A DNA stretch of 64,000 bases, taken from the NCBI GenBank assembly GCA_029212785.1, contig JARGOG010000004.1, positions 1-64,000 of the forward strand, read 5' to 3'. The position numbers and the translations under genes were made by a program. The DNA is from Thalassobaculaceae bacterium (GTDB taxonomy: Bacteria > Pseudomonadota > Alphaproteobacteria > Thalassobaculales > Thalassobaculaceae). Of this stretch, positions 1 to 64,000 are shown piece after piece (within the stretch, counting starts at the first letter, position 1; the number at the start of each line of letters is the position of its first letter). Under the pieces are notes generated by a model. It searched no databases. It was not told the DNA's origin and was given only the letters and a program-made list of their open reading frames with translations.

Positions 1-732
1 GGCACCGCCGCTGAGCGTGTCGTTGCCGTCATTGCCGACCAGGACGTCGTCGCCGGCGCCTCCGGACAGCGTGTCGTTGCCGGCGAAGCCGGAGATCGTG
101 TCGTCGCCGGCACCGCCGGAGAACAGGTCGTTGCCGGCAGTCCCGTCGAGAGGCTCACCCGCGGCGGTGCCGACGATCGGCGCTGCGAGCAGCTCCGGAT
201 AGCCGATGCGGGCATGGGTGTTGAAGATGGGGTCGACCCAGTCGCCGTCGAGATCGCGCAGGAGCCAGTCGCCGCCCTTGGCGATGTTGCCGACCGGCAT
301 CAGGGAGCCGCAGACGTCGGCGTTGAGCGCGATGGCGAGGTACTTGGCGAAGCCGGCGCCCTTGGGGCCCGCGACCACCGAGCACCCATAGAGGACGACG
401 CGCGCGTCCTCGGCGAGCGACTCGGCGATCGCGTCGATCTCCCTCTGGCGCATCACCAGGGTGGCAAGATCGATGCGACTGCCGCAGAGCCGGAGCATTC
501 CCGGCTGCCCGTGACTGAGGATATGGAGTGCCGGGACATCTCGGCGGGCGCTGAGAAATTCGACGATCTGGTCGAGGCCGCTTCGGCCCGGCATCAGGAA
601 GTGAATGTCGGTGTCTTCGGTGACGCTGCTGGTGAGCATCCTGGCGTGCTCGACTTCGTGATCGACGATCAGAACCGGCTTCGCACCGGCTTCACGCGTC
701 CTGTTAGCGGCGTCGTCTTCCATCCAAGCCAT
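1..732 (-). CDS. DUF4347 / RTX repeat protein, N-terminal part (runs off the window)
   Basis: The minus strand reads an open frame from an ATG at 732 to the window edge (244 codons, no stop). Residues about 15-175 match the DUF4347 domain, which opens many very large secreted adhesin-like proteins: an early VLIVDHEVEHA stretch, then HILSHGQPGMLRL and VVLYGCSVVAGPKGA. From about residue 185 glycine/aspartate-rich nonapeptides of the GGAGDDTLSG type begin, the calcium-binding RTX beta-roll repeats. There is no N-terminal signal peptide, as expected for type I secretion through a C-terminal signal, which would lie outside the window. AAAGGA upstream of the ATG supports the start. Only a handful of repeats are visible, so full size and C-terminal domains are unknown. 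Family assignment is confident; substrate or adhesive role is inference. Confidence 0.8.
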   Translation of the reverse strand, partial: MAWMEDDAANRTREAGAKPVLIVDHEVEHARMLTSSVTEDTDIHFLMPGRSGLDQIVEFLSARRDVPALHILSHGQPGMLRLCGSRIDLATLVMRQREIDAIAESLAEDARVVLYGCSVVAGPKGAGFAKYLAIALNADVCGSLMPVGNIAKGGDWLLRDLDGDWVDPIFNTHARIGYPELLAAPIVGTAAGEPLDGTAGNDLFSGGAGDDTISGFAGNDTLSGGAGDDVLVGNDGNDTLSGGA

Positions 733-1002
733 CTGGCGGATTCCTTTCTGGATCCCACACGACGGCGCGGCCCCGTTCGGCGGTTGCCGACGAGCCCGTC
801 GTCTGCTGCGAACCGTCGCGCGAAACCGCGGGGCGTGATTGCCCGGGTGTCTCAGAATGCTTTGCTGAACGTCTCATTGTGGCGCGATCGGAACGGCTCT
901 GGCCCCGGAGGCGGAAAGCGTGCTCGGATGGCGCGCCAGTGCCGAGCAAACCGGTGGCTAAGAACCAGACAGAATGGCCTGCGGGCCCACGGGGGAAGCG
1001 GA
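733..1002. other. Divergent intergenic region between the RTX gene and the MmgE/PrpD operon
   Basis: This 270-base gap must hold the promoters for both divergent transcription units. I see no convincing -35/-10 pair, no clear operator palindrome and no RNA gene. A GGGGGAAG ribosome-binding site (991-998) sits just before the ATG at 1003. Confidence 0.5.
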
Positions 1003-2361
1003 ATGACGATGGAGCAGGCTGAGGCGGGAGATGCGGGAGCGGCACTCTGCGAATTCGCCGCGTCCCTGCGCTGGGAGGACATCCCCGACCGGGTGCGTCA
1101 CGAGGCGAAGCGTTCGCTGTTGAACATCTTCGCCACGGCACTCGCCGGCTGCCGCGAGGCCGCGGTCGGAATCACCCTGGACACGCTGATCCCGTATTCG
1201 GGTCCGGCGACCAGCACCGTGGTCGGTCGAACCGAGCGGGCCGATGCGCCGACGGCGGCCTTCGTGAACGCCATGGGCTCGAACATCTTCGACTTCGACG
1301 ACACCCACGAGGCGACGATCATCCATCCCGCGTCGGTCGTCTTCGCGCCGATCTTCGCCCGCGCCGAGGCCGTCCCCTTCTCCGGTGCCGAGGCGCTGCG
1401 GGCATTCGTCATCGGCGGCGAGGTCGAGTGCCGGATCGGCAACGCCGTCTCGCCGTATCACTACACCCACGGCTGGCACATCACCTCGACCTGCGGCGTC
1501 TTCGGGGCGGCCGCGGCCTGTGGTGCGCTTTCGGGGCTCGACGCGCGGCGGATGAGCGATGCCTTCTCGGTCGCGGCGGCGCAGTCCTCGGGCCTGGTCG
1601 ACACGCTCGGCACCATGGCGAAAAGCGCCAGCGTCGGCGGCGCGGCGCGCAACGGCCTGATCGCGGCGGACCTGGCCGGACGCGGGTTCTCCGGCCCGGC
1701 CCGGCCGCTGACCGGCGCCCGCGGGTATCTGAGCGTCTATGCCGACTCCCCGCGGGTCGAGGCCCTGGCCGGCGATCTCGGTCGGCGCTGGGAGATCGCC
1801 GACAACGCCTACAAACCCTATCCGGTCGGCGTGGTGCTGAACCCGGTGCTCGATGCCTGTCTTGAGTTGTATCGCGACGCGGGTGCGCGGGCCGATGACA
1901 TCGCCCGGGTTGAGTTGACCGGGCATCCGCTGCTGCGTCAGCGCACCGACCGGCCGGAGGTCTCGACCGGCCGCGAGTCACAGGTCAGCGCCCATCACGC
2001 CATCGCCGTCGTCCTGCGCCGGGGACGGGCCGGGCTCGACGAATTCACCGACGCCGCGGTGGCCGAAACCGGCCGCCTCGGACGGCCGGAGATATCCTTC
2101 CATGACGAGGCGGGCCGAGACGTGGCCTCCGCCGTGGTGACGATCCACATGAAGGACGGCCGCGCGCACACGCGCCAGATTGCGGCGGCCCAGGGCTCGC
2201 GGACCAATCCGCTGAGCGACGGCGCGCTCGAGGAGAAGATGCGGACGCTGGCCGCGGGGGCCGGCTTCGCCGGTGACGTCGAGCGGCTGATCGGGGCGAT
2301 CTGGTCGCTCGACAGTCTGGAGGATGCCGGCGCGGTCGCCCGGCTTGCCGGGGCCCCGTGA
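1003..2361 (+). CDS. MmgE/PrpD family protein (2-methylcitrate dehydratase-like)
   Basis: This 452-residue protein has the usual length of the MmgE/PrpD family, whose characterised members dehydrate 2-methylcitrate (PrpD) or related tricarboxylates, or isomerise itaconyl-type compounds. The family signature NIFDFDDTHEATIIHP lies near residues 95-110, followed by GWHITSTCGVFGAAAACGAL near 157, typical of the all-helical N-terminal domain. The start at 1003 is preferred because GGGGGAAG precedes it and the family homology begins right after; the frame stays open upstream to 214, but that part is antisense to the RTX gene and resembles no protein. It heads an operon with an SDR oxidoreductase and a racemase-fold protein, so it probably acts on a branched hydroxy- or keto-dicarboxylate. 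The substrate cannot be read from sequence. A second, diverged copy is at 28164-29558. Confidence 0.85.
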   Translation: MTMEQAEAGDAGAALCEFAASLRWEDIPDRVRHEAKRSLLNIFATALAGCREAAVGITLDTLIPYSGPATSTVVGRTERADAPTAAFVNAMGSNIFDFDDTHEATIIHPASVVFAPIFARAEAVPFSGAEALRAFVIGGEVECRIGNAVSPYHYTHGWHITSTCGVFGAAAACGALSGLDARRMSDAFSVAAAQSSGLVDTLGTMAKSASVGGAARNGLIAADLAGRGFSGPARPLTGARGYLSVYADSPRVEALAGDLGRRWEIADNAYKPYPVGVVLNPVLDACLELYRDAGARADDIARVELTGHPLLRQRTDRPEVSTGRESQVSAHHAIAVVLRRGRAGLDEFTDAAVAETGRLGRPEISFHDEAGRDVASAVVTIHMKDGRAHTRQIAAAQGSRTNPLSDGALEEKMRTLAAGAGFAGDVERLIGAIWSLDSLEDAGAVARLAGAP

Positions 2362-2386
2362 TGGCCGGTCACAAGGGGAGCAAGGG

Positions 2387-3169
2387 ATGACGACGGGACG
2401 CTGCGCCTTGGTCACCGGATCCGTCGCCGGGCTCGGCTACGCCCTTGCCGAAGGGTTGGCCGGGAGCGGGGCGAATATCGTGCTGAATGGTCTCTGCGAC
2501 GCCGCACAGGGACAGGCGGCGGCGGTCCGTCTGGCCGAGACACATGGGGTGGAGGCGGCCTTCGATCCGGCGGATCTCAGTCGATTGGATCAGATCGAGG
2601 CGATGATCGCCCGGGCCACAGACCGCTTCGGCGGCGTCGATATCGTGGTGAACAATGCGGTGGTCCGGCATTTCTCGCCGATCGAGGCGTTCGCGCCGGC
2701 CGACTGGGACCAGTCCATCGCCGTCAATCTGACCGCCGCGTTTCATACCACCCGCCTGACCCTGCCCGGCATGAAGGCGCGAGGGTGGGGCCGGATCGTC
2801 AACCTTTCCTCCTACTACGGCTTCCGCGGGGCGGAGAACCGGATCGACTACGTCACGACCAAGACCGCGTTGATCGGCATGACGCGGGCGATCGCCATCG
2901 AGACGGCGGGAACCGGAGTGACCTGCAATGCGCTCTGCCCCGGATCCGTTCTCACCCCGGTCATCGAGGCGCGGATCGCCGGGCTCGCCGAGCAGAGCGG
3001 CGAGCCGGTGGCGGAGGTGGCGCGCCGCTACGCCTCGGACCGCAGCCCGATGGGGCGGTTCGTCGATACCGGTAAGTTGGCCGCCACGCTGGCCTTTCTG
3101 TGCGGACCGGCAGGCGATGACATCACCGGAACGACCCTGCCGGTCGATTGCGGGTGGCTGGCCGCATGA
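2387..3169 (+). CDS. SDR family NAD(P)-dependent oxidoreductase (3-hydroxybutyrate dehydrogenase-like)
   Basis: Classical short-chain dehydrogenase of 260 residues. The cofactor loop TGSVAGLG is at about residues 9-16, the NNAV variant of the NNAG motif near 89, the active-site Ser in NLSSYYG near 140, and Tyr155-x3-Lys159 in DYVTTK. A late PVDCGW motif closes the fold. Order of motifs and length best fit the D-beta-hydroxybutyrate dehydrogenase branch, so oxidation of a 3-hydroxy acid is likely, but the substrate is not determined. The ATG at 2387 follows AGGGGAG by about six bases; an in-frame upstream start at 2324 would overlap the previous gene and adds no homologous sequence. The gene lies 25 bases after the MmgE/PrpD stop and its own stop overlaps the next start, so the three genes are one transcription unit. 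Confidence 0.88.
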   Translation: MTTGRCALVTGSVAGLGYALAEGLAGSGANIVLNGLCDAAQGQAAAVRLAETHGVEAAFDPADLSRLDQIEAMIARATDRFGGVDIVVNNAVVRHFSPIEAFAPADWDQSIAVNLTAAFHTTRLTLPGMKARGWGRIVNLSSYYGFRGAENRIDYVTTKTALIGMTRAIAIETAGTGVTCNALCPGSVLTPVIEARIAGLAEQSGEPVAEVARRYASDRSPMGRFVDTGKLAATLAFLCGPAGDDITGTTLPVDCGWLAA

Positions 3170-3909
3170 TCGATGACGCCCGGGAGTATGGCCGCGGCGG
3201 TTGGGTCGGCCTCGGCGTGCCGCAGGCCAACCCGACGGTGGAAATGGAGATGCGTCGGCTGCTCGGACCAGAGGTGGAACCGCTGACCACCCGGCTGACC
3301 AGCGCCGCCGGGACGCCGGAAGCGCGGTTGGTCGAGTATCTGGAGCGGCTGCCGCGATACCTGGAGAGTTACGACGCGCTGAAGCCCGACGTGTTCGGCT
3401 TCGCTTGCACCGGGTCGTCCTATCTGCTGGGCGCGGTGCGCGAAGCGGAGATCGTGGCGGCGGCGCAGGACCGCTTCGGCTACCCCGTCATCACCGTCGC
3501 CCAGGCGATCCTCGACGCGCTGTCGGCCCTCGATACGCGGCGGGTCGCGCTTCTTGCCCCCTATCCGGCGGGGTTGGTCGATGCGGGTGTCGCCTATTGG
3601 CGGAGGGCCGGGCTCGACATCGCCGATGTCCGGCGTGTCGATCTTGGCTCGGGCGATACCCGACGGATCTACGGCCTGCGCAGCGACGATGCGTTGGCGG
3701 CCCTGGAGGACGACATGGTGCCGGACATTGATGCCGTGCTGATCACCGGGACCGGCATGCCCACGCTTGCCGCATTGCCGGCGCTGGCGGCACGGATCGG
3801 ATGCCCGGTGTTGTCCTCCACCTACTGTCTCGCTTGGGCGATGCTGCGGTCGCTCGGCCGGACCGAAGACCCCTGGGGCAAGGGCGGTCCGAGCTTGCCT
3901 CCCGGCTAG
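3166..3909 (+). CDS. Asp/Glu racemase superfamily protein (maleate isomerase / arylmalonate decarboxylase-like)
   Basis: The 247-residue protein opens with GWVGLGVPQANPTVEMEM, the start of the maleate cis-trans isomerase and arylmalonate decarboxylase families. The first catalytic cysteine is present (Cys81, in FACTGSS). The second position, Cys in the usual SCTNLPT or SCGGL motif, reads TGTGMPT here, so it is Gly195; another Cys occurs at 221 in SSTYCLAWA. A two-cysteine isomerase or racemase mechanism is therefore doubtful. The ATG at 3166 overlaps the SDR stop as ATGA, indicating translational coupling; an upstream in-frame ATG at 3148 is less likely. The 3' end shares the palindromic stop CTAG with the convergent ene-reductase. 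The fold assignment is solid; the reaction is open. Confidence 0.78.
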   Translation: MIDDAREYGRGGWVGLGVPQANPTVEMEMRRLLGPEVEPLTTRLTSAAGTPEARLVEYLERLPRYLESYDALKPDVFGFACTGSSYLLGAVREAEIVAAAQDRFGYPVITVAQAILDALSALDTRRVALLAPYPAGLVDAGVAYWRRAGLDIADVRRVDLGSGDTRRIYGLRSDDALAALEDDMVPDIDAVLITGTGMPTLAALPALAARIGCPVLSSTYCLAWAMLRSLGRTEDPWGKGGPSLPPG

Positions 3910-5888
3910 CGGATCGCCCGTCCGGCCTGGCGACCTTCCGCCACTGCGTGCAGCAGGGCGCGGGGCTGGTAGGCGTCGCCGATGACGATCGGGCCGAGAC
4001 CGCGTTGTCGTAGCGCGGTGAGCAGATCCGCGCGTGGCCGGCGGGACGAGGCGTGGGCGACAACGTCGATCCCCCCGACGCGCCGACGCTCGCCGGTCAG
4101 CAGGTGGCGAAATCCCACCGCCCCGTCGATCAGATCGTCGACGGTGAGATCCGCCCGGACACTCGCCTCCACCCGCACGTGCCGGGCCGCCAGTCGCTCG
4201 AGCATGCCCTGGCGCACCACCAGCGGCTCCCGCTGGGCCGGTATTTCCCATTCGGTCAGCACCGTGACCGAGACAAAGCGGTCGGCCAGCAGTTCGGCGG
4301 CGCGGTAGACCCAGATGCTGTCGTCACGGTCGATCAGCAGCAGGCCGTTGCCCATCGGTCCGGCTCGGACAAGGGCGTCCTCGACAACATCCCGCAGGGA
4401 CGGCAGCGCCAGATCCGCGTCCAGTTCGGGGCCGTCCCAGGGCGTGTCGGCCCCGGTTGCCAGGAGGATGGTATCGGGGGCGAGGCTCGCGACGTCTTCG
4501 GGCGACGCGGTAACGCCGAGCTCAAATCGCGTCCCGGCCGCGGCCGCGCGGGCCGCGTCGAAATCGTACACGCCCTCGACCCCCTCGCCGCCGGGCAGGC
4601 GGGCCGCCGTGCGGGCGCGACCGCCGAGATCGCTCGAGCGGTGGAACAGGGTGACCGCGTGCCCGGCTTCCGCCGCCTCGGCCGCGGCCGACAGACCGGC
4701 AATCCCACCGCCGACCACGACGACCCGGCGCCGGCCGACCCGAGGGGTCGGCGCCTTGGGGCCCTCCAGTTCTTCGGGCGTGCCGAGGTCGGGGTTGGTA
4801 TCGCAGACCAGGGGGGCGGGCTCGGCGATCGCCCCCCAACAGGTATTGCAGGACACGCAGGGCCGGATGGCGTGGCTGCGGCCGGACAGCGACTTGGCGG
4901 CCCAGGCCGGATCGGCGATCAGGGCACGGCCGACGCCGACGAAATCCGCCTGGTCGCGGGCCAGCATCGCCTCGCCCTCGTTCGGGTCGACGATGCGGGC
5001 AAGGCCCATGACCGGGATGCCGTTGGTCTGTCGGCGCAGGGCGGCCGTCTGCTCCGCGTAGGAGGCCCGCGCTCGGTGTCCGTCGGGAATGTGCCAGTGC
5101 AGCTTGCGGTTCTGCGCGCCCCAGGCGAAGGCGGCGTAGTCGACCGCCGCCGGGTCGCACAGGGCGGCGGCAATGCGGCCGGCCTGCGTCAGATCGATGC
5201 CGCCGGGATCGCCGTCCTCCGCCGGCAACTTGAGGCCGAGCACGAAATCGCGGCCGCAGGTCGTCCGGATCGCAGCGACCAGCTCCCGCAGCAGGGTCAT
5301 CCTGCCGTCCAGGTCGCCGCCGTAGCGGTCGATGCGGCGGTTGCTGTGGGCGCTGAGGAACTGGTGGAACAGATGGCCGTGACCGGCGGAGACCTCTACG
5401 CCGTCGAACCCGGCTTTCTGGAGCCGCCCGGCGGCGGCGGCGAAGGCCGCCACCATGGCCTCGACCTCGCCGGTCGAGAGCGCGTGCGGAACCGCACCTG
5501 TCAGGTCGTCGGGCAGGGCGCTCGGCGCGACCATCCGGTCGACCCGCGCGCGGGAGTAGTTGCCGCGTCCGCGCTCCTGGAGCTGGGCCAGCAGGCGGCA
5601 GTCGTGTCGGGAGACGGCGGATGCGAGCCGGGCCAGTTCGCCCAGCCCGTCGTCGCCGTGGGCGTTCAGGTAGGCGCTGCGTCCGGCCTGGGAGGGCAGG
5701 GCGTTCACCGCCTCGGTGACGATCATCGCCACGCCGCCTCGCGCCCGGTTCTCGTGATAGGCGACCAACCTGTCGGTTGCCTTCTCGGCCGCCGCGTAGC
5801 GGGTCAGGATCGCGGCATGGGCCACCCGGTTCTTCAGCCGCAGCGCGCCAAAGGCAAGCGGGCGGGACAGGTGCTCGAAATCACTCAC
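3906..5888 (-). CDS. FMN/4Fe-4S/FAD ene-reductase of the 2,4-dienoyl-CoA reductase / old yellow enzyme family
   Basis: This 660-residue protein has the length and order of FadH-type enzymes. Residues 1 to about 330 form an old-yellow-enzyme FMN barrel beginning FEHLSRPLAFGALRLKNRVAHA. A 4Fe-4S cluster motif CVSCNTC with a later Cys in LVCDTNP lies near 343-362. A dinucleotide-binding motif RRVVVVGGGIAGLSAAAEA starts near 385. Such enzymes reduce enones or dienoyl-CoAs, or N-demethylate betaine-like amines. The GTG start at 5888 overlaps the LysR stop as GTGA. The frame remains open upstream, but that stretch is a shadow of the LysR gene. Linkage to a LysR regulator and a carboxylate transporter suggests a catabolic role rather than beta-oxidation. 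The substrate is unknown. Confidence 0.87.
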   Translation of the reverse strand: MSDFEHLSRPLAFGALRLKNRVAHAAILTRYAAAEKATDRLVAYHENRARGGVAMIVTEAVNALPSQAGRSAYLNAHGDDGLGELARLASAVSRHDCRLLAQLQERGRGNYSRARVDRMVAPSALPDDLTGAVPHALSTGEVEAMVAAFAAAAGRLQKAGFDGVEVSAGHGHLFHQFLSAHSNRRIDRYGGDLDGRMTLLRELVAAIRTTCGRDFVLGLKLPAEDGDPGGIDLTQAGRIAAALCDPAAVDYAAFAWGAQNRKLHWHIPDGHRARASYAEQTAALRRQTNGIPVMGLARIVDPNEGEAMLARDQADFVGVGRALIADPAWAAKSLSGRSHAIRPCVSCNTCWGAIAEPAPLVCDTNPDLGTPEELEGPKAPTPRVGRRRVVVVGGGIAGLSAAAEAAEAGHAVTLFHRSSDLGGRARTAARLPGGEGVEGVYDFDAARAAAAGTRFELGVTASPEDVASLAPDTILLATGADTPWDGPELDADLALPSLRDVVEDALVRAGPMGNGLLLIDRDDSIWVYRAAELLADRFVSVTVLTEWEIPAQREPLVVRQGMLERLAARHVRVEASVRADLTVDDLIDGAVGFRHLLTGERRRVGGIDVVAHASSRRPRADLLTALRQRGLGPIVIGDAYQPRALLHAVAEGRQAGRAIR

Positions 5889-6799
5889 CGGCCGGGCCTC
5901 CCCACGGCACCGATCCGCTTTATGTGATCCAGCATCCGCTCCACCTCCGACGACATCGGCGTCCCGGTGGGGACGTGCACGCCGTAGGCATGGGTGATTG
6001 CCGGCGAGATCCGAGCGCAGACGGTCTGCGGACCGGCGAGGGCGCGGGCGACGAAGGGATCGAGAATGGCGCAGCCGACGCCGGCGCGGGCCAGCAGGGC
6101 GGCGCTGGCAAGCGATGTCGTCTCGGCGACATAGGGTGGATCGCGATCGAGGTCCGACCACAGCGCCTCGACGCTCTCCTGGTAGGAAGCGAAGGGATCG
6201 AGTGAGATGAAGGGCAGGCCGGCGAGGCGGGACAGGTCCGGCCATTCGCCCGCCACCGGCCGCACCTCGGCCGGCAGCAGCGCCTCGGGCACCGCCAGTT
6301 CCAGGTCGAACGGGATCTCGTGCACCAGTTCGAAGGCGAGGGGACGCATCGGCAGGGGGGCGAGCACGACATCGACCTGATCGGACTGGTCCAACCCCAG
6401 CACCTCGCTCAGGCTGCGCATCGTCGCGCTCGGCGGCAGGTCCGGACGTTCGGCGACATAGGCCGCCAGCACGTCCGGCAGCAGACCGTGCATGATCGAA
6501 CTGGTGGCGACAATGCGGACCCGGTCGTAGGTCCCGGCCCCGATCGAGCGGGCCACCCGTGGCAGGTTGTCGAGCAGTTCGACCGCTTTGCGGGCATGGG
6601 CGGCGAAGGCATGGCCGTGCCGGTTCAGCGCGACGCGGCCGCGCACCCGGTCGAACACCCGGAACCCGATCTCTTCCTCCAGCCAGGAGATCTTGCGGCT
6701 GACACCGGACTGGGTGAGGCCGAGCCGCTCCGCCGCTCGGGTCACGCTGCCGGTCTCGGCGACGGCGAGAAACGCCTTCAGGTGATCGGGCATCGGCAT
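5885..6799 (-). CDS. LysR family transcriptional regulator
   Basis: A 304-residue LysR-type regulator. The winged helix-turn-helix occupies about residues 3-62 (LKAFLAVAETGSVTRAAERLGLTQSGVSRK), and the rest is the periplasmic-binding-protein-like effector domain. Two ATGs, at 6799 and 6793, are equally plausible. It is the first gene of a two-gene minus-strand operon with the ene-reductase and faces the TctCBA transporter operon across a 145-base AT-rich gap containing an imperfect dyad (6821-6840). The classical LysR arrangement predicts that it controls the divergent transporter and its own operon in response to the transported carboxylate or a metabolite of it. Confidence 0.9.
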   Translation of the reverse strand: MPMPDHLKAFLAVAETGSVTRAAERLGLTQSGVSRKISWLEEEIGFRVFDRVRGRVALNRHGHAFAAHARKAVELLDNLPRVARSIGAGTYDRVRIVATSSIMHGLLPDVLAAYVAERPDLPPSATMRSLSEVLGLDQSDQVDVVLAPLPMRPLAFELVHEIPFDLELAVPEALLPAEVRPVAGEWPDLSRLAGLPFISLDPFASYQESVEALWSDLDRDPPYVAETTSLASAALLARAGVGCAILDPFVARALAGPQTVCARISPAITHAYGVHVPTGTPMSSEVERMLDHIKRIGAVGRPGR

Positions 6800-6820
6800 G
6801 GGCGGTTCGGGCTCCGATCA

Positions 6821-6840
6821 TGATACAATGTCATGCATCA
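6821..6840. promoter_or_regulatory. Candidate LysR operator between the LysR and tctC genes
   Basis: Within an unusually AT-rich intergenic stretch the sequence forms an interrupted inverted repeat, TGATACA-N6-TGCATCA, with one mismatch between the 7-base arms. It contains a T-N11-A spacing, and its position 22 bases from the LysR start and about 105 bases before tctC fits an autoregulatory LysR recognition site. Binding is inference. Confidence 0.45.
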
Positions 6841-6944
6841 ATGATATCTAATAACTTTACATCATCATTTCGTCATCCCTAGCATTTCCGATCAAGAGAC
6901 ACACGCCTCTCAAATCGTGTCTCGGCGACAGCGAGGTGACAGAC

Positions 6945-7898
6945 ATGCGTGGAATTTCGAAACTGTTGGGCGGCGCGCTTCTCGCCGCGACCATGTCGAG
7001 CGGTGCGCTTGCCGCCGGCTATCCGGACAAGCCGATCACCCTGATCTGCCCATATTCGGCGGGCGGCGGCGGCGACACGGCGTCGCGGGTGATCGCCAAG
7101 CTCGCCGGCGACATCATGGGCGTGAACATCAACGTCGAGAACAAGACCGGCGGCGGAGCGACGATCGGTATCTCCGCGGTCGCCAATGCCGAGCCGGACG
7201 GCTACACGATCGGCTTCATCTCCACCAGCCCGATCACGATCCGGCCGCACATGATGGAAGCGCCCTACAATCCGGTGGAGGACCTCACCTATATCGGCCA
7301 GTTCGTCGCCAGCAATCAGCCGATGATCGTGCGCGCCGACAGTCCCTACAAGTCACTGGCCGACCTGATCGCCTTCGCCAAGGAGAACCCGGGCAAGCTG
7401 CGCTGGTCGACCTCCGTACAGCGCGGCGGTCCGCACGTCGCCGTGGAGGCGATGTTCAAGGCCGAGAACGTGGACGCCACCTTCGTGCCGTTCAAGGGCG
7501 GCTCCAAGGCGCTGGCGGCTCTGCTCGGCGGAACGATCGAAATGGCGATGATCTCCGAAGGCAACAAGTCGACCCTGGACGGCCAGACCCGCATCCTCGC
7601 CGAGGGCACGCCGGACGAGAACCCGGTCGCCCCCGACGCGCCGACCCTGACCGAGGCCGGCTATCCGATCGCGCCCGCCATCTTCTTCGGCCTCGCCGCA
7701 CCCAAGGGCGTGCCCGACGAGGTCACCGCGAAGTGGGACGAGGTCCTGCCGAAGGTGATCGCCAGCCCGGAATTCCAGAAGATCGCCGAGGCGCAACAGT
7801 GGACGGTGCATTTCGCCGACCATATGGCCTTTACCAAGACGGTCGAGACCGACTACGCGGCCGCCAAGAAGGCGATCGCCGATATCGGTATGAAATGA
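6945..7898 (+). CDS. tctC: Tripartite tricarboxylate transporter substrate-binding protein (TctC/BUG family)
   Basis: A 317-residue periplasmic binding protein of the BUG/TctC family. A signal peptide (residues 1 to about 23, ending SSGALA) precedes YPDKPITLICPYSAGGGGD, the hallmark N-terminus of the family, and the VENKTGGGATIG loop near 65. It captures an organic carboxylate in the periplasm for the TctA/TctB membrane pair. The ATG at 6945 is chosen because GAGGTG sits six bases upstream; a GTG at 6936 is the alternative but lies inside that ribosome-binding site. It is the first gene of a TctC-TctB-TctA operon followed by an aminotransferase and hydantoinase genes, which hints at an N-containing or cyclic carboxylate. 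The specific ligand cannot be predicted from sequence. Confidence 0.92.
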   Translation: MRGISKLLGGALLAATMSSGALAAGYPDKPITLICPYSAGGGGDTASRVIAKLAGDIMGVNINVENKTGGGATIGISAVANAEPDGYTIGFISTSPITIRPHMMEAPYNPVEDLTYIGQFVASNQPMIVRADSPYKSLADLIAFAKENPGKLRWSTSVQRGGPHVAVEAMFKAENVDATFVPFKGGSKALAALLGGTIEMAMISEGNKSTLDGQTRILAEGTPDENPVAPDAPTLTEAGYPIAPAIFFGLAAPKGVPDEVTAKWDEVLPKVIASPEFQKIAEAQQWTVHFADHMAFTKTVETDYAAAKKAIADIGMK

Positions 7899-7945
7899 CC
7901 TGACGTCGGGCATTTGGCGCCTAAGCCTACCAGGGAGACTGTCCC

Positions 7946-8470
7946 GTGACCCGCTCCGCGGAGATCCGCTCCGAGATCCTGCTGATTGCCGTGCTGCTGG
8001 CCGTCGACATCCTGTTCTATGTCGTGGTCATTCCCTACGGCATCGCCGACCCCGAAGGCTTCGGGTTGGACGAGGGACTGCCGCCGAGCTTCTCGGCGAA
8101 GGTGGCCGCGGGGCTGCTCGCCCTGGTGATGATCGTCCGGCTGATCACCCTGTGGTTCCGACCGCAGGCCGCCCAGGCCGCGGGCGCGGTATTGGCCGAT
8201 GACGGCGAGGACGGCGGCGAGCCGGTCAGGGTTTCCCTGCCCAATCTGATCGGTATCGCCGCCGCCCTGGTCTTCGCCTATCTGGCGGTGCCCGTCCTGG
8301 GGTTCTACCTCTCGGGCTTCCTGCTGCTGGCCGGGCTGATGCGGGTCATGGGCGAGACCCGGTGGCTGGTGCTGCTCTGGCAGCCCGCGACGGTGGTCTT
8401 CCTGATCTGGGGCCTGTTCGACCGGATCTTCTCCATCAATCTGCCCGCGGGAGTGCTGTTCGGTGGGTGA
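7946..8470 (+). CDS. tctB: Tripartite tricarboxylate transporter small membrane subunit (TctB family)
   Basis: A 174-residue integral membrane protein with four hydrophobic segments (about residues 8-28, 49-70, 99-120 and 125-165), the size and topology of TctB, the small permease subunit of the TTT system. The GTG start at 7946 follows CAGGGAG at suitable spacing, 47 bases after the tctC stop. Its 3' end overlaps the tctA start by 8 bases, as is usual for tctBA pairs. TctB-type sequences are poorly conserved, so position between tctC and tctA carries much of the assignment. Confidence 0.85.
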   Translation: MTRSAEIRSEILLIAVLLAVDILFYVVVIPYGIADPEGFGLDEGLPPSFSAKVAAGLLALVMIVRLITLWFRPQAAQAAGAVLADDGEDGGEPVRVSLPNLIGIAAALVFAYLAVPVLGFYLSGFLLLAGLMRVMGETRWLVLLWQPATVVFLIWGLFDRIFSINLPAGVLFGG

Positions 8471-9989
8471 CACCTTCAGTCTGGTGGCGGACGGCGTCAG
8501 CCTCGCGCTCACATGGCAGAGCCTGCTGGCGATCATCGTCGGCGTCGCCGCCGGCCAGATCCTCGGCGCGATCCCCGGGCTGACCGCCTCCATGGCCGTC
8601 GCCCTGCTGATCCCGTACTCGTTCTATTTCGACCCCTGGGTCGGCATCCCGATGCTGCTCGGCATGTTCAAGGGCTCGCTGTTCGGCTCCAGTACGACGG
8701 CGATCCTGATCCGCACCCCCGGCACGCCGGCCGCGTCGGCCACCGTGCTGGACGGCTATCCCCTCGCACAGCAGGGCAAGGGGATGAAGGCGATCAAGAT
8801 GGCGCTCTACGCCTCGGTGTTCGGCGATACCTTCAGCGACATCTGCCTGATCTTCTTCGCCAGCCTGCTGGCCATGGTCGCCCTGAAGTTCGGTCCGGCG
8901 GAATACACGATCCTGATCGTCCTGGCGCTGTGCTCGCTCGGCATGCTGTCGAGCCGGCCGGCCTGGAAGGGGCTGGTGGCCACCCTGGCGGGTGTGATCA
9001 TCGGCATGATCGGCCTCGATCCGATGGCCGCCACGCCGCGCCTGACCTTCGGCAATCCGGAACTGGAGGAGGGCATCGGCCTGATCCCGATGCTGATCGG
9101 CTTCCTCGCCGTTTCCGAGGTCTTCCGCCAGATGAGTGGCAAGGCCGAGGACCTGTCGGGCAGGGCGATCCGCTATTCCGACGATCCGGCCGACAATCGG
9201 GTCTCGCTGACGGAATTCATCCAGTGTCTGCCGACCCTGATCCGGTCCTCGGCCATCGGCACGGTGATCGGCGCGATGCCGGGCCTGGGCTCCACCGTCG
9301 CCGCCTTCATCGCCTATGGCGAGGCGCGGCGCGCGTCGAAGACCCCGGAGAAGTTCGGCAAGGGCGCGCTGGAAGGCGTTGCCGCGCCGGAATCCGCGAA
9401 CAACGCGGTGTCCGGTGCCAACCTGATCCCGCTGTTGGCCTTCGGCATTCCCGGCGACATCGCCGCCGCGCTGATCCTGTCGGCCCTGATGGTGCAGGGG
9501 GTGACTGTTGGCCCGCTCGCCTTCTCGCAGAATCCGCTGCCGCTCTATGCGATCTACGCGGCGCTGATCATGGCCAATTTCGTCAATCTGTTCCTCGGCT
9601 TCGGCCTGGCCAAGGTCGCGTCCGTCGCGTTCTCGGTGCCGCGGCGCCTGCTGCTGGCCAGTGTGCTGGTGATCGCGGCGGCCGGAAGCTACGCCCTGCG
9701 CGGCTCGGTCTTCGACGTCCAGCTCGTCTTCCTGTTCGGCGTCTTCGGCTACGTGATGATGCGCTTCGGCTTTCCGCCGGTGCCGCTGCTCATCGGTTTC
9801 ATCCTGATGCCGCTGCTGGAAGAGAACCTGCGCACCGTGCTGCTGCTCGCCTCGACCTATGACGAGCATCTGCTCTTCGTCTTCAAACGCCCGGCCTTCC
9901 TGTCGCTGCTCGCGATCATGGGCGTGGCTCTGCTCCTCGTTTTCTGGCGAAGGCGACGGCGGGCGCTGGCGGCAAGAGCCGACGCTTAG
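8463..9989 (+). CDS. tctA: Tripartite tricarboxylate transporter large permease (TctA family)
   Basis: A 508-residue multi-pass permease with the TctA hallmarks: GAIPGLTASMAVALLIPYSF near residues 39-58, a FKGSLFGSSTTAILIRTPGTP stretch near 70-90, and a second IGAMPGLGSTVAAFIAYGEA copy near 270, reflecting the internal duplication of the family. It forms the sodium- or proton-coupled channel of the TTT system. GTG start at 8463 inside the end of tctB. It is followed by 42 bases holding an A8 run and the GGAAGG ribosome-binding site of the next gene, so read-through into the aminotransferase gene is likely. Confidence 0.93.
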   Translation: MGDTFSLVADGVSLALTWQSLLAIIVGVAAGQILGAIPGLTASMAVALLIPYSFYFDPWVGIPMLLGMFKGSLFGSSTTAILIRTPGTPAASATVLDGYPLAQQGKGMKAIKMALYASVFGDTFSDICLIFFASLLAMVALKFGPAEYTILIVLALCSLGMLSSRPAWKGLVATLAGVIIGMIGLDPMAATPRLTFGNPELEEGIGLIPMLIGFLAVSEVFRQMSGKAEDLSGRAIRYSDDPADNRVSLTEFIQCLPTLIRSSAIGTVIGAMPGLGSTVAAFIAYGEARRASKTPEKFGKGALEGVAAPESANNAVSGANLIPLLAFGIPGDIAAALILSALMVQGVTVGPLAFSQNPLPLYAIYAALIMANFVNLFLGFGLAKVASVAFSVPRRLLLASVLVIAAAGSYALRGSVFDVQLVFLFGVFGYVMMRFGFPPVPLLIGFILMPLLEENLRTVLLLASTYDEHLLFVFKRPAFLSLLAIMGVALLLVFWRRRRRALAARADA

Positions 9990-10031
9990 GCCTTCAAAAA
10001 AAAGAGCCGATTTTCGGAAGGAAACAGAAGA

Positions 10032-10952
10032 ATGACGCCACAAGACCGTCCGCCGTTTGCCGTTCTCAACGGCGAGATCGTGCCCTTCGAGGACGCCAAG
10101 GTGTCGATCATGGCGCCGGGGCTGACCTTCGCGGTGCTCGCCTTCGAGGGGCTGCGGGGCTACTGGAACGACGAAGACGGGCAGCTCTACGTCTTCCGGG
10201 TGCCCGAGCACATGGACCGGCTGGTGTTCTCCAACGCGGTGATCGAGATCGACGAGCCGCAGCCGGACGGCGTACTGGCCGATCAGATGCTGGCGCTGAT
10301 CCGCAAATGCGCCTACCGCGAGGACGTCTATATCCGGATGCAGACCTATATCGACGACTGGGGCGACATGACCGCCAGCGGGCCGGTCGGCTGGTCGATC
10401 GTCTGCCGCCAGCGCGGCCGGGTCGCGGCGTTCCAGGAAGGTCGGCATTTCGGTGTCAGCAGCTGGCGGCGCAACGCCGACGACGCCAGCCCGCCGCGCA
10501 TCAAGGCCTCGGCCAATTACCTGAATAGCCGGTTGGCGGGGCTGGAGGCCAAGCGCAGCGGCTATGACGCGGCGGTCCTGCTGAACCGCGACGGCAGCGT
10601 CAGCGAGGGGCCGGGCGGCTGCCTGTTCGTGATGCGCGACGGCTGCCTGATCACCCCGCCGGTGACCGCCGGCATTCTGGAGAGCGTCACCCGGCGCACC
10701 CTGATCGAGCTGATCCACGGCGCCGGCATCCCGCTGGAGATCCGCGATATCGGCCGCACCGAGCTGTATCTGGCCGAGGAGGCGTTCTATTGCGGCACCG
10801 GCCAGGAGATGGTTCCGATCCTCAGCTTCGACCGCAAGCCGGTGGGCGCGGGAGAGCCGGGCCCGGTCACCCGCGACCTGCAGACCCTCTATGACGCCGT
10901 GGTGCGGGGGCGCGATACGCGCTACCGCCACTGGCTGACCCCCGTTTACTGA
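10032..10952 (+). CDS. Class IV PLP aminotransferase (branched-chain / D-amino acid aminotransferase-like)
   Basis: A 306-residue fold-type IV PLP enzyme. The N-terminal APGLTFAVLAFEGLRGYWN stretch is typical of IlvE-like enzymes, the cofactor lysine is Lys158 in PRIKASANYLNSRLAGLEAK, and GSVSEGPGGCLFVMRDG matches the phosphate-binding loop. Related enzymes interconvert branched-chain, D- or beta-amino acids with 2-oxo acids. The ATG at 10032 follows GGAAGG. Being between a TTT transporter and hydantoinase HyuBA, it more likely serves catabolism of the amino acid released downstream than valine/isoleucine synthesis. That placement argument is inference. Confidence 0.85.
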   Translation: MTPQDRPPFAVLNGEIVPFEDAKVSIMAPGLTFAVLAFEGLRGYWNDEDGQLYVFRVPEHMDRLVFSNAVIEIDEPQPDGVLADQMLALIRKCAYREDVYIRMQTYIDDWGDMTASGPVGWSIVCRQRGRVAAFQEGRHFGVSSWRRNADDASPPRIKASANYLNSRLAGLEAKRSGYDAAVLLNRDGSVSEGPGGCLFVMRDGCLITPPVTAGILESVTRRTLIELIHGAGIPLEIRDIGRTELYLAEEAFYCGTGQEMVPILSFDRKPVGAGEPGPVTRDLQTLYDAVVRGRDTRYRHWLTPVY

Positions 10953-10982
10953 GCCCCGACCACTGTGAATAAGGAGCAGATG

Positions 10983-12608
10983 ATGGATCCGATCCGTGTC
11001 GGCCTGATCTGGCGGCGCATCGAAGGCGTGGTCGATCAGGTGGCGGAGACCTTCCTGCGCGCGGCGTTCTCCGTTGTCGTGCGGGACAATTACGACATGG
11101 CGTTCAGCCTGTTCGACTCCCAGGGGCGGTTGATCGCGCAGTCCAAGCGCAGCATCCCGAGCTTCACCGGCACCCTGCCGCGGACCTTGGAAGCGGTGCT
11201 GGAGCGCTATCCGGTGGAGCGGCTGAACCCGGGCGACACGCTGATCTCCAACGACAGTTGGATCGGCACCGGCCACCTGAACGACATCTCGATGATCCAC
11301 CCGATCTTCCGCGACGGAAGGCTGATCGCCTTCGCCGGCAGCACGGCCCATACCGTGGATATCGGCGGCGCCCCGTCGCCGACCGCCCGCGACCGCTACG
11401 AGGAAGGCCTCTGCATCCCGATCTGCAAGATCGTGGAGAAGGGCGAGGAGAGCGAGACGGTCGTCGACTTCCTGACCCAGAACCTGCGCCAGCCGGACGA
11501 GACCCTGGGCGACATCCGAGCCCAGTTTGCCGCCTATCGCGATTGCACCGCGAAGCTGATGGAGATGCTGGACGATGAGGATTTGGCCGACCTGGACGGT
11601 GTGGCGAGCGAGATCATCGCCCGCTCCGAGGAGAGCATGCGCAAGGCGATCGCCGCATTGCCGGACGGCGCGTGGTGCGACACGTTCCAGACCGACGGCT
11701 TCGACCATCCGCTGACCATCGCCTGCAAGGTGAGCATCGCCGGCGACGAGTTGACCGTCGACTTCACCGGCACCTCCGACCAGGTGCCCTGGCCGATCAA
11801 CTGCGTGCTCAACTACACCCAGGCCTACAGCCGCTACGCGGTGAAATGCCTGCTCGACCCGGAGGCACCGAACAATGCCGGGTCCCTGCGGCCGATCCAT
11901 GTGATCGCGCCGGAGGGTTGCCTGCTGAACGCCAGGTCGCCCGCACCGGTCTGGGGACGCCACCTGTCCGGCCACTACGTGCCGCCGGCGGTGCTCGGCG
12001 CCCTGGCCGCCGTGGTGCCGGAGCGGGCGGTGGCGGAGTCCGGCTCGCCCCTGTGGAACGTCTATTTCAGCGGCAAGCGCGGCCCGGCCGACGAGAGCTT
12101 CGTGAAGATGTATTTCATGAACGGCGGCCATGGCGCCCGCTCGGTCAGCGACGGGCCCGGCTGCCTCAGCTTCCCCAGCAACGTGTCGAACGAGCCGGTG
12201 GAGGTGTTCGAGAGCCAGACCCCCATGCTGGTCACCGAGAAGGCCTTCATTCCGGATACTGGCGGCGCCGGGCGCAACCGGGGCGGCAACGCCCAGCGCA
12301 TCGGCTTCCGCTCCCTGTCCGAGGCGCCGATCACCATGACGATCCGCCACGAGCGGGTGACATATCCGCCGCGCGGCCTGCTCGGCGGCCTGCCGGGCAG
12401 CGCCGGCATCGACCTGCTGAACGGCGAGAAACTGGCGGCGAAATCCCGCACCGTCCTGAAGCGCGGTGACGAGGTGGTGTTCCAGACCCCCGGCGGCGGC
12501 GGCCTCTACCCGCCGCAGGAGCGGGCGCCTGAGAAGATCCGCACGGATATTGAGACCGGACTGGTAACCCGCGAGGAAGCGAGCAGGACCTATGGCAAGT
12601 TCGACTGA
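10983..12608 (+). CDS. hyuB: Hydantoinase B / oxoprolinase family subunit
   Basis: A 541-residue HyuB-type subunit. With HyuA it forms ATP-dependent hydantoinase, N-methylhydantoinase or 5-oxoprolinase-like hydrolases, or related acetone/acetophenone carboxylases. Visible family features are DNYDMAFSLFDSQGRLIAQSKR near residues 35-56, GDTLISNDSW near 85-95, and the C-terminal DEVVFQTPGGGGLY. The second ATG of an ATGATG pair (10983) is preferred because AAGGAG lies six bases before it; a GTG at 10965 precedes that ribosome-binding site and is unlikely. Its end overlaps hyuA by 17 bases, so the two subunits are co-translated, in the order B then A. Confidence 0.9.
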   Translation: MDPIRVGLIWRRIEGVVDQVAETFLRAAFSVVVRDNYDMAFSLFDSQGRLIAQSKRSIPSFTGTLPRTLEAVLERYPVERLNPGDTLISNDSWIGTGHLNDISMIHPIFRDGRLIAFAGSTAHTVDIGGAPSPTARDRYEEGLCIPICKIVEKGEESETVVDFLTQNLRQPDETLGDIRAQFAAYRDCTAKLMEMLDDEDLADLDGVASEIIARSEESMRKAIAALPDGAWCDTFQTDGFDHPLTIACKVSIAGDELTVDFTGTSDQVPWPINCVLNYTQAYSRYAVKCLLDPEAPNNAGSLRPIHVIAPEGCLLNARSPAPVWGRHLSGHYVPPAVLGALAAVVPERAVAESGSPLWNVYFSGKRGPADESFVKMYFMNGGHGARSVSDGPGCLSFPSNVSNEPVEVFESQTPMLVTEKAFIPDTGGAGRNRGGNAQRIGFRSLSEAPITMTIRHERVTYPPRGLLGGLPGSAGIDLLNGEKLAAKSRTVLKRGDEVVFQTPGGGGLYPPQERAPEKIRTDIETGLVTREEASRTYGKFD

Positions 12609-14697
12609 ACGTAGAGGTTGGCGCATCGGCGTCGATATCGGCGGCACTTTCACCGACGTGGTGCTGTGGAACGACGCCGGCGGGGCGCTGCGGCGCGACA
12701 AACTGCTGACCACACCGGCCGACCCGTCCCGCGCGGTGGTTGACGGCATCAGCCGGATTCTGGCCCGTGAAGGATTGCGGCCGTCGGACCTGTCCTCGGT
12801 CATCCACGGCACGACGCTGGTGGCCAATGCCCTGATCGAACGGCGCGGCGTGAAGACCGGTCTGGTGACCACTGCCGGCTTCCGCGACGTGCTGGAGATC
12901 GGCCGCGAGTGGCGCTACGACCTGTATGACCTGAACATCACCATGCCGACGCCGCTGGTGCCGCGCGACCGGCGCACCGAGGTGGGGGAGCGGGTCTCCG
13001 CCGCCGGCGAAGTGCTCACGCCCCTCGATGAGGACAGTGTTGTCGCGGCGGCGAGGGCCCTGCGCGCGACCGGGGCCGAGGCGGTGGCGGTGTCGCTGCT
13101 GCATTCCTACCGCAACCCGGCGCATGAACGGCGGGTCGGCGAGATCCTGGCGGCCGAGCTGCCGGGCGTCGATATCACCCTGTCCTCCGATGTCAGCCCG
13201 GAACTGGGCGAGTACGAGCGCACTTCAACGGCGGTCGCCAACGCCTATGTGCTGCCGATCTTCGCCCGCTATGTCGGCCGTCTGGTCGACGAGCTGCGCA
13301 GCATGGGCTTCGCCCACGACCTGCTGCTGATGCTGTCGGACGGCCGCTGCATCCGCGCCGACATCGCCGCCCGCTATCCGATCCGACTGGTGCAGTCCGG
13401 CCCGGCGGCGGGCGCGGAGGCGGCAAGGCTGTTCGGCGAACTGGCCGATGTCGGCGACGTGCTCTGCTTCGACATGGGCGGCACCACGGCCAAGGCCTGC
13501 CTGATCCATGACGGCGAGCCGGAACGCACCGCCCGCTTCGAGGTCGCCCGCGAGACCCGCTTCGCCGAGGGCAGCGGGTTGCCGCTGCAGATCCCGGCCA
13601 TCGACATGATCGAGATCGGCGCCGGCGGCGGTTCCATCGCCTCGATCGACGCCCGCGGCCTGATCCAGGTCGGCCCGCTCAGCGCCAGCGCCGATCCGGG
13701 CCCGGCCTGCTACGGCAAGGGCAACGACAAGCCGACCGTCACCGACTGCGACCTGGTGCTGGGCTATCTCGATGCCGGCTCGTTCCTGGCCGGCCGCATG
13801 ACGCTGGACAAGGCGGCGGCGGAAAAGGCGATCGAGACCCATCTGGCGAAGCCGCTCGGCGTCTCCGTGGTTGAGGCGGCCTGGGGCGTGCACGAGACGG
13901 TGACCGCGAGCATGGCTCAGGCGGCGTCGATCCACGCGATCGAGCGTGGTCTCGACGCCACCCGCTTCGCCATGCTGCCGATTGGCGGCGCCGGTCCGGT
14001 GCATGCCTGCGGCATGGCGGCGAAGATGAACATCGACCGGCTGGTCTGTCCGGTCGGTGCCGGCGTGGCCTCGGCCATCGGTATGCTGGCGGCCCCGGTG
14101 TCCTTCGAGGTCGCCCGCGCCGCCCCCGTGCGGCTCGACGCCTTCGACGCGGCCGAGGCCCGGTCGCTGATCGAGACGATGCGGGAGGAGACCCGCGCGC
14201 TCGTCACCGGCGCCGGCATCGCCGAGGCGGATGTCGGGTACCGGGTCAGCGCGATGATGCGCTACGTGGGGCAGGGCTATGAGATCGATGTGACCGTCGA
14301 TCCGTCCCGCCTGGAAACCGACGGGGCAGAGATGCTCGCCGCCGGCTTCGCCGAGGCCTACCGCGCCCGCTACGGCCGGGTGGAGGCGATGGCGTGCGAG
14401 ATCCTGTCCTGGCGGGTGGTCGGTTCGGGCCCGCGCCCACCGCTCGGCTCCGCCCTTGGCGGGGCGGCGGTGCGTCTGGTCGAGCTGCCGACGCCGACCG
14501 GCGCCCGGCCGGTGTTCTTCGGCGACGGCTTCGTCGAGACCCCGGTCTATGCCCGCGCGAAACTGTCCAGCGGCCAAGCCATCGCCGGCCCGGCGGTCAT
14601 CGAGGAGGACGAGTCCACGCTGGTGGTGCCGCCCAGCTTCGAGCTGATCGTGGACGCCGCCCTGAACCTGGTGGCGAACCGGAAGATGCTGCCGTGA
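12592..14697 (+). CDS. hyuA: Hydantoinase A / oxoprolinase family subunit (ATP-hydrolysing)
   Basis: A 701-residue HyuA subunit with an actin-like ATPase fold. The first phosphate loop GWRIGVDIGGTFTDVVLW is at about residues 6-23, HGTTLVANALIERRG near 73-87, the second nucleotide motif VLCFDMGGTTAKACLI near 285-300, and the central GGAGPVHACGMA near 465. It couples ATP hydrolysis to cleavage or carboxylation of a cyclic or carbonyl substrate together with HyuB. Whether this pair opens an N-methylhydantoin, 5-oxoproline or another ring cannot be told from sequence. It starts 17 bases inside hyuB and overlaps the next gene as GTGA, so three genes are tightly coupled. Confidence 0.9.
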   Translation: MASSTERRGWRIGVDIGGTFTDVVLWNDAGGALRRDKLLTTPADPSRAVVDGISRILAREGLRPSDLSSVIHGTTLVANALIERRGVKTGLVTTAGFRDVLEIGREWRYDLYDLNITMPTPLVPRDRRTEVGERVSAAGEVLTPLDEDSVVAAARALRATGAEAVAVSLLHSYRNPAHERRVGEILAAELPGVDITLSSDVSPELGEYERTSTAVANAYVLPIFARYVGRLVDELRSMGFAHDLLLMLSDGRCIRADIAARYPIRLVQSGPAAGAEAARLFGELADVGDVLCFDMGGTTAKACLIHDGEPERTARFEVARETRFAEGSGLPLQIPAIDMIEIGAGGGSIASIDARGLIQVGPLSASADPGPACYGKGNDKPTVTDCDLVLGYLDAGSFLAGRMTLDKAAAEKAIETHLAKPLGVSVVEAAWGVHETVTASMAQAASIHAIERGLDATRFAMLPIGGAGPVHACGMAAKMNIDRLVCPVGAGVASAIGMLAAPVSFEVARAAPVRLDAFDAAEARSLIETMREETRALVTGAGIAEADVGYRVSAMMRYVGQGYEIDVTVDPSRLETDGAEMLAAGFAEAYRARYGRVEAMACEILSWRVVGSGPRPPLGSALGGAAVRLVELPTPTGARPVFFGDGFVETPVYARAKLSSGQAIAGPAVIEEDESTLVVPPSFELIVDAALNLVANRKMLP

Positions 14698-16310
14698 CCG
14701 ACGCTCCGACGCGTTTCGTCGACTGGCTTGCGGCCGACCTCGCTCGCCGGGGCAGCCGCTTCGCTTTCGGCGTGCCGGGTGGCGGGACGACGCTCGATCT
14801 GCTGCTGGCGTTGCAGGAGGCGGGGCTGCGATCGGTGGTCACGGCGCGCGAGGATGCGGCGGTCATCATGGCGGGCGTCGCCGGACGGCTCGCGGAGGCG
14901 CCGGGGATCGCGTTCACCACCAAAGGCCCCGGCCTCGCCTCGGCGGCCAACGGCCTCGCCTCGGCACTTCTCGACCGGATGCCGGTGCTGGCCGTGACCG
15001 AGAATTTCGATCGCGACGAACTCACCTTCCTCACCCATCAGGTCTTCGACCAGGCGCGGTTCGCCGCCGGTCTGTTCGACCACACGCCGGGGACTGCCGC
15101 GCCGATCGTCGCGGCGGCGGCGGAGGAGGTCGCGGCGGCGCTCGACGGAATGATGCGCTCCCCGATGGGGCCGGCGTTGCTGCTCGGCGACCCGGACCGG
15201 ATGACCGCCCCGGTAGCGGCGACGGACACGCAGGCACGGACGGACTCCGCGTCCGACGAAGCAGCACTCGACCGGGCCGCCATGCTGTTGGCAGATGCGC
15301 GGAGACCGGTCGTTGTCGCCGGTCTGGAGGCGACCACGCCGGCCACCGCAGCCGGAATTCGCCGGCTAGCCGAAGCCCTGGGCGCGCCGGTACTGGTCAC
15401 CTATATGGCCAAGGGCGTGGTGCCGGACGATCATCCGTTGTTCGCGGGCATTTTTACCGGCGGCGCCATCGAGCAGGCCTGTGTCGCCTCGGCCGACCTC
15501 ATCATCCTGGCCGGTCTCGATCCGGTCGAGCTGATCCGCAAGCCCTGGCCCTATTCGGCGCCAGTGCTGGATATCTCCGCCTGGTCCTACACACCGCATT
15601 ACGTGGACCCGGCGGTGCGTGTTCCGGGACCGGTCTCGACCTCGACCCTGGCACTGGCCGCCGTCGCCGGACGGACGGACTGGGACGAGGTGGAGATCGG
15701 TCGGCATCTGAACCGGTTCCGAACCGAGATGTCGATGGCGAGGGTCGGCAGTCTGTCGGCCACCGGCGTTGTCGAAGCGGCGGCCGCCGCCTTCGCTGAG
15801 CGGCCACGTCTGACGGTCGATGCCGGTGCCCATATGTTCTCCGCCTGCGCGTTCTGGCCCTGTGCGGAACCGCTGGATCTGCTGATCTCGAACGGTCTCG
15901 CCAGCATGGGATTCGCCTTGCCGGCGGCGATCGCGGCGGCGCTGCACGATCCTGCCCGAGGCGCGCTGGCCATGACCGGCGACGGCGGGCTGCTGATGTG
16001 CCTCGGCGAGTTGAAGACCGCGGCGGCGCTCGGCGCGAACGTCACGGTTATCGTGTTCAACGACGCCGCCTTGTCGCTGATCGACATCAAGCGCCAACAG
16101 CGCCAGATGCCCGATCTCGGTCTGTCCTGGACGGCGCCGGATTTCGCGGCGATCGCCCGCGGATTCGGTTTCGAGGCCTGGACCGCCATGAATGATGCCG
16201 AGATGCGCGGCGCCTGCCATGCCGCCGCGCGCTCGAACGGCCCCAGACTGATCGACGCGCGGGTCGATCCGGCCGGATATCCGGCGCAGCTCAGGAGCCT
16301 GCGGGGCTAG
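14694..16310 (+). CDS. Thiamine diphosphate-dependent enzyme (acetolactate synthase-like large subunit)
   Basis: A 538-residue ThDP enzyme with the standard three-domain order. The cofactor-activating glutamate is Glu53 in TAREDAAVIMAG. The central domain lies at about 190-330. The ThDP/Mg2+ motif begins at GDGGLLMCLGELK near 429 and ends at NDAALSLID near 456. Homologues include acetolactate synthases and 2-oxo acid decarboxylases; no small regulatory subunit gene is nearby, arguing against housekeeping branched-chain synthesis. It is not sulfoacetaldehyde acetyltransferase despite the neighbouring taurine transaminase, as its N-terminus lacks the Xsc pattern. The GTG start at 14694 overlaps the hyuA stop (GTGA). 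A longer open frame from 14394 is a shadow of hyuA. A role on a 2-oxo acid made by the operon's aminotransferase is a reasonable guess. Confidence 0.82.
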   Translation: MTDAPTRFVDWLAADLARRGSRFAFGVPGGGTTLDLLLALQEAGLRSVVTAREDAAVIMAGVAGRLAEAPGIAFTTKGPGLASAANGLASALLDRMPVLAVTENFDRDELTFLTHQVFDQARFAAGLFDHTPGTAAPIVAAAAEEVAAALDGMMRSPMGPALLLGDPDRMTAPVAATDTQARTDSASDEAALDRAAMLLADARRPVVVAGLEATTPATAAGIRRLAEALGAPVLVTYMAKGVVPDDHPLFAGIFTGGAIEQACVASADLIILAGLDPVELIRKPWPYSAPVLDISAWSYTPHYVDPAVRVPGPVSTSTLALAAVAGRTDWDEVEIGRHLNRFRTEMSMARVGSLSATGVVEAAAAAFAERPRLTVDAGAHMFSACAFWPCAEPLDLLISNGLASMGFALPAAIAAALHDPARGALAMTGDGGLLMCLGELKTAAALGANVTVIVFNDAALSLIDIKRQQRQMPDLGLSWTAPDFAAIARGFGFEAWTAMNDAEMRGACHAAARSNGPRLIDARVDPAGYPAQLRSLRG

Positions 16311-16400
16311 AAACCGCCGCCGGGGCCGGCCGGGTGCCGTGCATGCTGCGTTGCAATATCATGCCAGGGGTGACCGATCCGGGAAGGCACATGGATGCGT

Positions 16401-16526
16401 ATAACTGGACTCATGTGTAGTGGGTTCGTGGCCCTATAAATTGGTGAGAGGCCATGCAAAGTTCTGCCCTAACAGATCCAATTGTTCGTTTTTTGTGCAT
16501 GTTTTGGTTTTGGAGGGCTGCGCGCC
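16401..16526 (+). promoter_or_regulatory. Promoter region of the taurine:pyruvate aminotransferase gene
   Basis: The 216-base gap before tpa contains CTGGACTCAT at 16405-16414, which resembles the CTGGAC-type repeat described for TauR binding in front of tpa in Rhodobacter, and a TATAAA box at 16435-16440 that could serve as -10 for an activator-dependent promoter. No clear second repeat copy is visible at the expected spacing. GGAGGG at 16512-16517 precedes the GTG start. The TauR comparison is from memory and should be treated as a lead. Confidence 0.4.
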
Positions 16527-17915
16527 GTGGGAACCACCCGTCTGGAGAATGACCTGTCCGATGCCGTCGCTGCCGACAAGGCGCATGTCTGGCACCATCT
16601 CACCCAGCACAAGCCGTTGGAGACCACCGATCCCCGGGTGATCGTCGAGGGGCGTGGCATGCGGGTCTGGGATGCCGGCGGCAAGGAACATCTCGACGCG
16701 GTCTCCGGCGGCGTGTGGACGGTGAATGTGGGCTATGGGCGCGAAAGCATCGCCGATGCGGTGCGCGACCAACTGGTGAAGATGAACTACTTCGCCAACA
16801 CGGTCGGCTCCGTCCCCGGCGCGCGCTTCGCCGAGAAGCTGATCGCCACGATGCCGGGCATGAGCCGGGTCTTCTATTCGAATTCCGGCTCGGAGGCGAA
16901 CGAGAAGGTTTTCAAGATGGTGCGGCAGATCTCGCAGCGTCATCACGGCGGCAGGAAGCACAAGATCCTGTATCGCGAGCGCGATTATCACGGCACCACG
17001 ATCACCGCGCTCTCGGCTGCCGGCCAACCCCAGCGCCAGGCCCAGTACGGCCCGTTCACGCCCGGCTTCGTGCAGGTGCCGCACTGCCTCGAGTACCGCA
17101 ACCAGTACGGCGTGACCGAGAACTACGGCGTGCGCGCGGCCGACGCGATCGAGGAGGTGATCCTGCGTGAAGGGCCCGACACGGTCGGCGCCCTCTGCCT
17201 GGAGACCATCACCGCCGGCGGCGGCATCATCGTGCCGCCGGAGGGATATTGGGAGAGGGTGCAGGAGATCTGCACCAAATACGGCGTCCTGATCCATCTC
17301 GACGAGGTCGTGTGCGGCGTGGGCCGGACCGGTGAATGGTTCGGCTACCAGCATTACGGGGTGAAGCCGGATTTCGTCACCATGGCCAAGGGCGTCGCCT
17401 CGGGCTACGCCGCGATTTCCTGCACCGTGACGACCGCGGCGATCTTCGATCTGTTCAAGGATGATGCGTCCGACCCGCTCGGCTATTTCCGCGACATCTC
17501 CACCTTCGGCGGCTGCACCTCCGGTCCGGCGGCGGCCTTGGAGAACATGCGGATCATCGAGGATGAGGGATTACTCGCCAACACCACGGCCATGGGCGCG
17601 CGCCTGATGGACAATCTGAAGGCGCTGCAGGGCAAGCACCCGGCCATCGGCGAGGTCCGTGGCAAGGGTCTGTTGGTTGGTGTCGAATTGGTGGCCGACC
17701 GCGACACGCGTGATCCGGCGGAGGAGGTCAAGGTCCAGGCGGTTGTCGGGCACTGCCTGTCGAACGGCGTGATCATCGGCATGACCAGCCGGTCGCTGGA
17801 AGGGTTGAACAACACTCTCACCCTGGCGCCGGCGCTGATCGCCACGCCGGCGGATATCGACGCGATCTCAGCGGCGATCGACGCGGCGATCGGCGCCGTC
17901 TTCGGCAGCGGCTGA
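16527..17915 (+). CDS. tpa: Taurine--pyruvate aminotransferase
   Basis: A 462-residue class III PLP aminotransferase that resembles bacterial taurine:pyruvate aminotransferases closely along its length: AHVWHHLTQHKPLETTDPR near residues 18-36, AVSGGVWTVNVGYGR near 58-72, YSNSGSEANEKVFKM, and the cofactor lysine Lys288 in FVTMAKGVASGYAA. The reaction is taurine + pyruvate to sulfoacetaldehyde + alanine. The GTG at 16527 is chosen over an upstream in-frame ATG (16482), since GGAGGG is spaced nine bases before it. The gene is followed directly by a TauR-like MocR regulator. The usual partners xsc, pta and the tau transporter are absent from the window, so sulfoacetaldehyde must be handled elsewhere, or a related amine is the true substrate. 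Confidence 0.85.
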   Translation: MGTTRLENDLSDAVAADKAHVWHHLTQHKPLETTDPRVIVEGRGMRVWDAGGKEHLDAVSGGVWTVNVGYGRESIADAVRDQLVKMNYFANTVGSVPGARFAEKLIATMPGMSRVFYSNSGSEANEKVFKMVRQISQRHHGGRKHKILYRERDYHGTTITALSAAGQPQRQAQYGPFTPGFVQVPHCLEYRNQYGVTENYGVRAADAIEEVILREGPDTVGALCLETITAGGGIIVPPEGYWERVQEICTKYGVLIHLDEVVCGVGRTGEWFGYQHYGVKPDFVTMAKGVASGYAAISCTVTTAAIFDLFKDDASDPLGYFRDISTFGGCTSGPAAALENMRIIEDEGLLANTTAMGARLMDNLKALQGKHPAIGEVRGKGLLVGVELVADRDTRDPAEEVKVQAVVGHCLSNGVIIGMTSRSLEGLNNTLTLAPALIATPADIDAISAAIDAAIGAVFGSG

Positions 17916-17935
17916 ACCGCGCGATCGGGAGTGCC

Positions 17936-19396
17936 ATGGGCATACAGGCCGCGCAGTTCCAGCTGGACCCGGATTTCGATGGGACCCTGCAGCAGCAGAT
18001 CCAGCAGATCGTCAGCCAGGGTATTCTGGCCGGCCGCTTCCTGCCCGGTGAGAGGATGCCGTCCAGCCGCGCGCTGGCGGTGCGGCTCGGGGTCAGCCGG
18101 ATCACCGTGACCCTGGCCTATGCGGAGCTCGTGGCCGGCGAATATCTGATCTCGCGTGGGCGTTCCGGGTATTTCGTTTCCGAGAATGCACCGCTGCCGC
18201 CCGACTACAAGCTCGCCGATACCGACCGCGTGGAGGTGTTCGACTGGAGTCGGGCGCTCACCACCCGGTTCTCCGGACACCGGCATTTGCTGGCCCGGCC
18301 GCCGAACTGGCGCGAATACCGGTTCCCGTTCATCTACGGCCAGCCGGACCCGACCCTGTTCGACCACCACAACTGGCGGCGTTGTGCGCTGGAAGCGAAT
18401 AGCCGCAAGGACTTCGAAGCGGTCACTGCGGATACCTACGAACAGGACGACCCGAAGCTGATCGAGTACATCGTGCGCAACGTGCTGCCGCGTCGCGGGA
18501 TCTCCGCCCGGCAGGAGGAGGTGCTGCTCACCCTCGGTGCGCAGAACGCCATCTGGATCTGCGCCCAACTGCTGCTGAACCGCGGAGGCTCCGCCGTCAT
18601 CGAGAACCCGTGCTATCCGGGCCTGCGGGAGATCCTGGGGCACAGCCCCTGCACGGTGACCCCGGTCGATGTCGACGAGAATGGACTGCCGCCGGAACGA
18701 CTGCCGGAGCGTCTCAACGTCGTCTTCACCACCGCCAGCCACCAGTGCCCGACCAATACCACGATGCCGATGGAGCGGCGGCAGGCGCTACTCAAGCGAT
18801 CGGCCGAGCAGGGTTTCATCGTTGTCGAGGACGACTACGAGTTCGAGATGTCCTTCGCCCAGCGCCCGACGCCGGCGCTCAAGTCGCTCGACCGGGTCGG
18901 GTCGGTGATCTACATCGGCTCGTTCTCGAAGTCGCTGTTTCCCGGGCTTCGGCTCGGCTACATCGTCGGCTCGCCAGCCTTTATCCGCGAGGCGCGGGCG
19001 CTGCGGTCGATGGTTCTGCGCCATCCGCCGGGCAGCCTGCAGCGAACCACCGCGTACTTCCTCTCCCGCGGCTATCACGACAGTATGCTCAACCGGGTCG
19101 GCAAGGCCTATGGCCGCCGCCGCGCCGTGATGGGCAAGGCGATCCAGGATTGCGGCCTTGAAGTTGCCGGCACCGGAGCTTTCGGCGGGTCCAGCTTCTG
19201 GATGCGCGCGCCGGAGGGCATCAATACCACCGAACTGGCGCTGTCCCTGCGGAATCAGGGGGTGCTGATCGAGCCGGGTCAGGCATTCTTCGACCCGGCG
19301 GACGGCAATGTGCGGTTCTACCGGCTGGCCTATTCCTCGATCCCGTCCGCCCGGATCTCCGAGGGGATCGGGCGGATTGCAGCCGCCCTGGCCTGA
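17936..19396 (+). CDS. MocR/GntR-aminotransferase fusion regulator (TauR-like)
   Basis: A 486-residue MocR-family regulator. Residues about 12-80 form a GntR winged helix-turn-helix (LQQQIQQIVSQGILAGRFLPG, then SSRALAVRLGVSRITV). Residues about 115-486 form an aspartate-aminotransferase-like domain with the PLP lysine at 332 in GSFSKSLFPGLRLGY. Such proteins sense amines through PLP and activate adjacent transaminase genes. Adjacency to tpa, 20 bases downstream on the same strand, makes it a likely TauR. The same-strand order, rather than the divergent layout common elsewhere, would couple its level to tpa expression. The ATG at 17936 follows a GGGAG-like site. Confidence 0.88.
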   Translation: MGIQAAQFQLDPDFDGTLQQQIQQIVSQGILAGRFLPGERMPSSRALAVRLGVSRITVTLAYAELVAGEYLISRGRSGYFVSENAPLPPDYKLADTDRVEVFDWSRALTTRFSGHRHLLARPPNWREYRFPFIYGQPDPTLFDHHNWRRCALEANSRKDFEAVTADTYEQDDPKLIEYIVRNVLPRRGISARQEEVLLTLGAQNAIWICAQLLLNRGGSAVIENPCYPGLREILGHSPCTVTPVDVDENGLPPERLPERLNVVFTTASHQCPTNTTMPMERRQALLKRSAEQGFIVVEDDYEFEMSFAQRPTPALKSLDRVGSVIYIGSFSKSLFPGLRLGYIVGSPAFIREARALRSMVLRHPPGSLQRTTAYFLSRGYHDSMLNRVGKAYGRRRAVMGKAIQDCGLEVAGTGAFGGSSFWMRAPEGINTTELALSLRNQGVLIEPGQAFFDPADGNVRFYRLAYSSIPSARISEGIGRIAAALA

Positions 19397-19504
19397 GGGC
19401 GGCGTCCCGATCGTCGGCCTTGCCGGCGCGCCGTGAAAATTTCTTTGATTTTTTCACGGTCGTCTGAAATTCTCCGATCGGCGATGTCGGTGGGCGATAG
19501 GCAC

Positions 19505-20056
19505 ATGGCGAAGACACTTGGCGCGGATCTGCGCGCGCTCAGGAAGGCTAAAGGGCTGACCCTGGCCGAACTGTCGGCTCATAGCGGCAGGTCCGTCGGC
19601 TGGCACAGTCAGGTCGAGCGCGATCTTTCGGTGCCTGGCATCCCCGACCTCGACGTCCTGGCGAGAGTGTTCGAGGTGCCGTTATCCCTGTTTTTCGGCG
19701 ACACCCCGGCACCACCCGAGGAGCAGGGCCTGATCGTGCGGGCCGGCGCCCGGCGGTCGATCGGCGAACGCGAGACCGGGCATCTCGAGGAGCTCCTCTC
19801 GCCCGATCTGACCGACAGTTTCGAGGTCATCCATTCGACCTTCCTGCCCGGCTCGGTTCTGCAGAAGGTGAAGCGCCGGGCGACCCAGGAAGTGGTCTAC
19901 ATGGTGTCGGGCAGGCTCGATATCGCGATCGACGGCCGGGGCTTCGCCGTCGCCGCCGGCGACACGTTCCGGGTCCGCGGCGAGGATTTTCACTGGGCCA
20001 ATCCGTATCCGGATCCGGCCATGGCGATCTGGGTCATCTCACCACCGGTTTACTGA
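19505..20056 (+). CDS. XRE family regulator with cupin sensor domain
   Basis: A 183-residue regulator built of an N-terminal XRE helix-turn-helix (about 5-60: LGADLRALRKAKGLTLAELS) and a C-terminal cupin barrel (about 110-178, with RATQEVVYMVSGRLDIAIDG and GEDFHWANP). This architecture is typical of repressors of polyamine, betaine and other amine catabolism genes. The ATG at 19505 gives the family length; upstream ATGs at 19433 and 19484 are possible but add a non-conserved tail. It lies 14 bases before the dimethylglycine dehydrogenase-like gene, so it probably regulates that gene and itself. Confidence 0.87.
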   Translation: MAKTLGADLRALRKAKGLTLAELSAHSGRSVGWHSQVERDLSVPGIPDLDVLARVFEVPLSLFFGDTPAPPEEQGLIVRAGARRSIGERETGHLEELLSPDLTDSFEVIHSTFLPGSVLQKVKRRATQEVVYMVSGRLDIAIDGRGFAVAAGDTFRVRGEDFHWANPYPDPAMAIWVISPPVY

Positions 20057-20070
20057 GAGGAGAGCGCGCG

Positions 20071-22512
20071 ATGGGCGTGCCAAAGCAAGCGCGGGTCGTG
20101 ATCATCGGCGGCGGCGTGATCGGCTGTTCGGTGGCGTATCACCTGGCGCGGCAGGGATGGCGGGACATCGTCCTGCTGGAGCGCAAGTCGCTGACCTCCG
20201 GTACCACTTGGCATGCCGCCGGGCTGATCGCCCAGCTTCGTGCGAGCAAGAACATGACCCGACTGGCGAAATACAGCCAGGAGCTCTACGGCGCCCTGGA
20301 GGAGGAGACCGGCGTGGCGACCGGGTTCCGGCGGACCGGTTCGATTTCCGTCGCTCTGACGCAGGAACGCCTTGAAGAGTTGAAGCGTCAGGCCTCGATG
20401 GCCCGGGCCTTCGGGGTCGAGGTCGAAGGTATCGGTCCCGACGAGATCAAGCGCCGCTACGACCCGCTCAACATCGAGGGCGTGCTGGGGGGCGTCTATC
20501 TGGCGAAGGACGGGCAGGGCGATCCGGCCAACATCGCCCACGCGCTCGCCAAGGGCGCGCGGCAGCAGGGCGCGACCATCCTTGAGCGGGTCAAGGTGAC
20601 GGGGTTCGAGACAGTCGGGCGTCGGGTTTCAGGCGTGGCCTGGGAAAGCGAGACCGAGCGCGGAACCGTCGCCGCTGAGATGGTGGTGAACTGTGCGGGC
20701 ATGTGGGCGCACGAGGTCGGGCGCATGGCCGGGGTCAATGTCCCGCTGCATGCCTGCGAGCATTTCTACATCGTCACCGAAGCGATCCCGGAGCTTACCA
20801 AGCTGCCGGTGCTGCGGGTGCCGGACGAGTGCACCTATTACAAGGAGGATGCCGGCAAGCTGCTGGTCGGCGCTTTCGAGCCGGTGGCCAAGCCCTGGGG
20901 CATGGCAGGCATTCCCGACAGCTTCGAATTCGACCAGTTGGCCGAGGATTTCGACCATTTCGAACCGATCCTGGAGGCGGCGACCAACCGCATGCCGATG
21001 CTTGCCTCGGCCGGAGTACAGACCTTTTTCAACGGCCCGGAGAGCTTCACTCCGGACGACGCCTATCACCTCGGGCAGGCGCCGGAGATGGACAATGTCT
21101 GGGTGGCGGCCGGCTTCAATTCGATCGGTATCCAGTCGGCGGGCGGGGCGGGCATGGCGCTGGCGGCCTGGATGACGACCGGCGAGAAACCGTTCGACCT
21201 CGGCGACGTCGACATCGCCCGCATGCAGCCGTTCCAGGGCAACCGCTCCTACCTCTTCGCCCGCGCCAAGGAGAGCCTGGGCCTGCTCTATGCCGATCAT
21301 TTCCCCTATCGCCAGAAGACGACGGCCCGCGGAATCCGCCGCTCGCCCCTGCATCACCAGTTGATCGAGCAGGGGGCGGTGATGGGTGAGTTCGCCGGAT
21401 GGGAACGGGCGAACTGGTTCGCCGATCCGGGGCAGGAGCCGTCCTACCGTTATAGCTGGAAACGCCCGAACTGGTTCGAGAACGCGGCGCGTGAGCATCG
21501 GGCAATCCGCGAGGGCGTCGGGCTCTACGACATGAGCTCCTTCGGCAAGATCCGCATCGAGGGGCCGGATGCCGAGGCGTTCCTCAACCACGTCTGCGGC
21601 GGCGACATGAGCGTGCCGGTGGGCAGGATCGTCTATACTCAGATGCTGAACCGGGGCGGCGGGATCGAGGCCGACGTGACGGTCACCCGCCTCAGCGACA
21701 TCGCGTATCTCATGGTGACCCCGGCGGCGACCCGGCTGGCGGAACAGACCTGGCTGCGCCGTCATCTGGGCGAGCACCGGGTGGTGCTGACCGACGTGAC
21801 CAGCGGCGAGGCGGTGCTCGCGGTGATGGGGCCGAAGGCGCGCGCGTTGATGCAGGCGGTGTCCCCGAACGACTTCGGCAACACGGTCAACCCGTTCGGT
21901 ACCGCCCAGCGGATCGATATCGCCATGGCCCAGGCTCGGGTGCACCGGATCACCTATGTCGGCGAACTCGGCTGGGAAATCTATGTGCCGAGCGAATTCG
22001 CCGGCCATGTCTTCGAGACGCTGCTCGAGGCCGGTGCGGATGTCGGCTTGACGCTGTGCGGTCTCCACGTGATGGACAGTTGCCGGATCGAGAAGGCGTT
22101 CCGCCATTTCGGCCATGACATCACCAGCGAGGATAACCCGATTGATGCCGGTCTCGGCTTCGCGGTGAAGACGGCGAAGCCGGACTTCATCGGCCGCGAC
22201 GCGGTGCTCAAGCGCCGGGACAGCGGTCCGCTCTCCCGGCTGGTGCAGTTCCGTCTGACCGATCCGGAACCGTTGCTCTATCACGCCGAGCCGATCCTGC
22301 GGGACGGCGAGGTCGTCAGCTATCTGACATCGGGCGCCTATGGCCATGCCCTGGGAGGCGCCATGGGCATGGGCTATGTGCCCTGCGCGGGGGAAAGCGG
22401 TGCGCAGGTTCTGGCGTCGCGCTATCAGATCGAGGTCGCCGGTAGCCTGGTCGATGCCGAGGCGTCGTTGCGACCGATGTATGATCCGAAATCGGAGCGG
22501 GTGAAGGTCTGA
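20071..22512 (+). CDS. Dimethylglycine/sarcosine dehydrogenase-like flavoprotein (DAO + GcvT domains)
   Basis: An 813-residue two-domain demethylase. Residues 1 to about 380 form a D-amino-acid-oxidase-type FAD domain: RVVIIGGGVIGCSVAYHLA near 8-26 and TTWHAAGL near 45-52, where His48 matches the covalent FAD histidine of dimethylglycine and sarcosine dehydrogenases. Residues about 430-813 form a GcvT/aminomethyltransferase domain that passes the one-carbon unit to tetrahydrofolate. The enzyme oxidatively removes an N-methyl group from an amine such as dimethylglycine, sarcosine or a methylated amino acid; exact substrate unresolved. The ATG at 20071 follows GAGAGGAGAG. It is co-transcribed with the XRE-cupin gene just upstream. 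Confidence 0.9.
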   Translation: MGVPKQARVVIIGGGVIGCSVAYHLARQGWRDIVLLERKSLTSGTTWHAAGLIAQLRASKNMTRLAKYSQELYGALEEETGVATGFRRTGSISVALTQERLEELKRQASMARAFGVEVEGIGPDEIKRRYDPLNIEGVLGGVYLAKDGQGDPANIAHALAKGARQQGATILERVKVTGFETVGRRVSGVAWESETERGTVAAEMVVNCAGMWAHEVGRMAGVNVPLHACEHFYIVTEAIPELTKLPVLRVPDECTYYKEDAGKLLVGAFEPVAKPWGMAGIPDSFEFDQLAEDFDHFEPILEAATNRMPMLASAGVQTFFNGPESFTPDDAYHLGQAPEMDNVWVAAGFNSIGIQSAGGAGMALAAWMTTGEKPFDLGDVDIARMQPFQGNRSYLFARAKESLGLLYADHFPYRQKTTARGIRRSPLHHQLIEQGAVMGEFAGWERANWFADPGQEPSYRYSWKRPNWFENAAREHRAIREGVGLYDMSSFGKIRIEGPDAEAFLNHVCGGDMSVPVGRIVYTQMLNRGGGIEADVTVTRLSDIAYLMVTPAATRLAEQTWLRRHLGEHRVVLTDVTSGEAVLAVMGPKARALMQAVSPNDFGNTVNPFGTAQRIDIAMAQARVHRITYVGELGWEIYVPSEFAGHVFETLLEAGADVGLTLCGLHVMDSCRIEKAFRHFGHDITSEDNPIDAGLGFAVKTAKPDFIGRDAVLKRRDSGPLSRLVQFRLTDPEPLLYHAEPILRDGEVVSYLTSGAYGHALGGAMGMGYVPCAGESGAQVLASRYQIEVAGSLVDAEASLRPMYDPKSERVKV

Positions 22513-22713
22513 CGGGAGCCCCCCGTCGGCCCGGCGCTTGGGACGGACCTGGGTCGATACCGACCCGAATTGCCGGAATGCTGTACAGTTGGCGCGTCCG
22601 CGCTTATGTTGCGCGCCACTTGAACTCTCGCGCGCGCATGGCGCCGCACTGCGGAACCCGCCGTAGGACCTGGATTTCCGAACGGCCGGCCGCAGGCACC
22701 CGAAAGACACGAC

Positions 22714-25002
22714 ATGACGGATATCGATGGCGTTGTTCCGGCGCTCGCCAAGGCGTTGGCGAAGCGCGGCTATGAGACTCTGACCCCTGTCCAGCAGGCG
22801 GTGCTGGGCGAGGAAATGCGGGACCGGGACGCGCTCGTCTCGGCCCAGACCGGCTCGGGCAAGACGGTGGCCTTCGGGCTCGCCGTGGCGCCGACCCTGC
22901 TCGGCGGGGCCGAGCGCCTGCCGCGGACCGACACGCCAATGGCCCTCGCCGTGGCGCCGACCCGGGAACTGGCGCTGCAGGTGAAGCGGGAGCTGGACTG
23001 GCTGTACGAGTTCGCGGGCGCGTCGGTGGCGTCCTGCGTCGGCGGCATGGACATGCGCACCGAGCGCATGGCGCTGGAACGTGGCGCCCATATCGTCGTC
23101 GGCACGCCAGGCCGCCTGCGCGACCATATCGAGCGCGGGTCGCTCGACATGTCGCAGATGAAGGCGGTGGTGCTGGACGAGGCCGACGAGATGCTCGATC
23201 TCGGCTTCCGCGACGACCTGGAATTCATTCTCCAGGCGGCACCGGCCAGCCGGCGCACGCTGATGTTCTCGGCCACGGTGCCGCGGACCATCGCCTCGCT
23301 CGCCCAGCGCTATCAGCGCGATGCCGTGCGGATCGCCACCGCCGGGGAAAGCCGGCAGCACGGCGATATCGAGTACCGCGCACTCGCCTGCGCGCCGACG
23401 GACCGCGAGAACGCGATCATCAACGTGCTGCGCCACACCAATCCCACCTCGGCCATCGTGTTCTGCGGTACCCGGGCGACGGTGAACCACCTGACCAGCC
23501 GTTTCACCAACCGCGGCCTCTCCGTGGTGGCCTTGTCGGGCGAGCTCACCCAGGGGGCCCGCACCCACGCGCTGCAGGCCCTGCGCGACGGGCGGGCGAA
23601 TGTCTGCATCGCCACCGATGTGGCGGCGCGCGGCATCGACCTGCCGAACCTGGAACTGGTGATCCATGCCGACCTGCCGAAGAACCCGGAATCGCTGCTG
23701 CACCGCAGCGGGCGCACCGGCCGCGCCGGGCGCAAGGGCGTGTCGGCCCTGATCGTTCCCTTTCCGCGCCGCCGCCATACCGAACGGCTGCTGGCGAATG
23801 CCAACATCAAGGCGACCTGGGGCAAGCCCCCCTCGGCCGATGAGGTTCAGGCGCTTGACCGCCAGCGGATCCTTGAGGACACGAATCTCGGCGGAGAGAC
23901 CACCGAGGAGGAGCGGGCGTTCGCGGCCGAACTGCTGTCGCGCCACGATGCGGAGGCCGTCGCCATCGCCTTCCTGCGCAAGCACATGACCGGCCTGACG
24001 GCGCCCGAGGAACTGTTGGACGGGCCGGCGGGCGGCGAGCGGCACGAGCGCAGCGACCGGGGTCGCGATCGAGGCGACCGTGGCGAAAGGGGGCCGCGCC
24101 CGGAGCGCGGAGACTCCCGCAAGCGCCAGGACAATTTCGGCAACGGCGTGTGGCTGCGCCTGTCGGTCGGCCGCCATCACAGCGCCGAGCCGCGCTGGCT
24201 GTTGCCGATGATGTGCCGGGCCGGAAGTCTGACCAAGAACCATGTGGGGGCGATCCGGATCCACGAGACCGAGACCTATGTGGAACTGCACCCGGACGCG
24301 GTCGACAGCTTCCTGGAGGCGGTTGGGCCGGGCCGCAAGATCGAGAAGACGATCACCGTCGATCGGGTCGACGGCGTGCCGGTCGAGCCGGTGGCCGCCG
24401 TGACGCCCCGCCCGCCGCGCGCACCCCGCAAGCCCCGCGAAGACAAGCCCCGGCGGGAGAATGCCCGGTCGGACAGCCCGCGCGTGGAGCCGCCGAGTCC
24501 CGAGGCCGTCCAGGCCGATGCTCCCCGGCCCGACGGACCGCGATCCGACGGGCCGCGTGAAGACAAACCCCGGCCCGAGAGTCCCCGGCCGGACAAATCC
24601 CGGTCGGATAAACCTCGGCCGGAGAAACTGCGCTTCGACAAGCCCCGGCGTGACGCCGCGGCCGCTCAACCGGCGAAGGCGACGCCGCCTCGCTCCGAGG
24701 TCAGCGCCGCCGAGCGCCCGCTGAAACGCCGCCGCAAGAAGGGCGGAGACCAGTGGTGGCCGGAAGGCGAGGCGGGGGCGCCGCCAATGGTCTCCTCGCC
24801 GGTGGACGCGACCCCGCTCGCCACGGCCGATACGGACGGGGCGCCGGAAAATCTGTCGAAGAAAGCCCGAAAGCTGCTGAAGAGTGACGGCAAGCCGGTC
24901 AGGAAACCCGGCAAGCCCAAATTCGGTGGACACGCGCGGGTCCAGACGAAGCGGCCGCACCGCAAGGGGCCGGGCGGGCCGAAGCCGACCAAGGCCGACT
25001 GA
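22714..25002 (+). CDS. DEAD-box ATP-dependent RNA helicase with long charged C-terminal tail
   Basis: A 762-residue RNA helicase. The core holds the Q motif (LTPVQQAVL near 23-31), Walker A AQTGSGKT near 44-51, PTRELALQV near 87, TPGRLRDH near 131, DEAD near 155, SAT near 187, ARGIDLP near 305 and HRSGRTGRAG near 330. A DbpA-like RNA-binding domain occupies about 475-545 (NGVWLRLSVGRHH to FLEAV). The remaining 200 residues are low complexity, rich in Pro, Arg, Asp and Lys, with short repeats such as RPDGPRSDGP and KPRPE. It likely remodels structured RNA in ribosome assembly or cold adaptation, like CsdA/DeaD. It has its own 201-base upstream gap and is unrelated to the flanking catabolic genes. 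Confidence 0.92.
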   Translation: MTDIDGVVPALAKALAKRGYETLTPVQQAVLGEEMRDRDALVSAQTGSGKTVAFGLAVAPTLLGGAERLPRTDTPMALAVAPTRELALQVKRELDWLYEFAGASVASCVGGMDMRTERMALERGAHIVVGTPGRLRDHIERGSLDMSQMKAVVLDEADEMLDLGFRDDLEFILQAAPASRRTLMFSATVPRTIASLAQRYQRDAVRIATAGESRQHGDIEYRALACAPTDRENAIINVLRHTNPTSAIVFCGTRATVNHLTSRFTNRGLSVVALSGELTQGARTHALQALRDGRANVCIATDVAARGIDLPNLELVIHADLPKNPESLLHRSGRTGRAGRKGVSALIVPFPRRRHTERLLANANIKATWGKPPSADEVQALDRQRILEDTNLGGETTEEERAFAAELLSRHDAEAVAIAFLRKHMTGLTAPEELLDGPAGGERHERSDRGRDRGDRGERGPRPERGDSRKRQDNFGNGVWLRLSVGRHHSAEPRWLLPMMCRAGSLTKNHVGAIRIHETETYVELHPDAVDSFLEAVGPGRKIEKTITVDRVDGVPVEPVAAVTPRPPRAPRKPREDKPRRENARSDSPRVEPPSPEAVQADAPRPDGPRSDGPREDKPRPESPRPDKSRSDKPRPEKLRFDKPRRDAAAAQPAKATPPRSEVSAAERPLKRRRKKGGDQWWPEGEAGAPPMVSSPVDATPLATADTDGAPENLSKKARKLLKSDGKPVRKPGKPKFGGHARVQTKRPHRKGPGGPKPTKAD

Positions 25003-25099
25003 CCGGGCGCCGAACCGGTCCCCTGCCCACGGGGCATCTTGCCTTGGCCGCTAGGGGAGCCGCATCATCGGGTCGCACACCGATGACGAGGCTCCGACA

Positions 25100-26431
25100 G
25101 TGACCGTTTCCGACCCCTGCCGTCTGACGGCCGGTGAGGCCTCTGCTGCCATGGCAGCGGGCGACCTCACCGCCGTCGCCCTGCTGACCGCCTGCCTGGA
25201 CCGGATCGACACCCGCGATCCCGCGGTCCGCGCCTGGCTCTACGTGGCCCGCGAGAGCGCTCTGGCCGACGCCCGAAGACTGGACGTGGAACGCCGGAGC
25301 GGCAGGGTGCGCGGTCCACTGCACGGCATCCCCATTGCGCTGAAAGACGTCATCGACGTCGCCGGCATGCCCGGAACCCATAACTCGCCGCTGCATGAGG
25401 GCCGGGTTCCGGTCGACGATGCCGGCTGCGTCGCCTTGATGCGTGCGGCGGGGGCGATCCCGCTCGGCAAGCTGGACACGGTGGAGTTCGCCGCCCTTGG
25501 CCGGCTACCGAAGACCGTCAATCCGCATCGGCTCACCCATACCGCCGGCGGATCATCGAGCGGGTCCGGCGCGGCCGTCGGCGATCTGCAGGTGCCGATC
25601 AGTTTCGGCACCCAGACCGGCGGATCGGTCATGCGGCCGGCCTCCTATTGCGGCACCTATGCGATGAAGCCGACCTGGGGCGTGGTCAGCCGGGAAGGGG
25701 CCAAGCTGTTCGCCGCCAGCCTGGATACCATCGGCTGGTATGCCCGTTCGGTCGGGGATCTGCGTCTCGTGGCGGCGGCCAGCGGCATCGCCGACGGCTC
25801 CGGGACGCGGCGGGAGGTATCGACGCTGCGGATCGCGCTCTGCCAGACCCCTTATGCCGATAGGGCCCGCGATGGGGCTCTGACCGTGTTGACCCGCGCC
25901 GCCGACGCGCTGAAGGCGGCCGGGGCTACGGTCGAGAGATTGGAACTTCCGACGTCCTTCGCCGAGATCGACGATGCCAAGGACACGATCATGCGCGGCG
26001 AGGGTAGGGCGGCATTCCTGCCGGCACTCCTGACCCGCGGCGAGGAGCTGCACGACACACTGCGCGGCATTGCCGAATTCCGCTCCGGCATCACGCCGAT
26101 GACGCTGAAAGCGGCTCAGGATTTCGCCGGTCACGCGCGCATGGCCTATGAGGGCCACTACCGTGGTTATGACGCCGTGCTGACATTCGGTGCGACCGGG
26201 GAGGCGGATGGCGGGCTGGAGAGCACCGGCAATTCGGTCTTCAACTCGCTGTGGACCCTGCTGCACCTGCCGGTGATCGGCCTGCCGGCGGGCGACGGGC
26301 CGACCGGCCTGCCGATCGGTGTGCAGCTCGTCGGCTTCCGCTACGCCGACGACACCCTGCTGGATGTCGCCGCGGCGGCGGCGCCGGTGATCGATCCGTG
26401 GTGCGGCAAGGTGCGCGTCCCGGCCGGGTGA
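25100..26431 (+). CDS. Amidase signature family hydrolase
   Basis: A 443-residue amidase-signature enzyme. The Ser-cisSer-Lys triad is visible: Lys82 in PIALKDVID, the cis-serine in AGGSSSGSGAA (residues about 152-154) and the nucleophile Ser176 in QTGGSVMRPAS. The family covers amidases, allophanate hydrolase N-domains and GatA; the length and lack of gatB/gatC neighbours favour a catabolic amidase. The GTG start at 25100 has only a weak upstream ribosome-binding site. It lies 97 bases after the helicase, with a GACCGG...CCGGTC hairpin in between (25003-25022), and converges on the PuuE-type hydrolase. It may act on an amide produced by the adjacent island, but lies outside the mapped operators. 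Confidence 0.87.
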   Translation: MTVSDPCRLTAGEASAAMAAGDLTAVALLTACLDRIDTRDPAVRAWLYVARESALADARRLDVERRSGRVRGPLHGIPIALKDVIDVAGMPGTHNSPLHEGRVPVDDAGCVALMRAAGAIPLGKLDTVEFAALGRLPKTVNPHRLTHTAGGSSSGSGAAVGDLQVPISFGTQTGGSVMRPASYCGTYAMKPTWGVVSREGAKLFAASLDTIGWYARSVGDLRLVAAASGIADGSGTRREVSTLRIALCQTPYADRARDGALTVLTRAADALKAAGATVERLELPTSFAEIDDAKDTIMRGEGRAAFLPALLTRGEELHDTLRGIAEFRSGITPMTLKAAQDFAGHARMAYEGHYRGYDAVLTFGATGEADGGLESTGNSVFNSLWTLLHLPVIGLPAGDGPTGLPIGVQLVGFRYADDTLLDVAAAAAPVIDPWCGKVRVPAG

Positions 26432-26450
26432 CGGGACGCGCTCCGGTGGT

Positions 26451-27344
26451 TCATGACCCTGGAACCGTCCCCGCCGGAAGGCCGGCGCAGTACGAGGCGA
26501 TCTCGCCCGGTGTGGTCAGCCAGATCTCGTCGCGGTGCTGCAGGATGTGCGTCATCGCGCGGCGCAAGGCGCGCAGGCGGTAGGGCTGGCCGATGATGAA
26601 CGGGTGCAGCACGGCGGTATAGACCAGCGGCCGCTTCTTCGACTGATGCAGCATCTCGTCGAACTGGTCGATCATCATCCGCTCGAACTCCTCGCCGGCA
26701 TGCTGGCGGAACACCAGGGCCGGGCTGTCGTTCAACTCGATGGAATAGGGGACGGAGAGGATCCGGTCCTTGCGGGTGCGCATCCAGAACGGCTGGTCGT
26801 CGGCCGGCCAGTCCATCACGTAGTCGTAGCCCGCCTCTTGCAGCAGATCGAGGGTGACCGGCGTTTGCGCCAGGTACGGGCCGAGCCAGCCGCGGGGGGC
26901 GGTGCCGAAGAACCCGGTCAGCGCGTCCGTCGTCTCCTTGATCAGCGCCGCTTCGCCGGCTTCGTCCAGCACGTCCTGGCGCTCGGAGTTGGTCCGCCCA
27001 TGGCCGACGACCTCGTCGCCGCGCTGTTTGATGCGTTCGAGGATCTGCGGGCAGTGCTCGACCAGCAGGGAGTTCAGGTTGTGCGAGGCCGGGACCTGCA
27101 TCTCGTCGAACAGGTCGAACAGGTACCACTGGCCGACCCGGTTGCCGTAGTCGCGCCAGGAGAAGTTCCGCGTGCTCTGCGCAGCCCCCAAGGTGGCGCT
27201 GTCGGAACCGAGCCCTTCGAGAAACGAGAAGACCTCGATATTGTTGCAGAAGCATACGGCGAGGCGCTTGCCTTCCGGCCAGTCATAGACCGGGCGGGCG
27301 TCGAGCGGGCTGAAGTCGTAGCGATCATGGGCGGCGAGTTTCAT
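26451..27344 (-). CDS. Polysaccharide-deacetylase-fold hydrolase, PuuE/cyclic-imidase type (copy 1)
   Basis: A 297-residue protein of the PuuE-like branch of the polysaccharide deacetylase fold, which includes metal-independent allantoinase. Shared landmarks are DYGNRVGQWYLFDLFD near residues 66-80, the single motif-2 histidine His115 in EVVGHGRTNS, DWPADDQPFWMRT near 170, PYSIELND, and VLHPFIIGQPYR near 250. The classical NodB Asp-His-His metal set is not complete, so sugar N-deacetylation is unlikely; ring opening of a cyclic imide or ureide is a better guess. The ATG at 27344 is preferred; a TTG at 27383 would add 13 non-conserved residues. It faces an isochorismatase-type amidase across operator site A. 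Two further copies lie at 40771 and 41685. Confidence 0.82.
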   Translation of the reverse strand: MKLAAHDRYDFSPLDARPVYDWPEGKRLAVCFCNNIEVFSFLEGLGSDSATLGAAQSTRNFSWRDYGNRVGQWYLFDLFDEMQVPASHNLNSLLVEHCPQILERIKQRGDEVVGHGRTNSERQDVLDEAGEAALIKETTDALTGFFGTAPRGWLGPYLAQTPVTLDLLQEAGYDYVMDWPADDQPFWMRTRKDRILSVPYSIELNDSPALVFRQHAGEEFERMMIDQFDEMLHQSKKRPLVYTAVLHPFIIGQPYRLRALRRAMTHILQHRDEIWLTTPGEIASYCAGLPAGTVPGS

Positions 27345-27402
27345 GGGCTTGAACCGGCGTCTGGGGTTGCGGAATGTTGACAAGCGAGGCGTTCAGATCG
27401 TC

Positions 27403-27416
27403 AACTGTCAACAGTT
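27403..27416. promoter_or_regulatory. Operator site A (AACTGTCAACAGTT palindrome)
   Basis: A perfect 6-base inverted repeat AACTGT-N2-ACAGTT lies in the 104-base gap between the divergent PuuE-type hydrolase and isochorismatase-type amidase. Its core TGTCAACAGTT recurs at 34213-34223 and 39788-39798. A further TTGACA at 27377 may be a -35 element. Likely bound by the GntR/FCD regulator at 37342. Confidence 0.65.
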
Positions 27417-27448
27417 TTTGGGGTCAATTGGAACACTTGGAGGGTCAC

Positions 27449-28156
27449 ATGCATCCCTGGACCGGCACAATCACCGAAGATGAGGAAAGCCGGTACGACG
27501 CGGCCGGCTTCGGCCGGCCGAGCGGCATTGGCCGGCGCCCGGCGCTGCTGATCATCGATGTGCAGTACCGCACCGTCGGCACCGTGCGCCGGCCCTATTG
27601 GGACGCGATCAAGGAATATCCGACCGCATGCGGCGATGTGGGCTGGGCTGCGGTCGACAACATCCGTCCGCTGCTCGCCGAGTTCCGCCGCCTGAACCTG
27701 CCGGTGCTGTACCCGCATGTGGCGCCGAAGAACGTCGACACGGATTCCGGTCGCCTGGCGGAAAAGGTGCCGGCGATCATGACCGTCGACGCCAAAGGTT
27801 ATGAGTTCGTGGCGGAAGTCGCGCCGGTGAAAGGCGACGTCCTGCTGCCGAAGAAGCACCCCAGCGCTTTCTTCGGCACACCGCTGGTCAGCCACCTGAT
27901 CGACCTCGGCGCCGATACGCTGTTCGTCACCGGCTGCACGACGAGCGGCTGCGTACGGTCCTCCGTCACCGACGGGTTCGCCTATAACTTCAAATGCGTG
28001 GTGCCGCAGGAATGCGTGTACGACCGCTCGCCGACCAGCCATGCGGTCAATCTGTTCGACATGAATGCCAAATATGCCGACGTGATGCCGACAGCCGATG
28101 CCCTCGCGCTGCTGAAGGGGCTGGAAGGCGGCGTCGACCGCGCCGCCGGCGCGTGA
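27449..28156 (+). CDS. Isochorismatase-fold amidohydrolase (N-carbamoylsarcosine / maleamate amidase-like)
   Basis: A 235-residue cysteine hydrolase of the isochorismatase fold. The catalytic triad is visible as Asp37 (LLIIDVQ), Lys135 or Lys136 (LLPKKHPSAFFGT) and Cys168 (TGCTTSGCVRSS). The SAFFGT and GCTTSGCVR signatures and NLFDMNAKYADV near the C-terminus are those of N-carbamoylsarcosine amidase and maleamate amidohydrolase (NicF), which release ammonia from a carbamoyl or half-amide. The ATG at 27449 follows GGAGGG; upstream frame from 27374 crosses operator A. It starts an operon with MmgE/PrpD (8 bases on) and an FAD enzyme. A half-amidase acting after an imidase is the natural reading. 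Confidence 0.85.
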   Translation: MHPWTGTITEDEESRYDAAGFGRPSGIGRRPALLIIDVQYRTVGTVRRPYWDAIKEYPTACGDVGWAAVDNIRPLLAEFRRLNLPVLYPHVAPKNVDTDSGRLAEKVPAIMTVDAKGYEFVAEVAPVKGDVLLPKKHPSAFFGTPLVSHLIDLGADTLFVTGCTTSGCVRSSVTDGFAYNFKCVVPQECVYDRSPTSHAVNLFDMNAKYADVMPTADALALLKGLEGGVDRAAGA

Positions 28157-28163
28157 CGGCGTG

Positions 28164-29558
28164 ATGGACGATGCGCCCCTGAGCGACGATGCCGCCCGCC
28201 GGATCGTCGCCGGCCTCGATGCGCTGACCCGCTGGGCCGCCGGTCTGACTTTCGAGGCGATCCCCGAGGCGATCCGGGTCCGTGCCGCCACCGTGCTGGC
28301 CGACGATCTCGCGGCCATCGTCGCCGCCCGCGACGAGCCTGAACTGATCGGCCTGACGGACGGGCTGGTCCGGTCGTCTGGGGCGGGCGAGGCGACGGTG
28401 TTCGACGGACGCGGCACCCGGCTCGATCGGTATTCCGCCGCCACCGCCAACGGCAGCGCCGCCGACTGGTGCGAGCTGGACGAAGGCTATCGCCGGGTGA
28501 TCTGCCACGCCGGTTTGTACTGCGTGCCGGCCCTGCTGGCCGAGGCGGAAGCGACCGGGGCAACCGGGCGGGAATTGCTCAGGGCGCTCGCCATCGGCTA
28601 CGAGATCGCCGGACGCGTCGCCCGGGCCTTCGGCTATCCGACCCTCACCCTGCATCCCCATGGCAGCCTCGCGGCGGTCGGTGCCGCCGCGTCGGTCGCC
28701 GCCCTGCGGCATCTCTCCGCCGATGAGATGGCCAAGGTGATCTCCACCGCTTGTACCCTCGTGGTGCCGGGGCCGTTCAATCATACGGTCGAGGGCGCGC
28801 TGGTGCGCAACGTGTGGCCGGGCGTGGGGGCATGGAGCGGGCTGCGCGCCGTCGACTGGACGCTCTGCGGCATCACCGGACGGCCGGAAAGCCTGCACGA
28901 CGTCTATGCCAGCGCCTTCGGAGGGGAGCCGCATCCGGGCGAGCTGACCGAGGGTCTCGGGTCCGACTGGGCGCTGTCGGACGGTTATCACAAGCTCCAC
29001 GCCTGCTGCCAGTATGCCCACTCCGCGGTGGAGGCCAGCCTGGCGCTCGCCGCCCGGGCCGACGCCGGGTCCATCCGGGCGATCCATATCGATACCCATT
29101 GGAAGGGCCGGCACCTGGACAACGCAGCACCGGCCACGACGCTGGCAGCGAAGTTCTCGATGCAGCACATCCTGGCGGCGACGGCGCGGTTCGGACATGC
29201 CGGTGCCGAGGCCTTCCATGCCTCGACGCTGACCGAGCCGGCGGTCGCAGACCTGCGGGAACGGGTGACCATAGGCGCCTACGATCCCGAGCCGGAATGG
29301 CCGAACGACCGTCCGGCCCGGGTGACCTGGGTGCTGTCCGACGGCGCGCGGGTGACCGAGGAGTGCCTGAGCGCCCGTGGAGGTCCGGACCGGCCCTTCG
29401 CCCCGTCGGAGGTCCGGGCCAAGATCCGCGGCATCGTCGATGCTCCCTACCCGGCGATGGGCGATGTCCTCGAGCGTCTGCTGGCGCTGGATAGCGGCGA
29501 GCTCGACCGGACCTGGGATCGTACGGTGGCCGCCATGACCGGTGCGGCCGGAGGGTGA
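28164..29558 (+). CDS. MmgE/PrpD family protein (second, diverged copy)
   Basis: A 464-residue MmgE/PrpD-family protein, recognised by its length, helical N-terminal half, and SAATANGSAADWCELDEGYR near residues 93-112 where the family normally has a substrate-binding Asp-rich loop, followed by TLHPHGSLAAVGAAASVAAL near 162-181. The family dehydrates or isomerises tri- and dicarboxylates. The ATG at 28164 is chosen over a GTG three bases earlier. The stop overlaps the start of the FAD enzyme (GTGA), so both are coupled to the upstream amidase gene. Little identity is apparent with the copy at 1003, so the two probably have different substrates. Confidence 0.82.
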   Translation: MDDAPLSDDAARRIVAGLDALTRWAAGLTFEAIPEAIRVRAATVLADDLAAIVAARDEPELIGLTDGLVRSSGAGEATVFDGRGTRLDRYSAATANGSAADWCELDEGYRRVICHAGLYCVPALLAEAEATGATGRELLRALAIGYEIAGRVARAFGYPTLTLHPHGSLAAVGAAASVAALRHLSADEMAKVISTACTLVVPGPFNHTVEGALVRNVWPGVGAWSGLRAVDWTLCGITGRPESLHDVYASAFGGEPHPGELTEGLGSDWALSDGYHKLHACCQYAHSAVEASLALAARADAGSIRAIHIDTHWKGRHLDNAAPATTLAAKFSMQHILAATARFGHAGAEAFHASTLTEPAVADLRERVTIGAYDPEPEWPNDRPARVTWVLSDGARVTEECLSARGGPDRPFAPSEVRAKIRGIVDAPYPAMGDVLERLLALDSGELDRTWDRTVAAMTGAAGG

Positions 29559-30916
29559 TCGTGACGTCTGAGGTGGATACCGACCTGTTGGTGATCGGCG
29601 CCGGCGCCTGTGGTCTGGCGGCGGCCGTCGCGGCCCATGATGCCGGGATTTCGGTCGCTGTCGTCGAGAAGCTGGCCCGTCCCGGTGGCAACTCGTCCCT
29701 CAGCACCGGATCGGTGCCGGGGGCGGGAAGCCGGTTCCAGCGCGAGGCGGGGATCGAGGACTCGCCCGAGCGACTGGTGACCGACCTGCTCGCCACAGCC
29801 GGCCCGCACGACGCCGACGCCCTGACCCGGCGCATGGCCGAGGAGTCGGCGCCGTTGGTCGAGTGGCTGATCGACGAACTCGGTGCGCGCATGGAACTCG
29901 TTACCGCCTACAAGCATGTGGGCCACAGCGTGCCGCGCCTGCACGCCCCGCGGTCACGGCGGGGCCAGGACCTGGTGGATGATCTTTTAGGCTTCGTTTC
30001 CGACCGGGGCATTCCGCTGGCCGTCGGTAATCCGGTCGATCGCCTGCTGATGGAGGATGGGGCGGTCCGGGGAGCGGTGATCGCCGGCGAGCCGGTGCGC
30101 GCGGCGAAGGTGCTGCTGGCGACCAACGGCTTCGCGGCGAACCGCTCGATGGTGGCGCGCTGGTGCCCGGAGATCGCACCGGCGGAGTATTTCGGCGCGC
30201 TCGGCAGCACTGGCGAGGCGGCCGCCTGGGGCGAGGCGATCGGTGCCGCGCTCGGCAACATGGGCGCCTATCAGGGCTATGCCGCCGTCGCCTATCCCCA
30301 GGGGAGTCTGCTGTCCTGGACCACGATCGAGAAGGGCGGGATCCTGGTTTCGGCCAGCGGACGGCGTTTCGGTAACGAGGATGCGGGCTATTCCGGGTTC
30401 GCGCCGACGGTCATGGGCCAGGGCGAGACCGCCTACGCGGTCTACGACCGGCGGATCCATGACATCGCGGCCGGGGAAGAGGAGTATGTCGAACTGGCTG
30501 AGATGGGTGGGGTCCGTTGGGCCGACACGCCGCAAGGGCTGGCCGACCACATGGCCGTCGACGGCGCCGCATTGGCCGAGACGGTGGACGCCTATAATGG
30601 GGCGGCCCGGGGCGGTCGGTCGGATGCCTTCGGTCGGCGCAGGTTCGAGCTCGCACCGCTGCAGGCGCCGTTCGCCATCGTGCGGGTGAAGCCGGGCCTG
30701 TTCCACACACAAGGCGGGCTGATGGTTGACGACCATGCCCGCGTACTGCGTCCGGACGGCTCGGTCGTCGCCAACCTGTTCGCCGGTGGCGGCGCCGCGG
30801 CCGGGATCAGCGGACTGAGCGGGGCCGGAGGCTATGCGTCCGGAAACGGGCTGCTCACCGCATTGGCGCTGGGCCGGATCGCCGGATTGTGCGCGGCTGA
30901 CGAACTGAGCGGCTAG
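29555..30916 (+). CDS. FAD-dependent oxidoreductase, fumarate reductase/tricarballylate dehydrogenase-like
   Basis: A 453-residue FAD_binding_2 flavoprotein. The dinucleotide motif LLVIGAGACGLAAAVAAHDAG is at residues 10-30, RPGGNSSLSTGSVPGAG near 42-58, and the C-terminal FAD contact GISGLSGAGGYASGNGLL near 425. Length matches tricarballylate dehydrogenase TcuA rather than the longer ketosteroid dehydrogenases. Members introduce or reduce C=C bonds in dicarboxylates or cyclic ketones. The GTG start at 29555 overlaps the MmgE/PrpD stop and follows CGGAGGG. Coupled to an amidase and PrpD-type protein, it could interconvert a succinate and a maleate/fumarate-type intermediate. No heme- or FeS-binding domain is fused. 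Confidence 0.82.
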   Translation: MIVTSEVDTDLLVIGAGACGLAAAVAAHDAGISVAVVEKLARPGGNSSLSTGSVPGAGSRFQREAGIEDSPERLVTDLLATAGPHDADALTRRMAEESAPLVEWLIDELGARMELVTAYKHVGHSVPRLHAPRSRRGQDLVDDLLGFVSDRGIPLAVGNPVDRLLMEDGAVRGAVIAGEPVRAAKVLLATNGFAANRSMVARWCPEIAPAEYFGALGSTGEAAAWGEAIGAALGNMGAYQGYAAVAYPQGSLLSWTTIEKGGILVSASGRRFGNEDAGYSGFAPTVMGQGETAYAVYDRRIHDIAAGEEEYVELAEMGGVRWADTPQGLADHMAVDGAALAETVDAYNGAARGGRSDAFGRRRFELAPLQAPFAIVRVKPGLFHTQGGLMVDDHARVLRPDGSVVANLFAGGGAAAGISGLSGAGGYASGNGLLTALALGRIAGLCAADELSG

Positions 30917-31035
30917 AACTGCGAAAAATCTCCAACGCGTACGCCTCGGCCTCATGCCGGGGTCCATCCGCCGGATCGCGCGACCGTAGGCCCGCCATAA
31001 GGCTGGGGAGCCGGTTTGTTGAAGACAAGCCGGTT

Positions 31036-31071
31036 GAAAGAGGCGGGCGACATCGAAACGCCAGCCGCCTC
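31036..31071 (-). terminator. Terminator after the TRAP operon
   Basis: On the minus strand just past the dctM stop (31078) a GC-rich hairpin forms (GAGGCG plus GGCG pairing with CGCC and CGCCTC, with a 3-base bulge), followed by TTTC. It sits between convergent genes. The short U-run makes it a moderate call. Confidence 0.5.
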
Positions 31072-31077
31072 TCCAAC

Positions 31078-32388
31078 TCACCGCATCAGGTCGGGCAGGA
31101 AGGTCACGATGGCCGGGAAGGCGATCAGCAGGCAGAGCGTGATCACGTCCATCAGGACGAAGGGCATGACGCCGGCGAACACCTCCTCCAGCGTGATCGG
31201 GATCGGTGACGCGCTGCGGACCACGTAGACGTTGAGGCCCACCGGTGGCGTCATCAGCGAGATCTCCGCCAGCTTGATCGAGATCACGCCGAGCCAGATC
31301 GGATCGAATCCGACGCCGGTCAGGATCGGGAACATCACCGGCAGGGTCATCACCATGATGGCGATGGGGTCGACCAGCATGCCGAGGATCAGATAGGTGA
31401 CCGCGAAGGCGAGCAGGTAGAGATACGGGTTCAGGTCCCAGGACAGCAGAATGGTGGAGATGTCGGCGATCAGCCCGGTATAGGTCAGGAACCGCGCGAA
31501 CAGGATGCCGCCGATCACGATGATGAAGATCACCGAGGTGGTGACACCGGCATCCTTGAAGGTCTCGACCATGGACTTGCCGGTCAGCCGGCCCTTGGCG
31601 ACCACGATCAGGAAGGCGCCGAAGGCACCGATCGCGCCGGCATAGGTCGGCACGAAGAAGCCGGTGTAGATGCCGCCGATCACCAGGGTGAACAGGAAAA
31701 TGATGCCCCACACGCCGTACAGCGACTTGTAGCGCTCGGCGGCGGAGACCTTGGTGTCGAGGGTCGGGGCGATTTCCGGGCGGCGCAGCACCCAGATGTA
31801 GATGCCGACCATGAACACGCCGGCGGACAGCAGCCCCGGCACCAGTCCCGCCATGAGCAGCACGGCGATCGATTGCTCGGTGATCACCGCGTAGATCACC
31901 ATCAGGATGCTTGGTGGGATCAGCGAGGCCAGTGTGCCCGAGGCGGCGATGCAGCCGGCGCTGAGCCGCTTGTCGTAGCCGAAGCGGGTCATCTCCGGCA
32001 GTGCCATCCGGGTGAACACGGCGGCGTTCACGACGGTGGAGCCGCAGGCGGCGCCGAACGCGGCGGAAGCCAGCGTCGTCGCCATCGCCAGACCGCCCCG
32101 GTAATGACCGAGCCAGTTATAGGCGGCCTTGTAGAGGTCGGTCGTTATCCCCGCCGTGGTCGCCAGCGAGCCCATCAGGATGAACAGCGGAATGACCGCC
32201 AGCGTGAACTCGTTGGTCGTGCTGAACGGGATCGTCGCCAACTGCGCCCAGGCGGCGTCGGGTCCGATCGCGAGATACATGCCCAGAATTCCGCCGAGCC
32301 CAAGCGCCACGCCGATATGGACGCCGATGGCCAGGAAGACGGTGAGCAGGATGCCGACGAGGACACCTGTCGTGGCGGGGTCGAGCAT
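31078..32388 (-). CDS. dctM: TRAP transporter large permease (DctM family)
   Basis: A 436-residue, roughly 12-segment membrane protein of the DctM family, the transport channel of a TRAP carboxylate importer. Typical features include an N-terminal LLTVFLAIGVHIGVALGLGG segment, FTLAVIPLFILMGSLA near 62-77, and GCIAASGTLASLIPPSILMVIY near 145-166, the family's conserved substrate/cation region. The ATG at 32388 lies 10 bases after the dctQ stop. The order dctP-dctQ-dctM on the minus strand is the canonical TRAP operon, and operator site B lies upstream of dctP, tying uptake to the island's regulator. Confidence 0.93.
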   Translation of the reverse strand: MLDPATTGVLVGILLTVFLAIGVHIGVALGLGGILGMYLAIGPDAAWAQLATIPFSTTNEFTLAVIPLFILMGSLATTAGITTDLYKAAYNWLGHYRGGLAMATTLASAAFGAACGSTVVNAAVFTRMALPEMTRFGYDKRLSAGCIAASGTLASLIPPSILMVIYAVITEQSIAVLLMAGLVPGLLSAGVFMVGIYIWVLRRPEIAPTLDTKVSAAERYKSLYGVWGIIFLFTLVIGGIYTGFFVPTYAGAIGAFGAFLIVVAKGRLTGKSMVETFKDAGVTTSVIFIIVIGGILFARFLTYTGLIADISTILLSWDLNPYLYLLAFAVTYLILGMLVDPIAIMVMTLPVMFPILTGVGFDPIWLGVISIKLAEISLMTPPVGLNVYVVRSASPIPITLEEVFAGVMPFVLMDVITLCLLIAFPAIVTFLPDLMR

Positions 32389-32398
32389 TCTTCGGTCC

Positions 32399-32944
32399 TC
32401 AGTCGGTGCCGGTGGGGCGCGTTGGGTCGTAGTCCTCGGTCGGTACCAGTTCGCTGCCGTCGATGACGCGGCAGATGTCGGTGATCATATCGAGGAGGAG
32501 CTGCAGGATCAGCATGGCTGTGCCGATCGCCAGGATCAGACGGGCCGGGAACAGCGGGAAACGGATCAGTCCAACGGTCGCCTCGCCGATCTGCAGGCTG
32601 TAGACCGCCTCATGATAGGCCTGCCAGAGCAGCAGCCCGAAGAACACGAGAGCCGCGAGGTTGGCGAACACGTCCATCGCGGCGCGCGTGCGCGGACCCA
32701 TGTTGGTGTAGATCAGCTCGACCCGGATATGGCTGCGTCGGATCTGGGCGTAGGAGAGGGCGCCGAAGACGATCAGCACCATCGTGCTTTCGGTCAGTTC
32801 CAGCGCCCCCGGAACCGGCGTGTGGAGGATCTGCGTGCCGACGACCTCGATGGTGCCGAGGAACATCGCGGCCATGGTGCCGATGCCGCCGATCAGCAGG
32901 ACGATGATGGCGACGCGCCGCAGGATGCCTGAAATGAGAACCAT
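32399..32944 (-). CDS. dctQ: TRAP transporter small permease (DctQ family)
   Basis: A 181-residue four-segment membrane protein (segments near 9-30, 50-70, 92-112 and 133-155), the DctQ subunit that links the binding protein to DctM. The motif ELTESTMVLIVFGALSYAQIRRSHIRVELI near 48-77 is characteristic of the family (conserved Tyr and basic turn). The ATG at 32944 follows an 84-base gap after dctP containing a strong hairpin, so its expression is probably lower than that of the binding protein. Confidence 0.9.
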   Translation of the reverse strand: MVLISGILRRVAIIVLLIGGIGTMAAMFLGTIEVVGTQILHTPVPGALELTESTMVLIVFGALSYAQIRRSHIRVELIYTNMGPRTRAAMDVFANLAALVFFGLLLWQAYHEAVYSLQIGEATVGLIRFPLFPARLILAIGTAMLILQLLLDMITDICRVIDGSELVPTEDYDPTRPTGTD

Positions 32945-32986
32945 GGAACCGCCACGCGGATTGCTGAAAAGGGTCTAACCAAAGGG

Positions 32987-33013
32987 CCCGGCCGCCTCTG
33001 GAAGGCGGCCGGG
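32987..33013 (-). terminator. Attenuator-type hairpin between dctP and dctQ
   Basis: A perfect 11-base stem, CCCGGCCGCCT / AGGCGGCCGGG with a 5-base loop, lies between the dctP stop (33029) and the dctQ start (32944). The minus-strand sequence continues with CCTTTGGTT rather than a clean U-tract, so partial termination or protection of the upstream mRNA is more likely than full termination. This would give the excess of periplasmic binding protein over permease that TRAP systems need. Confidence 0.6.
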
Positions 33014-33028
33014 AAGGTGTCTGTCAGA

Positions 33029-34054
33029 TCAACGGCCGAGCCACTCGTGCCACTTGGCGGAGACCTGCTTGGCTTCCTCGCCGAGACCGCGGCTTTCCAT
33101 GTCCGCGGCCCATTCGGCCAGAAGGTCGGGGGCGGCCGCTTTCCACTTGGCGAGCTCTGCGGGCGGGAATTCCTTGACCACGCCGCCGGCCGCCTGGATG
33201 TCCTCAAGCGCCTTGTTCTCGAAGGCGTCGATCCACTCCAGGTACTCCTGCTGGCTGGCCTTTGACTCTTCCACGAAGATCGCCTGGGTTTCCGGGGTCA
33301 GCTTTTCCCATGCGCGCTTGCTGATGGTGATCAGGTGACCGGTGATCGCCGCGACCGGGCCGCAGTTGAACTTGCCCGGCTCGTAGAAGCGGTTGGTGAC
33401 GATGTTGCCCGCGTTGATGAACGAGTAGTCCAGCGTGCCGCGCTGTAGGGCTTCGTAGATGTCACCGACGCCGATGGAGACCGGCACCGCACCGACCGCC
33501 GCGTGCAGCTTCGGAATGTCGGCGCCGAAGCTGCGGATCTTCTTGTCCTTCAGGCCGGCAACCGTGTCGCAATTCCCGTCCGGGCCGGTCAGGAAGTACT
33601 GGCCGAGCGGCTGGTGGAACAGGAACTTGACGTTGAACTTGTCCAATTCCGCGCTGAACATCGGCAGTTCGGCGAAGGAGTTGCGCGACAGCGTCATCGC
33701 CTCGGCCGGCGTGTCGAACACGAACGGGATCTGGAAGGCACGGATGAACAGCAGCTGATCGGCGTAGTAGCCCGGCACCACCGAGGCCATGTCGATCGCG
33801 CCGCGACCCGCGAGAGTCATCAACTCGTTGCCCTTGCCGAGGCCGCCCGCGTAGGTGATGTCGATCTTCACCTTGCCGCCAGTCCGCTCCTCGATCTTCT
33901 TGGCGAAATTCTGTTCGACTTCGAGGAAGGCGCTGTTCGGCAGATAGTGGCCCCAGCGCAGGGTCACCTCGTCCTGGGCGAGTGCGCTGCCCGCCATGCC
34001 GAGTGACGCCGCTACCGCAGCGCCCTTGATCAGTGTTCCGAGATACTTGTTCAT
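33029..34054 (-). CDS. dctP: TRAP transporter substrate-binding protein (DctP family)
   Basis: A 341-residue periplasmic protein. A signal peptide covers residues 1 to about 26 (ending AGSALA), and the mature part starts QDEVTLRWGHYLPN. DctP landmarks include FAKKIEERTGGKVKI near 50-64 and LKDKKIRSFGADIPKLHAAVGA near 168-189, where the arginine usually binds the substrate carboxylate. DctP proteins bind organic acids, lactams or related carboxylated molecules. It is the first gene of the minus-strand TRAP operon; its start is 156 bases from operator site B, shared with the divergent nitroreductase-methyltransferase gene. The ligand is unknown but should be the island's substrate. Confidence 0.93.
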   Translation of the reverse strand: MNKYLGTLIKGAAVAASLGMAGSALAQDEVTLRWGHYLPNSAFLEVEQNFAKKIEERTGGKVKIDITYAGGLGKGNELMTLAGRGAIDMASVVPGYYADQLLFIRAFQIPFVFDTPAEAMTLSRNSFAELPMFSAELDKFNVKFLFHQPLGQYFLTGPDGNCDTVAGLKDKKIRSFGADIPKLHAAVGAVPVSIGVGDIYEALQRGTLDYSFINAGNIVTNRFYEPGKFNCGPVAAITGHLITISKRAWEKLTPETQAIFVEESKASQQEYLEWIDAFENKALEDIQAAGGVVKEFPPAELAKWKAAAPDLLAEWAADMESRGLGEEAKQVSAKWHEWLGR

Positions 34055-34209
34055 TGAAATCCTCCGTCTCCCTGTGTCGGCGCCGAATTGGCGGATTGTC
34101 CCCGGGTCCGGGCTGCGGTCCGGAAAGGTCCTAGTTCCGGCAGCCAGCGTTGACCTGTCGCTCCGGCCCCGGCTACCTGCCGGGTGTGCTCTTTGGAGCC
34201 ACCGGAATA

Positions 34210-34223
34210 GTCAACTGTTGACA
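34210..34223. promoter_or_regulatory. Operator site B (GTCAACTGTTGACA) over a -35 box
   Basis: Between the divergent dctP and nitroreductase-methyltransferase genes lies GTCAA-CTG-TTGAC, a perfect inverted repeat whose reverse complement contains the same TGTCAACAGTT core as sites A and C. TTGACA at 34218-34223 can act as -35 for the rightward gene with a weak -10 (CCTATC) 17 bases on. A TGTCAAC half-site recurs at 34247-34253. Confidence 0.68.
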
Positions 34224-34303
34224 TTTTTCCGCCCCGCCACCCTATCTGTCAACGCCTCGTCCGCAGGGGTAGTCTACGGAAACTTCGTCATAGGAGAACA
34301 GGA

Positions 34304-35671
34304 ATGGATGACGCGCGCACGCGTCCGCATTCTTCGGAGGATCACGCGGTCGAGGACTGGCGCCGGATCCTGGGCATTCTGGCCGACCGACGGTCATGCC
34401 GGGACTTCGATGGAACGCCGATGGATCGGGAGGTTCTGGCCGAGATCGTGCGCGACGGCATGCAGGCGCCGTCGTCGTGCAACCAGCAGCAATGGCACTT
34501 CATCATCATCGACGACCGCGACCTGCTGCAGCGGGCCCATGACATCTCCGGCGGCAATCACCATTTCGCCGAATGTTCGGCCCTCGTGTATCTCTGTTTT
34601 CAGAAGGGTTGGACCCACGGCAATTTCTCCGTCGTCCAGTCGGTCGCCGGCGCCTGCTATCACATGATCCTGAGCGCTCATCTGCGCGGTTACGACACGA
34701 TCTGGAATGCCGGGATCGGCGACAATCAGGCGCTGGCCGAGCTGTTCGGCGTGCCGCCGGTGTTCGAGATCATGGGCGCGCTGGCGATCGGTCGGGCGCG
34801 GCCGACGGCACCGGCCATGAAGGCGCCACGCCGCCCGTTCGACGAGGTGCATTCCTGGAACGGCTTCACCCGACCCGCGCACACCCTCTATCCGGTGAAG
34901 CCGGCCAAGGCCTATCCGTATTTCGAGATCAGCAACGCCGCCAACCCGTTCGCCGTATGGGATCCCCGCGGCTGGAGCTGGAAGTCGATGGGCGATTTCC
35001 GAGGCTATGCGGTCTGGGCGAAATCGCCGCTGGCCGGGGTCTACGTCTCGCGCCGCCAGGGCGAGGCGACGGCGGCCGAACTCGACCTGCTGCCGGAGAT
35101 GGGGCCGGGATCGACAGTGGTCGAGCTGATGCCCTGGGGCGGCACCTATAGCGCGGAGATCCGACGGCGGCTCGATCCCGGCGTGGAGCTGCGCCTGGCG
35201 GAGCTGTCGGAGAGCAATCTCTCCTTTGTGATGGAACGCCTGCACCGCGAGGGCTTCGCGATGGAGCGCACCAAGGGGGATGTGATCGCCGGTCCGGCGC
35301 TACCCTATGCGGATGCGAGCGTGGATGCGGTCGTGCTGCCTCAGGTGCTGGAGCAGATGCCCGAGGCGGAGGCGATGCTCGACGAGGTGCGGCGGGTTCT
35401 CAAGCCGGGTGGCAGCGCGGTGGTCAGCGTGCGCAATCTCGATTCCGAGTATGGCGACCATTGGAGCGAGGTGGAATCCCGGGGGTGTATCCCGAACCAG
35501 GGACCGTTCACGCCACTGTCGGCGGAGACCGTCAGGAAATGGCTCGCCGCCCGCTTCACACCCGATCTGGAGCAGGGCATCGGCACTGCGGTCAGCCACG
35601 ACGCCACCATCGTCATCGATGATGGGCGATATGGCTGCCGCCTCTATGCCGGGCGCTGGCACGCGGCCTGA
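34304..35671 (+). CDS. Nitroreductase - SAM methyltransferase fusion protein
   Basis: A 455-residue fusion. Residues about 20-175 are an FMN-dependent nitroreductase domain: ILADRRSCRDFDGTPMDREV near 25-44, MQAPSSCNQQQWHFIII near 53-69, and IMGALAIGRARPTAP near 159-173, the usual FMN and phosphate contacts. After a linker of about 60 residues, about 240-440 is a class I methyltransferase-like domain with a modified motif I, STVVELMPWGGTYSAEI near 269-285, and a DEVRRVLKPGGSAVVSVRNL stretch near 360-380. The motif I form resembles the ExxPGGGWYT subgroup of methyltransferases. Either dehydrogenation or dehalogenation coupled to methylation, or one active and one scaffold domain, is possible. 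The single frame shows no sign of an assembly join. The gene faces the TRAP operon over operator B. Confidence 0.8.
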   Translation: MDDARTRPHSSEDHAVEDWRRILGILADRRSCRDFDGTPMDREVLAEIVRDGMQAPSSCNQQQWHFIIIDDRDLLQRAHDISGGNHHFAECSALVYLCFQKGWTHGNFSVVQSVAGACYHMILSAHLRGYDTIWNAGIGDNQALAELFGVPPVFEIMGALAIGRARPTAPAMKAPRRPFDEVHSWNGFTRPAHTLYPVKPAKAYPYFEISNAANPFAVWDPRGWSWKSMGDFRGYAVWAKSPLAGVYVSRRQGEATAAELDLLPEMGPGSTVVELMPWGGTYSAEIRRRLDPGVELRLAELSESNLSFVMERLHREGFAMERTKGDVIAGPALPYADASVDAVVLPQVLEQMPEAEAMLDEVRRVLKPGGSAVVSVRNLDSEYGDHWSEVESRGCIPNQGPFTPLSAETVRKWLAARFTPDLEQGIGTAVSHDATIVIDDGRYGCRLYAGRWHAA

Positions 35672-35675
35672 CCGA

Positions 35676-37067
35676 TCAGGCCAGGGTGCGGGCCATGAAC
35701 CGGCCGGTACCCTCGCTGCCCTCGACCAGGGCACCGTCGCGCACCACGAAAGCCCCTCGGACCAGGGTGTGCAACACCCGGCAGGCCATTTCCCGGCCCT
35801 CCCAGACCGAATAGCCGGCATCCGACTGCAGACTAGACTTTTCGACAATCCATGGCGCCTTCATGTCGAGGATCGCGAAATCGGCATCCGCACCGGGTAC
35901 GATCCGGCCCTTGCGCGGCGCCAGACCCATGGCGTCGGCTGGCTTGGAAGTCACCATTTCGGCGAGTTGCTCCAAGGGGATGCCACGCTTGGCATGGCCT
36001 TCGGTGAAGAAGGCCGGCAGGAAGGCGTCCAGGCCCGGGAAGCCCGGCTGAGCTTTCCAGATGTTGCCGTCCTTGCTGGAGATCGGCCGGTGGATGTGGT
36101 CGGTGCCGACGGTGTCGATGTCGCCGCGCCGGATCCCCTCCCACAAGGCCTCCCGGTCGGCCGGATCGCGCAGTGGCGGGTTGACCTTGGCCACCGAGCC
36201 CCAGTCCGTCGTCGTGTCGTGGGTCAGGTAGTGGGTGCAGGTCTCGATCGTGAGCCTGGAGCCGGCCTTGCGCTGCTCGACCGCCGCCGCCAAGGCTTCG
36301 CCGGAGGAGGTGTGGACGGTGTAGACCCGGGCCCCGGTCACCCGGCCGAAATAGGCGGCCCGGCGGATCGCATCGGCCTCGACGAAGGGGGGGCGGGTGG
36401 CGTTCCAGCTCTCCAGGCCGTTCTTGCCGTCGGGGTCGCCGGCCATGACCCGGTCGCGCAGCACCCAGGCCGCCTCGATGTTCTCCGGGTGCGGGCACAG
36501 CATGCCGTCATGGGCGGCCAGGCTCTCCAGCAGGCGCAGCATGAAGCCATCATCGGTGCCGGGCAGTCCGAGGCGCTTCCCCTCGTCGCCGCGGATGTTC
36601 ATGAACAGTTTGGCGGTCGGCACGCCGAATTCGGCAATGTAGCGCGGCAGCTCGGCCAACTGGTCGTCGGTGGCGATCACGAAATGGAAGCCGAAATCGA
36701 TTCGGGCGCCGGCCTCGGTCACCGCTTTCAGTTCCTCGAACTGGGCGGCATAGGGATCCGGGCTCATCACGTAGGGGATGAAGGACGTGACACCGCCGAC
36801 CGCGGCGGCGGCGGTCTCCGTCGCCGCGTCGGACGGTATGCGGGGCTTGGAGATGTCGCTGCCATGGCCGAGATGCAGGTGAACGTCGCTGGCGCCGGGC
36901 AGCACCGTCAGGCCGCTCAACTGGATCGTCGAGTTCGCCTCGGGCCCGCTGCCGGGCTCGGTCACGGCGGCGATCCGGCCGCCGGCCACCAGCACATCGA
37001 CGTCGCGGAACCCCAGCCCCGGCAACAGGACCGATCCACCGGCCAATCTCAGATCCATCTTGGTCAT
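35676..37067 (-). CDS. Cyclic amidohydrolase, dihydropyrimidinase/hydantoinase/dihydroorotase-like
   Basis: A 463-residue amidohydrolase with a complete binuclear metal site: His63 and His65 (VHLHLG), Lys153 (PTAKLFMNIRG, the carboxylated lysine), His193 (CPHPEN), His252 (VYTVHTSS) and Asp323 (GTDHIHRP). Length, motif set and C-terminal KGRIVPGADADFAILD place it with dihydropyrimidinase, D-hydantoinase and allantoinase, which open cyclic ureides or imides. All ligands are present, so it should be active. The ATG at 37067 is preceded by GGAGACACGACG. It is divergent from the GntR gene and convergent with the nitroreductase fusion. With the PuuE-type proteins it gives the island two unrelated ring-opening folds. 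Confidence 0.87.
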   Translation of the reverse strand: MTKMDLRLAGGSVLLPGLGFRDVDVLVAGGRIAAVTEPGSGPEANSTIQLSGLTVLPGASDVHLHLGHGSDISKPRIPSDAATETAAAAVGGVTSFIPYVMSPDPYAAQFEELKAVTEAGARIDFGFHFVIATDDQLAELPRYIAEFGVPTAKLFMNIRGDEGKRLGLPGTDDGFMLRLLESLAAHDGMLCPHPENIEAAWVLRDRVMAGDPDGKNGLESWNATRPPFVEADAIRRAAYFGRVTGARVYTVHTSSGEALAAAVEQRKAGSRLTIETCTHYLTHDTTTDWGSVAKVNPPLRDPADREALWEGIRRGDIDTVGTDHIHRPISSKDGNIWKAQPGFPGLDAFLPAFFTEGHAKRGIPLEQLAEMVTSKPADAMGLAPRKGRIVPGADADFAILDMKAPWIVEKSSLQSDAGYSVWEGREMACRVLHTLVRGAFVVRDGALVEGSEGTGRFMARTLA

Positions 37068-37306
37068 CGTCGTGTCTCCGTCATGTGCTTATGTGCATCC
37101 GCCCGTGTGCGGCGGGGATTGTTTCTTGAATTGCCGAACCCGTGGTCACCCCAGCGGTGCCGTTCCGCCCCCCGGGATGCTGGCGCAAATTGTTGGCGAC
37201 AACGCCATAGGACGTGGCAATCTTACCCTCCAAAGGGAGACTGCAACGCAGGTGCGCGGGTAAATCGGCGCATTTGCGCGTAGAATGACAATCAAGCCGG
37301 GCGGGC

Positions 37307-37315
37307 TCAACTGTC
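37307..37315. promoter_or_regulatory. Half-operator in front of the GntR gene
   Basis: TCAACTGTC, the left half of the AACTGTCAACAGTT palindrome, lies 27 bases before the GntR GTG start in the 274-base gap shared with the divergent cyclic amidohydrolase. The right half is not conserved. It could allow weak autoregulation. Confidence 0.35.
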
Positions 37316-37341
37316 CGGCGACAGGCTGAGGAATCAAGGCT

Positions 37342-38028
37342 GTGGCCACGACCGACGCGATGCAACCGCTCACGTCCATGAACCTCTCGGCGCTTGCGTT
37401 CGAGCGGTTGGAACACGCGATCATGTCCGGCGAGCTGAAGCCGGGCGAGCGGCTGTCGGAGGTGACGCTGGCGCGGCGCTACGGCATCAGCCGCGGCCCG
37501 CTGCGCGAGGCGATCGGTCGCCTGGAGGGCCGCAACCTGGTCGAGCGTCAGGCCAATCAGGGCGCGCGCGTGGTTTCTCTCGATCAGTCCCAGATCCTCG
37601 ATCTCTTGGTGATCCGCGAAGGGTTGGAGGGGATGGCATGCCGTCTGGCGGCGACGCGGATGAAGCCGGCGGAGCTGAAGCGGTTGCAGCGCATGCTGGA
37701 CGACCATGCCGAGGACGAGCGGGTGAAGTCCGGCCAGGGGTATTTCCAGGGCGGTGGAGATCTCGATTTCCACTACCGGATCGTGCGGGCCAGCGGTAAC
37801 GACCGGCTGATCAAGATGCTGGACGAGGACCTGTACTCGCTGCTGCGTCTGTTCCGTCAGCGTCTGAGCACGGTGCCCGGCCGCCCGGCCCAGGCGCTGG
37901 AGGAGCACCGCGCGGTGCTGGCGGCGCTGGAGGCGCGCGATCCCGACGCGGCGGAAGCGGCGATGCGCACGCATATCCGCAACAGCCGGGCCAGCATCAA
38001 CCATCTGGTCACCACCGACGTCGCCTGA
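37342..38028 (+). CDS. GntR family transcriptional regulator (FadR/FCD subfamily)
   Basis: A 228-residue regulator with a GntR winged helix at about 16-78 (AFERLEHAIMSGELKPGERLSE, then ARRYGISRGPLREAIGRLEG) and an all-helical FCD effector domain at about 85-215, including the metal/ligand His-rich positions DLDFHYRIVRASGN and EEHRAVLAALEARD. FCD regulators usually sense carboxylic acids and bind short inverted repeats near -35 boxes. The GTG at 37342 has no strong ribosome-binding site. It lies in the centre of the island whose three divergent promoters share the TGTCAACAGTT core, and is the best candidate for the protein that binds it. Confidence 0.9.
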   Translation: MATTDAMQPLTSMNLSALAFERLEHAIMSGELKPGERLSEVTLARRYGISRGPLREAIGRLEGRNLVERQANQGARVVSLDQSQILDLLVIREGLEGMACRLAATRMKPAELKRLQRMLDDHAEDERVKSGQGYFQGGGDLDFHYRIVRASGNDRLIKMLDEDLYSLLRLFRQRLSTVPGRPAQALEEHRAVLAALEARDPDAAEAAMRTHIRNSRASINHLVTTDVA

Positions 38029-38038
38029 CGGTCGCCGT

Positions 38039-38368
38039 TCAGGCCGTCGGCACATCGTTGATCGGAATGTCGACGTCGAGCATCGGCGCGTGCTGTTGGC
38101 AGCCGTAGACGTCGGTATCGCCGAGATCGCCCGCCGGAATCGCCCGCGGGATCGTCGCTTTGAACGCCAGCCCCGCCGGATAGGGCGTGAACAGCACATC
38201 CTCCTCCGCGACGTCATACAGCCTGGCGATCAGCGCCGGGGTCAGCACCCCGGTCGCCGCCACTGCGTCGTAGGCGGCGCGGGTCTCGAACACCACGTCG
38301 ATGGTCAATTGGAACGGGCCGGCGTTCTTCGACTTGCAGACCTTGGCGATATCGCGGATCCGGGCCAT
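38039..38368 (-). CDS. DUF4387 protein (AtuA-associated small subunit)
   Basis: A 109-residue protein matching the small DUF4387 family, starting MARIRDIAKVCKSKNAGPF and containing YDVAEEDVLFTPYPAGLAFKATIPR. The family is almost always encoded next to AtuA/DUF1446 proteins and is probably their partner subunit. The ATG at 38368 shares a base with the stop of the AtuA-like gene (TGATG); a GTG three bases earlier is the alternative. Biochemical function is unknown. Confidence 0.82.
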   Translation of the reverse strand: MARIRDIAKVCKSKNAGPFQLTIDVVFETRAAYDAVAATGVLTPALIARLYDVAEEDVLFTPYPAGLAFKATIPRAIPAGDLGDTDVYGCQQHAPMLDVDIPINDVPTA

Positions 38369-39732
38369 CACAGGTCCTCGTAGGTGATCGGGAACGGCGC
38401 GAGCGGATCGTCGACCGCCATGGTTTGGAACACCGAGAACCGGTAGACGGGCCCCGCCTGGATGTCGGAGGGCGAATAGGGGAAGGCCATGTTGCCCTCG
38501 CGGCAGAGCCGACCCGGAAAATCCGTGTGCAGCATGCTGACCCGGGCGACCGACAGCACGGCGTCGGCGGTATCCTGGTCGTCGGCGATCGCCTCGACAA
38601 CGAAGCCGATCTCGTGCGGGGTGGCGTTGCGCAGCGGCTCGGCCGCGCCCATCACCCCATCCAGCCCGTAGCGCCGGACAATCAGCCGATAGTCGTCGCG
38701 CCCGACTCCGAGATTGCCGACCTTGGTGGCCGTCGCCTCGTGGATCGAGGCGAGGAATGCGTCCAGAGTCTCGATCAGCAGCGGGTCGCGGGTGCCGCAG
38801 ATGCTGATCGACCGGTAGCCGACCCGTTCCACGCCTTCCAGCTTCACCGTGTAGGGCGATGGCGACCAGGTCATACCGGAGACCCGCACCGCCCGGTCAG
38901 ATACGGCGTCGAAGCGGCAATCGGTGGTGTCCAGCACGCCGCCCGGCTCGACATGGATGCAGGGGCTCGGGTTCTCGTGCAGCGCGTGGTTGGCAACCGA
39001 GGAGGGGGTGCAGGCGCGCTCCGGCGCGGTCGGCTCCAAGGTCACGCCGTCATCGTCGACGGTGACATAGAGGCAGTCGTGCCCCTTGGGAATCGACGGG
39101 GTGGCGCCGCATTCCAGCATCTTGCCGGCATACCAGGCGGGAGCCGGCGACTTGCCGGCGCGGATCGCCATGGCGGCCCAGGGCGCGGGATCGCTGGAGC
39201 GGCCGGCCAGGATCACGTCGGCGCCACCGTCCAGGGCGGCGGCAAAGGGCTCCGGGCCCATCATCGCGACCACCCGTTCGGCGCGGTCGATGGCCTCCGT
39301 GCTGCAGTCCGGCCCGCCGGTGAGGCGCTTCATCCGGCCGTCGATGGTCGCCTGTTTCAGGGCCGTCTTGTCCTGTTCCGCGTCGATCGTGGCCAAGCGC
39401 AGGTGGAGTCCTTCCTCGCGGGCGATCTCCCGCACGATCTCGGCGGTGATCTCCAGGTGCGGGGTGCCGCCGGCGCCGCCGGCCGTGCCGATGACGACGG
39501 GTACGCCCTGTCGGCGGCCGGCCAGGACCATCAGGCGCAGGTCGCGCTTCATCGCGCGCCGGGAACTCAACGTCTTGCCGGAGCCGAGATAGAAAGGACC
39601 GGGATCGGTGCTGCCGCCATCGACGCCGATCATGTCGACGCCGCGCTCCTCACCGCGGGTGAGGGAGGATTCCGGGAACCCGTAGCCGAGAATGCCACTG
39701 GTCGATAACATGCGGTATTGGCCGCTGCTCAC
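38368..39732 (-). CDS. AtuA/DUF1446 family protein
   Basis: A 454-residue AtuA-type protein, named from acyclic terpene utilisation but widespread in branched-acid catabolic clusters. Landmarks are MIGVDGGSTDPGPFYLGSGKT near 33-53, VIGTAGGAGGTPHLEI near 80-95 and DVILAGRSSDPAPWAAMAIRAG near 170-191. Its reaction is not well defined; dehydratase, hydratase or CoA-linked roles have been suggested for relatives. The GTG at 39732 is chosen because GAGGAG lies about six bases upstream; the open frame continues to 39783 but without homology. It is coupled to DUF4387 downstream and divergent from the KKCGH lyase across operator C. Confidence 0.85.
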   Translation of the reverse strand: MSSGQYRMLSTSGILGYGFPESSLTRGEERGVDMIGVDGGSTDPGPFYLGSGKTLSSRRAMKRDLRLMVLAGRRQGVPVVIGTAGGAGGTPHLEITAEIVREIAREEGLHLRLATIDAEQDKTALKQATIDGRMKRLTGGPDCSTEAIDRAERVVAMMGPEPFAAALDGGADVILAGRSSDPAPWAAMAIRAGKSPAPAWYAGKMLECGATPSIPKGHDCLYVTVDDDGVTLEPTAPERACTPSSVANHALHENPSPCIHVEPGGVLDTTDCRFDAVSDRAVRVSGMTWSPSPYTVKLEGVERVGYRSISICGTRDPLLIETLDAFLASIHEATATKVGNLGVGRDDYRLIVRRYGLDGVMGAAEPLRNATPHEIGFVVEAIADDQDTADAVLSVARVSMLHTDFPGRLCREGNMAFPYSPSDIQAGPVYRFSVFQTMAVDDPLAPFPITYEDL

Positions 39733-39784
39733 GTTGGTCTCCTCCTCGCGTTTCTTATCCCGGATCATCTCCGCGGGCGTCAAT

Positions 39785-39825
39785 AACTGTCAACAGTTGA
39801 CGATATTATCCGGCGCCGCTGTAAT
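39785..39825 (+). promoter_or_regulatory. Operator site C overlapping a sigma-70-type promoter for the C-C lyase gene
   Basis: AACTGTCAACAGTTGAC (39785-39801) joins both palindrome forms seen at sites A and B. Its end overlaps a good rightward promoter, TTGACG (39797-39802), a 17-base spacer and TGTAAT (39820-39825), about 50 bases before the ATG at 39877. Binding here would block RNA polymerase, so repression relieved by an inducer is predicted. The opposite strand offers TTGACA for the AtuA gene. Confidence 0.72.
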
Positions 39826-39876
39826 CCCATCGGGCATCGTGTCCCCAAAGAGCAAGGACCGGGAGGTACCAAACCA

Positions 39877-40758
39877 ATGACGACGCTTGTTGATCGCCGA
39901 CGAGAATTCCGGGCGATGCTGGAGAAACGGCGTGCCGTTCTGGTCCCGGGGGCGGCGAACGCGCTGACCGCCCGGGTGATTGAGGACCAGGGTTTCGAGG
40001 CCTGTTACGTCACCGGAGCGGGGATTGCCAACACTCTGCTCGGCGTCCCGGACATCGGTCTGGTCACCATGAGCGAGATCCAGTCGACGGTGGCGGCGAT
40101 CGCCGAGATCAGCAGCCTGCCGCTGGTGGTCGATATGGATACCGGCTTCGGCAACGCGATCAACACTCACCGTACCGTGCGGGTACTGGAGCGGGCCGGG
40201 GCCTGCGCGGCCCAGATCGAGGACCAGGTCTTCCCGAAGAAATGCGGCCATTTCGACGGCAAGGGCGTGATTCCCGCGAAGGAGATGGCGGCCAAGGTGC
40301 GCGCCGCCGCCGAGGCGCGGGAGGACGAGAACTTCCTGATCATCGCCCGCACCGATGCCCGCGCCGTCGAAGGTATGGACGCGGCCATGGAGCGCGCGAA
40401 TCTGTACATCGAGGCCGGCGCCGACGTGACCTTCGTCGAGGCGCCGACCTCGGTCGAGGAGATGAAGCGGATCTGTACTGAGCTGCCGGTGCCGCAGGTG
40501 GCGAACCTGGTGGTCGGCGGGCGCACGCCGATGCTGCCCCAGGAGGAACTGGCGGCGCTCGGCTTCGCGATCGTGCTCTATGCCAACACGCCGCTGCAGG
40601 CCGCCATGCGGGCGATGAGCGAGGTGCTGGGCGCGCTCAAGCGCGACGGCAATCTCGACGCGGTCCAGGACCGGCTGGCCGACTTCGTCGAGCGTCAGCG
40701 CCTGGTGCACAAATCCACGTATGACGCCATGGAGAAGCACTATGCGGTCGATGAATAG
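39877..40758 (+). CDS. Isocitrate lyase/PEP mutase superfamily C-C lyase (2,3-dimethylmalate/methylisocitrate lyase-like)
   Basis: A 293-residue TIM-barrel protein of the ICL/PEPM superfamily. It has the Mg2+-binding DMDTGFGNA near 87-95, IEDQVFPKKCGHF near 115-127 with the catalytic Cys of the K-K-C-G-H lyase motif, and FLIIARTDAR near 152-161. The Cys motif marks a true C-C bond lyase, as in methylisocitrate lyase and 2,3-dimethylmalate lyase, which yield pyruvate or a fatty acid plus a second acid. The ATG at 39877 follows GGGAGG. It begins an operon with two PuuE-type hydrolases and an isochorismatase-fold amidase, and its promoter overlaps operator C. Cleavage of a branched malate-type end product is likely. 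Confidence 0.85.
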   Translation: MTTLVDRRREFRAMLEKRRAVLVPGAANALTARVIEDQGFEACYVTGAGIANTLLGVPDIGLVTMSEIQSTVAAIAEISSLPLVVDMDTGFGNAINTHRTVRVLERAGACAAQIEDQVFPKKCGHFDGKGVIPAKEMAAKVRAAAEAREDENFLIIARTDARAVEGMDAAMERANLYIEAGADVTFVEAPTSVEEMKRICTELPVPQVANLVVGGRTPMLPQEELAALGFAIVLYANTPLQAAMRAMSEVLGALKRDGNLDAVQDRLADFVERQRLVHKSTYDAMEKHYAVDE

Positions 40759-40770
40759 GAAGGTGTCTGA

Positions 40771-41688
40771 ATGAACTTCGCCCCTGAGGACCGCGCTCCA
40801 TATTCGGCGATCGCCGACCGTCCGCGCCTGACATGGCCGAACGGCGCGAAGGTCGCCGTCTGGGTGGTGCCGAATGTCGAGCATTACGAGTTCCTGCCGC
40901 GGCCGTCGCGGGTGCGTGATCCCTGGCCGCGCTCGCCCCATCCCGATGTGCTCGGCTACGGCGTGCGGGATTACGGCAACCGGGTCGGTCTGTGGCGGAT
41001 GATGGAGGTGATGGACGCCCACGGCGTGCGCGGCACCCTCTCGCTCAGCATGTCGAATTTCGTCCATTACCCGGAGATCTTCGAGGCGTGCGAGGCCCGC
41101 AAGTGGGCGATCATGTCCCACGGCATGTACAACACGCGCTACCACTGGGAATACTCCGAACAGGAGGAGCGAGACGCGATCCACGAGAGCATGGATCTGC
41201 ACACCAAACTTACCGGCCGCAAGCTCAAGGGCTGGTTCTCACCGGCGGCGTCCTGGACCTTCAACACGCCGGACCTCGTGGCCGAGGCGGGGATCACCTA
41301 CTACTGCGACTGGTATCACGACGATCAGCCGTTCCCGATGCGCACCCGCTCGGGCAAGACGCTGGTCACCGTTCCCTACACGATGGAGCTGAACGACGCG
41401 GTGCTGTACCGCCACCAGTTCGAGGCGCAGGACTTCGCCAACTGGACCTGCGACGCGTTCGACACCCTGTATCGCGAGGGGGAGCAGCAGCCGCGGGTGC
41501 TGTGTCTGGCCCTTCACCCCTACATCTTCGGCCATCCGCACCGGATCAAACATCTGGAGCGCACGCTCGCCTATATCTGCGGTCACGACGACGTCTGGGT
41601 TACCACCGGCGAGGAGATCGCCGACTGGTACATCGCCAACCATCTCGACGCGATGAAGGCCCATCTCGGCTGGGAGGACGCGCAATGA
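40771..41688 (+). CDS. Polysaccharide-deacetylase-fold hydrolase, PuuE/cyclic-imidase type (copy 2)
   Basis: A 305-residue PuuE-type protein, clearly paralogous to the one at 26451. It retains the active-site landmarks: VEHYEF near 36-41, DYGNRVGLWRMMEVMD near 67-82, His117 in WAIMSHGMYNTR, CDWYHDDQPFPMRT near 180, PYTMELND near 203, and LALHPYIFGHPHRI near 245. It should be the catalytic member of the tandem pair with the following gene. The ATG at 40771 follows GGAAGGTG; its stop overlaps the next ATG as ATGA. Opening of a cyclic imide or ureide is inferred from PuuE allantoinase and reported imidases of this fold. Confidence 0.83.
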   Translation: MNFAPEDRAPYSAIADRPRLTWPNGAKVAVWVVPNVEHYEFLPRPSRVRDPWPRSPHPDVLGYGVRDYGNRVGLWRMMEVMDAHGVRGTLSLSMSNFVHYPEIFEACEARKWAIMSHGMYNTRYHWEYSEQEERDAIHESMDLHTKLTGRKLKGWFSPAASWTFNTPDLVAEAGITYYCDWYHDDQPFPMRTRSGKTLVTVPYTMELNDAVLYRHQFEAQDFANWTCDAFDTLYREGEQQPRVLCLALHPYIFGHPHRIKHLERTLAYICGHDDVWVTTGEEIADWYIANHLDAMKAHLGWEDAQ

Positions 41689-42590
41689 CCGATCCGCGGC
41701 CCGGCATGGACCACGCGCTCTATCCCTATTCTGCCATCAACCGGCGCCCGGCGTTGTCCTGGCCCGAAGGCAACGGGCTCGCCTTCACGGTCGTCCTGCA
41801 CCTGGAATTCTGGCGTCTGGATCCGCCGAAGGAGGATTGGCGCGACCCACGCTATCAGGGCGCGTTCGGCAATTTCTATCCGGACTACACCGCCTTCACC
41901 CAGCGCGAATACGGCAACCGCGTCGGCATCTTCCGGGTGCTCGACCTGCTCGACCGGTTCGACCTGAAGCTGACGGTCCCGGCCAACGCGGCGGCCCTGG
42001 AACGCTATCCGGGCATCGTCGAGCGGCTGAAGGACCGCAAGGTCGAATTCGTCGCCGCCGGGACCCATGCCGACCGCATGATCACCTCGAAGATGGATGC
42101 CGACGCCCAGCGCTGGATGATCGATGAAAGCATCGAGACGGTCGAGCGGTTGACCGGCACCCGGCCGACCGGATGGGCCGGCCCCGGCTATGGCGAGAGC
42201 GAGATCACCGCGGGTCTCCTGGCGGAGGCCGGGCTGGAGTATGTGATGGATTGGCCGAATGACGACCAGCCTTACATGCTGCGGACCGAGCCGGGCCTTG
42301 TCTCCATCCCGCGCCAGCCGGAATGGGATGACGGCGAGATCATGTGGCTGCGCAAGGTCCCGCGCGAGCTGTGGTCGGAAATGGCGGTCTCCGCCTTCGA
42401 AGGGCTCTACGAGGAGCGGGCGGCCGGGCGCTATTTCGCGCTGTCCCTGCACCCCTGGGTCGTCGGCCAGACCCACCGCATCCGCTATCTGGCCGAAACG
42501 CTGGAGAAGATCGCCCCGCCCCGGGCGGGCGTGTGGCAGACCACCGCCGGCGACGTCGCCCGTCACTTCCGGTCCCAGATCGCGGACTGA
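41685..42590 (+). CDS. PuuE-type deacetylase-fold protein, degenerate active site (copy 3)
   Basis: A 301-residue paralogue of the preceding gene, translationally coupled to it (ATGA). The fold landmarks remain (EYGNRVGIFRVLDLLD near 75-90, DWPNDDQPYMLRT near 190, LSLHPWVVGQTHRI near 260), but two probable active-site elements are changed: the conserved His of the HG motif is Ala125 in FVAAGTHADR, and PYxxELND has become PRQPEWDD. It may be a non-catalytic partner of copy 2, or have shifted substrate. Length and frame are intact, so it is not a pseudogene. Confidence 0.8.
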   Translation: MTDPRPGMDHALYPYSAINRRPALSWPEGNGLAFTVVLHLEFWRLDPPKEDWRDPRYQGAFGNFYPDYTAFTQREYGNRVGIFRVLDLLDRFDLKLTVPANAAALERYPGIVERLKDRKVEFVAAGTHADRMITSKMDADAQRWMIDESIETVERLTGTRPTGWAGPGYGESEITAGLLAEAGLEYVMDWPNDDQPYMLRTEPGLVSIPRQPEWDDGEIMWLRKVPRELWSEMAVSAFEGLYEERAAGRYFALSLHPWVVGQTHRIRYLAETLEKIAPPRAGVWQTTAGDVARHFRSQIAD

Positions 42591-42633
42591 TTTTCCGCCC
42601 CCTTTTTCAGACGGTCCTCAAGGAGAGACGCCC

Positions 42634-43314
42634 ATGACCACCGACGGCATCGACAATGTCGATTATATCCGCGCTTTCATGACCGAACGCCCGGTGGTGT
42701 TCGAGCGTTCGGCGCTGGTCATCGTCGACATGCAGAACGCGTCGGGTGCGCGCAGCGGCGCTCTCGGGCGCCGGATGCAGAAGGAGGGGTCGACCTCGAC
42801 CGACTACCGCTTCGACCGGATCGAGACGCTTGTGGTGCCGAACATCCGCCGCATGCTGGACGGTTTCCGGGCCAAGGGCGGCGGCATTCTCTACGTGACC
42901 CTCGGGGCGATGCGCCAGGACGCCGCCGACGCGCCGCCGCATATGCGCAAGATGTTCCTGGAGACCAACAACTGGATCGGCAGCGACGAGCATAAGGTCG
43001 TCGCCGGGCTCGAGCCGTTACCGGGCGAGCTGATCGTGCGCAAGACCAGCATCGGCGCCTTCGCCTCGACCGGGATTGACCATCTGATGCGGTCGATGGG
43101 CTGGGACAACCTCTACATGACCGGGGTGTCGACCAACATGTGCGTCGAGACCACGGCCCGCGAGGCGGCCGACCGTGGCTATAACGTGACCATGGTCGAG
43201 GACAGTTGCGCGTCGACCCGCAAGGAGCTGCACGAAGGGACGATGGAGAACTTCCAGCGCCTGTTCGGCCGCGTCCGCAGCACCGACGAGGTGATGAGCG
43301 AACTGAGCCTGTAG
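42634..43314 (+). CDS. Isochorismatase-fold cysteine hydrolase (ureidoacrylate/biuret amidohydrolase-like)
   Basis: A 226-residue isochorismatase-fold hydrolase with the full triad: Asp32 (LVIVDMQN), Lys137 (LIVRKTSIGAF) and Cys170 (STNMCVETTAR). The NMCVETTAREAADRGYNVTMVEDSC form resembles RutB and biuret hydrolase type enzymes, which cleave ureido or amide bonds, and differs from the GCTTSGCVR form of the paralogue at 27449. The ATG at 42634 follows AAGGAGAG, 43 bases after the previous stop, in the operon led by the C-C lyase. It is the second, differently tuned amidase of the island. Confidence 0.86.
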   Translation: MTTDGIDNVDYIRAFMTERPVVFERSALVIVDMQNASGARSGALGRRMQKEGSTSTDYRFDRIETLVVPNIRRMLDGFRAKGGGILYVTLGAMRQDAADAPPHMRKMFLETNNWIGSDEHKVVAGLEPLPGELIVRKTSIGAFASTGIDHLMRSMGWDNLYMTGVSTNMCVETTAREAADRGYNVTMVEDSCASTRKELHEGTMENFQRLFGRVRSTDEVMSELSL

Positions 43315-43424
43315 ATCGGGCTTAACACCCTTTCCCGCGTCCCTCTTTCCACACCCCCCGGCCTTGTGCCGGCGCCTACGCCTGAGATCGCATGGCCGGC
43401 TGTCCGCGCGTAGCTCATCCTATT

Positions 43425-43454
43425 CCGTCATCCTGACGTGTGTCGGGATGACGG
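43425..43454. terminator. Bidirectional hairpin between convergent genes
   Basis: CCGTCATCC and GGATGACGG form a perfect 9-base stem, extended by GAC/GTC inside, in the 158-base gap between the convergent amidase (ends 43314) and alpha/beta hydrolase (ends 43473). No U-run follows, so it may be a chromosomal hairpin repeat or a weak terminator. Confidence 0.5.
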
Positions 43455-43472
43455 TGGCGGGGTGGGAAAACG

Positions 43473-44291
43473 CTATCCGTCCAGGAAGCTCAGCACCGCG
43501 TCGGCGAAGGCACGGGGTTGCTGGCGGAACATGCTGTGGCCGGCCTGCGGGATAATGACGGTCTGCGCCTTCGGCACATGGGCCGCCAGCGCTCGCAGCA
43601 CGACCGGCAGCATGCCCGGCGTGTCGCCGCCGCCGATGAACAGCGTCGGCAGCGTCAGGGCTTCGGCTTCCGCCCTGGTGTAGGGCAAACGGCCTTCATT
43701 CACCTGTGCCAGAAGCGTGGTGGCGTTGTCCTCGCGCATCTGGCGGTCGACCGCCGGCAAGGCATCCCAGGATCCGGGTCCGTTGATCCCCTCGATGAAG
43801 GCGCGCAGCCCGCCGTCGAGGTCGCCGGCGGCGATCTTTTCCGCCGCCTGAGCCACATGCGCGCGCGATCCGGCGGGGGGCGCGGTCTCGCCGTCGGAGT
43901 CCGGCAGCAGCGATCCGTCGAGCGTGCCACCGGGTTCCGCCAGTATCAGGCGGTCGATCAACTCCGGACGCTTGAGCCCCAGCCGGAAGGCCAGATGGCC
44001 GCCGCGGGAATGGCCGATCAGATCCACCGGTCCGACCTTCAGCGCCTCGATGAAGGCGATCACATCGTCCACATGCTGGGCCATGGTGAAGGTGGCATCG
44101 CTGCCGTTCCATGCGTCGGGGAAGTAGTGACGCAGGCTCGGGACGATCAGGCGGCGTCCGGTGGACAGCGGCTTCATCACTCCGATCCAGGCGCGGAAAT
44201 CATTGAGTGATCCGTGCACGCAGACCAGCGGCTTGCCGGCGCCGAGGTCGAGATAGGGCATGTCGAAGCCGTTGATGCGAAGGGTTTTCAT
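43473..44291 (-). CDS. Alpha/beta hydrolase
   Basis: A 272-residue alpha/beta-hydrolase-fold protein. PLVCVHGSLNDFRAWIGVM (residues 21-39) holds the oxyanion HGS motif, Ser95 is the nucleophile in LIGHSRGGHLAF, and the histidine is near 252 in PQAGHSMFR. Family members are esterases, enol-lactone hydrolases or haloperoxidase-like enzymes; substrate not predictable. The ATG at 44291 follows AGGAAGAG; the open frame extends upstream to 44471, but without homology. It lies outside the operator-marked island and about 100 bases after the DUF2254 gene on the same strand. Confidence 0.85.
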   Translation of the reverse strand: MKTLRINGFDMPYLDLGAGKPLVCVHGSLNDFRAWIGVMKPLSTGRRLIVPSLRHYFPDAWNGSDATFTMAQHVDDVIAFIEALKVGPVDLIGHSRGGHLAFRLGLKRPELIDRLILAEPGGTLDGSLLPDSDGETAPPAGSRAHVAQAAEKIAAGDLDGGLRAFIEGINGPGSWDALPAVDRQMREDNATTLLAQVNEGRLPYTRAEAEALTLPTLFIGGGDTPGMLPVVLRALAAHVPKAQTVIIPQAGHSMFRQQPRAFADAVLSFLDG

Positions 44292-44397
44292 GCGGCTCTT
44301 CCTGAGGCTGCGCCGAGGGATGGGGAGTGCCATATCGGGATCGGCGGGATCCCGCAATCGGTGGAATGCCGGTCCTCGCCGGACCAGAGGAGGCCGG

Positions 44398-45687
44398 TCA
44401 TGCTGAGGCGCGGCCCCGGTGTTCCTTAAGGGTGTGCTCGATCGCTGCCACCTGGGCGTCGCGGTCGGCATCGAGTTGGTCGCTCGCCCTGACCTCCTCG
44501 GCCAGCAGCCGCAGCTCGGCGGTCATTGTATCCCGCGCGTCCGGCTTGGCGGCGACGATCATCCGCGCGATGGCCCGGTGCAGGGCGAGGATCATCAGTC
44601 CGTTGCGCCGCGCGGCTCGCCGCAATGGCGGGAACGCCTCGCTGAACAGCGTATCGGCGGTGGTCGTCGGCGAGGCCACCCGGGCGGCTCCATCGGCGTC
44701 GAGATAGACGCCGAGCGACAACGCTTCCGCCCGCGCCGTCGCCAAGGCCGCCGACAACCGGTCGACACAGGCGATCGCCGTGAAGGTGTCGTTGACGCCG
44801 GGCGACAAGGCCCTGAGCGCGATCTCCACCAGCAGGTTCACGGAAAAGCGCAGGTCGCCTTCGGGGGTGCGCACGTCGAGCAGCGGGGCGGCGTTGCGGA
44901 CGGCGTCGTCGAGGGTCCTGCCGGGATCGTTGAACACGGTGGCCAGAGTTGCCCCGGCGATCACGAAGTCGCCCGGCCGCACGTCATAGATCACGGTGGC
45001 GCCGAGGGCGCGGGTCTTGTCGAGCAGCGCTCCCGGCTCGATGGCATCGACATAACCGTCCGCGGCAGCCAGCACGGCATGCTCGCCGCCTTCCGGCAGC
45101 ACCAGTTCATCGGACCTCATCGGCGTGCTGCGTTTCAGGGCATGCAGGACCTGCTGGTCCAACGTCACGGAGATCTGCGCGGCCTCGCGGTCGATGGTGA
45201 CGCGGGATGAAACCCGCTGGACGAAGACCAGGAGCATCAGCACGGAAACGACCGCGTAGACGACGGCCACTGCCACCGTCAGGTCCGGATCGCCATTGTC
45301 GCGGGTCAGCCACATGCAGCCGAGCGAATACAGGAAAGTGGCACCGAGGGCGCCGGCGGCGACCTGATTGATCCGGTCGTCCCCGAAACGCTGCAGCAGG
45401 CGCGGCCCGATGGAGCTCGCGGCCATGGTGTAGACCAGCAGAACGATGGAATAGACCATGACGAGGGCGGAGATGGCGGCGCCGGCGGTGGTCGCGAACA
45501 CGTCGAGAGCGGTGTCGACCGGAACCGCGAACACTGCCGGCAGGAGGTCCGGGTAGGCGGCGCGCAGATGGGCTTCCACCCACCAGACCCCGAAGGCGAC
45601 CAGCAGCCCGGACAGGCTGATCAATCCCGGGATCGTCAGGAATCCCCGCAGAGCGCGGACCATGGTGCGGAACCGTGAGGTGAGCAT
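44398..45687 (-). CDS. DUF2254 family membrane protein
   Basis: A 429-residue protein with four transmembrane segments in its first half (about 18-38, 62-88, 108-128 and 135-156) and a soluble C-terminal half. ALSPGVNDTFTAIACVDRLSAAL near 290-312 is the signature stretch of DUF2254. The family is uncharacterised; relatives are often encoded near stress or transport genes. The ATG at 45687 begins the frame used. A divergent 293-base gap with a tandem repeat separates it from the monooxygenase gene. Confidence 0.85.
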   Translation of the reverse strand: MLTSRFRTMVRALRGFLTIPGLISLSGLLVAFGVWWVEAHLRAAYPDLLPAVFAVPVDTALDVFATTAGAAISALVMVYSIVLLVYTMAASSIGPRLLQRFGDDRINQVAAGALGATFLYSLGCMWLTRDNGDPDLTVAVAVVYAVVSVLMLLVFVQRVSSRVTIDREAAQISVTLDQQVLHALKRSTPMRSDELVLPEGGEHAVLAAADGYVDAIEPGALLDKTRALGATVIYDVRPGDFVIAGATLATVFNDPGRTLDDAVRNAAPLLDVRTPEGDLRFSVNLLVEIALRALSPGVNDTFTAIACVDRLSAALATARAEALSLGVYLDADGAARVASPTTTADTLFSEAFPPLRRAARRNGLMILALHRAIARMIVAAKPDARDTMTAELRLLAEEVRASDQLDADRDAQVAAIEHTLKEHRGRASA

Positions 45688-45870
45688 CGGCGCAGCCGTC
45701 CGGTGTCAGTGGCAAAAGCACCTCTCCGGAGTGCCATGGCAGGGGGGCGAGGTCCAGCGCCAACTCCGTCATGCGGGCGCCATCGGTGGCGGGTGCGACC
45801 TCAGCACCGCTTCCCTTGCAGGCCGCCAGCGTCTTCGATCCGCAGTGGCTGTCATGGCACGGACCCGGCT

Positions 45871-45921
45871 GCGGAATCTGGCGGCAGAATTGGGGCGCAG
45901 AATTGGGGCGCAGAATCTGGG
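45871..45921 (+). repeat. 13-base tandem repeat, about four copies
   Basis: Four adjacent units of about 13 bases: GCGGAATCTGGCG, GCAGAATTGGGGC (twice, identical) and GCAGAATCTGGG. They lie 60 bases before the monooxygenase start in the divergent gap with DUF2254. Iteron-like spacing suggests a regulator-binding array or a slippage-prone repeat; too short and spacer-free for CRISPR. Confidence 0.75.
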
Positions 45922-45980
45922 ATGTAAAGCCGCCGGGTATGGAGATACTCGGGTATCGCGTCGCAGTGGAGAGTATCGCA

Positions 45981-47288
45981 ATGAGTCAGCGTCATATGCA
46001 TCTGGTCGCCTATCTGAAGACCGGACCGACGGCGATGCATGTGGGCGGTTGGCGCCATCCCGAGGCCACGCTCGACGACATTCTGCATCCAAGCCGCTAC
46101 GAACACATCGCCCGGGTGCTGGAAGCCGGCTGCTTCGATGGCTGCTTCTTTGCGGACCTGTTTGGGCTCTACGATATCCATGGTGGCAGCTACGACCCTT
46201 ATGTCCGCCGCGGCGGACAGATCAGCTATCTGGACCCGACGGTCGTGCTTCCAATCATGGCGATGGCGACCCGCCATCTCGGCCTCGGGGCCACGCTCTC
46301 GACCAGCTTCCACACGCCGTATCATCTCGCCCGCTGGCTTGGATCGCTCGACGTGCTGAGCGGCGGTCGCGTCGCCTGGAACGTGGTGACCTCGGCGACG
46401 GATCTGGAGGCGCAGAACGCCGGCATGGACGCGTTGCCGCCGCGCGAGGAGCGCTACGATCGGGCCGACGAGGTCCTGGAGGCCTGTTTCGCGCTGTGGA
46501 GCAGTTGGGACGAGGATCCCTTCGTGCTGGACAAGGAAGCCGGTGTCTTCGCCGATCCCTCCAAGGTGCATTACGCCAACTACGAAGGACGCTGGATCAA
46601 GACCCGCGGGCCGCTGTCGATCCCGCGCAGCGCCCAGGGGCGGCCGGTCATCATGCAGGCGGGCAGTTCCGACCGCGGCCGCGAGTTCGCCGCCAGGTGG
46701 GCGGAGGTCGTGTTCACGATCCAGCGCGGCCGGGAGGAGATGCGGGAGTTCTACGACGACCTGAAAGCGCGCATGGACAAGGTCGGCCGCGCGCCGAACG
46801 AATGCGCCGTCCTGCCGGCGATCTCGGTCGTGCTGGGTGAAACCGAGTCGATCGCCCGGGAACGGGCCGACTATCTCGACAGCCTGATCGATCCGGAACT
46901 GGTCACCGCCTCCTCGTCGAGCAGCGTCGGAGCGGACCTGACCAAGCTGAAGGACGGCAAGAGTCTGGCCGAGCTGCAGGGCAATCAGGGCATGAAGGGT
47001 ACCGAGCAGGTTCTCGAACAGGCGATGAAGGCGGAAGGCAAGAGCCTGGCCGAGGCGGCGGCGAACCGGCACCGCCGGCGTGAGCTGGTGGGGACGCCGT
47101 CGATGGTCGCCGATCGGATGCAGGAACTGTTCGAGGCGGGCGTCTGCGACGGCTTCGTGCTGGCGCCGACGATGTTCCCCGGCATGTTCGAGCAGTTCTG
47201 CCGGGGCGTCGTGCCGGAACTGCAGCGCCGGGGGATCTTCCGAACCTCCTATACCGGCCGTACGCTGCGCGAAAATCTCCAGAGCTGA
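45981..47288 (+). CDS. LLM class flavin-dependent monooxygenase (NtaA/SnaA/DszA family)
   Basis: A 435-residue luciferase-like monooxygenase of the NtaA/SnaA/DszA/SoxA type: MHLVAYLKTGPTAMHVGGWRHP near residues 6-27, FADLFGLYDIHGG near 55-67, and the FMN-binding LSGGRVAWNVVTSATDLEAQNAG near 125-147. These two-component enzymes use FMNH2 from a separate reductase to oxygenate aminopolycarboxylates, sulfur heterocycles or similar xenobiotic-like molecules. The ATG at 45981 follows GGAGAG; the frame stays open to 45771, which crosses the tandem repeat and is not conserved. No flavin reductase gene is adjacent. It precedes a complete peptide-type ABC importer that may bring in its substrate. Confidence 0.88.
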   Translation: MSQRHMHLVAYLKTGPTAMHVGGWRHPEATLDDILHPSRYEHIARVLEAGCFDGCFFADLFGLYDIHGGSYDPYVRRGGQISYLDPTVVLPIMAMATRHLGLGATLSTSFHTPYHLARWLGSLDVLSGGRVAWNVVTSATDLEAQNAGMDALPPREERYDRADEVLEACFALWSSWDEDPFVLDKEAGVFADPSKVHYANYEGRWIKTRGPLSIPRSAQGRPVIMQAGSSDRGREFAARWAEVVFTIQRGREEMREFYDDLKARMDKVGRAPNECAVLPAISVVLGETESIARERADYLDSLIDPELVTASSSSSVGADLTKLKDGKSLAELQGNQGMKGTEQVLEQAMKAEGKSLAEAAANRHRRRELVGTPSMVADRMQELFEAGVCDGFVLAPTMFPGMFEQFCRGVVPELQRRGIFRTSYTGRTLRENLQS

Positions 47289-47457
47289 GGGTCGAGTCCG
47301 GCGCCGCGCGTCTCAGCGAAAGCGGCGGCCGAACCGGTATCGCAATGCATTTGTGAAATCTCTTCGTTGCAGACGCGAAATGCTGCTTAACTGACTCGGT
47401 TGCGGCCACGCCATCGGCGCTACGACCGTTGCTGGCCGCCAAATGGAGGCTTCACTC

Positions 47458-49056
47458 ATGTCCAAGCTCACGTCCGCATGGGCGATCGGGCTGCTCGCCG
47501 CGGTTTCGCTGACCGCGCCTGCATCCTTCGCAGATACGCCCAAAGACACCCTCGTCGTCGCCACCACGATCGACGACATCGTTTCCCTCGACCCGGCCGA
47601 GGCGTTCGAGTTCTCCGGCGGCGACCTGCTGCAGAACACCTATGACCATCTGGTCGAGTTCGACCCCATGGACCTGTCGGCCGGCTATCAGCCGGGCCTG
47701 GCCACGTCCTGGACCGTCAGCGAGGATGGCAAGACCTTCACGCTGACTATGCGCGAGGGCGTGAAATTCCAGTCCGGCAACCCGTTCACCGCCGAGGACG
47801 CCGAGTTCTCGCTGCGCCGCGCGGTGCTGCTGGAGAAGACCCCGTCCTTCATCCTGACCCAGTTCGGGTTCACCAAGGACAACATCGAGCAGACGATCAA
47901 GGCGACCGACGCCAAGACCCTGGTCATCACCACCGATAAGAAATACGCCCAGTCCTTCGTGCTGAACTGCATGAGCGCCACCATCGGCTCCATCGTCGAC
48001 AAGAAGACGGCCCTGGAGCACGAGAAGGACGGCGACATGGGCTACGAGTGGCTGAAGACGAATACCGCCGGCACCGGCGCCTATTCGTTGAAGACCTGGA
48101 AGCCGAACGAGTCCTATGTGCTGGAGGCGAACGCCGAGTACTGGCGCGCCACGCCGGCGATGAAGCGGGTCTTCGTACGCCACATCGCCGAGTCAGCCAG
48201 CCAGCGTCTGCTGCTGGAGAAGGGCGATATCGATGTCGCGCGCAACCTGACGCCGGAAGACATCGCCGCCGTCGCCGCCAATGGCGACCTGAGGGTGGAC
48301 GAGGATCTGCGCGGCCGTATCGTCTACATGTCGCTGAACCAGAAGAAGGCGCCGCTGAACGACCCCAAGGTGATCGAGGCCTTCAAATGGGCGATCGACT
48401 ACAAGGGCATGACCGAGACCATCCTGCGCGGCCAGTACACCGTGCATGAGGCCTTCCTGCCGCTCACCTATCTGGGCGAGCTGAAGGACAAGCCCTATAC
48501 GCTCGACATCGCCAAGGCGAAGGCGCTGCTGGCCGAGGCCGGCCATGCCGACGACGTCGCGGTCAAGATCAACGTGCGCAACGAGCCGTCCTACATGGCC
48601 ATGGCGCAGGCGATTCAGGGAACCCTGACCGAGGCCGGAATCAAGGTCGAGCTCACTCCGATGACCGGCAAGCAGTCGCTCGGCGAATACCGGGCGCGCG
48701 AGCACGACATCTATCTCGGTGCCTGGGGCCCGGACTATCCCGATCCGCACACCAACGCCGATACTTTCGCTCACAATCCGAACAATTCGGACGAAGCGAA
48801 GCTGACCGGCAAGCTCGCCTGGCGCAACGCCTGGGACATCCCGGAGATGACCAAGGAGACCGAGGCTGCCGTTCAGGAAGCCGACCGGGACAAGCGCGCC
48901 GAGATGTACCGCGCGATCCAGAAGGAGCACCAGATGACGAGCCCGTTCGTCGTCATGTTCCAGAAGATCGAGCAGACCGGTCTGCGCAAGAACGTCGAGA
49001 ACCTGGTGACCGGCAGCGCGATCTCGTCGGTCTACTACTGGACCGTTACGAAGTAA
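47458..49056 (+). CDS. ABC transporter substrate-binding protein, peptide/opine family 5
   Basis: A 532-residue periplasmic binding protein of the DppA/OppA family (SBP_bac_5). A signal peptide (residues 1 to about 26, ending PASFA) precedes DTPKDTLVVATTIDDIVSLDPAEAF, the typical mature start. GLATSWTVSEDGKTFTLTMREGVKFQSG near 82-109 is a family hallmark. The ATG at 47458 is preferred, since GGAGG lies eight bases upstream; an ATG at 47443 overlaps that site. First gene of a five-gene SBP-permease-permease-ATPase-ATPase cassette. Ligand may be a peptide, opine, or the substrate of the preceding monooxygenase. Confidence 0.93.
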   Translation: MSKLTSAWAIGLLAAVSLTAPASFADTPKDTLVVATTIDDIVSLDPAEAFEFSGGDLLQNTYDHLVEFDPMDLSAGYQPGLATSWTVSEDGKTFTLTMREGVKFQSGNPFTAEDAEFSLRRAVLLEKTPSFILTQFGFTKDNIEQTIKATDAKTLVITTDKKYAQSFVLNCMSATIGSIVDKKTALEHEKDGDMGYEWLKTNTAGTGAYSLKTWKPNESYVLEANAEYWRATPAMKRVFVRHIAESASQRLLLEKGDIDVARNLTPEDIAAVAANGDLRVDEDLRGRIVYMSLNQKKAPLNDPKVIEAFKWAIDYKGMTETILRGQYTVHEAFLPLTYLGELKDKPYTLDIAKAKALLAEAGHADDVAVKINVRNEPSYMAMAQAIQGTLTEAGIKVELTPMTGKQSLGEYRAREHDIYLGAWGPDYPDPHTNADTFAHNPNNSDEAKLTGKLAWRNAWDIPEMTKETEAAVQEADRDKRAEMYRAIQKEHQMTSPFVVMFQKIEQTGLRKNVENLVTGSAISSVYYWTVTK

Positions 49057-49066
49057 GCGGATCCCG

Positions 49067-50128
49067 ATGAGCCTTACCGGGTCGCGATTTTCCGGGAGGG
49101 GAGCCTGGCTTCCCTCCCGGACCGGGCTGCTCAAGGGCGGCCGCGTGGTGGCGACTCTCGCCGCCACTCTTCTCGGCCTGCTGCTGATCACCTTCCTGAT
49201 CGGTCGGGTGATGCCGATCGATCCTGTCCTCGCCGTGGTCGGCGAGCGCGCGACCAACGAGGTCTATGAGGCCACCCGCAAGGCGATGGGCCTCGACCAG
49301 CCGCTGATCATTCAGTTCTTCACCTATATCCGCGAGGTCGTGACCGGAAATTTCGGCACCTCGCTGCTCACCTCCCGCCCGGTGATCCAGGATATCGCCC
49401 GGGTGTTTCCGGCGACGCTGGAGCTGGCGACCGTCGCGACCATGATCGGGGTCGCCCTCGGCATTCCGGCGGGGGTGTTGGCCGCCGTGCATCAGGGGCG
49501 TTGGCCGGATCATTTTGTGCGCCTGATCGGCCTGTTCGGCTATTCCATGCCGATCTTCTGGCTCGGGCTGGTCGGGTTGCTGGTGTTCTACGGCAAGCTC
49601 GACTGGGTCGCGGGGCCGGGGCGTCTCGACGTGTTCTTCGAGGACGTGGTGCCGCAGGTGACCGGCGTCATCCTGATCGACAGCCTGCTGGCCGGCGATC
49701 TCGAGGTCTTCACCAACGCCCTGTCGCACATCATCCTGCCGGCCTCGGTGCTCGGCTATTATTCGCTCGCCTATATCAGCCGCATGACCCGCAGCTTCAT
49801 GCTGGAGCAGCTGGCCCAGGAATACATCACCACCGCCCGGGTGAAGGGCCTATCGGAGACGCGGGTGATCTGGGGCCATGCGCTCGGCAACGTCATGGTT
49901 CCGCTGATCACGGTCATCGCGCTCAGCTATGCAAACCTGCTTGAGGGGTCGGTGCTGACAGAGATCGTCTTCGCCTGGCCGGGCATCGGCTTCTACATCA
50001 CCAATGCGCTGCTCTCGGCCGACATGAACGCCGTTCTCGGCGGCACGGTGATGGTTGGCATCGTCTTCATCGGTCTCAACCTGCTGTCCGATCTGCTCTA
50101 TCGGGTCTTCGACCCAAGGGCCGGGTGA
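49067..50128 (+). CDS. ABC transporter permease (DppB family)
   Basis: A 353-residue inner-membrane permease with the DppB pattern: LLGLLLITFLIGRVMPIDPVLAVVG near residues 28-52, ATRKAMGLDQPLIIQFFTYI near 70-89, and the EAA cytoplasmic loop EYITTARVKGLSETRVIWGHALGN near 253-276 that contacts the ATPases. It starts 10 bases after the binding-protein stop. The insert of about 40 residues near 180-215, absent from the shortest DppB proteins, is within the normal range of the family. Confidence 0.92.
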   Translation: MSLTGSRFSGRGAWLPSRTGLLKGGRVVATLAATLLGLLLITFLIGRVMPIDPVLAVVGERATNEVYEATRKAMGLDQPLIIQFFTYIREVVTGNFGTSLLTSRPVIQDIARVFPATLELATVATMIGVALGIPAGVLAAVHQGRWPDHFVRLIGLFGYSMPIFWLGLVGLLVFYGKLDWVAGPGRLDVFFEDVVPQVTGVILIDSLLAGDLEVFTNALSHIILPASVLGYYSLAYISRMTRSFMLEQLAQEYITTARVKGLSETRVIWGHALGNVMVPLITVIALSYANLLEGSVLTEIVFAWPGIGFYITNALLSADMNAVLGGTVMVGIVFIGLNLLSDLLYRVFDPRAG

Positions 50129-50135
50129 GGGCGCG

Positions 50136-51065
50136 ATGACAGACGGTTCCGATGCATCCTCGGTTCGGGGTCTGGGGGTCTGGCTCACCAGCGAGACTCC
50201 CTCGAGCCCGTTGCAGGCGCGCTGCATCCAGATCTATCTCGGCTGGCTCGGCCTGGCGCGTAACCCGCTGGCGATGCTGGGACTGGCGATTGTCGTCGCC
50301 CTGATCCTGGCGGCGATCTTCGCCCCGCTGATTGCCCCCTATGACCCGATTGCGCAGGACCTTCAGCGCCGCTTGCTGCCGCCGGGCACGCCGGGCAACC
50401 TGCTCGGCACCGACGAGCTCGGTCGCGATATTCTCAGCCGGCTGCTCTACGGCGCGCGGATCACGCTCTATGTGGTCGCCCTCGTGGTGGTCACGGCCCC
50501 GGTCTTCGGACTGCTGATCGGCACCGTCGCCGGCTATGCCGGTGGCTGGGTCGATACTGTTCTGATGCGGTTCACCGACGTATTCCTGGCCTTTCCGCGC
50601 CTGGTTCTGGCGCTCGCCTTCGTCGCCGCGCTTGGCCCCGGAATCGGCAACGCGGTGCTGGCGATCGCGCTCACCTCCTGGCCGCCCTATGCTCGCATCG
50701 CCCGGGCGGAGACGCTGACGATCCGCAATACCGACTTCATCTCGGCGATCCGTCTGCAGGGCGCCTCGCCGCTGCGCATCGTGGTCGGTCATGTGATGCC
50801 GCTCTGCCTCTCCAGTGTGATCGTGCGGGTCACCCTGGACATGGCCGGGATCATCCTGACCGCCGCCGGGCTCGGCTTCCTCGGCCTCGGCGCTCAGCCG
50901 CCGCTGCCGGAATGGGGCGCGATGATCTCCACCGGGCGGCTCTATATCCTCGACCAGTGGTGGGTGGCGACGATGCCGGGTCTGGCGATCTTCACCGTCA
51001 GCCTCGGGTTCAATCTGCTGGGCGACGGCCTGCGCGACGCCCTCGATCCGAGGTCCGGACGATGA
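50136..51065 (+). CDS. ABC transporter permease (DppC family)
   Basis: A 309-residue permease of the DppC type, recognised by NPLAMLGLAIVVALILAAIFAPLIAPYDP near residues 42-70, LLGTDELGRDILSRLLYGARI near 88-108, and the EAA loop DFISAIRLQGASPLRIVVGHVMP near 200-222. The ATG at 50136 follows GTGAGGGCGCG and lies 7 bases after the DppB-like stop. Its stop overlaps the first ATPase start (ATGA), supporting coordinated assembly. Confidence 0.92.
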   Translation: MTDGSDASSVRGLGVWLTSETPSSPLQARCIQIYLGWLGLARNPLAMLGLAIVVALILAAIFAPLIAPYDPIAQDLQRRLLPPGTPGNLLGTDELGRDILSRLLYGARITLYVVALVVVTAPVFGLLIGTVAGYAGGWVDTVLMRFTDVFLAFPRLVLALAFVAALGPGIGNAVLAIALTSWPPYARIARAETLTIRNTDFISAIRLQGASPLRIVVGHVMPLCLSSVIVRVTLDMAGIILTAAGLGFLGLGAQPPLPEWGAMISTGRLYILDQWWVATMPGLAIFTVSLGFNLLGDGLRDALDPRSGR

Positions 51066-51925
51066 GCGGGCCGCTGCTTGAGGTGGAGGGGCTTTCCGTC
51101 GATTTTCCAACGCGTAGCCGCACGGTTCAGGCGGTGCGCGACATCAGCTTTTCGGTCGGGCGGGAGAAAGTCGGCATCGTCGGCGAGTCCGGCTCCGGCA
51201 AGACCATGACCGGACGCGCCGTGCTCGGCCTGATCCGCCCGCCAGGGATCGTCACCGCCCGCAAGATGACGTTCGACGGCATCGACCTGACCGCGCTGTC
51301 CGAGCGACAGTACCGGCGGATCCGCGGCAACCGCATCGCCATGGTGATGCAGGATCCGAAATTCTCGCTGAACCCGGTGATGACCGTGGGCCGGCAGATC
51401 GACGAGGCGTATCGGGTGAGCACCCGAGCGGCCCCCGGCGAGGCACGCCGGCGCACGCTGGAGATGCTGGAGGCCGTGCGTATCCGCGATCCGGAACGGG
51501 TCTACCGTACCTATCCGCACGAGGTCTCCGGCGGCATGGGGCAGCGGATCATGATCGCGATGATGCTGATCGCGGAGCCCGATCTTCTGATCGCCGACGA
51601 GCCGACCTCCGCCCTCGACGTGACCGTGCAGATGCAGGTTCTGGCGATCGTCGACGATCTGGTCAGCCAGCGGGGTATGGGCCTGATGTTCATCTCCCAC
51701 GACCTCAACCTGGTCGCGTCGTTCTGCGACCGGGTGGTGATCATGTATGCGGGTCAGATCGTCGAGACCTGCCGGGCGTCGGAGTTGCACGCCGCCACCC
51801 ATCCCTATACCCGCGGCCTGCTGGCCTCGCTGCCCCGGGTCGATCAGCCGGTAGAGCGTCTGTCGACGCTGGTTCGCGACGAGTCCTGGAAGACGGAGCC
51901 CGGCGTCGATGCCCGCATCTCCTGA
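51062..51925 (+). CDS. ABC transporter ATP-binding protein (DppD family)
   Basis: A 287-residue ATPase: Walker A GESGSGKTMTGRAVLG near 41-56, Q-loop VMQDPKFSLNP near 95-105, signature VSGGMGQRIMIAMML near 156-170, Walker B DLLIADEPTSALD near 175-187, and a C-terminal oligopeptide-transporter extension. The signature reads SGGMGQ, as in many DppD proteins. The ATG at 51062 overlaps the DppC stop. The 3' end overlaps the next ATPase gene by 17 bases. Confidence 0.92.
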   Translation: MSGPLLEVEGLSVDFPTRSRTVQAVRDISFSVGREKVGIVGESGSGKTMTGRAVLGLIRPPGIVTARKMTFDGIDLTALSERQYRRIRGNRIAMVMQDPKFSLNPVMTVGRQIDEAYRVSTRAAPGEARRRTLEMLEAVRIRDPERVYRTYPHEVSGGMGQRIMIAMMLIAEPDLLIADEPTSALDVTVQMQVLAIVDDLVSQRGMGLMFISHDLNLVASFCDRVVIMYAGQIVETCRASELHAATHPYTRGLLASLPRVDQPVERLSTLVRDESWKTEPGVDARIS

Positions 51926-52721
51926 AACCGGCGCCGCCGGGATCGCCCTGCTGATCGCCCATCTGGACGTGCGCTTCGGCACGGGAGAGGGGGCGGTGCA
52001 TGCGGTGCGCGACACCTCGTTCACCGTGCGCCGGGGCGAGAGCTTCGGTCTGGTGGGCGAGTCCGGGTCCGGCAAGTCGACGGTGCTGCGCGCCATCGCC
52101 GGTCTGGCGCGGGGCTGGACCGGGCGGATCGCCGTCGACGGCAAGGATCTCGGCCCGAACCGCACGAAAGCGTTCTACGAGACGGTGCAGATGGTGTTCC
52201 AGGACCCCTATGGGTCGCTGCATCCGCGCCACACGGTCGACCGGACGCTGAGCGAGCCGGCGAAGATCCACGGGATCAAGGATATCGGGCCGCGGGTCGA
52301 GGCGCTGCTGCGCGATGTCGGGCTTGGGCCGGAATTCCGCTTCCGCTATCCCCACCAGCTCTCCGGCGGTCAGCGTCAGCGCGTGGCGATCGCCCGGGCG
52401 CTGATGCTGGAACCGCGCATTCTGCTGCTGGACGAACCGACCTCGGCGCTCGACGTGTCGGTGCAGGCGGAGATCCTGAACCTGCTGCAACGCCTGAAGC
52501 GCGAGCACGGGCTGACCTACATCCTGGTCAGCCACGATCTGGCGGTGATCGCCCATATGTGCGACCGGCTGGCGGTGATGAATGCCGGACGGATCGTCGA
52601 GGAGATGGATGTCGAGCAGCTCCGCCGCTCCGAGCCTCAGCACAACTACACCCGCCAACTCCTGAACGCCTCGCTTGGCTACGACCGCGAGACGGCGGAC
52701 ACGCTGCTCACCTTCGACTGA
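51909..52721 (+). CDS. ABC transporter ATP-binding protein (DppF family)
   Basis: A 270-residue ATPase pairing with the DppD-like subunit: Walker A GESGSGKSTVLRAIAG near 49-64, Q-loop FQDPYGSLHPRHT near 97-109, signature LSGGQRQRVAIARAL near 152-166, Walker B ILLLDEPTSALD near 174-185. The ATG at 51909 lies inside the end of the preceding gene. It ends the transporter operon; the next 162 bases hold no terminator with a U-run and lead to an amidohydrolase gene with its own ribosome-binding site. Confidence 0.92.
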   Translation: MPASPETGAAGIALLIAHLDVRFGTGEGAVHAVRDTSFTVRRGESFGLVGESGSGKSTVLRAIAGLARGWTGRIAVDGKDLGPNRTKAFYETVQMVFQDPYGSLHPRHTVDRTLSEPAKIHGIKDIGPRVEALLRDVGLGPEFRFRYPHQLSGGQRQRVAIARALMLEPRILLLDEPTSALDVSVQAEILNLLQRLKREHGLTYILVSHDLAVIAHMCDRLAVMNAGRIVEEMDVEQLRRSEPQHNYTRQLLNASLGYDRETADTLLTFD

Positions 52722-52883
52722 CTGCCGCATTCCAGGCGTGGGCTCCGGGGGCTGGATGCGGCGCCCGGTCGGCGCGATACTCAGACCAAAGGTGACGGCT
52801 CGGAAAATAGCGGCATCAGACCGCGTCCGGATCGGGCAAGAATCCTGAAGAAAATCAAGGCTCCAAGCAGCCGGGGAGGAATA

Positions 52884-53717
52884 GTGGAGATTGTCGACGC
52901 GCAGATTCACGTCTGGGGGACCGGGCTGCCGAGCAACATGGCGCACTGGCAGATCACGTCGTTCACCGCAGCCGAGGCCATCGCGCTGATGGATGAGGGC
53001 GGGGTCGATGCCGCCGTGATCCATCCGCCCGGCTGGGACCCCGGATCGACCGACATGGCGATGAGCGCGGTGCGGGACTATCCCGGCCGTTTCGCCATCA
53101 TCGGCGCCGTGGATTTGGGGACGGCGGAGGAGAGCCAGGCGGCGATGGCAAACTGGCGCGACCAGACCGGCATGCTCGGTTTGCGCTGCATGTTCCTCGA
53201 CGGCGAGGACAGACGGCGCCTGCACGACGGCGAACTCGACTGGTTCTGGGCGGCGGCGGAGCGTCATGGCATCCCGGTGACCACGCTGGCCACCGGGTCC
53301 TTCGATGTGCTGGGAGAGGTTGCGGCCCGTTATCCGGGCATGCGTCTCACCATCGATCATCTGGGCGGCATGGGCGGCAACACGACCCTCAAGGACGCCG
53401 CGGCCATGACCCACATGCCGGATCTCCTGAAACTCGCGACGCTGCCGAATGTCGCGGTCAAGGCGACCGGAGCGCCGGGTTATTCCAGCGAGGCCTATCC
53501 GTTCCCGGCGATGCACACCTACCTGCGGCAAATCTTCGACGCCTTCGGCCCCGACCGCATGTTCTGGGGCACGGACATCTCCAAGATGCCCTGTTCCTGG
53601 CGGGATTGCGTCACCTTGTTCACCGAGGAGCTGTCCTGGCTCGCCGGCGACGACCTGTCACGGGTGATGGGCGGTGCGGTGCGCGACTGGTGGGGCTGGC
53701 CGCGGGAGGGTCGTTAA
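52884..53717 (+). CDS. Amidohydrolase family 2 (TIM-barrel) protein
   Basis: A 277-residue amidohydrolase_2 family protein (PF04909 type, as in 2-pyrone-4,6-dicarboxylate lactonase and decarboxylases). The N-terminal VDAQIHVW supplies one metal-type His, LTIDHLGGMGG near 153-163 and MFWGTDISKMP near 230-240 carry the other conserved His and Asp. The GTG start at 52884 follows GGGGAGGA. Members hydrolyse lactones or decarboxylate aromatic acids. It may belong with the upstream ABC transporter and monooxygenase. Only 20 bases separate it from the convergent phosphonopyruvate hydrolase gene. Confidence 0.83.
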   Translation: MEIVDAQIHVWGTGLPSNMAHWQITSFTAAEAIALMDEGGVDAAVIHPPGWDPGSTDMAMSAVRDYPGRFAIIGAVDLGTAEESQAAMANWRDQTGMLGLRCMFLDGEDRRRLHDGELDWFWAAAERHGIPVTTLATGSFDVLGEVAARYPGMRLTIDHLGGMGGNTTLKDAAAMTHMPDLLKLATLPNVAVKATGAPGYSSEAYPFPAMHTYLRQIFDAFGPDRMFWGTDISKMPCSWRDCVTLFTEELSWLAGDDLSRVMGGAVRDWWGWPREGR

Positions 53718-53737
53718 TCCGTGGGGTCGATGGCGGG

Positions 53738-54610
53738 TCAGCGCAGGTAGTCGGTCTCCAGGCGCTTGACCTCGTCCATGTCCTGCAGCCGGAAAACTTC
53801 GGCGACGGGGACGATTTCCCGGTCGGCGTTGTGGATGCCGCCATCGTCTAGAATCTGGCGGAACACCCGCTGCATCGCCGTGACCGCAGCGCGCATGGCG
53901 TGGTTGCCCCAGATGGCGATGCCGACCTTGCCGGTGGCGCGCATGCGCTCGACCGTCATCTCCGGATAGGAGGTCGGGACCAGCACGATCGGTCGGCTGC
54001 CGTCCCAGGCGTCGATGAAGGCCGATATCTCCTCCGGTGACGTCGACTTGGAATGCACGAGGATCATGTCCGCTCCGGCCTCTACATAGGCATGGGCGCG
54101 CCGCAGCGCCTCCTCCTGGCCGAGCCCCGCGATCAGCGCTTCTGTGCGGGCGATGATCGTGAAGCGGTCGTCCCGTCGCGCGCCCCGCGCCGCTTCGATC
54201 TTGCCCTGGAACTCCTCGATGCGGACCATCTCCTGGCGCCCGCCCTCGATCAGGCTGGTCACCTTGGGAAAGCTCTTGTCCTCGATCACCACGGCGGCGA
54301 CCCCGGCGCGCTCATAGGCGCGGACCGCATGGTCGACATTGACCGCATTGCCGAAGCCGGTGTCGATATCGGCGATCATCGGCAGGCCGCTCTGCTCGAC
54401 GATGGCGCGCACCATGTCGAGATGCTGGGTCATGGTGATCAGGCTGACATCCGGCAGTCCGTAGAGGGCGGAGAGTTCGAACCCCGATCCCCAGAGCGCA
54501 TCGAACCCGGCTTCTTCCGCAAGCTTGGCCGAGATCGGCGAATGCGTGGACATGGCTTGGAGGATGCCCTTGCGGGCGACCAGGTCTTTGAGGCTATGGG
54601 GTTGCGTCAT
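53738..54610 (-). CDS. pphA: Phosphonopyruvate hydrolase (PEP mutase/ICL superfamily)
   Basis: A 290-residue ICL/PEPM-superfamily enzyme, the size of the Variovorax phosphonopyruvate hydrolase. GFDALWGSGFELSA near 32-45, ADIDTGFGNAVNVDH near 77-91 (Mg2+ ligands) and IEDKSFPKVTSLIEGGRQE near 108-126 are characteristic. The gating-loop residue that is Asn in PEP mutase is Thr118 here, the residue described for phosphonopyruvate hydrolase. The GNHAMRAAV near 250 also matches. The reaction would be phosphonopyruvate + water to pyruvate + phosphate, part of phosphonoalanine use. The ATG at 54610 gives the family length; upstream frame to 54709 is not conserved. No phosphonate transporter or C-P lyase genes are nearby, so the source of phosphonopyruvate is not evident. 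Confidence 0.78.
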   Translation of the reverse strand: MTQPHSLKDLVARKGILQAMSTHSPISAKLAEEAGFDALWGSGFELSALYGLPDVSLITMTQHLDMVRAIVEQSGLPMIADIDTGFGNAVNVDHAVRAYERAGVAAVVIEDKSFPKVTSLIEGGRQEMVRIEEFQGKIEAARGARRDDRFTIIARTEALIAGLGQEEALRRAHAYVEAGADMILVHSKSTSPEEISAFIDAWDGSRPIVLVPTSYPEMTVERMRATGKVGIAIWGNHAMRAAVTAMQRVFRQILDDGGIHNADREIVPVAEVFRLQDMDEVKRLETDYLR

Positions 54611-54783
54611 GGTCTGACCTTTGGAGCTGCACGTTGATCGGCGCCTCGGGGCGAGGCGGGGAGCGTCCAGTCTCGACCGCAACACGCCGATCTGCAAATG
54701 GCGGCTCATCGGTCTTTGCCCCTCGATTTCCCCGTCCGCATGGAACAGGCTTCACGAGAGGATCGACGCTGGGAGAGATGCGG

Positions 54784-56340
54784 GTGCGCCAGGATTACGA
54801 CTACATCATCATCGGCGGCGGTTCGGCGGGCGCAGTACTGGCGGCACGGCTCAGCGAGGACCCGAGGGTGGGCGTGCTGCTGCTAGAGGCGGGACGCGAC
54901 TTCCGCACGGCCGACACGCCCGAGCATATCCGCATCCCGAACCCGCTGCGGGCCATCGGCGACGACAATTACCGCTGGCCCCAGTTGATGGCGCGGCGCA
55001 CCGAACGGCAGGATCCGAAACTGCTGTGGCGCGGCCGGGCGATCGGCGGCAGCTCGACCATCAACGGTCAGATCGCCATCCGCGGCGTCCCTGACGATTT
55101 CGAACGCTGGGCCGCGCTGGGGTGCGTCGGCTGGGATTGGGACGCGGTGCTGCCCTACTTCAACAAGCTGGAGGACGATGTCGATTTCGGCGACGCCCCC
55201 TATCACGGCAAAGGCGGGCCGATCCCGGTCTACCGCGCGCCGGTCGAGCAATGGGGATCTGTCGATCGAGCGATGAAGGACGCCGCCCTCGGCCTCGGCT
55301 ACCCCTGGTGCGAGGATCACAACGCGCCGACCGGGACCGGCGCGTCGCCCTACGCCATCAACAGCCGGGCCGGCCTCCGGATCTCGACAAATGACGGGTA
55401 TCTCGAGCCGGCGCGCGACCGGGCCAATCTGACGATCGTGGGCAACGCGCTGGTCGACACGCTGTCGGTCGAGGGCAACCGGCCCCATGTCAGCGGCGTC
55501 ACGGTAACCATCGACGGTCAGCGCCGGTCGGTGCGGGCCACGCGGGAGGTCATCCTGTCGGCGGGCGCCATTCATTCTCCGGCGATCCTGCAACGCTCGG
55601 GCATCGGGCCGGCGGACCATCTCAAGGCGTTGGGTATCGGCGTGGTGGTCGACCGCCCGGTGGGGGATAATCTGCTCGATCATCCCGCCCTCGGCATCTT
55701 CCTCGCGCTGAACGACACCGCCCGAGTCGCCACGCGGATGCACCGTCACACCAACTGCTGCCTGCGCTATTCCTCCGGCCTCGCCGGGGCGGGCGAGAAC
55801 GACATGATCATGATCGCCGGCAACCTGCGCTCGGAGGCCGATGGCGATCTGGCGCGCGGGCGCATCATCGTCTCGGTCTATCAGGCGTTCAGTCAGGGAA
55901 CGGTACGCATCGCTTCCGTCGACCCGACCCTCGACCCGATGGTGGAGGAGCGCATGCTGTCCGATGAGCGCGACCTCTTGCGCATGCGTGACGGGGTGCG
56001 CCGGCTGCGCGAAATCGGGCGCCATGCGGGCATCCGGACGGTCGCCTCGCGGGTCGAGTACGGCACCACCGGCCGGTCGATCGAGGACGAGCTTGCCGGC
56101 GACGAACTCGACGACTGGATGATGGCCGAATGCTCCGACGCACAGCATGCCAGCGGCACCTGCCGCATGGGGGCGGCAGACGATCCGCGTGCCGTTGTCG
56201 ACCCGGCCTGCCGGCTGATCGGCTGCACCGGTCTGCGGGTGATCGACGCGTCGGTGATGCCCGAGGTGGTGCGCGCGAACACACACCTGACGACGGTCAT
56301 GATCGCCGAGAAGATGGCGGATGCGCTGAAGGGCGGGTGA
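54784..56340 (+). CDS. GMC family oxidoreductase (choline dehydrogenase-like)
   Basis: A 518-residue glucose-methanol-choline oxidoreductase. The FAD motif DYIIIGGGSAGAVLAARLSEDP is near residues 5-26, GGSSTINGQIAIRG near 88-101 is the GMC signature, and the C-terminal active-site His lies in DAQHASGTCRMG near 452-463, followed by the conserved NTHLTTVMIAEKMAD. It oxidises a primary alcohol with FAD. GGGAGAG at 54771-54777 sits directly against an ATG at 54778, so the GTG two codons later (54784), spaced six bases from that site, is the better start; the difference is two residues. It is divergent from pphA across 173 bases. Confidence 0.88.
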   Translation: MRQDYDYIIIGGGSAGAVLAARLSEDPRVGVLLLEAGRDFRTADTPEHIRIPNPLRAIGDDNYRWPQLMARRTERQDPKLLWRGRAIGGSSTINGQIAIRGVPDDFERWAALGCVGWDWDAVLPYFNKLEDDVDFGDAPYHGKGGPIPVYRAPVEQWGSVDRAMKDAALGLGYPWCEDHNAPTGTGASPYAINSRAGLRISTNDGYLEPARDRANLTIVGNALVDTLSVEGNRPHVSGVTVTIDGQRRSVRATREVILSAGAIHSPAILQRSGIGPADHLKALGIGVVVDRPVGDNLLDHPALGIFLALNDTARVATRMHRHTNCCLRYSSGLAGAGENDMIMIAGNLRSEADGDLARGRIIVSVYQAFSQGTVRIASVDPTLDPMVEERMLSDERDLLRMRDGVRRLREIGRHAGIRTVASRVEYGTTGRSIEDELAGDELDDWMMAECSDAQHASGTCRMGAADDPRAVVDPACRLIGCTGLRVIDASVMPEVVRANTHLTTVMIAEKMADALKGG

Positions 56341-56396
56341 GGGCGGCCGCCTGCCGCGATCACGCTCGGCGCGATTGCAAAGTCGAGGCTTTGTTC

Positions 56397-56415
56397 ATCG
56401 ACTAGGTCGATTTTT
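56397..56415 (+). terminator. Short hairpin with U-run after the GMC gene
   Basis: ATCGAC-TAG-GTCGAT is a perfect palindrome followed by TTTTT, 57 bases after the GMC stop and 88 before the HAD gene start. The 6-base stem is short; an alternative pairing AGTCGA (56381) with TCGACT is possible. It may be a terminator or an operator for the HAD gene. Confidence 0.4.
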
Positions 56416-56498
56416 ACATTCGAATTATCGATTTCCCCACTTCATTTCGTCTCCGCACCATGCCCCCCGGTCACTGAACACCACCGAGGGAGAGATAC

Positions 56499-57206
56499 AT
56501 GGAACGGCCGGAAATCCTGAAGCGCGAAACCAAGGTGCTGGTATTCGATCAATACGGCACCGTTGTCGACATGCAGTCCGGACTGACCGATATCGCGACG
56601 CCCTTTCTGAAAGCGAAAGGCTGGGACGGCGAGGCGCATCGCTTCGTGACCTGGTGGCGGCGAACCCATTACGAGAACTCGATGATCGATGCGCTGTGCG
56701 ACCGTGGTCACACGCCCTATCGTCAGATCGGCCACCGGGCCGTGTCCTACGTCATGGACCGTTGCGGCATCGACTATACCCAGGGCGAAGTTGAATGGCT
56801 GGTCGCGCAGATCGAGACGCTGAAGCCGTTTCCGGACGTTCTGGTGGCCCTGGAACAGCTCCGCCGCGCCGGTTACCGCCTGGCGATCCTGTCGAACGGG
56901 GACCGGGACATGCTGGAGGCGGCGAAGCCGCATATCGGCTTTGCCTTCGACCATGTGATCTCGGTGCAGGAAGCCGGCTATTTCAAGCCACACTGGAAGA
57001 CCTATGCCACCGCCGAGACCCTGATCGGTCTGGATCGCGGCAGTTGTCTGTTCGTCGCCAATCACGCCTTCGATTGCATCGGCGCCAAGTCCTACGGCAT
57101 GCGGACGGCCTTCATCGACCGCCGCCGGCGCCCGTTCGGAGAGACACCGCACCAGGCCGATCTGATCGTTGCCGATTTCGCCGAACTCGCCGCGGCGCTG
57201 GTCTGA
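56499..57206 (+). CDS. HAD superfamily hydrolase, haloacid dehalogenase type II-like
   Basis: A 235-residue HAD-fold hydrolase. The nucleophile is Asp17 with Thr21 in VFDQYGT, WWRRTHYENS near 48-57 carries the cap arginine, LAILSNGDRDM near 126-136 the motif II Ser, and YFKPHWKTY near 160 the motif III Lys. In the fourth motif the L-2-haloacid dehalogenase pattern SSNAWD reads ANHAFD (187-192), so two substrate-contact residues differ. Either a diverged dehalogenase or a phosphatase-like enzyme is possible. The ATG at 56499 follows GAGGGAGAG. It lies 5 bases before the CoA-transferase gene and probably in one operon with it and the LysR gene. Confidence 0.82.
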   Translation: MERPEILKRETKVLVFDQYGTVVDMQSGLTDIATPFLKAKGWDGEAHRFVTWWRRTHYENSMIDALCDRGHTPYRQIGHRAVSYVMDRCGIDYTQGEVEWLVAQIETLKPFPDVLVALEQLRRAGYRLAILSNGDRDMLEAAKPHIGFAFDHVISVQEAGYFKPHWKTYATAETLIGLDRGSCLFVANHAFDCIGAKSYGMRTAFIDRRRRPFGETPHQADLIVADFAELAAALV

Positions 57207-57211
57207 CCGCC

Positions 57212-58402
57212 ATGCGACCGTTGGACGGAATCAGGGTGGTCGACCTCACACGGGTGGTGTCCGGTCCCTTCTGCACCATGCAACTCGGCGATCTGGGCGC
57301 CGAGGTCATCAAGGTCGAGCGCCCGGGCAAGGGGGACGACGCCCGGGCCTTCGCACCGCCCTATCAGGGCGATCAGTCCGCCTATTTCCTGTCGATCAAC
57401 CGCAACAAGCGGGGCATCGCGCTCGATCTGTCGGCGGCGGAGGGCAAGGACGTCCTCTGGCGGCTTATCGAGACCAGCGACATCCTGGTCGAGAACTTCC
57501 GCCCAGGTGTGATGGACCGCCTCGGCTTCGGCTATGAGGCGGTTCGGGCCCGGCGCAGCTCTCTGATCTATGCGTCGATCTCCGGCTTCGGCGACGACGG
57601 TCCGCAGCGCGACCGGCCGGGCTATGACGTCATCGTTCAAGGGGAGGCCGGACTGATGGACCTGACCGGCCCATCGGACGGGCCGCCGAACAAGGTCGGC
57701 ACCTCGATCGCCGACCTCGCCTCGGGACTGACGGCGGCTCAGGGAATCCTCGCCGCCCTTTATGCGCGCCGCGACAGCGGCGAGGGGCAACACGTACGCG
57801 TCTCGATGTTCGAGGCGACGGCGGCGCTGCTCACGTTCAACGCCGGCATCTACTTTGCGACGGGGCAGAGCCCCAGGCGGCGCGGGAACGAGCATGCGAC
57901 AATCGTGCCGTATGAAACCTTCGAGGCCTCGGATGGCTGGATCAATCTCGGTGTCGCCAATGACGACCTCTGGCGGCGCTTCTGCAAGGCGGCCGACCGG
58001 GCCGAGCTGGGGGAGGATCCGCGCTATGCCCAGGCCGCGGATCGTGTGCGGGCACGCGCCGATCTGGTGCCGCTCGTCCAGTCGATCATCGCACAGCACA
58101 GCCGGCAGCATTGGCTGGATCGGCTCGATGCGGCCGGCGTCCCCTGCGGTGCGATCCGCAGCGTCGGGGAGGTATGCGACGGGGAACTCTTGCGGGCTCG
58201 GGACCGGATCGCCGTCGTCGACCATCCGAGTGCCGGGGCGGTGCGAATGATCAAGAGCCCGGTCGATCTCAGCGACACGCCTCTCGACCGCTACGCGCCA
58301 CCGCCGCGGCTGGGCGAACACACGGAGGCGATTCTGCAGGGGCTGTTGGGTTTCACGCCGCAGGAAGTACGATCGATGAGGGATAAGGGGGTCATCGGAT
58401 GA
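57212..58402 (+). CDS. CaiB/BaiF family III CoA-transferase
   Basis: A 396-residue family III CoA-transferase. The N-terminal MRPLDGIRVVDLTRVVSGPF and LGDLGAEVIKVERPGKGDD near 26-44 are typical; the catalytic aspartate, which forms the acyl anhydride, is Asp139 in RPGYDVIVQG. It transfers CoA to a carboxylic acid, usually from succinyl-CoA or a related donor. The ATG at 57212 has only a weak ribosome-binding site and likely depends on coupling with the HAD gene ending five bases earlier. Following a LysR gene 10 bases on, it forms a small catabolic operon. Confidence 0.9.
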   Translation: MRPLDGIRVVDLTRVVSGPFCTMQLGDLGAEVIKVERPGKGDDARAFAPPYQGDQSAYFLSINRNKRGIALDLSAAEGKDVLWRLIETSDILVENFRPGVMDRLGFGYEAVRARRSSLIYASISGFGDDGPQRDRPGYDVIVQGEAGLMDLTGPSDGPPNKVGTSIADLASGLTAAQGILAALYARRDSGEGQHVRVSMFEATAALLTFNAGIYFATGQSPRRRGNEHATIVPYETFEASDGWINLGVANDDLWRRFCKAADRAELGEDPRYAQAADRVRARADLVPLVQSIIAQHSRQHWLDRLDAAGVPCGAIRSVGEVCDGELLRARDRIAVVDHPSAGAVRMIKSPVDLSDTPLDRYAPPPRLGEHTEAILQGLLGFTPQEVRSMRDKGVIG

Positions 58403-58412
58403 GAACCGGTTC

Positions 58413-59396
58413 GTGAACCTGCGACAACTTGATCTGAACCTACTGGTCGCGCTCGACGCCCTACTCAAGGCCCGCCATGTGACCCGTGCCGGCCGGATGC
58501 TGGGGATCGGTCAGCCGGCGATGAGTGCGGCGCTTCAACGGCTGCGCGCGGTCTTCGACGACGACCTGCTGGTCAAGCAGGGGCGCGAGATGGTGCCGAC
58601 CGCCCGGGCGTTGGAGCTCGAACCGGAGCTCCGGCGGGTTCTGCGCGAGGTCGAACGGCTGGTCGGCGAGCGCGAGGCCTTCGATCCGGGACGAAGTGCG
58701 CGGTCGTTCGTGGTCCGACTGTCCGATCTACTCTCTTTTCTTCTGTTGCCCCATGCCGTGGCGACGATTTCCCGCGAGGCACCGGGGATCGCCCTGGAGG
58801 CGCTGCATCTCTCGCCCGAGGCGACGGTCGACGCCCTGGAAAGTGGCCGGGTGGATCTTGCGGTGAGCACGGGATTGTCCGTGCCGGCATCGATCTGCGC
58901 GTCGGCGGTGTGTCGCGATGAGGTGGTGGCGGTCAGTCGCCGCGGCCATCCCGCGGTCGATCGGCTCTGCGATGTCGACGTGTTCCTCGCACAGCGGCAC
59001 ATCAAGGTGGCGCAAAGCCCGATCGACGACCGTTTCGCCGACCGGCAGCTCGCCAAGCAGGGCCGAACCCGATCGGCGGCGCTGACGGTGCCGCACTGGC
59101 TGGCCGTTCCACCGATCGTGGCGACCTCGGACATGATCGCGACAATGCCCGCCAGCCTGGCCCGGCGCTACGCGGCGGACGGACATATCGTTCTGCATCG
59201 TCCGCCGTTCCCGGAGACCCGCTTCGACTGGTCGCTCTACTGGCATCGCCGGCATACGGGAGACCAGGGTCACATGTGGCTGCGGGGCGTGCTGACGACC
59301 GCCGCCGCAGACGCTTTTCGCTTGGGGGCGGAGACAGGCGATGAAACGGGGACGGTGCAGCGATTGAACCCGGCTGTCGGCGGCACGATGCCCTGA
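58413..59396 (+). CDS. LysR family transcriptional regulator (NodD/LinR-like)
   Basis: A 327-residue LysR regulator. LDLNLLVALDALLKARHVTRAG near residues 6-27 and IGQPAMSAALQRLR near 32-45 form the winged helix; the effector domain follows. The N-terminal pattern LRQLDLNLLVALDALL is that of the NodD/LinR/PcpR group. The GTG start at 58413 lies 10 bases after the CoA-transferase stop, so the regulator is the last gene of the operon instead of being divergent. It ends before a strong hairpin shared with the convergent groEL gene. Confidence 0.9.
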   Translation: MNLRQLDLNLLVALDALLKARHVTRAGRMLGIGQPAMSAALQRLRAVFDDDLLVKQGREMVPTARALELEPELRRVLREVERLVGEREAFDPGRSARSFVVRLSDLLSFLLLPHAVATISREAPGIALEALHLSPEATVDALESGRVDLAVSTGLSVPASICASAVCRDEVVAVSRRGHPAVDRLCDVDVFLAQRHIKVAQSPIDDRFADRQLAKQGRTRSAALTVPHWLAVPPIVATSDMIATMPASLARRYAADGHIVLHRPPFPETRFDWSLYWHRRHTGDQGHMWLRGVLTTAAADAFRLGAETGDETGTVQRLNPAVGGTMP

Positions 59397-59404
59397 CTTC
59401 AAGG

Positions 59405-59441
59405 TCCGCCGACGGGAACAGGGATTGATCCCGTCGGCGGA
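59405..59441. terminator. Strong bidirectional terminator between the LysR and groEL genes
   Basis: TCCGCCGACGGGA and TCCCGTCGGCGGA form a perfect 13-base stem with an 11-base loop, 9 bases from each of the two convergent stops. There is no long U-run on either side, but its position and strength make a shared terminator the best reading. Confidence 0.7.
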
Positions 59442-59450
59442 TGAATTGAC

Positions 59451-61402
<1,952 letters not shown>

Positions 61403-61438
61403 TTCTGGTCTCCTCGACCGGCATTCTCGTTCGCGCTT

Positions 61439-61465
61439 TTGGCACTCTCCTGTCGAGAGTGCCAA
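61439..61465. promoter_or_regulatory. CIRCE element (HrcA operator) of the groESL operon
   Basis: TTGGCACTC-N9-GAGTGCCAA is a perfect inverted repeat, 37 bases upstream of the groES ATG. It differs from the consensus TTAGCACTC-N9-GAGTGCTAA only by the A-to-G change in the third base of each arm, a compensated change that keeps the dyad. HrcA repression, relieved by heat, is expected. Confidence 0.9.
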
Positions 61466-61582
61466 GCGGCTCGCCATAAGTGGTGCGCCGAGGTCTCGGT
61501 TACGATGTCTAAGTTTGTAGAATGTCCTAAGTTCGACAAACGTCTCTGGATGTGACGGTGACGAGCGCCGAGCGAGACGCGT

Positions 61583-62428
61583 TCACCGCTCGGTCAGTGC
61601 GAGCAGGATGTCGGCGTACCAGGTGCAGTTCAGGCCGAGAGCCTCGTCCTGCTCAAGGTCGCGGGATCCGAGATCGAGCCGCGAGGAATGGATTCCGAGC
61701 AGCAGCCACGGCACGTCCTCGAGATCGGATCTGCGACCGGTGTGCCGTCGATCCACCGGCATCACGACCGGGGCGCCGCTGGTGCCGCGGTGGGTACGCG
61801 CATCGGTCAGAAAATATCCCTGGCCCTGAAACCGCAAACCGAAGGACGAGGCGAGAGCGGCCTGCCGGACCACCGGCATGTGGTGCAGGGTGTCGTGAAA
61901 CCCGAGTGGATACCCGACGACCATCAGGGTGCATCCGACCTCGACCCGGTCGGTGGCGCCGACCAGATTGTCGGGCGTGAAGGCGCGGTAGGCCGTGGTG
62001 TCGGGCAGGGCGTTCCGGTCGATGGCGATCACCGCCACGTCCACCCGGCCTCCGCCGTCGACGCCATCCCGCCAGAGCGGCTGGCCGTCGCGGTACAGTG
62101 GGATCGAGAAGCCCGTCGAGGCGGCGAGGTTGCAGTCGTCTGTATGCAACTCGATCAGGATCCGGCTGGGATTATGGCCGCTGATCGCATCCCGCAGCAC
62201 GTGCCGGCTGGTCACCAGGAAAAGCCCGGTGTCGCGCTCGAAGAAAAAGCCACTGGCATTGGTCAGATGGATCTGACCGTCGTAGGTGGATAGGCGAAGC
62301 GCCGTCAGCAGGATCGGCTCGCTGGTGCGTTCGGTTGGCCCTTTTTCCTCATCGGCGGCGCTCAGCGGGAGGCCTTCGGCGGGCTGATCGTAGGTGCCGC
62401 CGACGAGGTCCGCTGTGGGGTCGTTCAT
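61583..62428 (-). CDS. Trypsin-like serine protease, no signal peptide, no PDZ
   Basis: A 281-residue protein with a chymotrypsin-fold triad: His76 (LVTSRHVLRD), Asp130 (RVDVAVIAI) and Ser217 (RGTSGAPVV). It lacks an N-terminal signal peptide or membrane anchor and has no PDZ domain, so it is shorter than DegP/HtrA and should be cytoplasmic if translated as predicted. The ATG at 62428 overlaps the hflC stop as ATGA, so it is translated from the hflKC message. In many alphaproteobacteria a periplasmic DegP follows hflKC; here that place is taken by this unusual protease. It may act on damaged proteins with the adjacent groESL system; substrate unknown. Confidence 0.8.
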   Translation of the reverse strand: MNDPTADLVGGTYDQPAEGLPLSAADEEKGPTERTSEPILLTALRLSTYDGQIHLTNASGFFFERDTGLFLVTSRHVLRDAISGHNPSRILIELHTDDCNLAASTGFSIPLYRDGQPLWRDGVDGGGRVDVAVIAIDRNALPDTTAYRAFTPDNLVGATDRVEVGCTLMVVGYPLGFHDTLHHMPVVRQAALASSFGLRFQGQGYFLTDARTHRGTSGAPVVMPVDRRHTGRRSDLEDVPWLLLGIHSSRLDLGSRDLEQDEALGLNCTWYADILLALTER

Positions 62429-63429
62429 TGGGTCGCCGCAGGTTGCGGCGGAGCGCCCCCGGTCGGGAGTGCTTCCAGTCCCTTCAGAAGCCCGAACAGG
62501 TCGCTGTCGGTCGACAGCACGAGCGTCGAGTTCTCGGCGATGATCGAGCGGTAGGACTGCATCATCCGCGTGAACTCGTAGAACGCGACCGATTCGGGCG
62601 ACTGATTGTAGGCGTCGGCATAGATCGCCGAGGCAGTGGCGTCGGCCACGCCGCGAATCTCCTCGACCGCCCGATAGGCTTCGGACTGCACCTTGTTGAG
62701 GTCCCGCACTCGGTTACCCCGGATACGGGCGGCCTCTCCGTTGCCTTCCGACAGGAAGCGCTCGGCGATCTGCCGGCGTTCGCTGATCATCCGGTCGTAG
62801 ATCTTCGGGCGCACACTTTCATTGTAGTTGATCCGCTTGAAGCGGATGTCGAGCAGTTCGATGCCGAACACCTGGACCTTCTCGGCGGCAGCCTCGAAGA
62901 TCTCTTCCTCGACCAGCTTGCGACCCTTCTGGATCGGCACCAGCGCGCCAATGTTCTGCGCCGTCTCCACATCGGACAGGACCGTGTCACGCAGCGGCTC
63001 CCGGTCCTTGGTCGTGCGGATGATCTCGATCAGCTCGTGCTTGGCGACCGCGTTCCTTGTTTCGCTGCCGAGAATGTCGTCCAGGCGCGACTGCGCGCTG
63101 CGCTCGTCGCGCAGTCGCAGGAAGTACTGAAGCGGGTCGGTGATGCGCCAACGCGCGAACAGGTCGACGGAGATGTAGAGCTTGTCCTTGGTCGGCATGT
63201 CGGACGGGCTGCCGTCCCATTCCAGGACCCGTTTGTCGATCGGATTGACGTCCTGGACGAACGGGACCTTGAGCTTCAATCCCGCCGTTGTGACCGGCTC
63301 GCCCACCGGCTTGCCGAATTGGGTGATGATGACCTGTTCGACTTCGGTGACGACGTAGACGGCGCTGGAGACCACGTAGAGGCCGGCGAGTACCGCCACG
63401 ACGGCGGCGATCATGACGATCCGTTTCAT
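62425..63429 (-). CDS. hflC: Protease modulator HflC (SPFH/band 7)
   Basis: A 334-residue HflC. One N-terminal membrane segment (about 4-27) is followed by an SPFH domain: EVEQVIITQFGKPVGEPV near 29-46, LYISVDLFARWRITDPLQYF near 84-103, and a coiled-coil SERRQIAERFLSEGNGEAARIRG near 215-237. With HflK it forms a large cage around the membrane protease FtsH and limits its access to membrane proteins. The ATG at 63429 overlaps the hflK stop and its stop overlaps the protease start, so three genes are coupled. Confidence 0.95.
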   Translation of the reverse strand: MKRIVMIAAVVAVLAGLYVVSSAVYVVTEVEQVIITQFGKPVGEPVTTAGLKLKVPFVQDVNPIDKRVLEWDGSPSDMPTKDKLYISVDLFARWRITDPLQYFLRLRDERSAQSRLDDILGSETRNAVAKHELIEIIRTTKDREPLRDTVLSDVETAQNIGALVPIQKGRKLVEEEIFEAAAEKVQVFGIELLDIRFKRINYNESVRPKIYDRMISERRQIAERFLSEGNGEAARIRGNRVRDLNKVQSEAYRAVEEIRGVADATASAIYADAYNQSPESVAFYEFTRMMQSYRSIIAENSTLVLSTDSDLFGLLKGLEALPTGGAPPQPAATQ

Positions 63430-64000
63430 CGCGGGACTCCAAGGCCGGGGGTGAGGTTCATCAGCGGCAGGATGCCGGACAGGTTGCCGTCGACGATCAC
63501 GGTCGACCGGATGGTGGGCATGACGTCCTGCATCGTCTCGATATAGATCCGTCGGCGGGTGACCTCCGGCGCCTTGAGATACTCGGCGAACAGCGCCCGG
63601 AACCGGGCGGCATCACCTTCGGCCTCGTTGATGCGCTTCAACCGGTACCCGTCGGCCTCGCGGATCCGCTGATCTTTCTCGCCTTCGGCCAGCGGGATCA
63701 CCTTGTTGTAGTCCCGTCGCGCCTCGTTGATCAGCTTCTCCTTCTCCTGCTGGGCCTGGTTGACCTCGTTGAACGAGGCCTGGACCGGCTTCGGCGGATT
63801 GATGTTCTTCAGTTGGACCTGGTCGATGCTGATGCCGAGCGCGTATTTCACCGTCAGGGCCTGCATCTTGGTCAGCGCCTCGGACTCGATCTCCTGGCGG
63901 CCGACCGTGATGACCTCGTCCACGGTGCGGTCGCCGACGACCTCGCGCATGACGGATTCCGACGCATATCGGAGGGTCTCGCTCGGGTCGCGGACCTCGA
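63426..64000 (-). CDS. hflK: FtsH protease activity modulator HflK, C-terminal part (starts outside the window)
   Basis: The minus-strand frame is open to the window edge; an internal ATG at 63950 is not the true start because the upstream codons read EVRDPSETLRYASESV, a normal HflK stretch. About 191 codons are visible: VDEVITVGRQEIESEALTKMQ, the SPFH part with VQLKNINPPKPVQASFNEVNQAQQEKEK, the coiled-coil READGYRLKRINEAEGDAARF, and the C-terminal YLKAPEVTRRRIYIETMQDV. HflK pairs with HflC to modulate FtsH. The N-terminus, membrane segment and promoter lie outside the window. Confidence 0.95.
   Translation of the reverse strand, partial: EVRDPSETLRYASESVMREVVGDRTVDEVITVGRQEIESEALTKMQALTVKYALGISIDQVQLKNINPPKPVQASFNEVNQAQQEKEKLINEARRDYNKVIPLAEGEKDQRIREADGYRLKRINEAEGDAARFRALFAEYLKAPEVTRRRIYIETMQDVMPTIRSTVIVDGNLSGILPLMNLTPGLGVPR

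What the first reader, a model, noticed from the sequence alone, without database searches (positions are those of the whole stretch)
34304..35671. Nitroreductase fused to a SAM methyltransferase-like domain
One continuous frame joins an FMN nitroreductase domain (about 20-175) and a class I methyltransferase-like domain (about 240-440) with an atypical motif I, VVELMPWGGTYS. I know of no characterised enzyme with this architecture. Its operator-linked position opposite the TRAP importer suggests it acts first on the imported molecule, for instance reduction or dehydrogenation coupled to methylation or to radical/flavin chemistry.
Basis: partly seen in the sequence, partly recalled or inferred. 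Interest (0 to 1): 0.68.

Follow-up and report, generated by a model that had tools for sequence, protein, structure and literature searches.

The report
Fused flavin oxidoreductase–methyltransferase enzyme family
A single bacterial protein that joins a flavin-dependent redox enzyme to a methyltransferase-type domain is real and conserved in dozens of species, and it sits under one regulatory switch with an uncharacterised pathway that probably breaks down an imported ring-shaped nitrogen compound.

Summary
One 455-aa frame (34304-35671, +) encodes an FMN nitroreductase-fold domain (residues about 14-195), a conserved bridge, and a class I methyltransferase-fold domain (about 222-455). It is not an assembly join: 37 loci from alphaproteobacterial genomes (plus one Pseudomonadales MAG) carry the fusion at 50-82% identity. 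Both halves are under purifying selection and diverge in step. No unfused intermediates were found (fused copies score above 400 bits, the next methyltransferases about 44). AlphaFold2 (pLDDT 86) and VIA-align place both folds at Z about 20. The unusual motif I is a family signature: two of the three glycines of GxGxG are replaced by Met/Leu and an invariant Trp, while both acidic positions are kept. Actual SAM binding is therefore open. The gene shares an operator with the divergent TRAP importer; the exact palindrome GTCAACnGTTGAC occurs at only two places in the 4.9-Mb genome, both in this cluster. The regulon has 15 or more genes (allantoinase-like and PuuE-like hydrolases, isochorismatase, amidase, PrpD-like, PrpB-like, fumarate-reductase-like flavoprotein) and looks like catabolism of a cyclic imide or N-heterocycle. 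Substrate, reaction order and the need for methylation remain inferred. This is a new domain architecture in known superfamilies.

The parts
34304..35671 (+). NTR-MT fusion gene, 455 aa
34343..34888 (+). FMN nitroreductase-fold domain, residues about 14-195; family signature APSSCNQQxWHF ... GGNxHF ... FQKGWTHxNxS
   Evidence: Pfam PF00881; Z 19.7 to cyclodipeptide oxidase 9exv and 19.4 to 3ge5
34889..35098 (+). conserved bridge and N-terminal cap of the methyltransferase domain, residues about 196-265 (NPFAxWxPxxWxW ... VWAKSPxxGVYxSRR)
   Evidence: W238, K240 and R251 invariant in 26/26 sequences, Y235 24/26 Y; aligns with GYAxWW...YSQR of stand-alone methyltransferases
34967..35668 (+). class I methyltransferase-fold domain, residues about 222-455
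   Evidence: Z 20.0 to TM1293 (1vlm), also CmoM and SpnF; PF08241
35117..35152 (+). variant motif I VVELMPWGGTYS (residues 272-283); Trp278 at the second Gly of GxGxG
   Evidence: W278 and G280 26/26, E274 E/D 26/26; alignment to MitM and 3bus
34210..34222 (.). operator palindrome GTCAACTGTTGAC with a further half-site TGTCAAC at 34247-34253, between dctP and the fusion gene
   Evidence: conserved upstream of the orthologues in most loci
39789..39801 (.). second exact operator, between atuA and the prpB-like gene
27400..27412 (.). degenerate operator GTCAACTGTCAAC between the PuuE-like and isochorismatase genes
   Evidence: same position in relatives
33029..34054 (-). TRAP solute-binding protein DctP
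   Evidence: PF03480
32399..32944 (-). TRAP DctQ
   Evidence: PF04290
31078..32388 (-). TRAP DctM
   Evidence: PF06808
35676..37067 (-). cyclic amidohydrolase (allantoinase/dihydropyrimidinase-like)
37342..38028 (+). GntR/FCD regulator, likely reader of the operator
   Evidence: PF00392 and PF07729
38039..38371 (-). DUF4387 protein
   Evidence: PF14330
38368..39783 (-). AtuA (PF07287) protein
39877..40758 (+). PrpB-like lyase (methylisocitrate/dimethylmalate lyase family)
40771..41688 (+). PuuE-like hydrolase 1
41685..42590 (+). PuuE-like hydrolase 2
26451..27383 (-). PuuE-like hydrolase 3 (the copy most often kept with the fusion)
27449..28156 (+). isochorismatase-family amidohydrolase (best solved match 3ot4)
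   Evidence: start inferred from the operator at 27400
28161..29558 (+). MmgE/PrpD-family protein
29555..30916 (+). FAD_binding_2 / flavocytochrome c-like dehydrogenase or reductase
25100..26431 (+). amidase (AtzE-like)

Best explanation
A bifunctional enzyme made by one ancient gene fusion. Its N-terminal nitroreductase-fold domain binds FMN and moves a hydride to or from a ring bond of a cyclic amide or N-heterocycle. Its C-terminal class I methyltransferase domain, with a Trp-modified SAM loop, adds a methyl group to the same molecule. It is induced with the importer through a GntR/FCD operator and prepares the imported compound for the downstream enzymes. These would be ring opening by the allantoinase-like and PuuE-like hydrolases, release of ammonia by the isochorismatase and amidase, then redox, hydration and C-C cleavage by the FAD_binding_2, PrpD-like and PrpB-like enzymes. 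Shown here: the fusion, both folds, conservation, selection, operator and co-located gene cluster. Inferred: FMN and SAM binding, the shared substrate, the order of steps, control by this GntR protein, and that the substrate is an imide or N-heterocycle.
For: Fusion intact at 50-82% identity in 37 loci and in other relatives. Both domains under purifying selection. Distances of the two halves correlate, r 0.856, 0 of 5000 permutations reach it. Fold matches at Z about 20 for each domain; the top NTR match by Z is a cyclodipeptide oxidase (9exv, 27% identity), which dehydrogenates cyclic amides (PMC11760959, PMC11055893), although many NTR rows are tied. Acidic SAM-site positions kept (E274, E300) plus an invariant cap Trp (W238). 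Cluster of hydrolases and C-C lyase conserved across genera. The exact operator occurs only in this cluster genome-wide and is conserved in relatives. The importer is replaced by an ABC system in Microvirga while the fusion and PuuE-like genes stay.
Against: Two of the three motif I glycines are replaced, one by an invariant Trp, so SAM binding is uncertain. SAM-dependent methylation in catabolism is costly and unusual. In Afifella (L054) the fusion sits with a different gene set (ABC importer, FAA hydrolase, SDR) without the PuuE/PrpB/PrpD cluster nearby, so the pathway link is not absolute. No substrate is known.
Confidence: 0.5

Rival explanations
1. The C-terminal domain is a methyltransferase-fold module that no longer transfers methyl groups. 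It binds substrate, or SAM/SAH structurally, and serves the flavin domain as a lid or scaffold, as some methyltransferase-fold proteins do (SpnF is a cyclase).
For: GxGxG replaced by M-P-W-G-G in nearly every member, with Trp at the middle glycine 26/26. SpnF is among the fold matches, Z 18.8.
Against: Both acidic SAM-site positions (E274, E300), the third Gly, the LEHMP region and an N-terminal cap like that of stand-alone methyltransferases are kept. dN/dS stays well below 1.
Confidence: 0.27
2. The two domains work on different molecules. The NTR domain is an FMN or quinone reductase feeding electrons to the neighbouring FAD_binding_2 enzyme, and the methyltransferase domain is a separate detoxifying or tagging activity.
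For: NTR relatives include many NAD(P)H:flavin oxidoreductases. A fumarate-reductase-like flavoprotein is in the same cluster.
Against: No close unfused copy of either half was found in relatives, and the bridge is as conserved as the domains, which suggests a need for physical coupling.
Confidence: 0.18
3. Assembly join or chance read-through of two genes.
For: None beyond the unusual architecture.
Against: 37 loci in different genomes, isolates included, carry the same fusion; co-divergence of the halves.
Confidence: 0.01

Closest known systems
Nitroreductase superfamily (PF00881), nearest solved: 3ge5 (P. gingivalis PG0310), 4dn2, and cyclodipeptide oxidases 9exv and AlbA 8uc3
   Same: Fold, RxSxRxF and APSxxNxQxWxF motifs, about 22-28% identity
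   Different: C-terminal methyltransferase domain and family-specific GGNxHF and FQKGWTHxN segments; no CDO-B-like partner gene next to it
BluB (TIGR02476)
   Same: Nitroreductase fold; best NCBIfam name for the N-terminal domain (40 bits)
   Different: Far under the 150-bit cut-off; different gene context
Class I SAM methyltransferases of the Methyltransf_11/UbiE type; nearest folds TM1293 (1vlm) and CmoM
   Same: Rossmann-like fold, acidic positions at the ends of strands 1 and 2, LEHMP-like motif, N-terminal cap
   Different: Motif I is E-x-(M/L)-(P/A)-W-(G/S)-G-T in place of D/E-x-G-x-G-x-G
Other nitroreductase fusions: peroxiredoxin-NTR (4eo3), BluB/CobT2, FbiB
   Same: NTR domain fused to a second enzyme
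   Different: Second domain is not a methyltransferase
Allantoin, cyclic imide and nicotinate (maleamate) catabolic enzymes: PuuE, AllB, isochorismatase-family amidohydrolases
   Same: Neighbouring enzymes belong to these families
   Different: The full gene set, with PrpD-, PrpB- and AtuA-like genes and NTR-MT, matches no pathway known to me, and literature searches found none

Membership tests
Nitroreductase superfamily | PF00881 match above the curated score | tested here: met
   77.4 bits against a cut-off of 23.5
Nitroreductase superfamily | Fold of FMN-bound nitroreductases | tested here: met
   Z 18-20 to many nitroreductase entries, FMN-bound ones among them
Nitroreductase superfamily | Bound FMN | not testable with these tools
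   needs purified protein
BluB 5,6-dimethylbenzimidazole synthase | NCBIfam TIGR02476 equivalog score | tested here: not met
   40.2 bits against 150
Cyclodipeptide oxidase | Adjacent, often overlapping small CDO-B gene (PMC11055893) | tested here: not met
   In the window the neighbours are dctP and an amidohydrolase; in relatives they are transporter, amidohydrolase or PuuE-like genes
Cyclodipeptide oxidase | Covalent cysteinyl FMN (C115 of AlbA) | not tested
   AlbA residue positions were not aligned here
Class I SAM methyltransferase | Rossmann-like methyltransferase fold | tested here: met
   Z 20.0 to 1vlm over 198 residues
Class I SAM methyltransferase | GxGxG in motif I | tested here: not met
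   First two glycines are Met/Leu and Trp in all 26 sequences
Class I SAM methyltransferase | Acidic residue at the end of strand 2 (ribose contact) | tested here: met
   E300: E 25, D 1 of 26
Class I SAM methyltransferase | SAM binding and methyl transfer | not testable with these tools
   needs assay
Curated nitroreductase-methyltransferase fusion family | A Pfam or NCBIfam model spanning both domains | tested here: not met
   No such model among the matches shown

The most novel reading that the evidence does not exclude
A single enzyme that couples SAM-dependent methylation with FMN hydride transfer on one substrate, so that methylation activates the ring for reduction or dehydrogenation (or the reverse). 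It would open a so-far unknown, GntR-controlled pathway for cyclic imide or N-heterocycle breakdown in Alphaproteobacteria, using a SAM pocket rebuilt around an invariant tryptophan.
Probability: 0.2. Interest if true: 0.75.

Novelty: new variant of a known kind. Interest (0 to 1): 0.52.

Why it matters
It marks an uncharacterised enzyme family with an unreported domain pairing inside a conserved catabolic cluster found in marine, soil and other Alphaproteobacteria. The regulator, operator, importer and hydrolases are all identified, so the substrate can be found by binding and growth screens. The invariant Trp in motif I gives a direct test of how far a SAM site can be altered.

Tried and rejected
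Assembly artefact: rejected. First structure model from 11 close sequences was poor (pLDDT 62), replaced by a 27-sequence model. Search for unfused close relatives of either half: none in 299 phylum genomes at strict cut-offs except one weak 173-aa NTR hit, and a 400-versus-44-bit gap in close relatives. Plasmid search gave only distant single-domain hits. Several minus-strand ORFs first taken as genes (37081-38217, 39790-41202, 41583-42566) and plus-strand 26535-27380 are antisense to real genes and were dropped. A methyltransferase beside a PuuE-like gene in another genome (L092) proved an ordinary one with a normal motif I (VLEVGVGTG). Literature searches for the architecture or the gene set found nothing relevant. 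Hematinic acid and other tetrapyrrole-derived maleimides were considered as substrate because the gene set would fit chemically; no direct evidence.

Full report
Observation. The frame 34304-35671 (+) is open for 455 residues. Pfam finds Nitroreductase (PF00881, E 1.9e-21) and Methyltransf_11 (E 5e-11) in one protein. No NCBIfam model shown names the whole; the best N-terminal name is BluB at 40 bits against a cut-off of 150. The window lies on a 124-kb contig of a 4.9-Mb genome. The closest named relatives are Thalassobaculum species, e.g. T. litoreum at 82% identity.

Not an artefact. The fusion is full length in relatives of several genera and in 37 loci of named genomes: Thalassobaculum, alpha proteobacterium BAL199, Pseudooceanicola, Roseivivax, Microvirga, Afifella, Tianweitania, Aliihoeflea, Falsigemmobacter and others, plus one Pseudomonadales MAG, at 50-82% identity. 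One copy is cut by a contig end (L057) and one is frame-broken in a MAG (L064). The family is rare and patchy: 2 of 385 sampled genomes of the class. Distances in the two halves correlate (r 0.856; 0 of 5000 permutations reach it), so the halves have travelled together. dN/dS is about 0.03-0.10 for the NTR half and 0.17-0.20 for the MT half. In close relatives, fused copies score above 400 bits with the MT profile and the next proteins about 44.

Structure. With 27 sequences AlphaFold2 gives pLDDT 86 and pTM 0.82. VIA-align places residues 228-455 on class I methyltransferases (TM1293 Z 20.0; CmoM 19.3; SpnF 18.8) and residues 14-195 on FMN nitroreductases (cyclodipeptide oxidase 9exv Z 19.7 with 27% identity; 4dn2 19.5; 3ge5 19.4; rows within 1 Z are tied). 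The segment between the domains, especially VWAKSPLAGVYVSRR, is among the most conserved parts. It lines up with the N-terminal cap of stand-alone methyltransferases of Rubrobacter and Haloterrigena.

Motif I. Aligned to MitM and 3bus, E274 takes the place of the usual Asp/Glu, M276 of the first Gly, W278 of the second, and G280 of the third. In 26 sequences W278 and G280 are invariant, M276 is Met or Leu, and E274 and E300 are acidic throughout. The stand-alone relatives have ELGPGTGYY or EVGPGTGYY there. So the unusual motif is a defining and constrained feature of the fusion family. Whether SAM still binds cannot be decided by these tools.

Surroundings. The conserved neighbourhood contains a TRAP importer (divergent), an allantoinase-like amidohydrolase, a GntR/FCD regulator, DUF4387 with AtuA, a PrpB-like lyase, up to three PuuE-like hydrolases, an isochorismatase-family amidohydrolase, MmgE/PrpD, FAD_binding_2 and an amidase. 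In Microvirga the TRAP is replaced by an ABC importer with a Peripla_BP_6 binding protein. In Afifella the fusion sits with another ABC importer, an FAA hydrolase and an SDR. Closest solved relatives are PuuE allantoinase, the isochorismatase 3ot4/3uao and N-carbamoylsarcosine amidohydrolase (that 3ot4/3uao is the maleamate amidohydrolase NicF is from memory), IRG1 and IDS-epimerase for the MmgE/PrpD protein, and petal death protein and methylisocitrate lyases for the PrpB-like protein.

Operator. A perfect palindrome GTCAACTGTTGAC followed by a half-site lies between dctP and the fusion gene. The pattern GTCAACnGTTGAC occurs at only two sites in the whole genome, 34210 and 39789, both in this cluster; the reversed control pattern has none. 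A degenerate copy is at 27400. The same sites recur upstream of the orthologues in most relatives. This supports one GntR-type regulon containing importer, fusion and hydrolases. The binding of the regulator itself is inferred.

Working model (inferred). The imported compound is a cyclic imide or N-heterocycle. NTR-MT changes its redox state and probably methylates it. The amidohydrolase and PuuE-like enzymes open the ring, the isochorismatase and amidase release ammonia from the half-amides, and PrpD-like and PrpB-like enzymes hydrate and cleave a branched di- or tricarboxylate, with FAD_binding_2 adding or removing a double bond. A PrpB-type lyase needs a 2-methyl malate unit to give pyruvate (general knowledge), which would give methylation a purpose if the substrate lacks that methyl, but this is speculative. 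A maleimide such as hematinic acid would fit the hydrolytic part.

Verdict. A real and conserved new domain architecture in known superfamilies, set in an uncharacterised pathway. Its functional suggestion is plausible in outline but untested, and the intactness of the SAM site is genuinely open.

Noticed in passing
window 27374-27449: The degenerate operator at 27400 lies inside the longest isochorismatase ORF, so the true start is probably 27449.
   Followed up: partly
L018 8938-9000 and L019 8510-8580: The N-terminus of the fusion protein carries variable short repeats (METHAVEAHATED, MEANAVEANAVED) in other Thalassobaculum genomes; this part is disordered in the model.
   Followed up: no
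L064 10001-11298 (same as L027 9073-10370): In this MAG the fusion gene and several neighbours are split over frames, probably assembly errors or decay.
   Followed up: no
L082 4580-5479 (G000 contig C74): A second PuuE-like gene 82% identical to window 26451-27383 sits by another TRAP importer, a D-glutamate cyclase-family protein and an M20 peptidase.
   Followed up: partly
L054 2956-14904: Afifella keeps the fusion and the exact operator but with a different gene set (ABC importer, FAA hydrolase, SDR, FAD_binding_2).
   Followed up: partly
window 10965-14697 and 20071-22512: Hydantoinase/oxoprolinase A and B genes and a dimethylglycine dehydrogenase-like (FAD plus GcvT) gene lie upstream; HydA/HydB relatives flank the cluster in some other genomes.
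   Followed up: no
L070 2911-3582 and L071 2935-3588: Stand-alone methyltransferases with an apparently hydrophobic N-terminus on Rubrobacter and Haloterrigena plasmids share the GYAxWW...YSQR cap with the fusion.
   Followed up: partly
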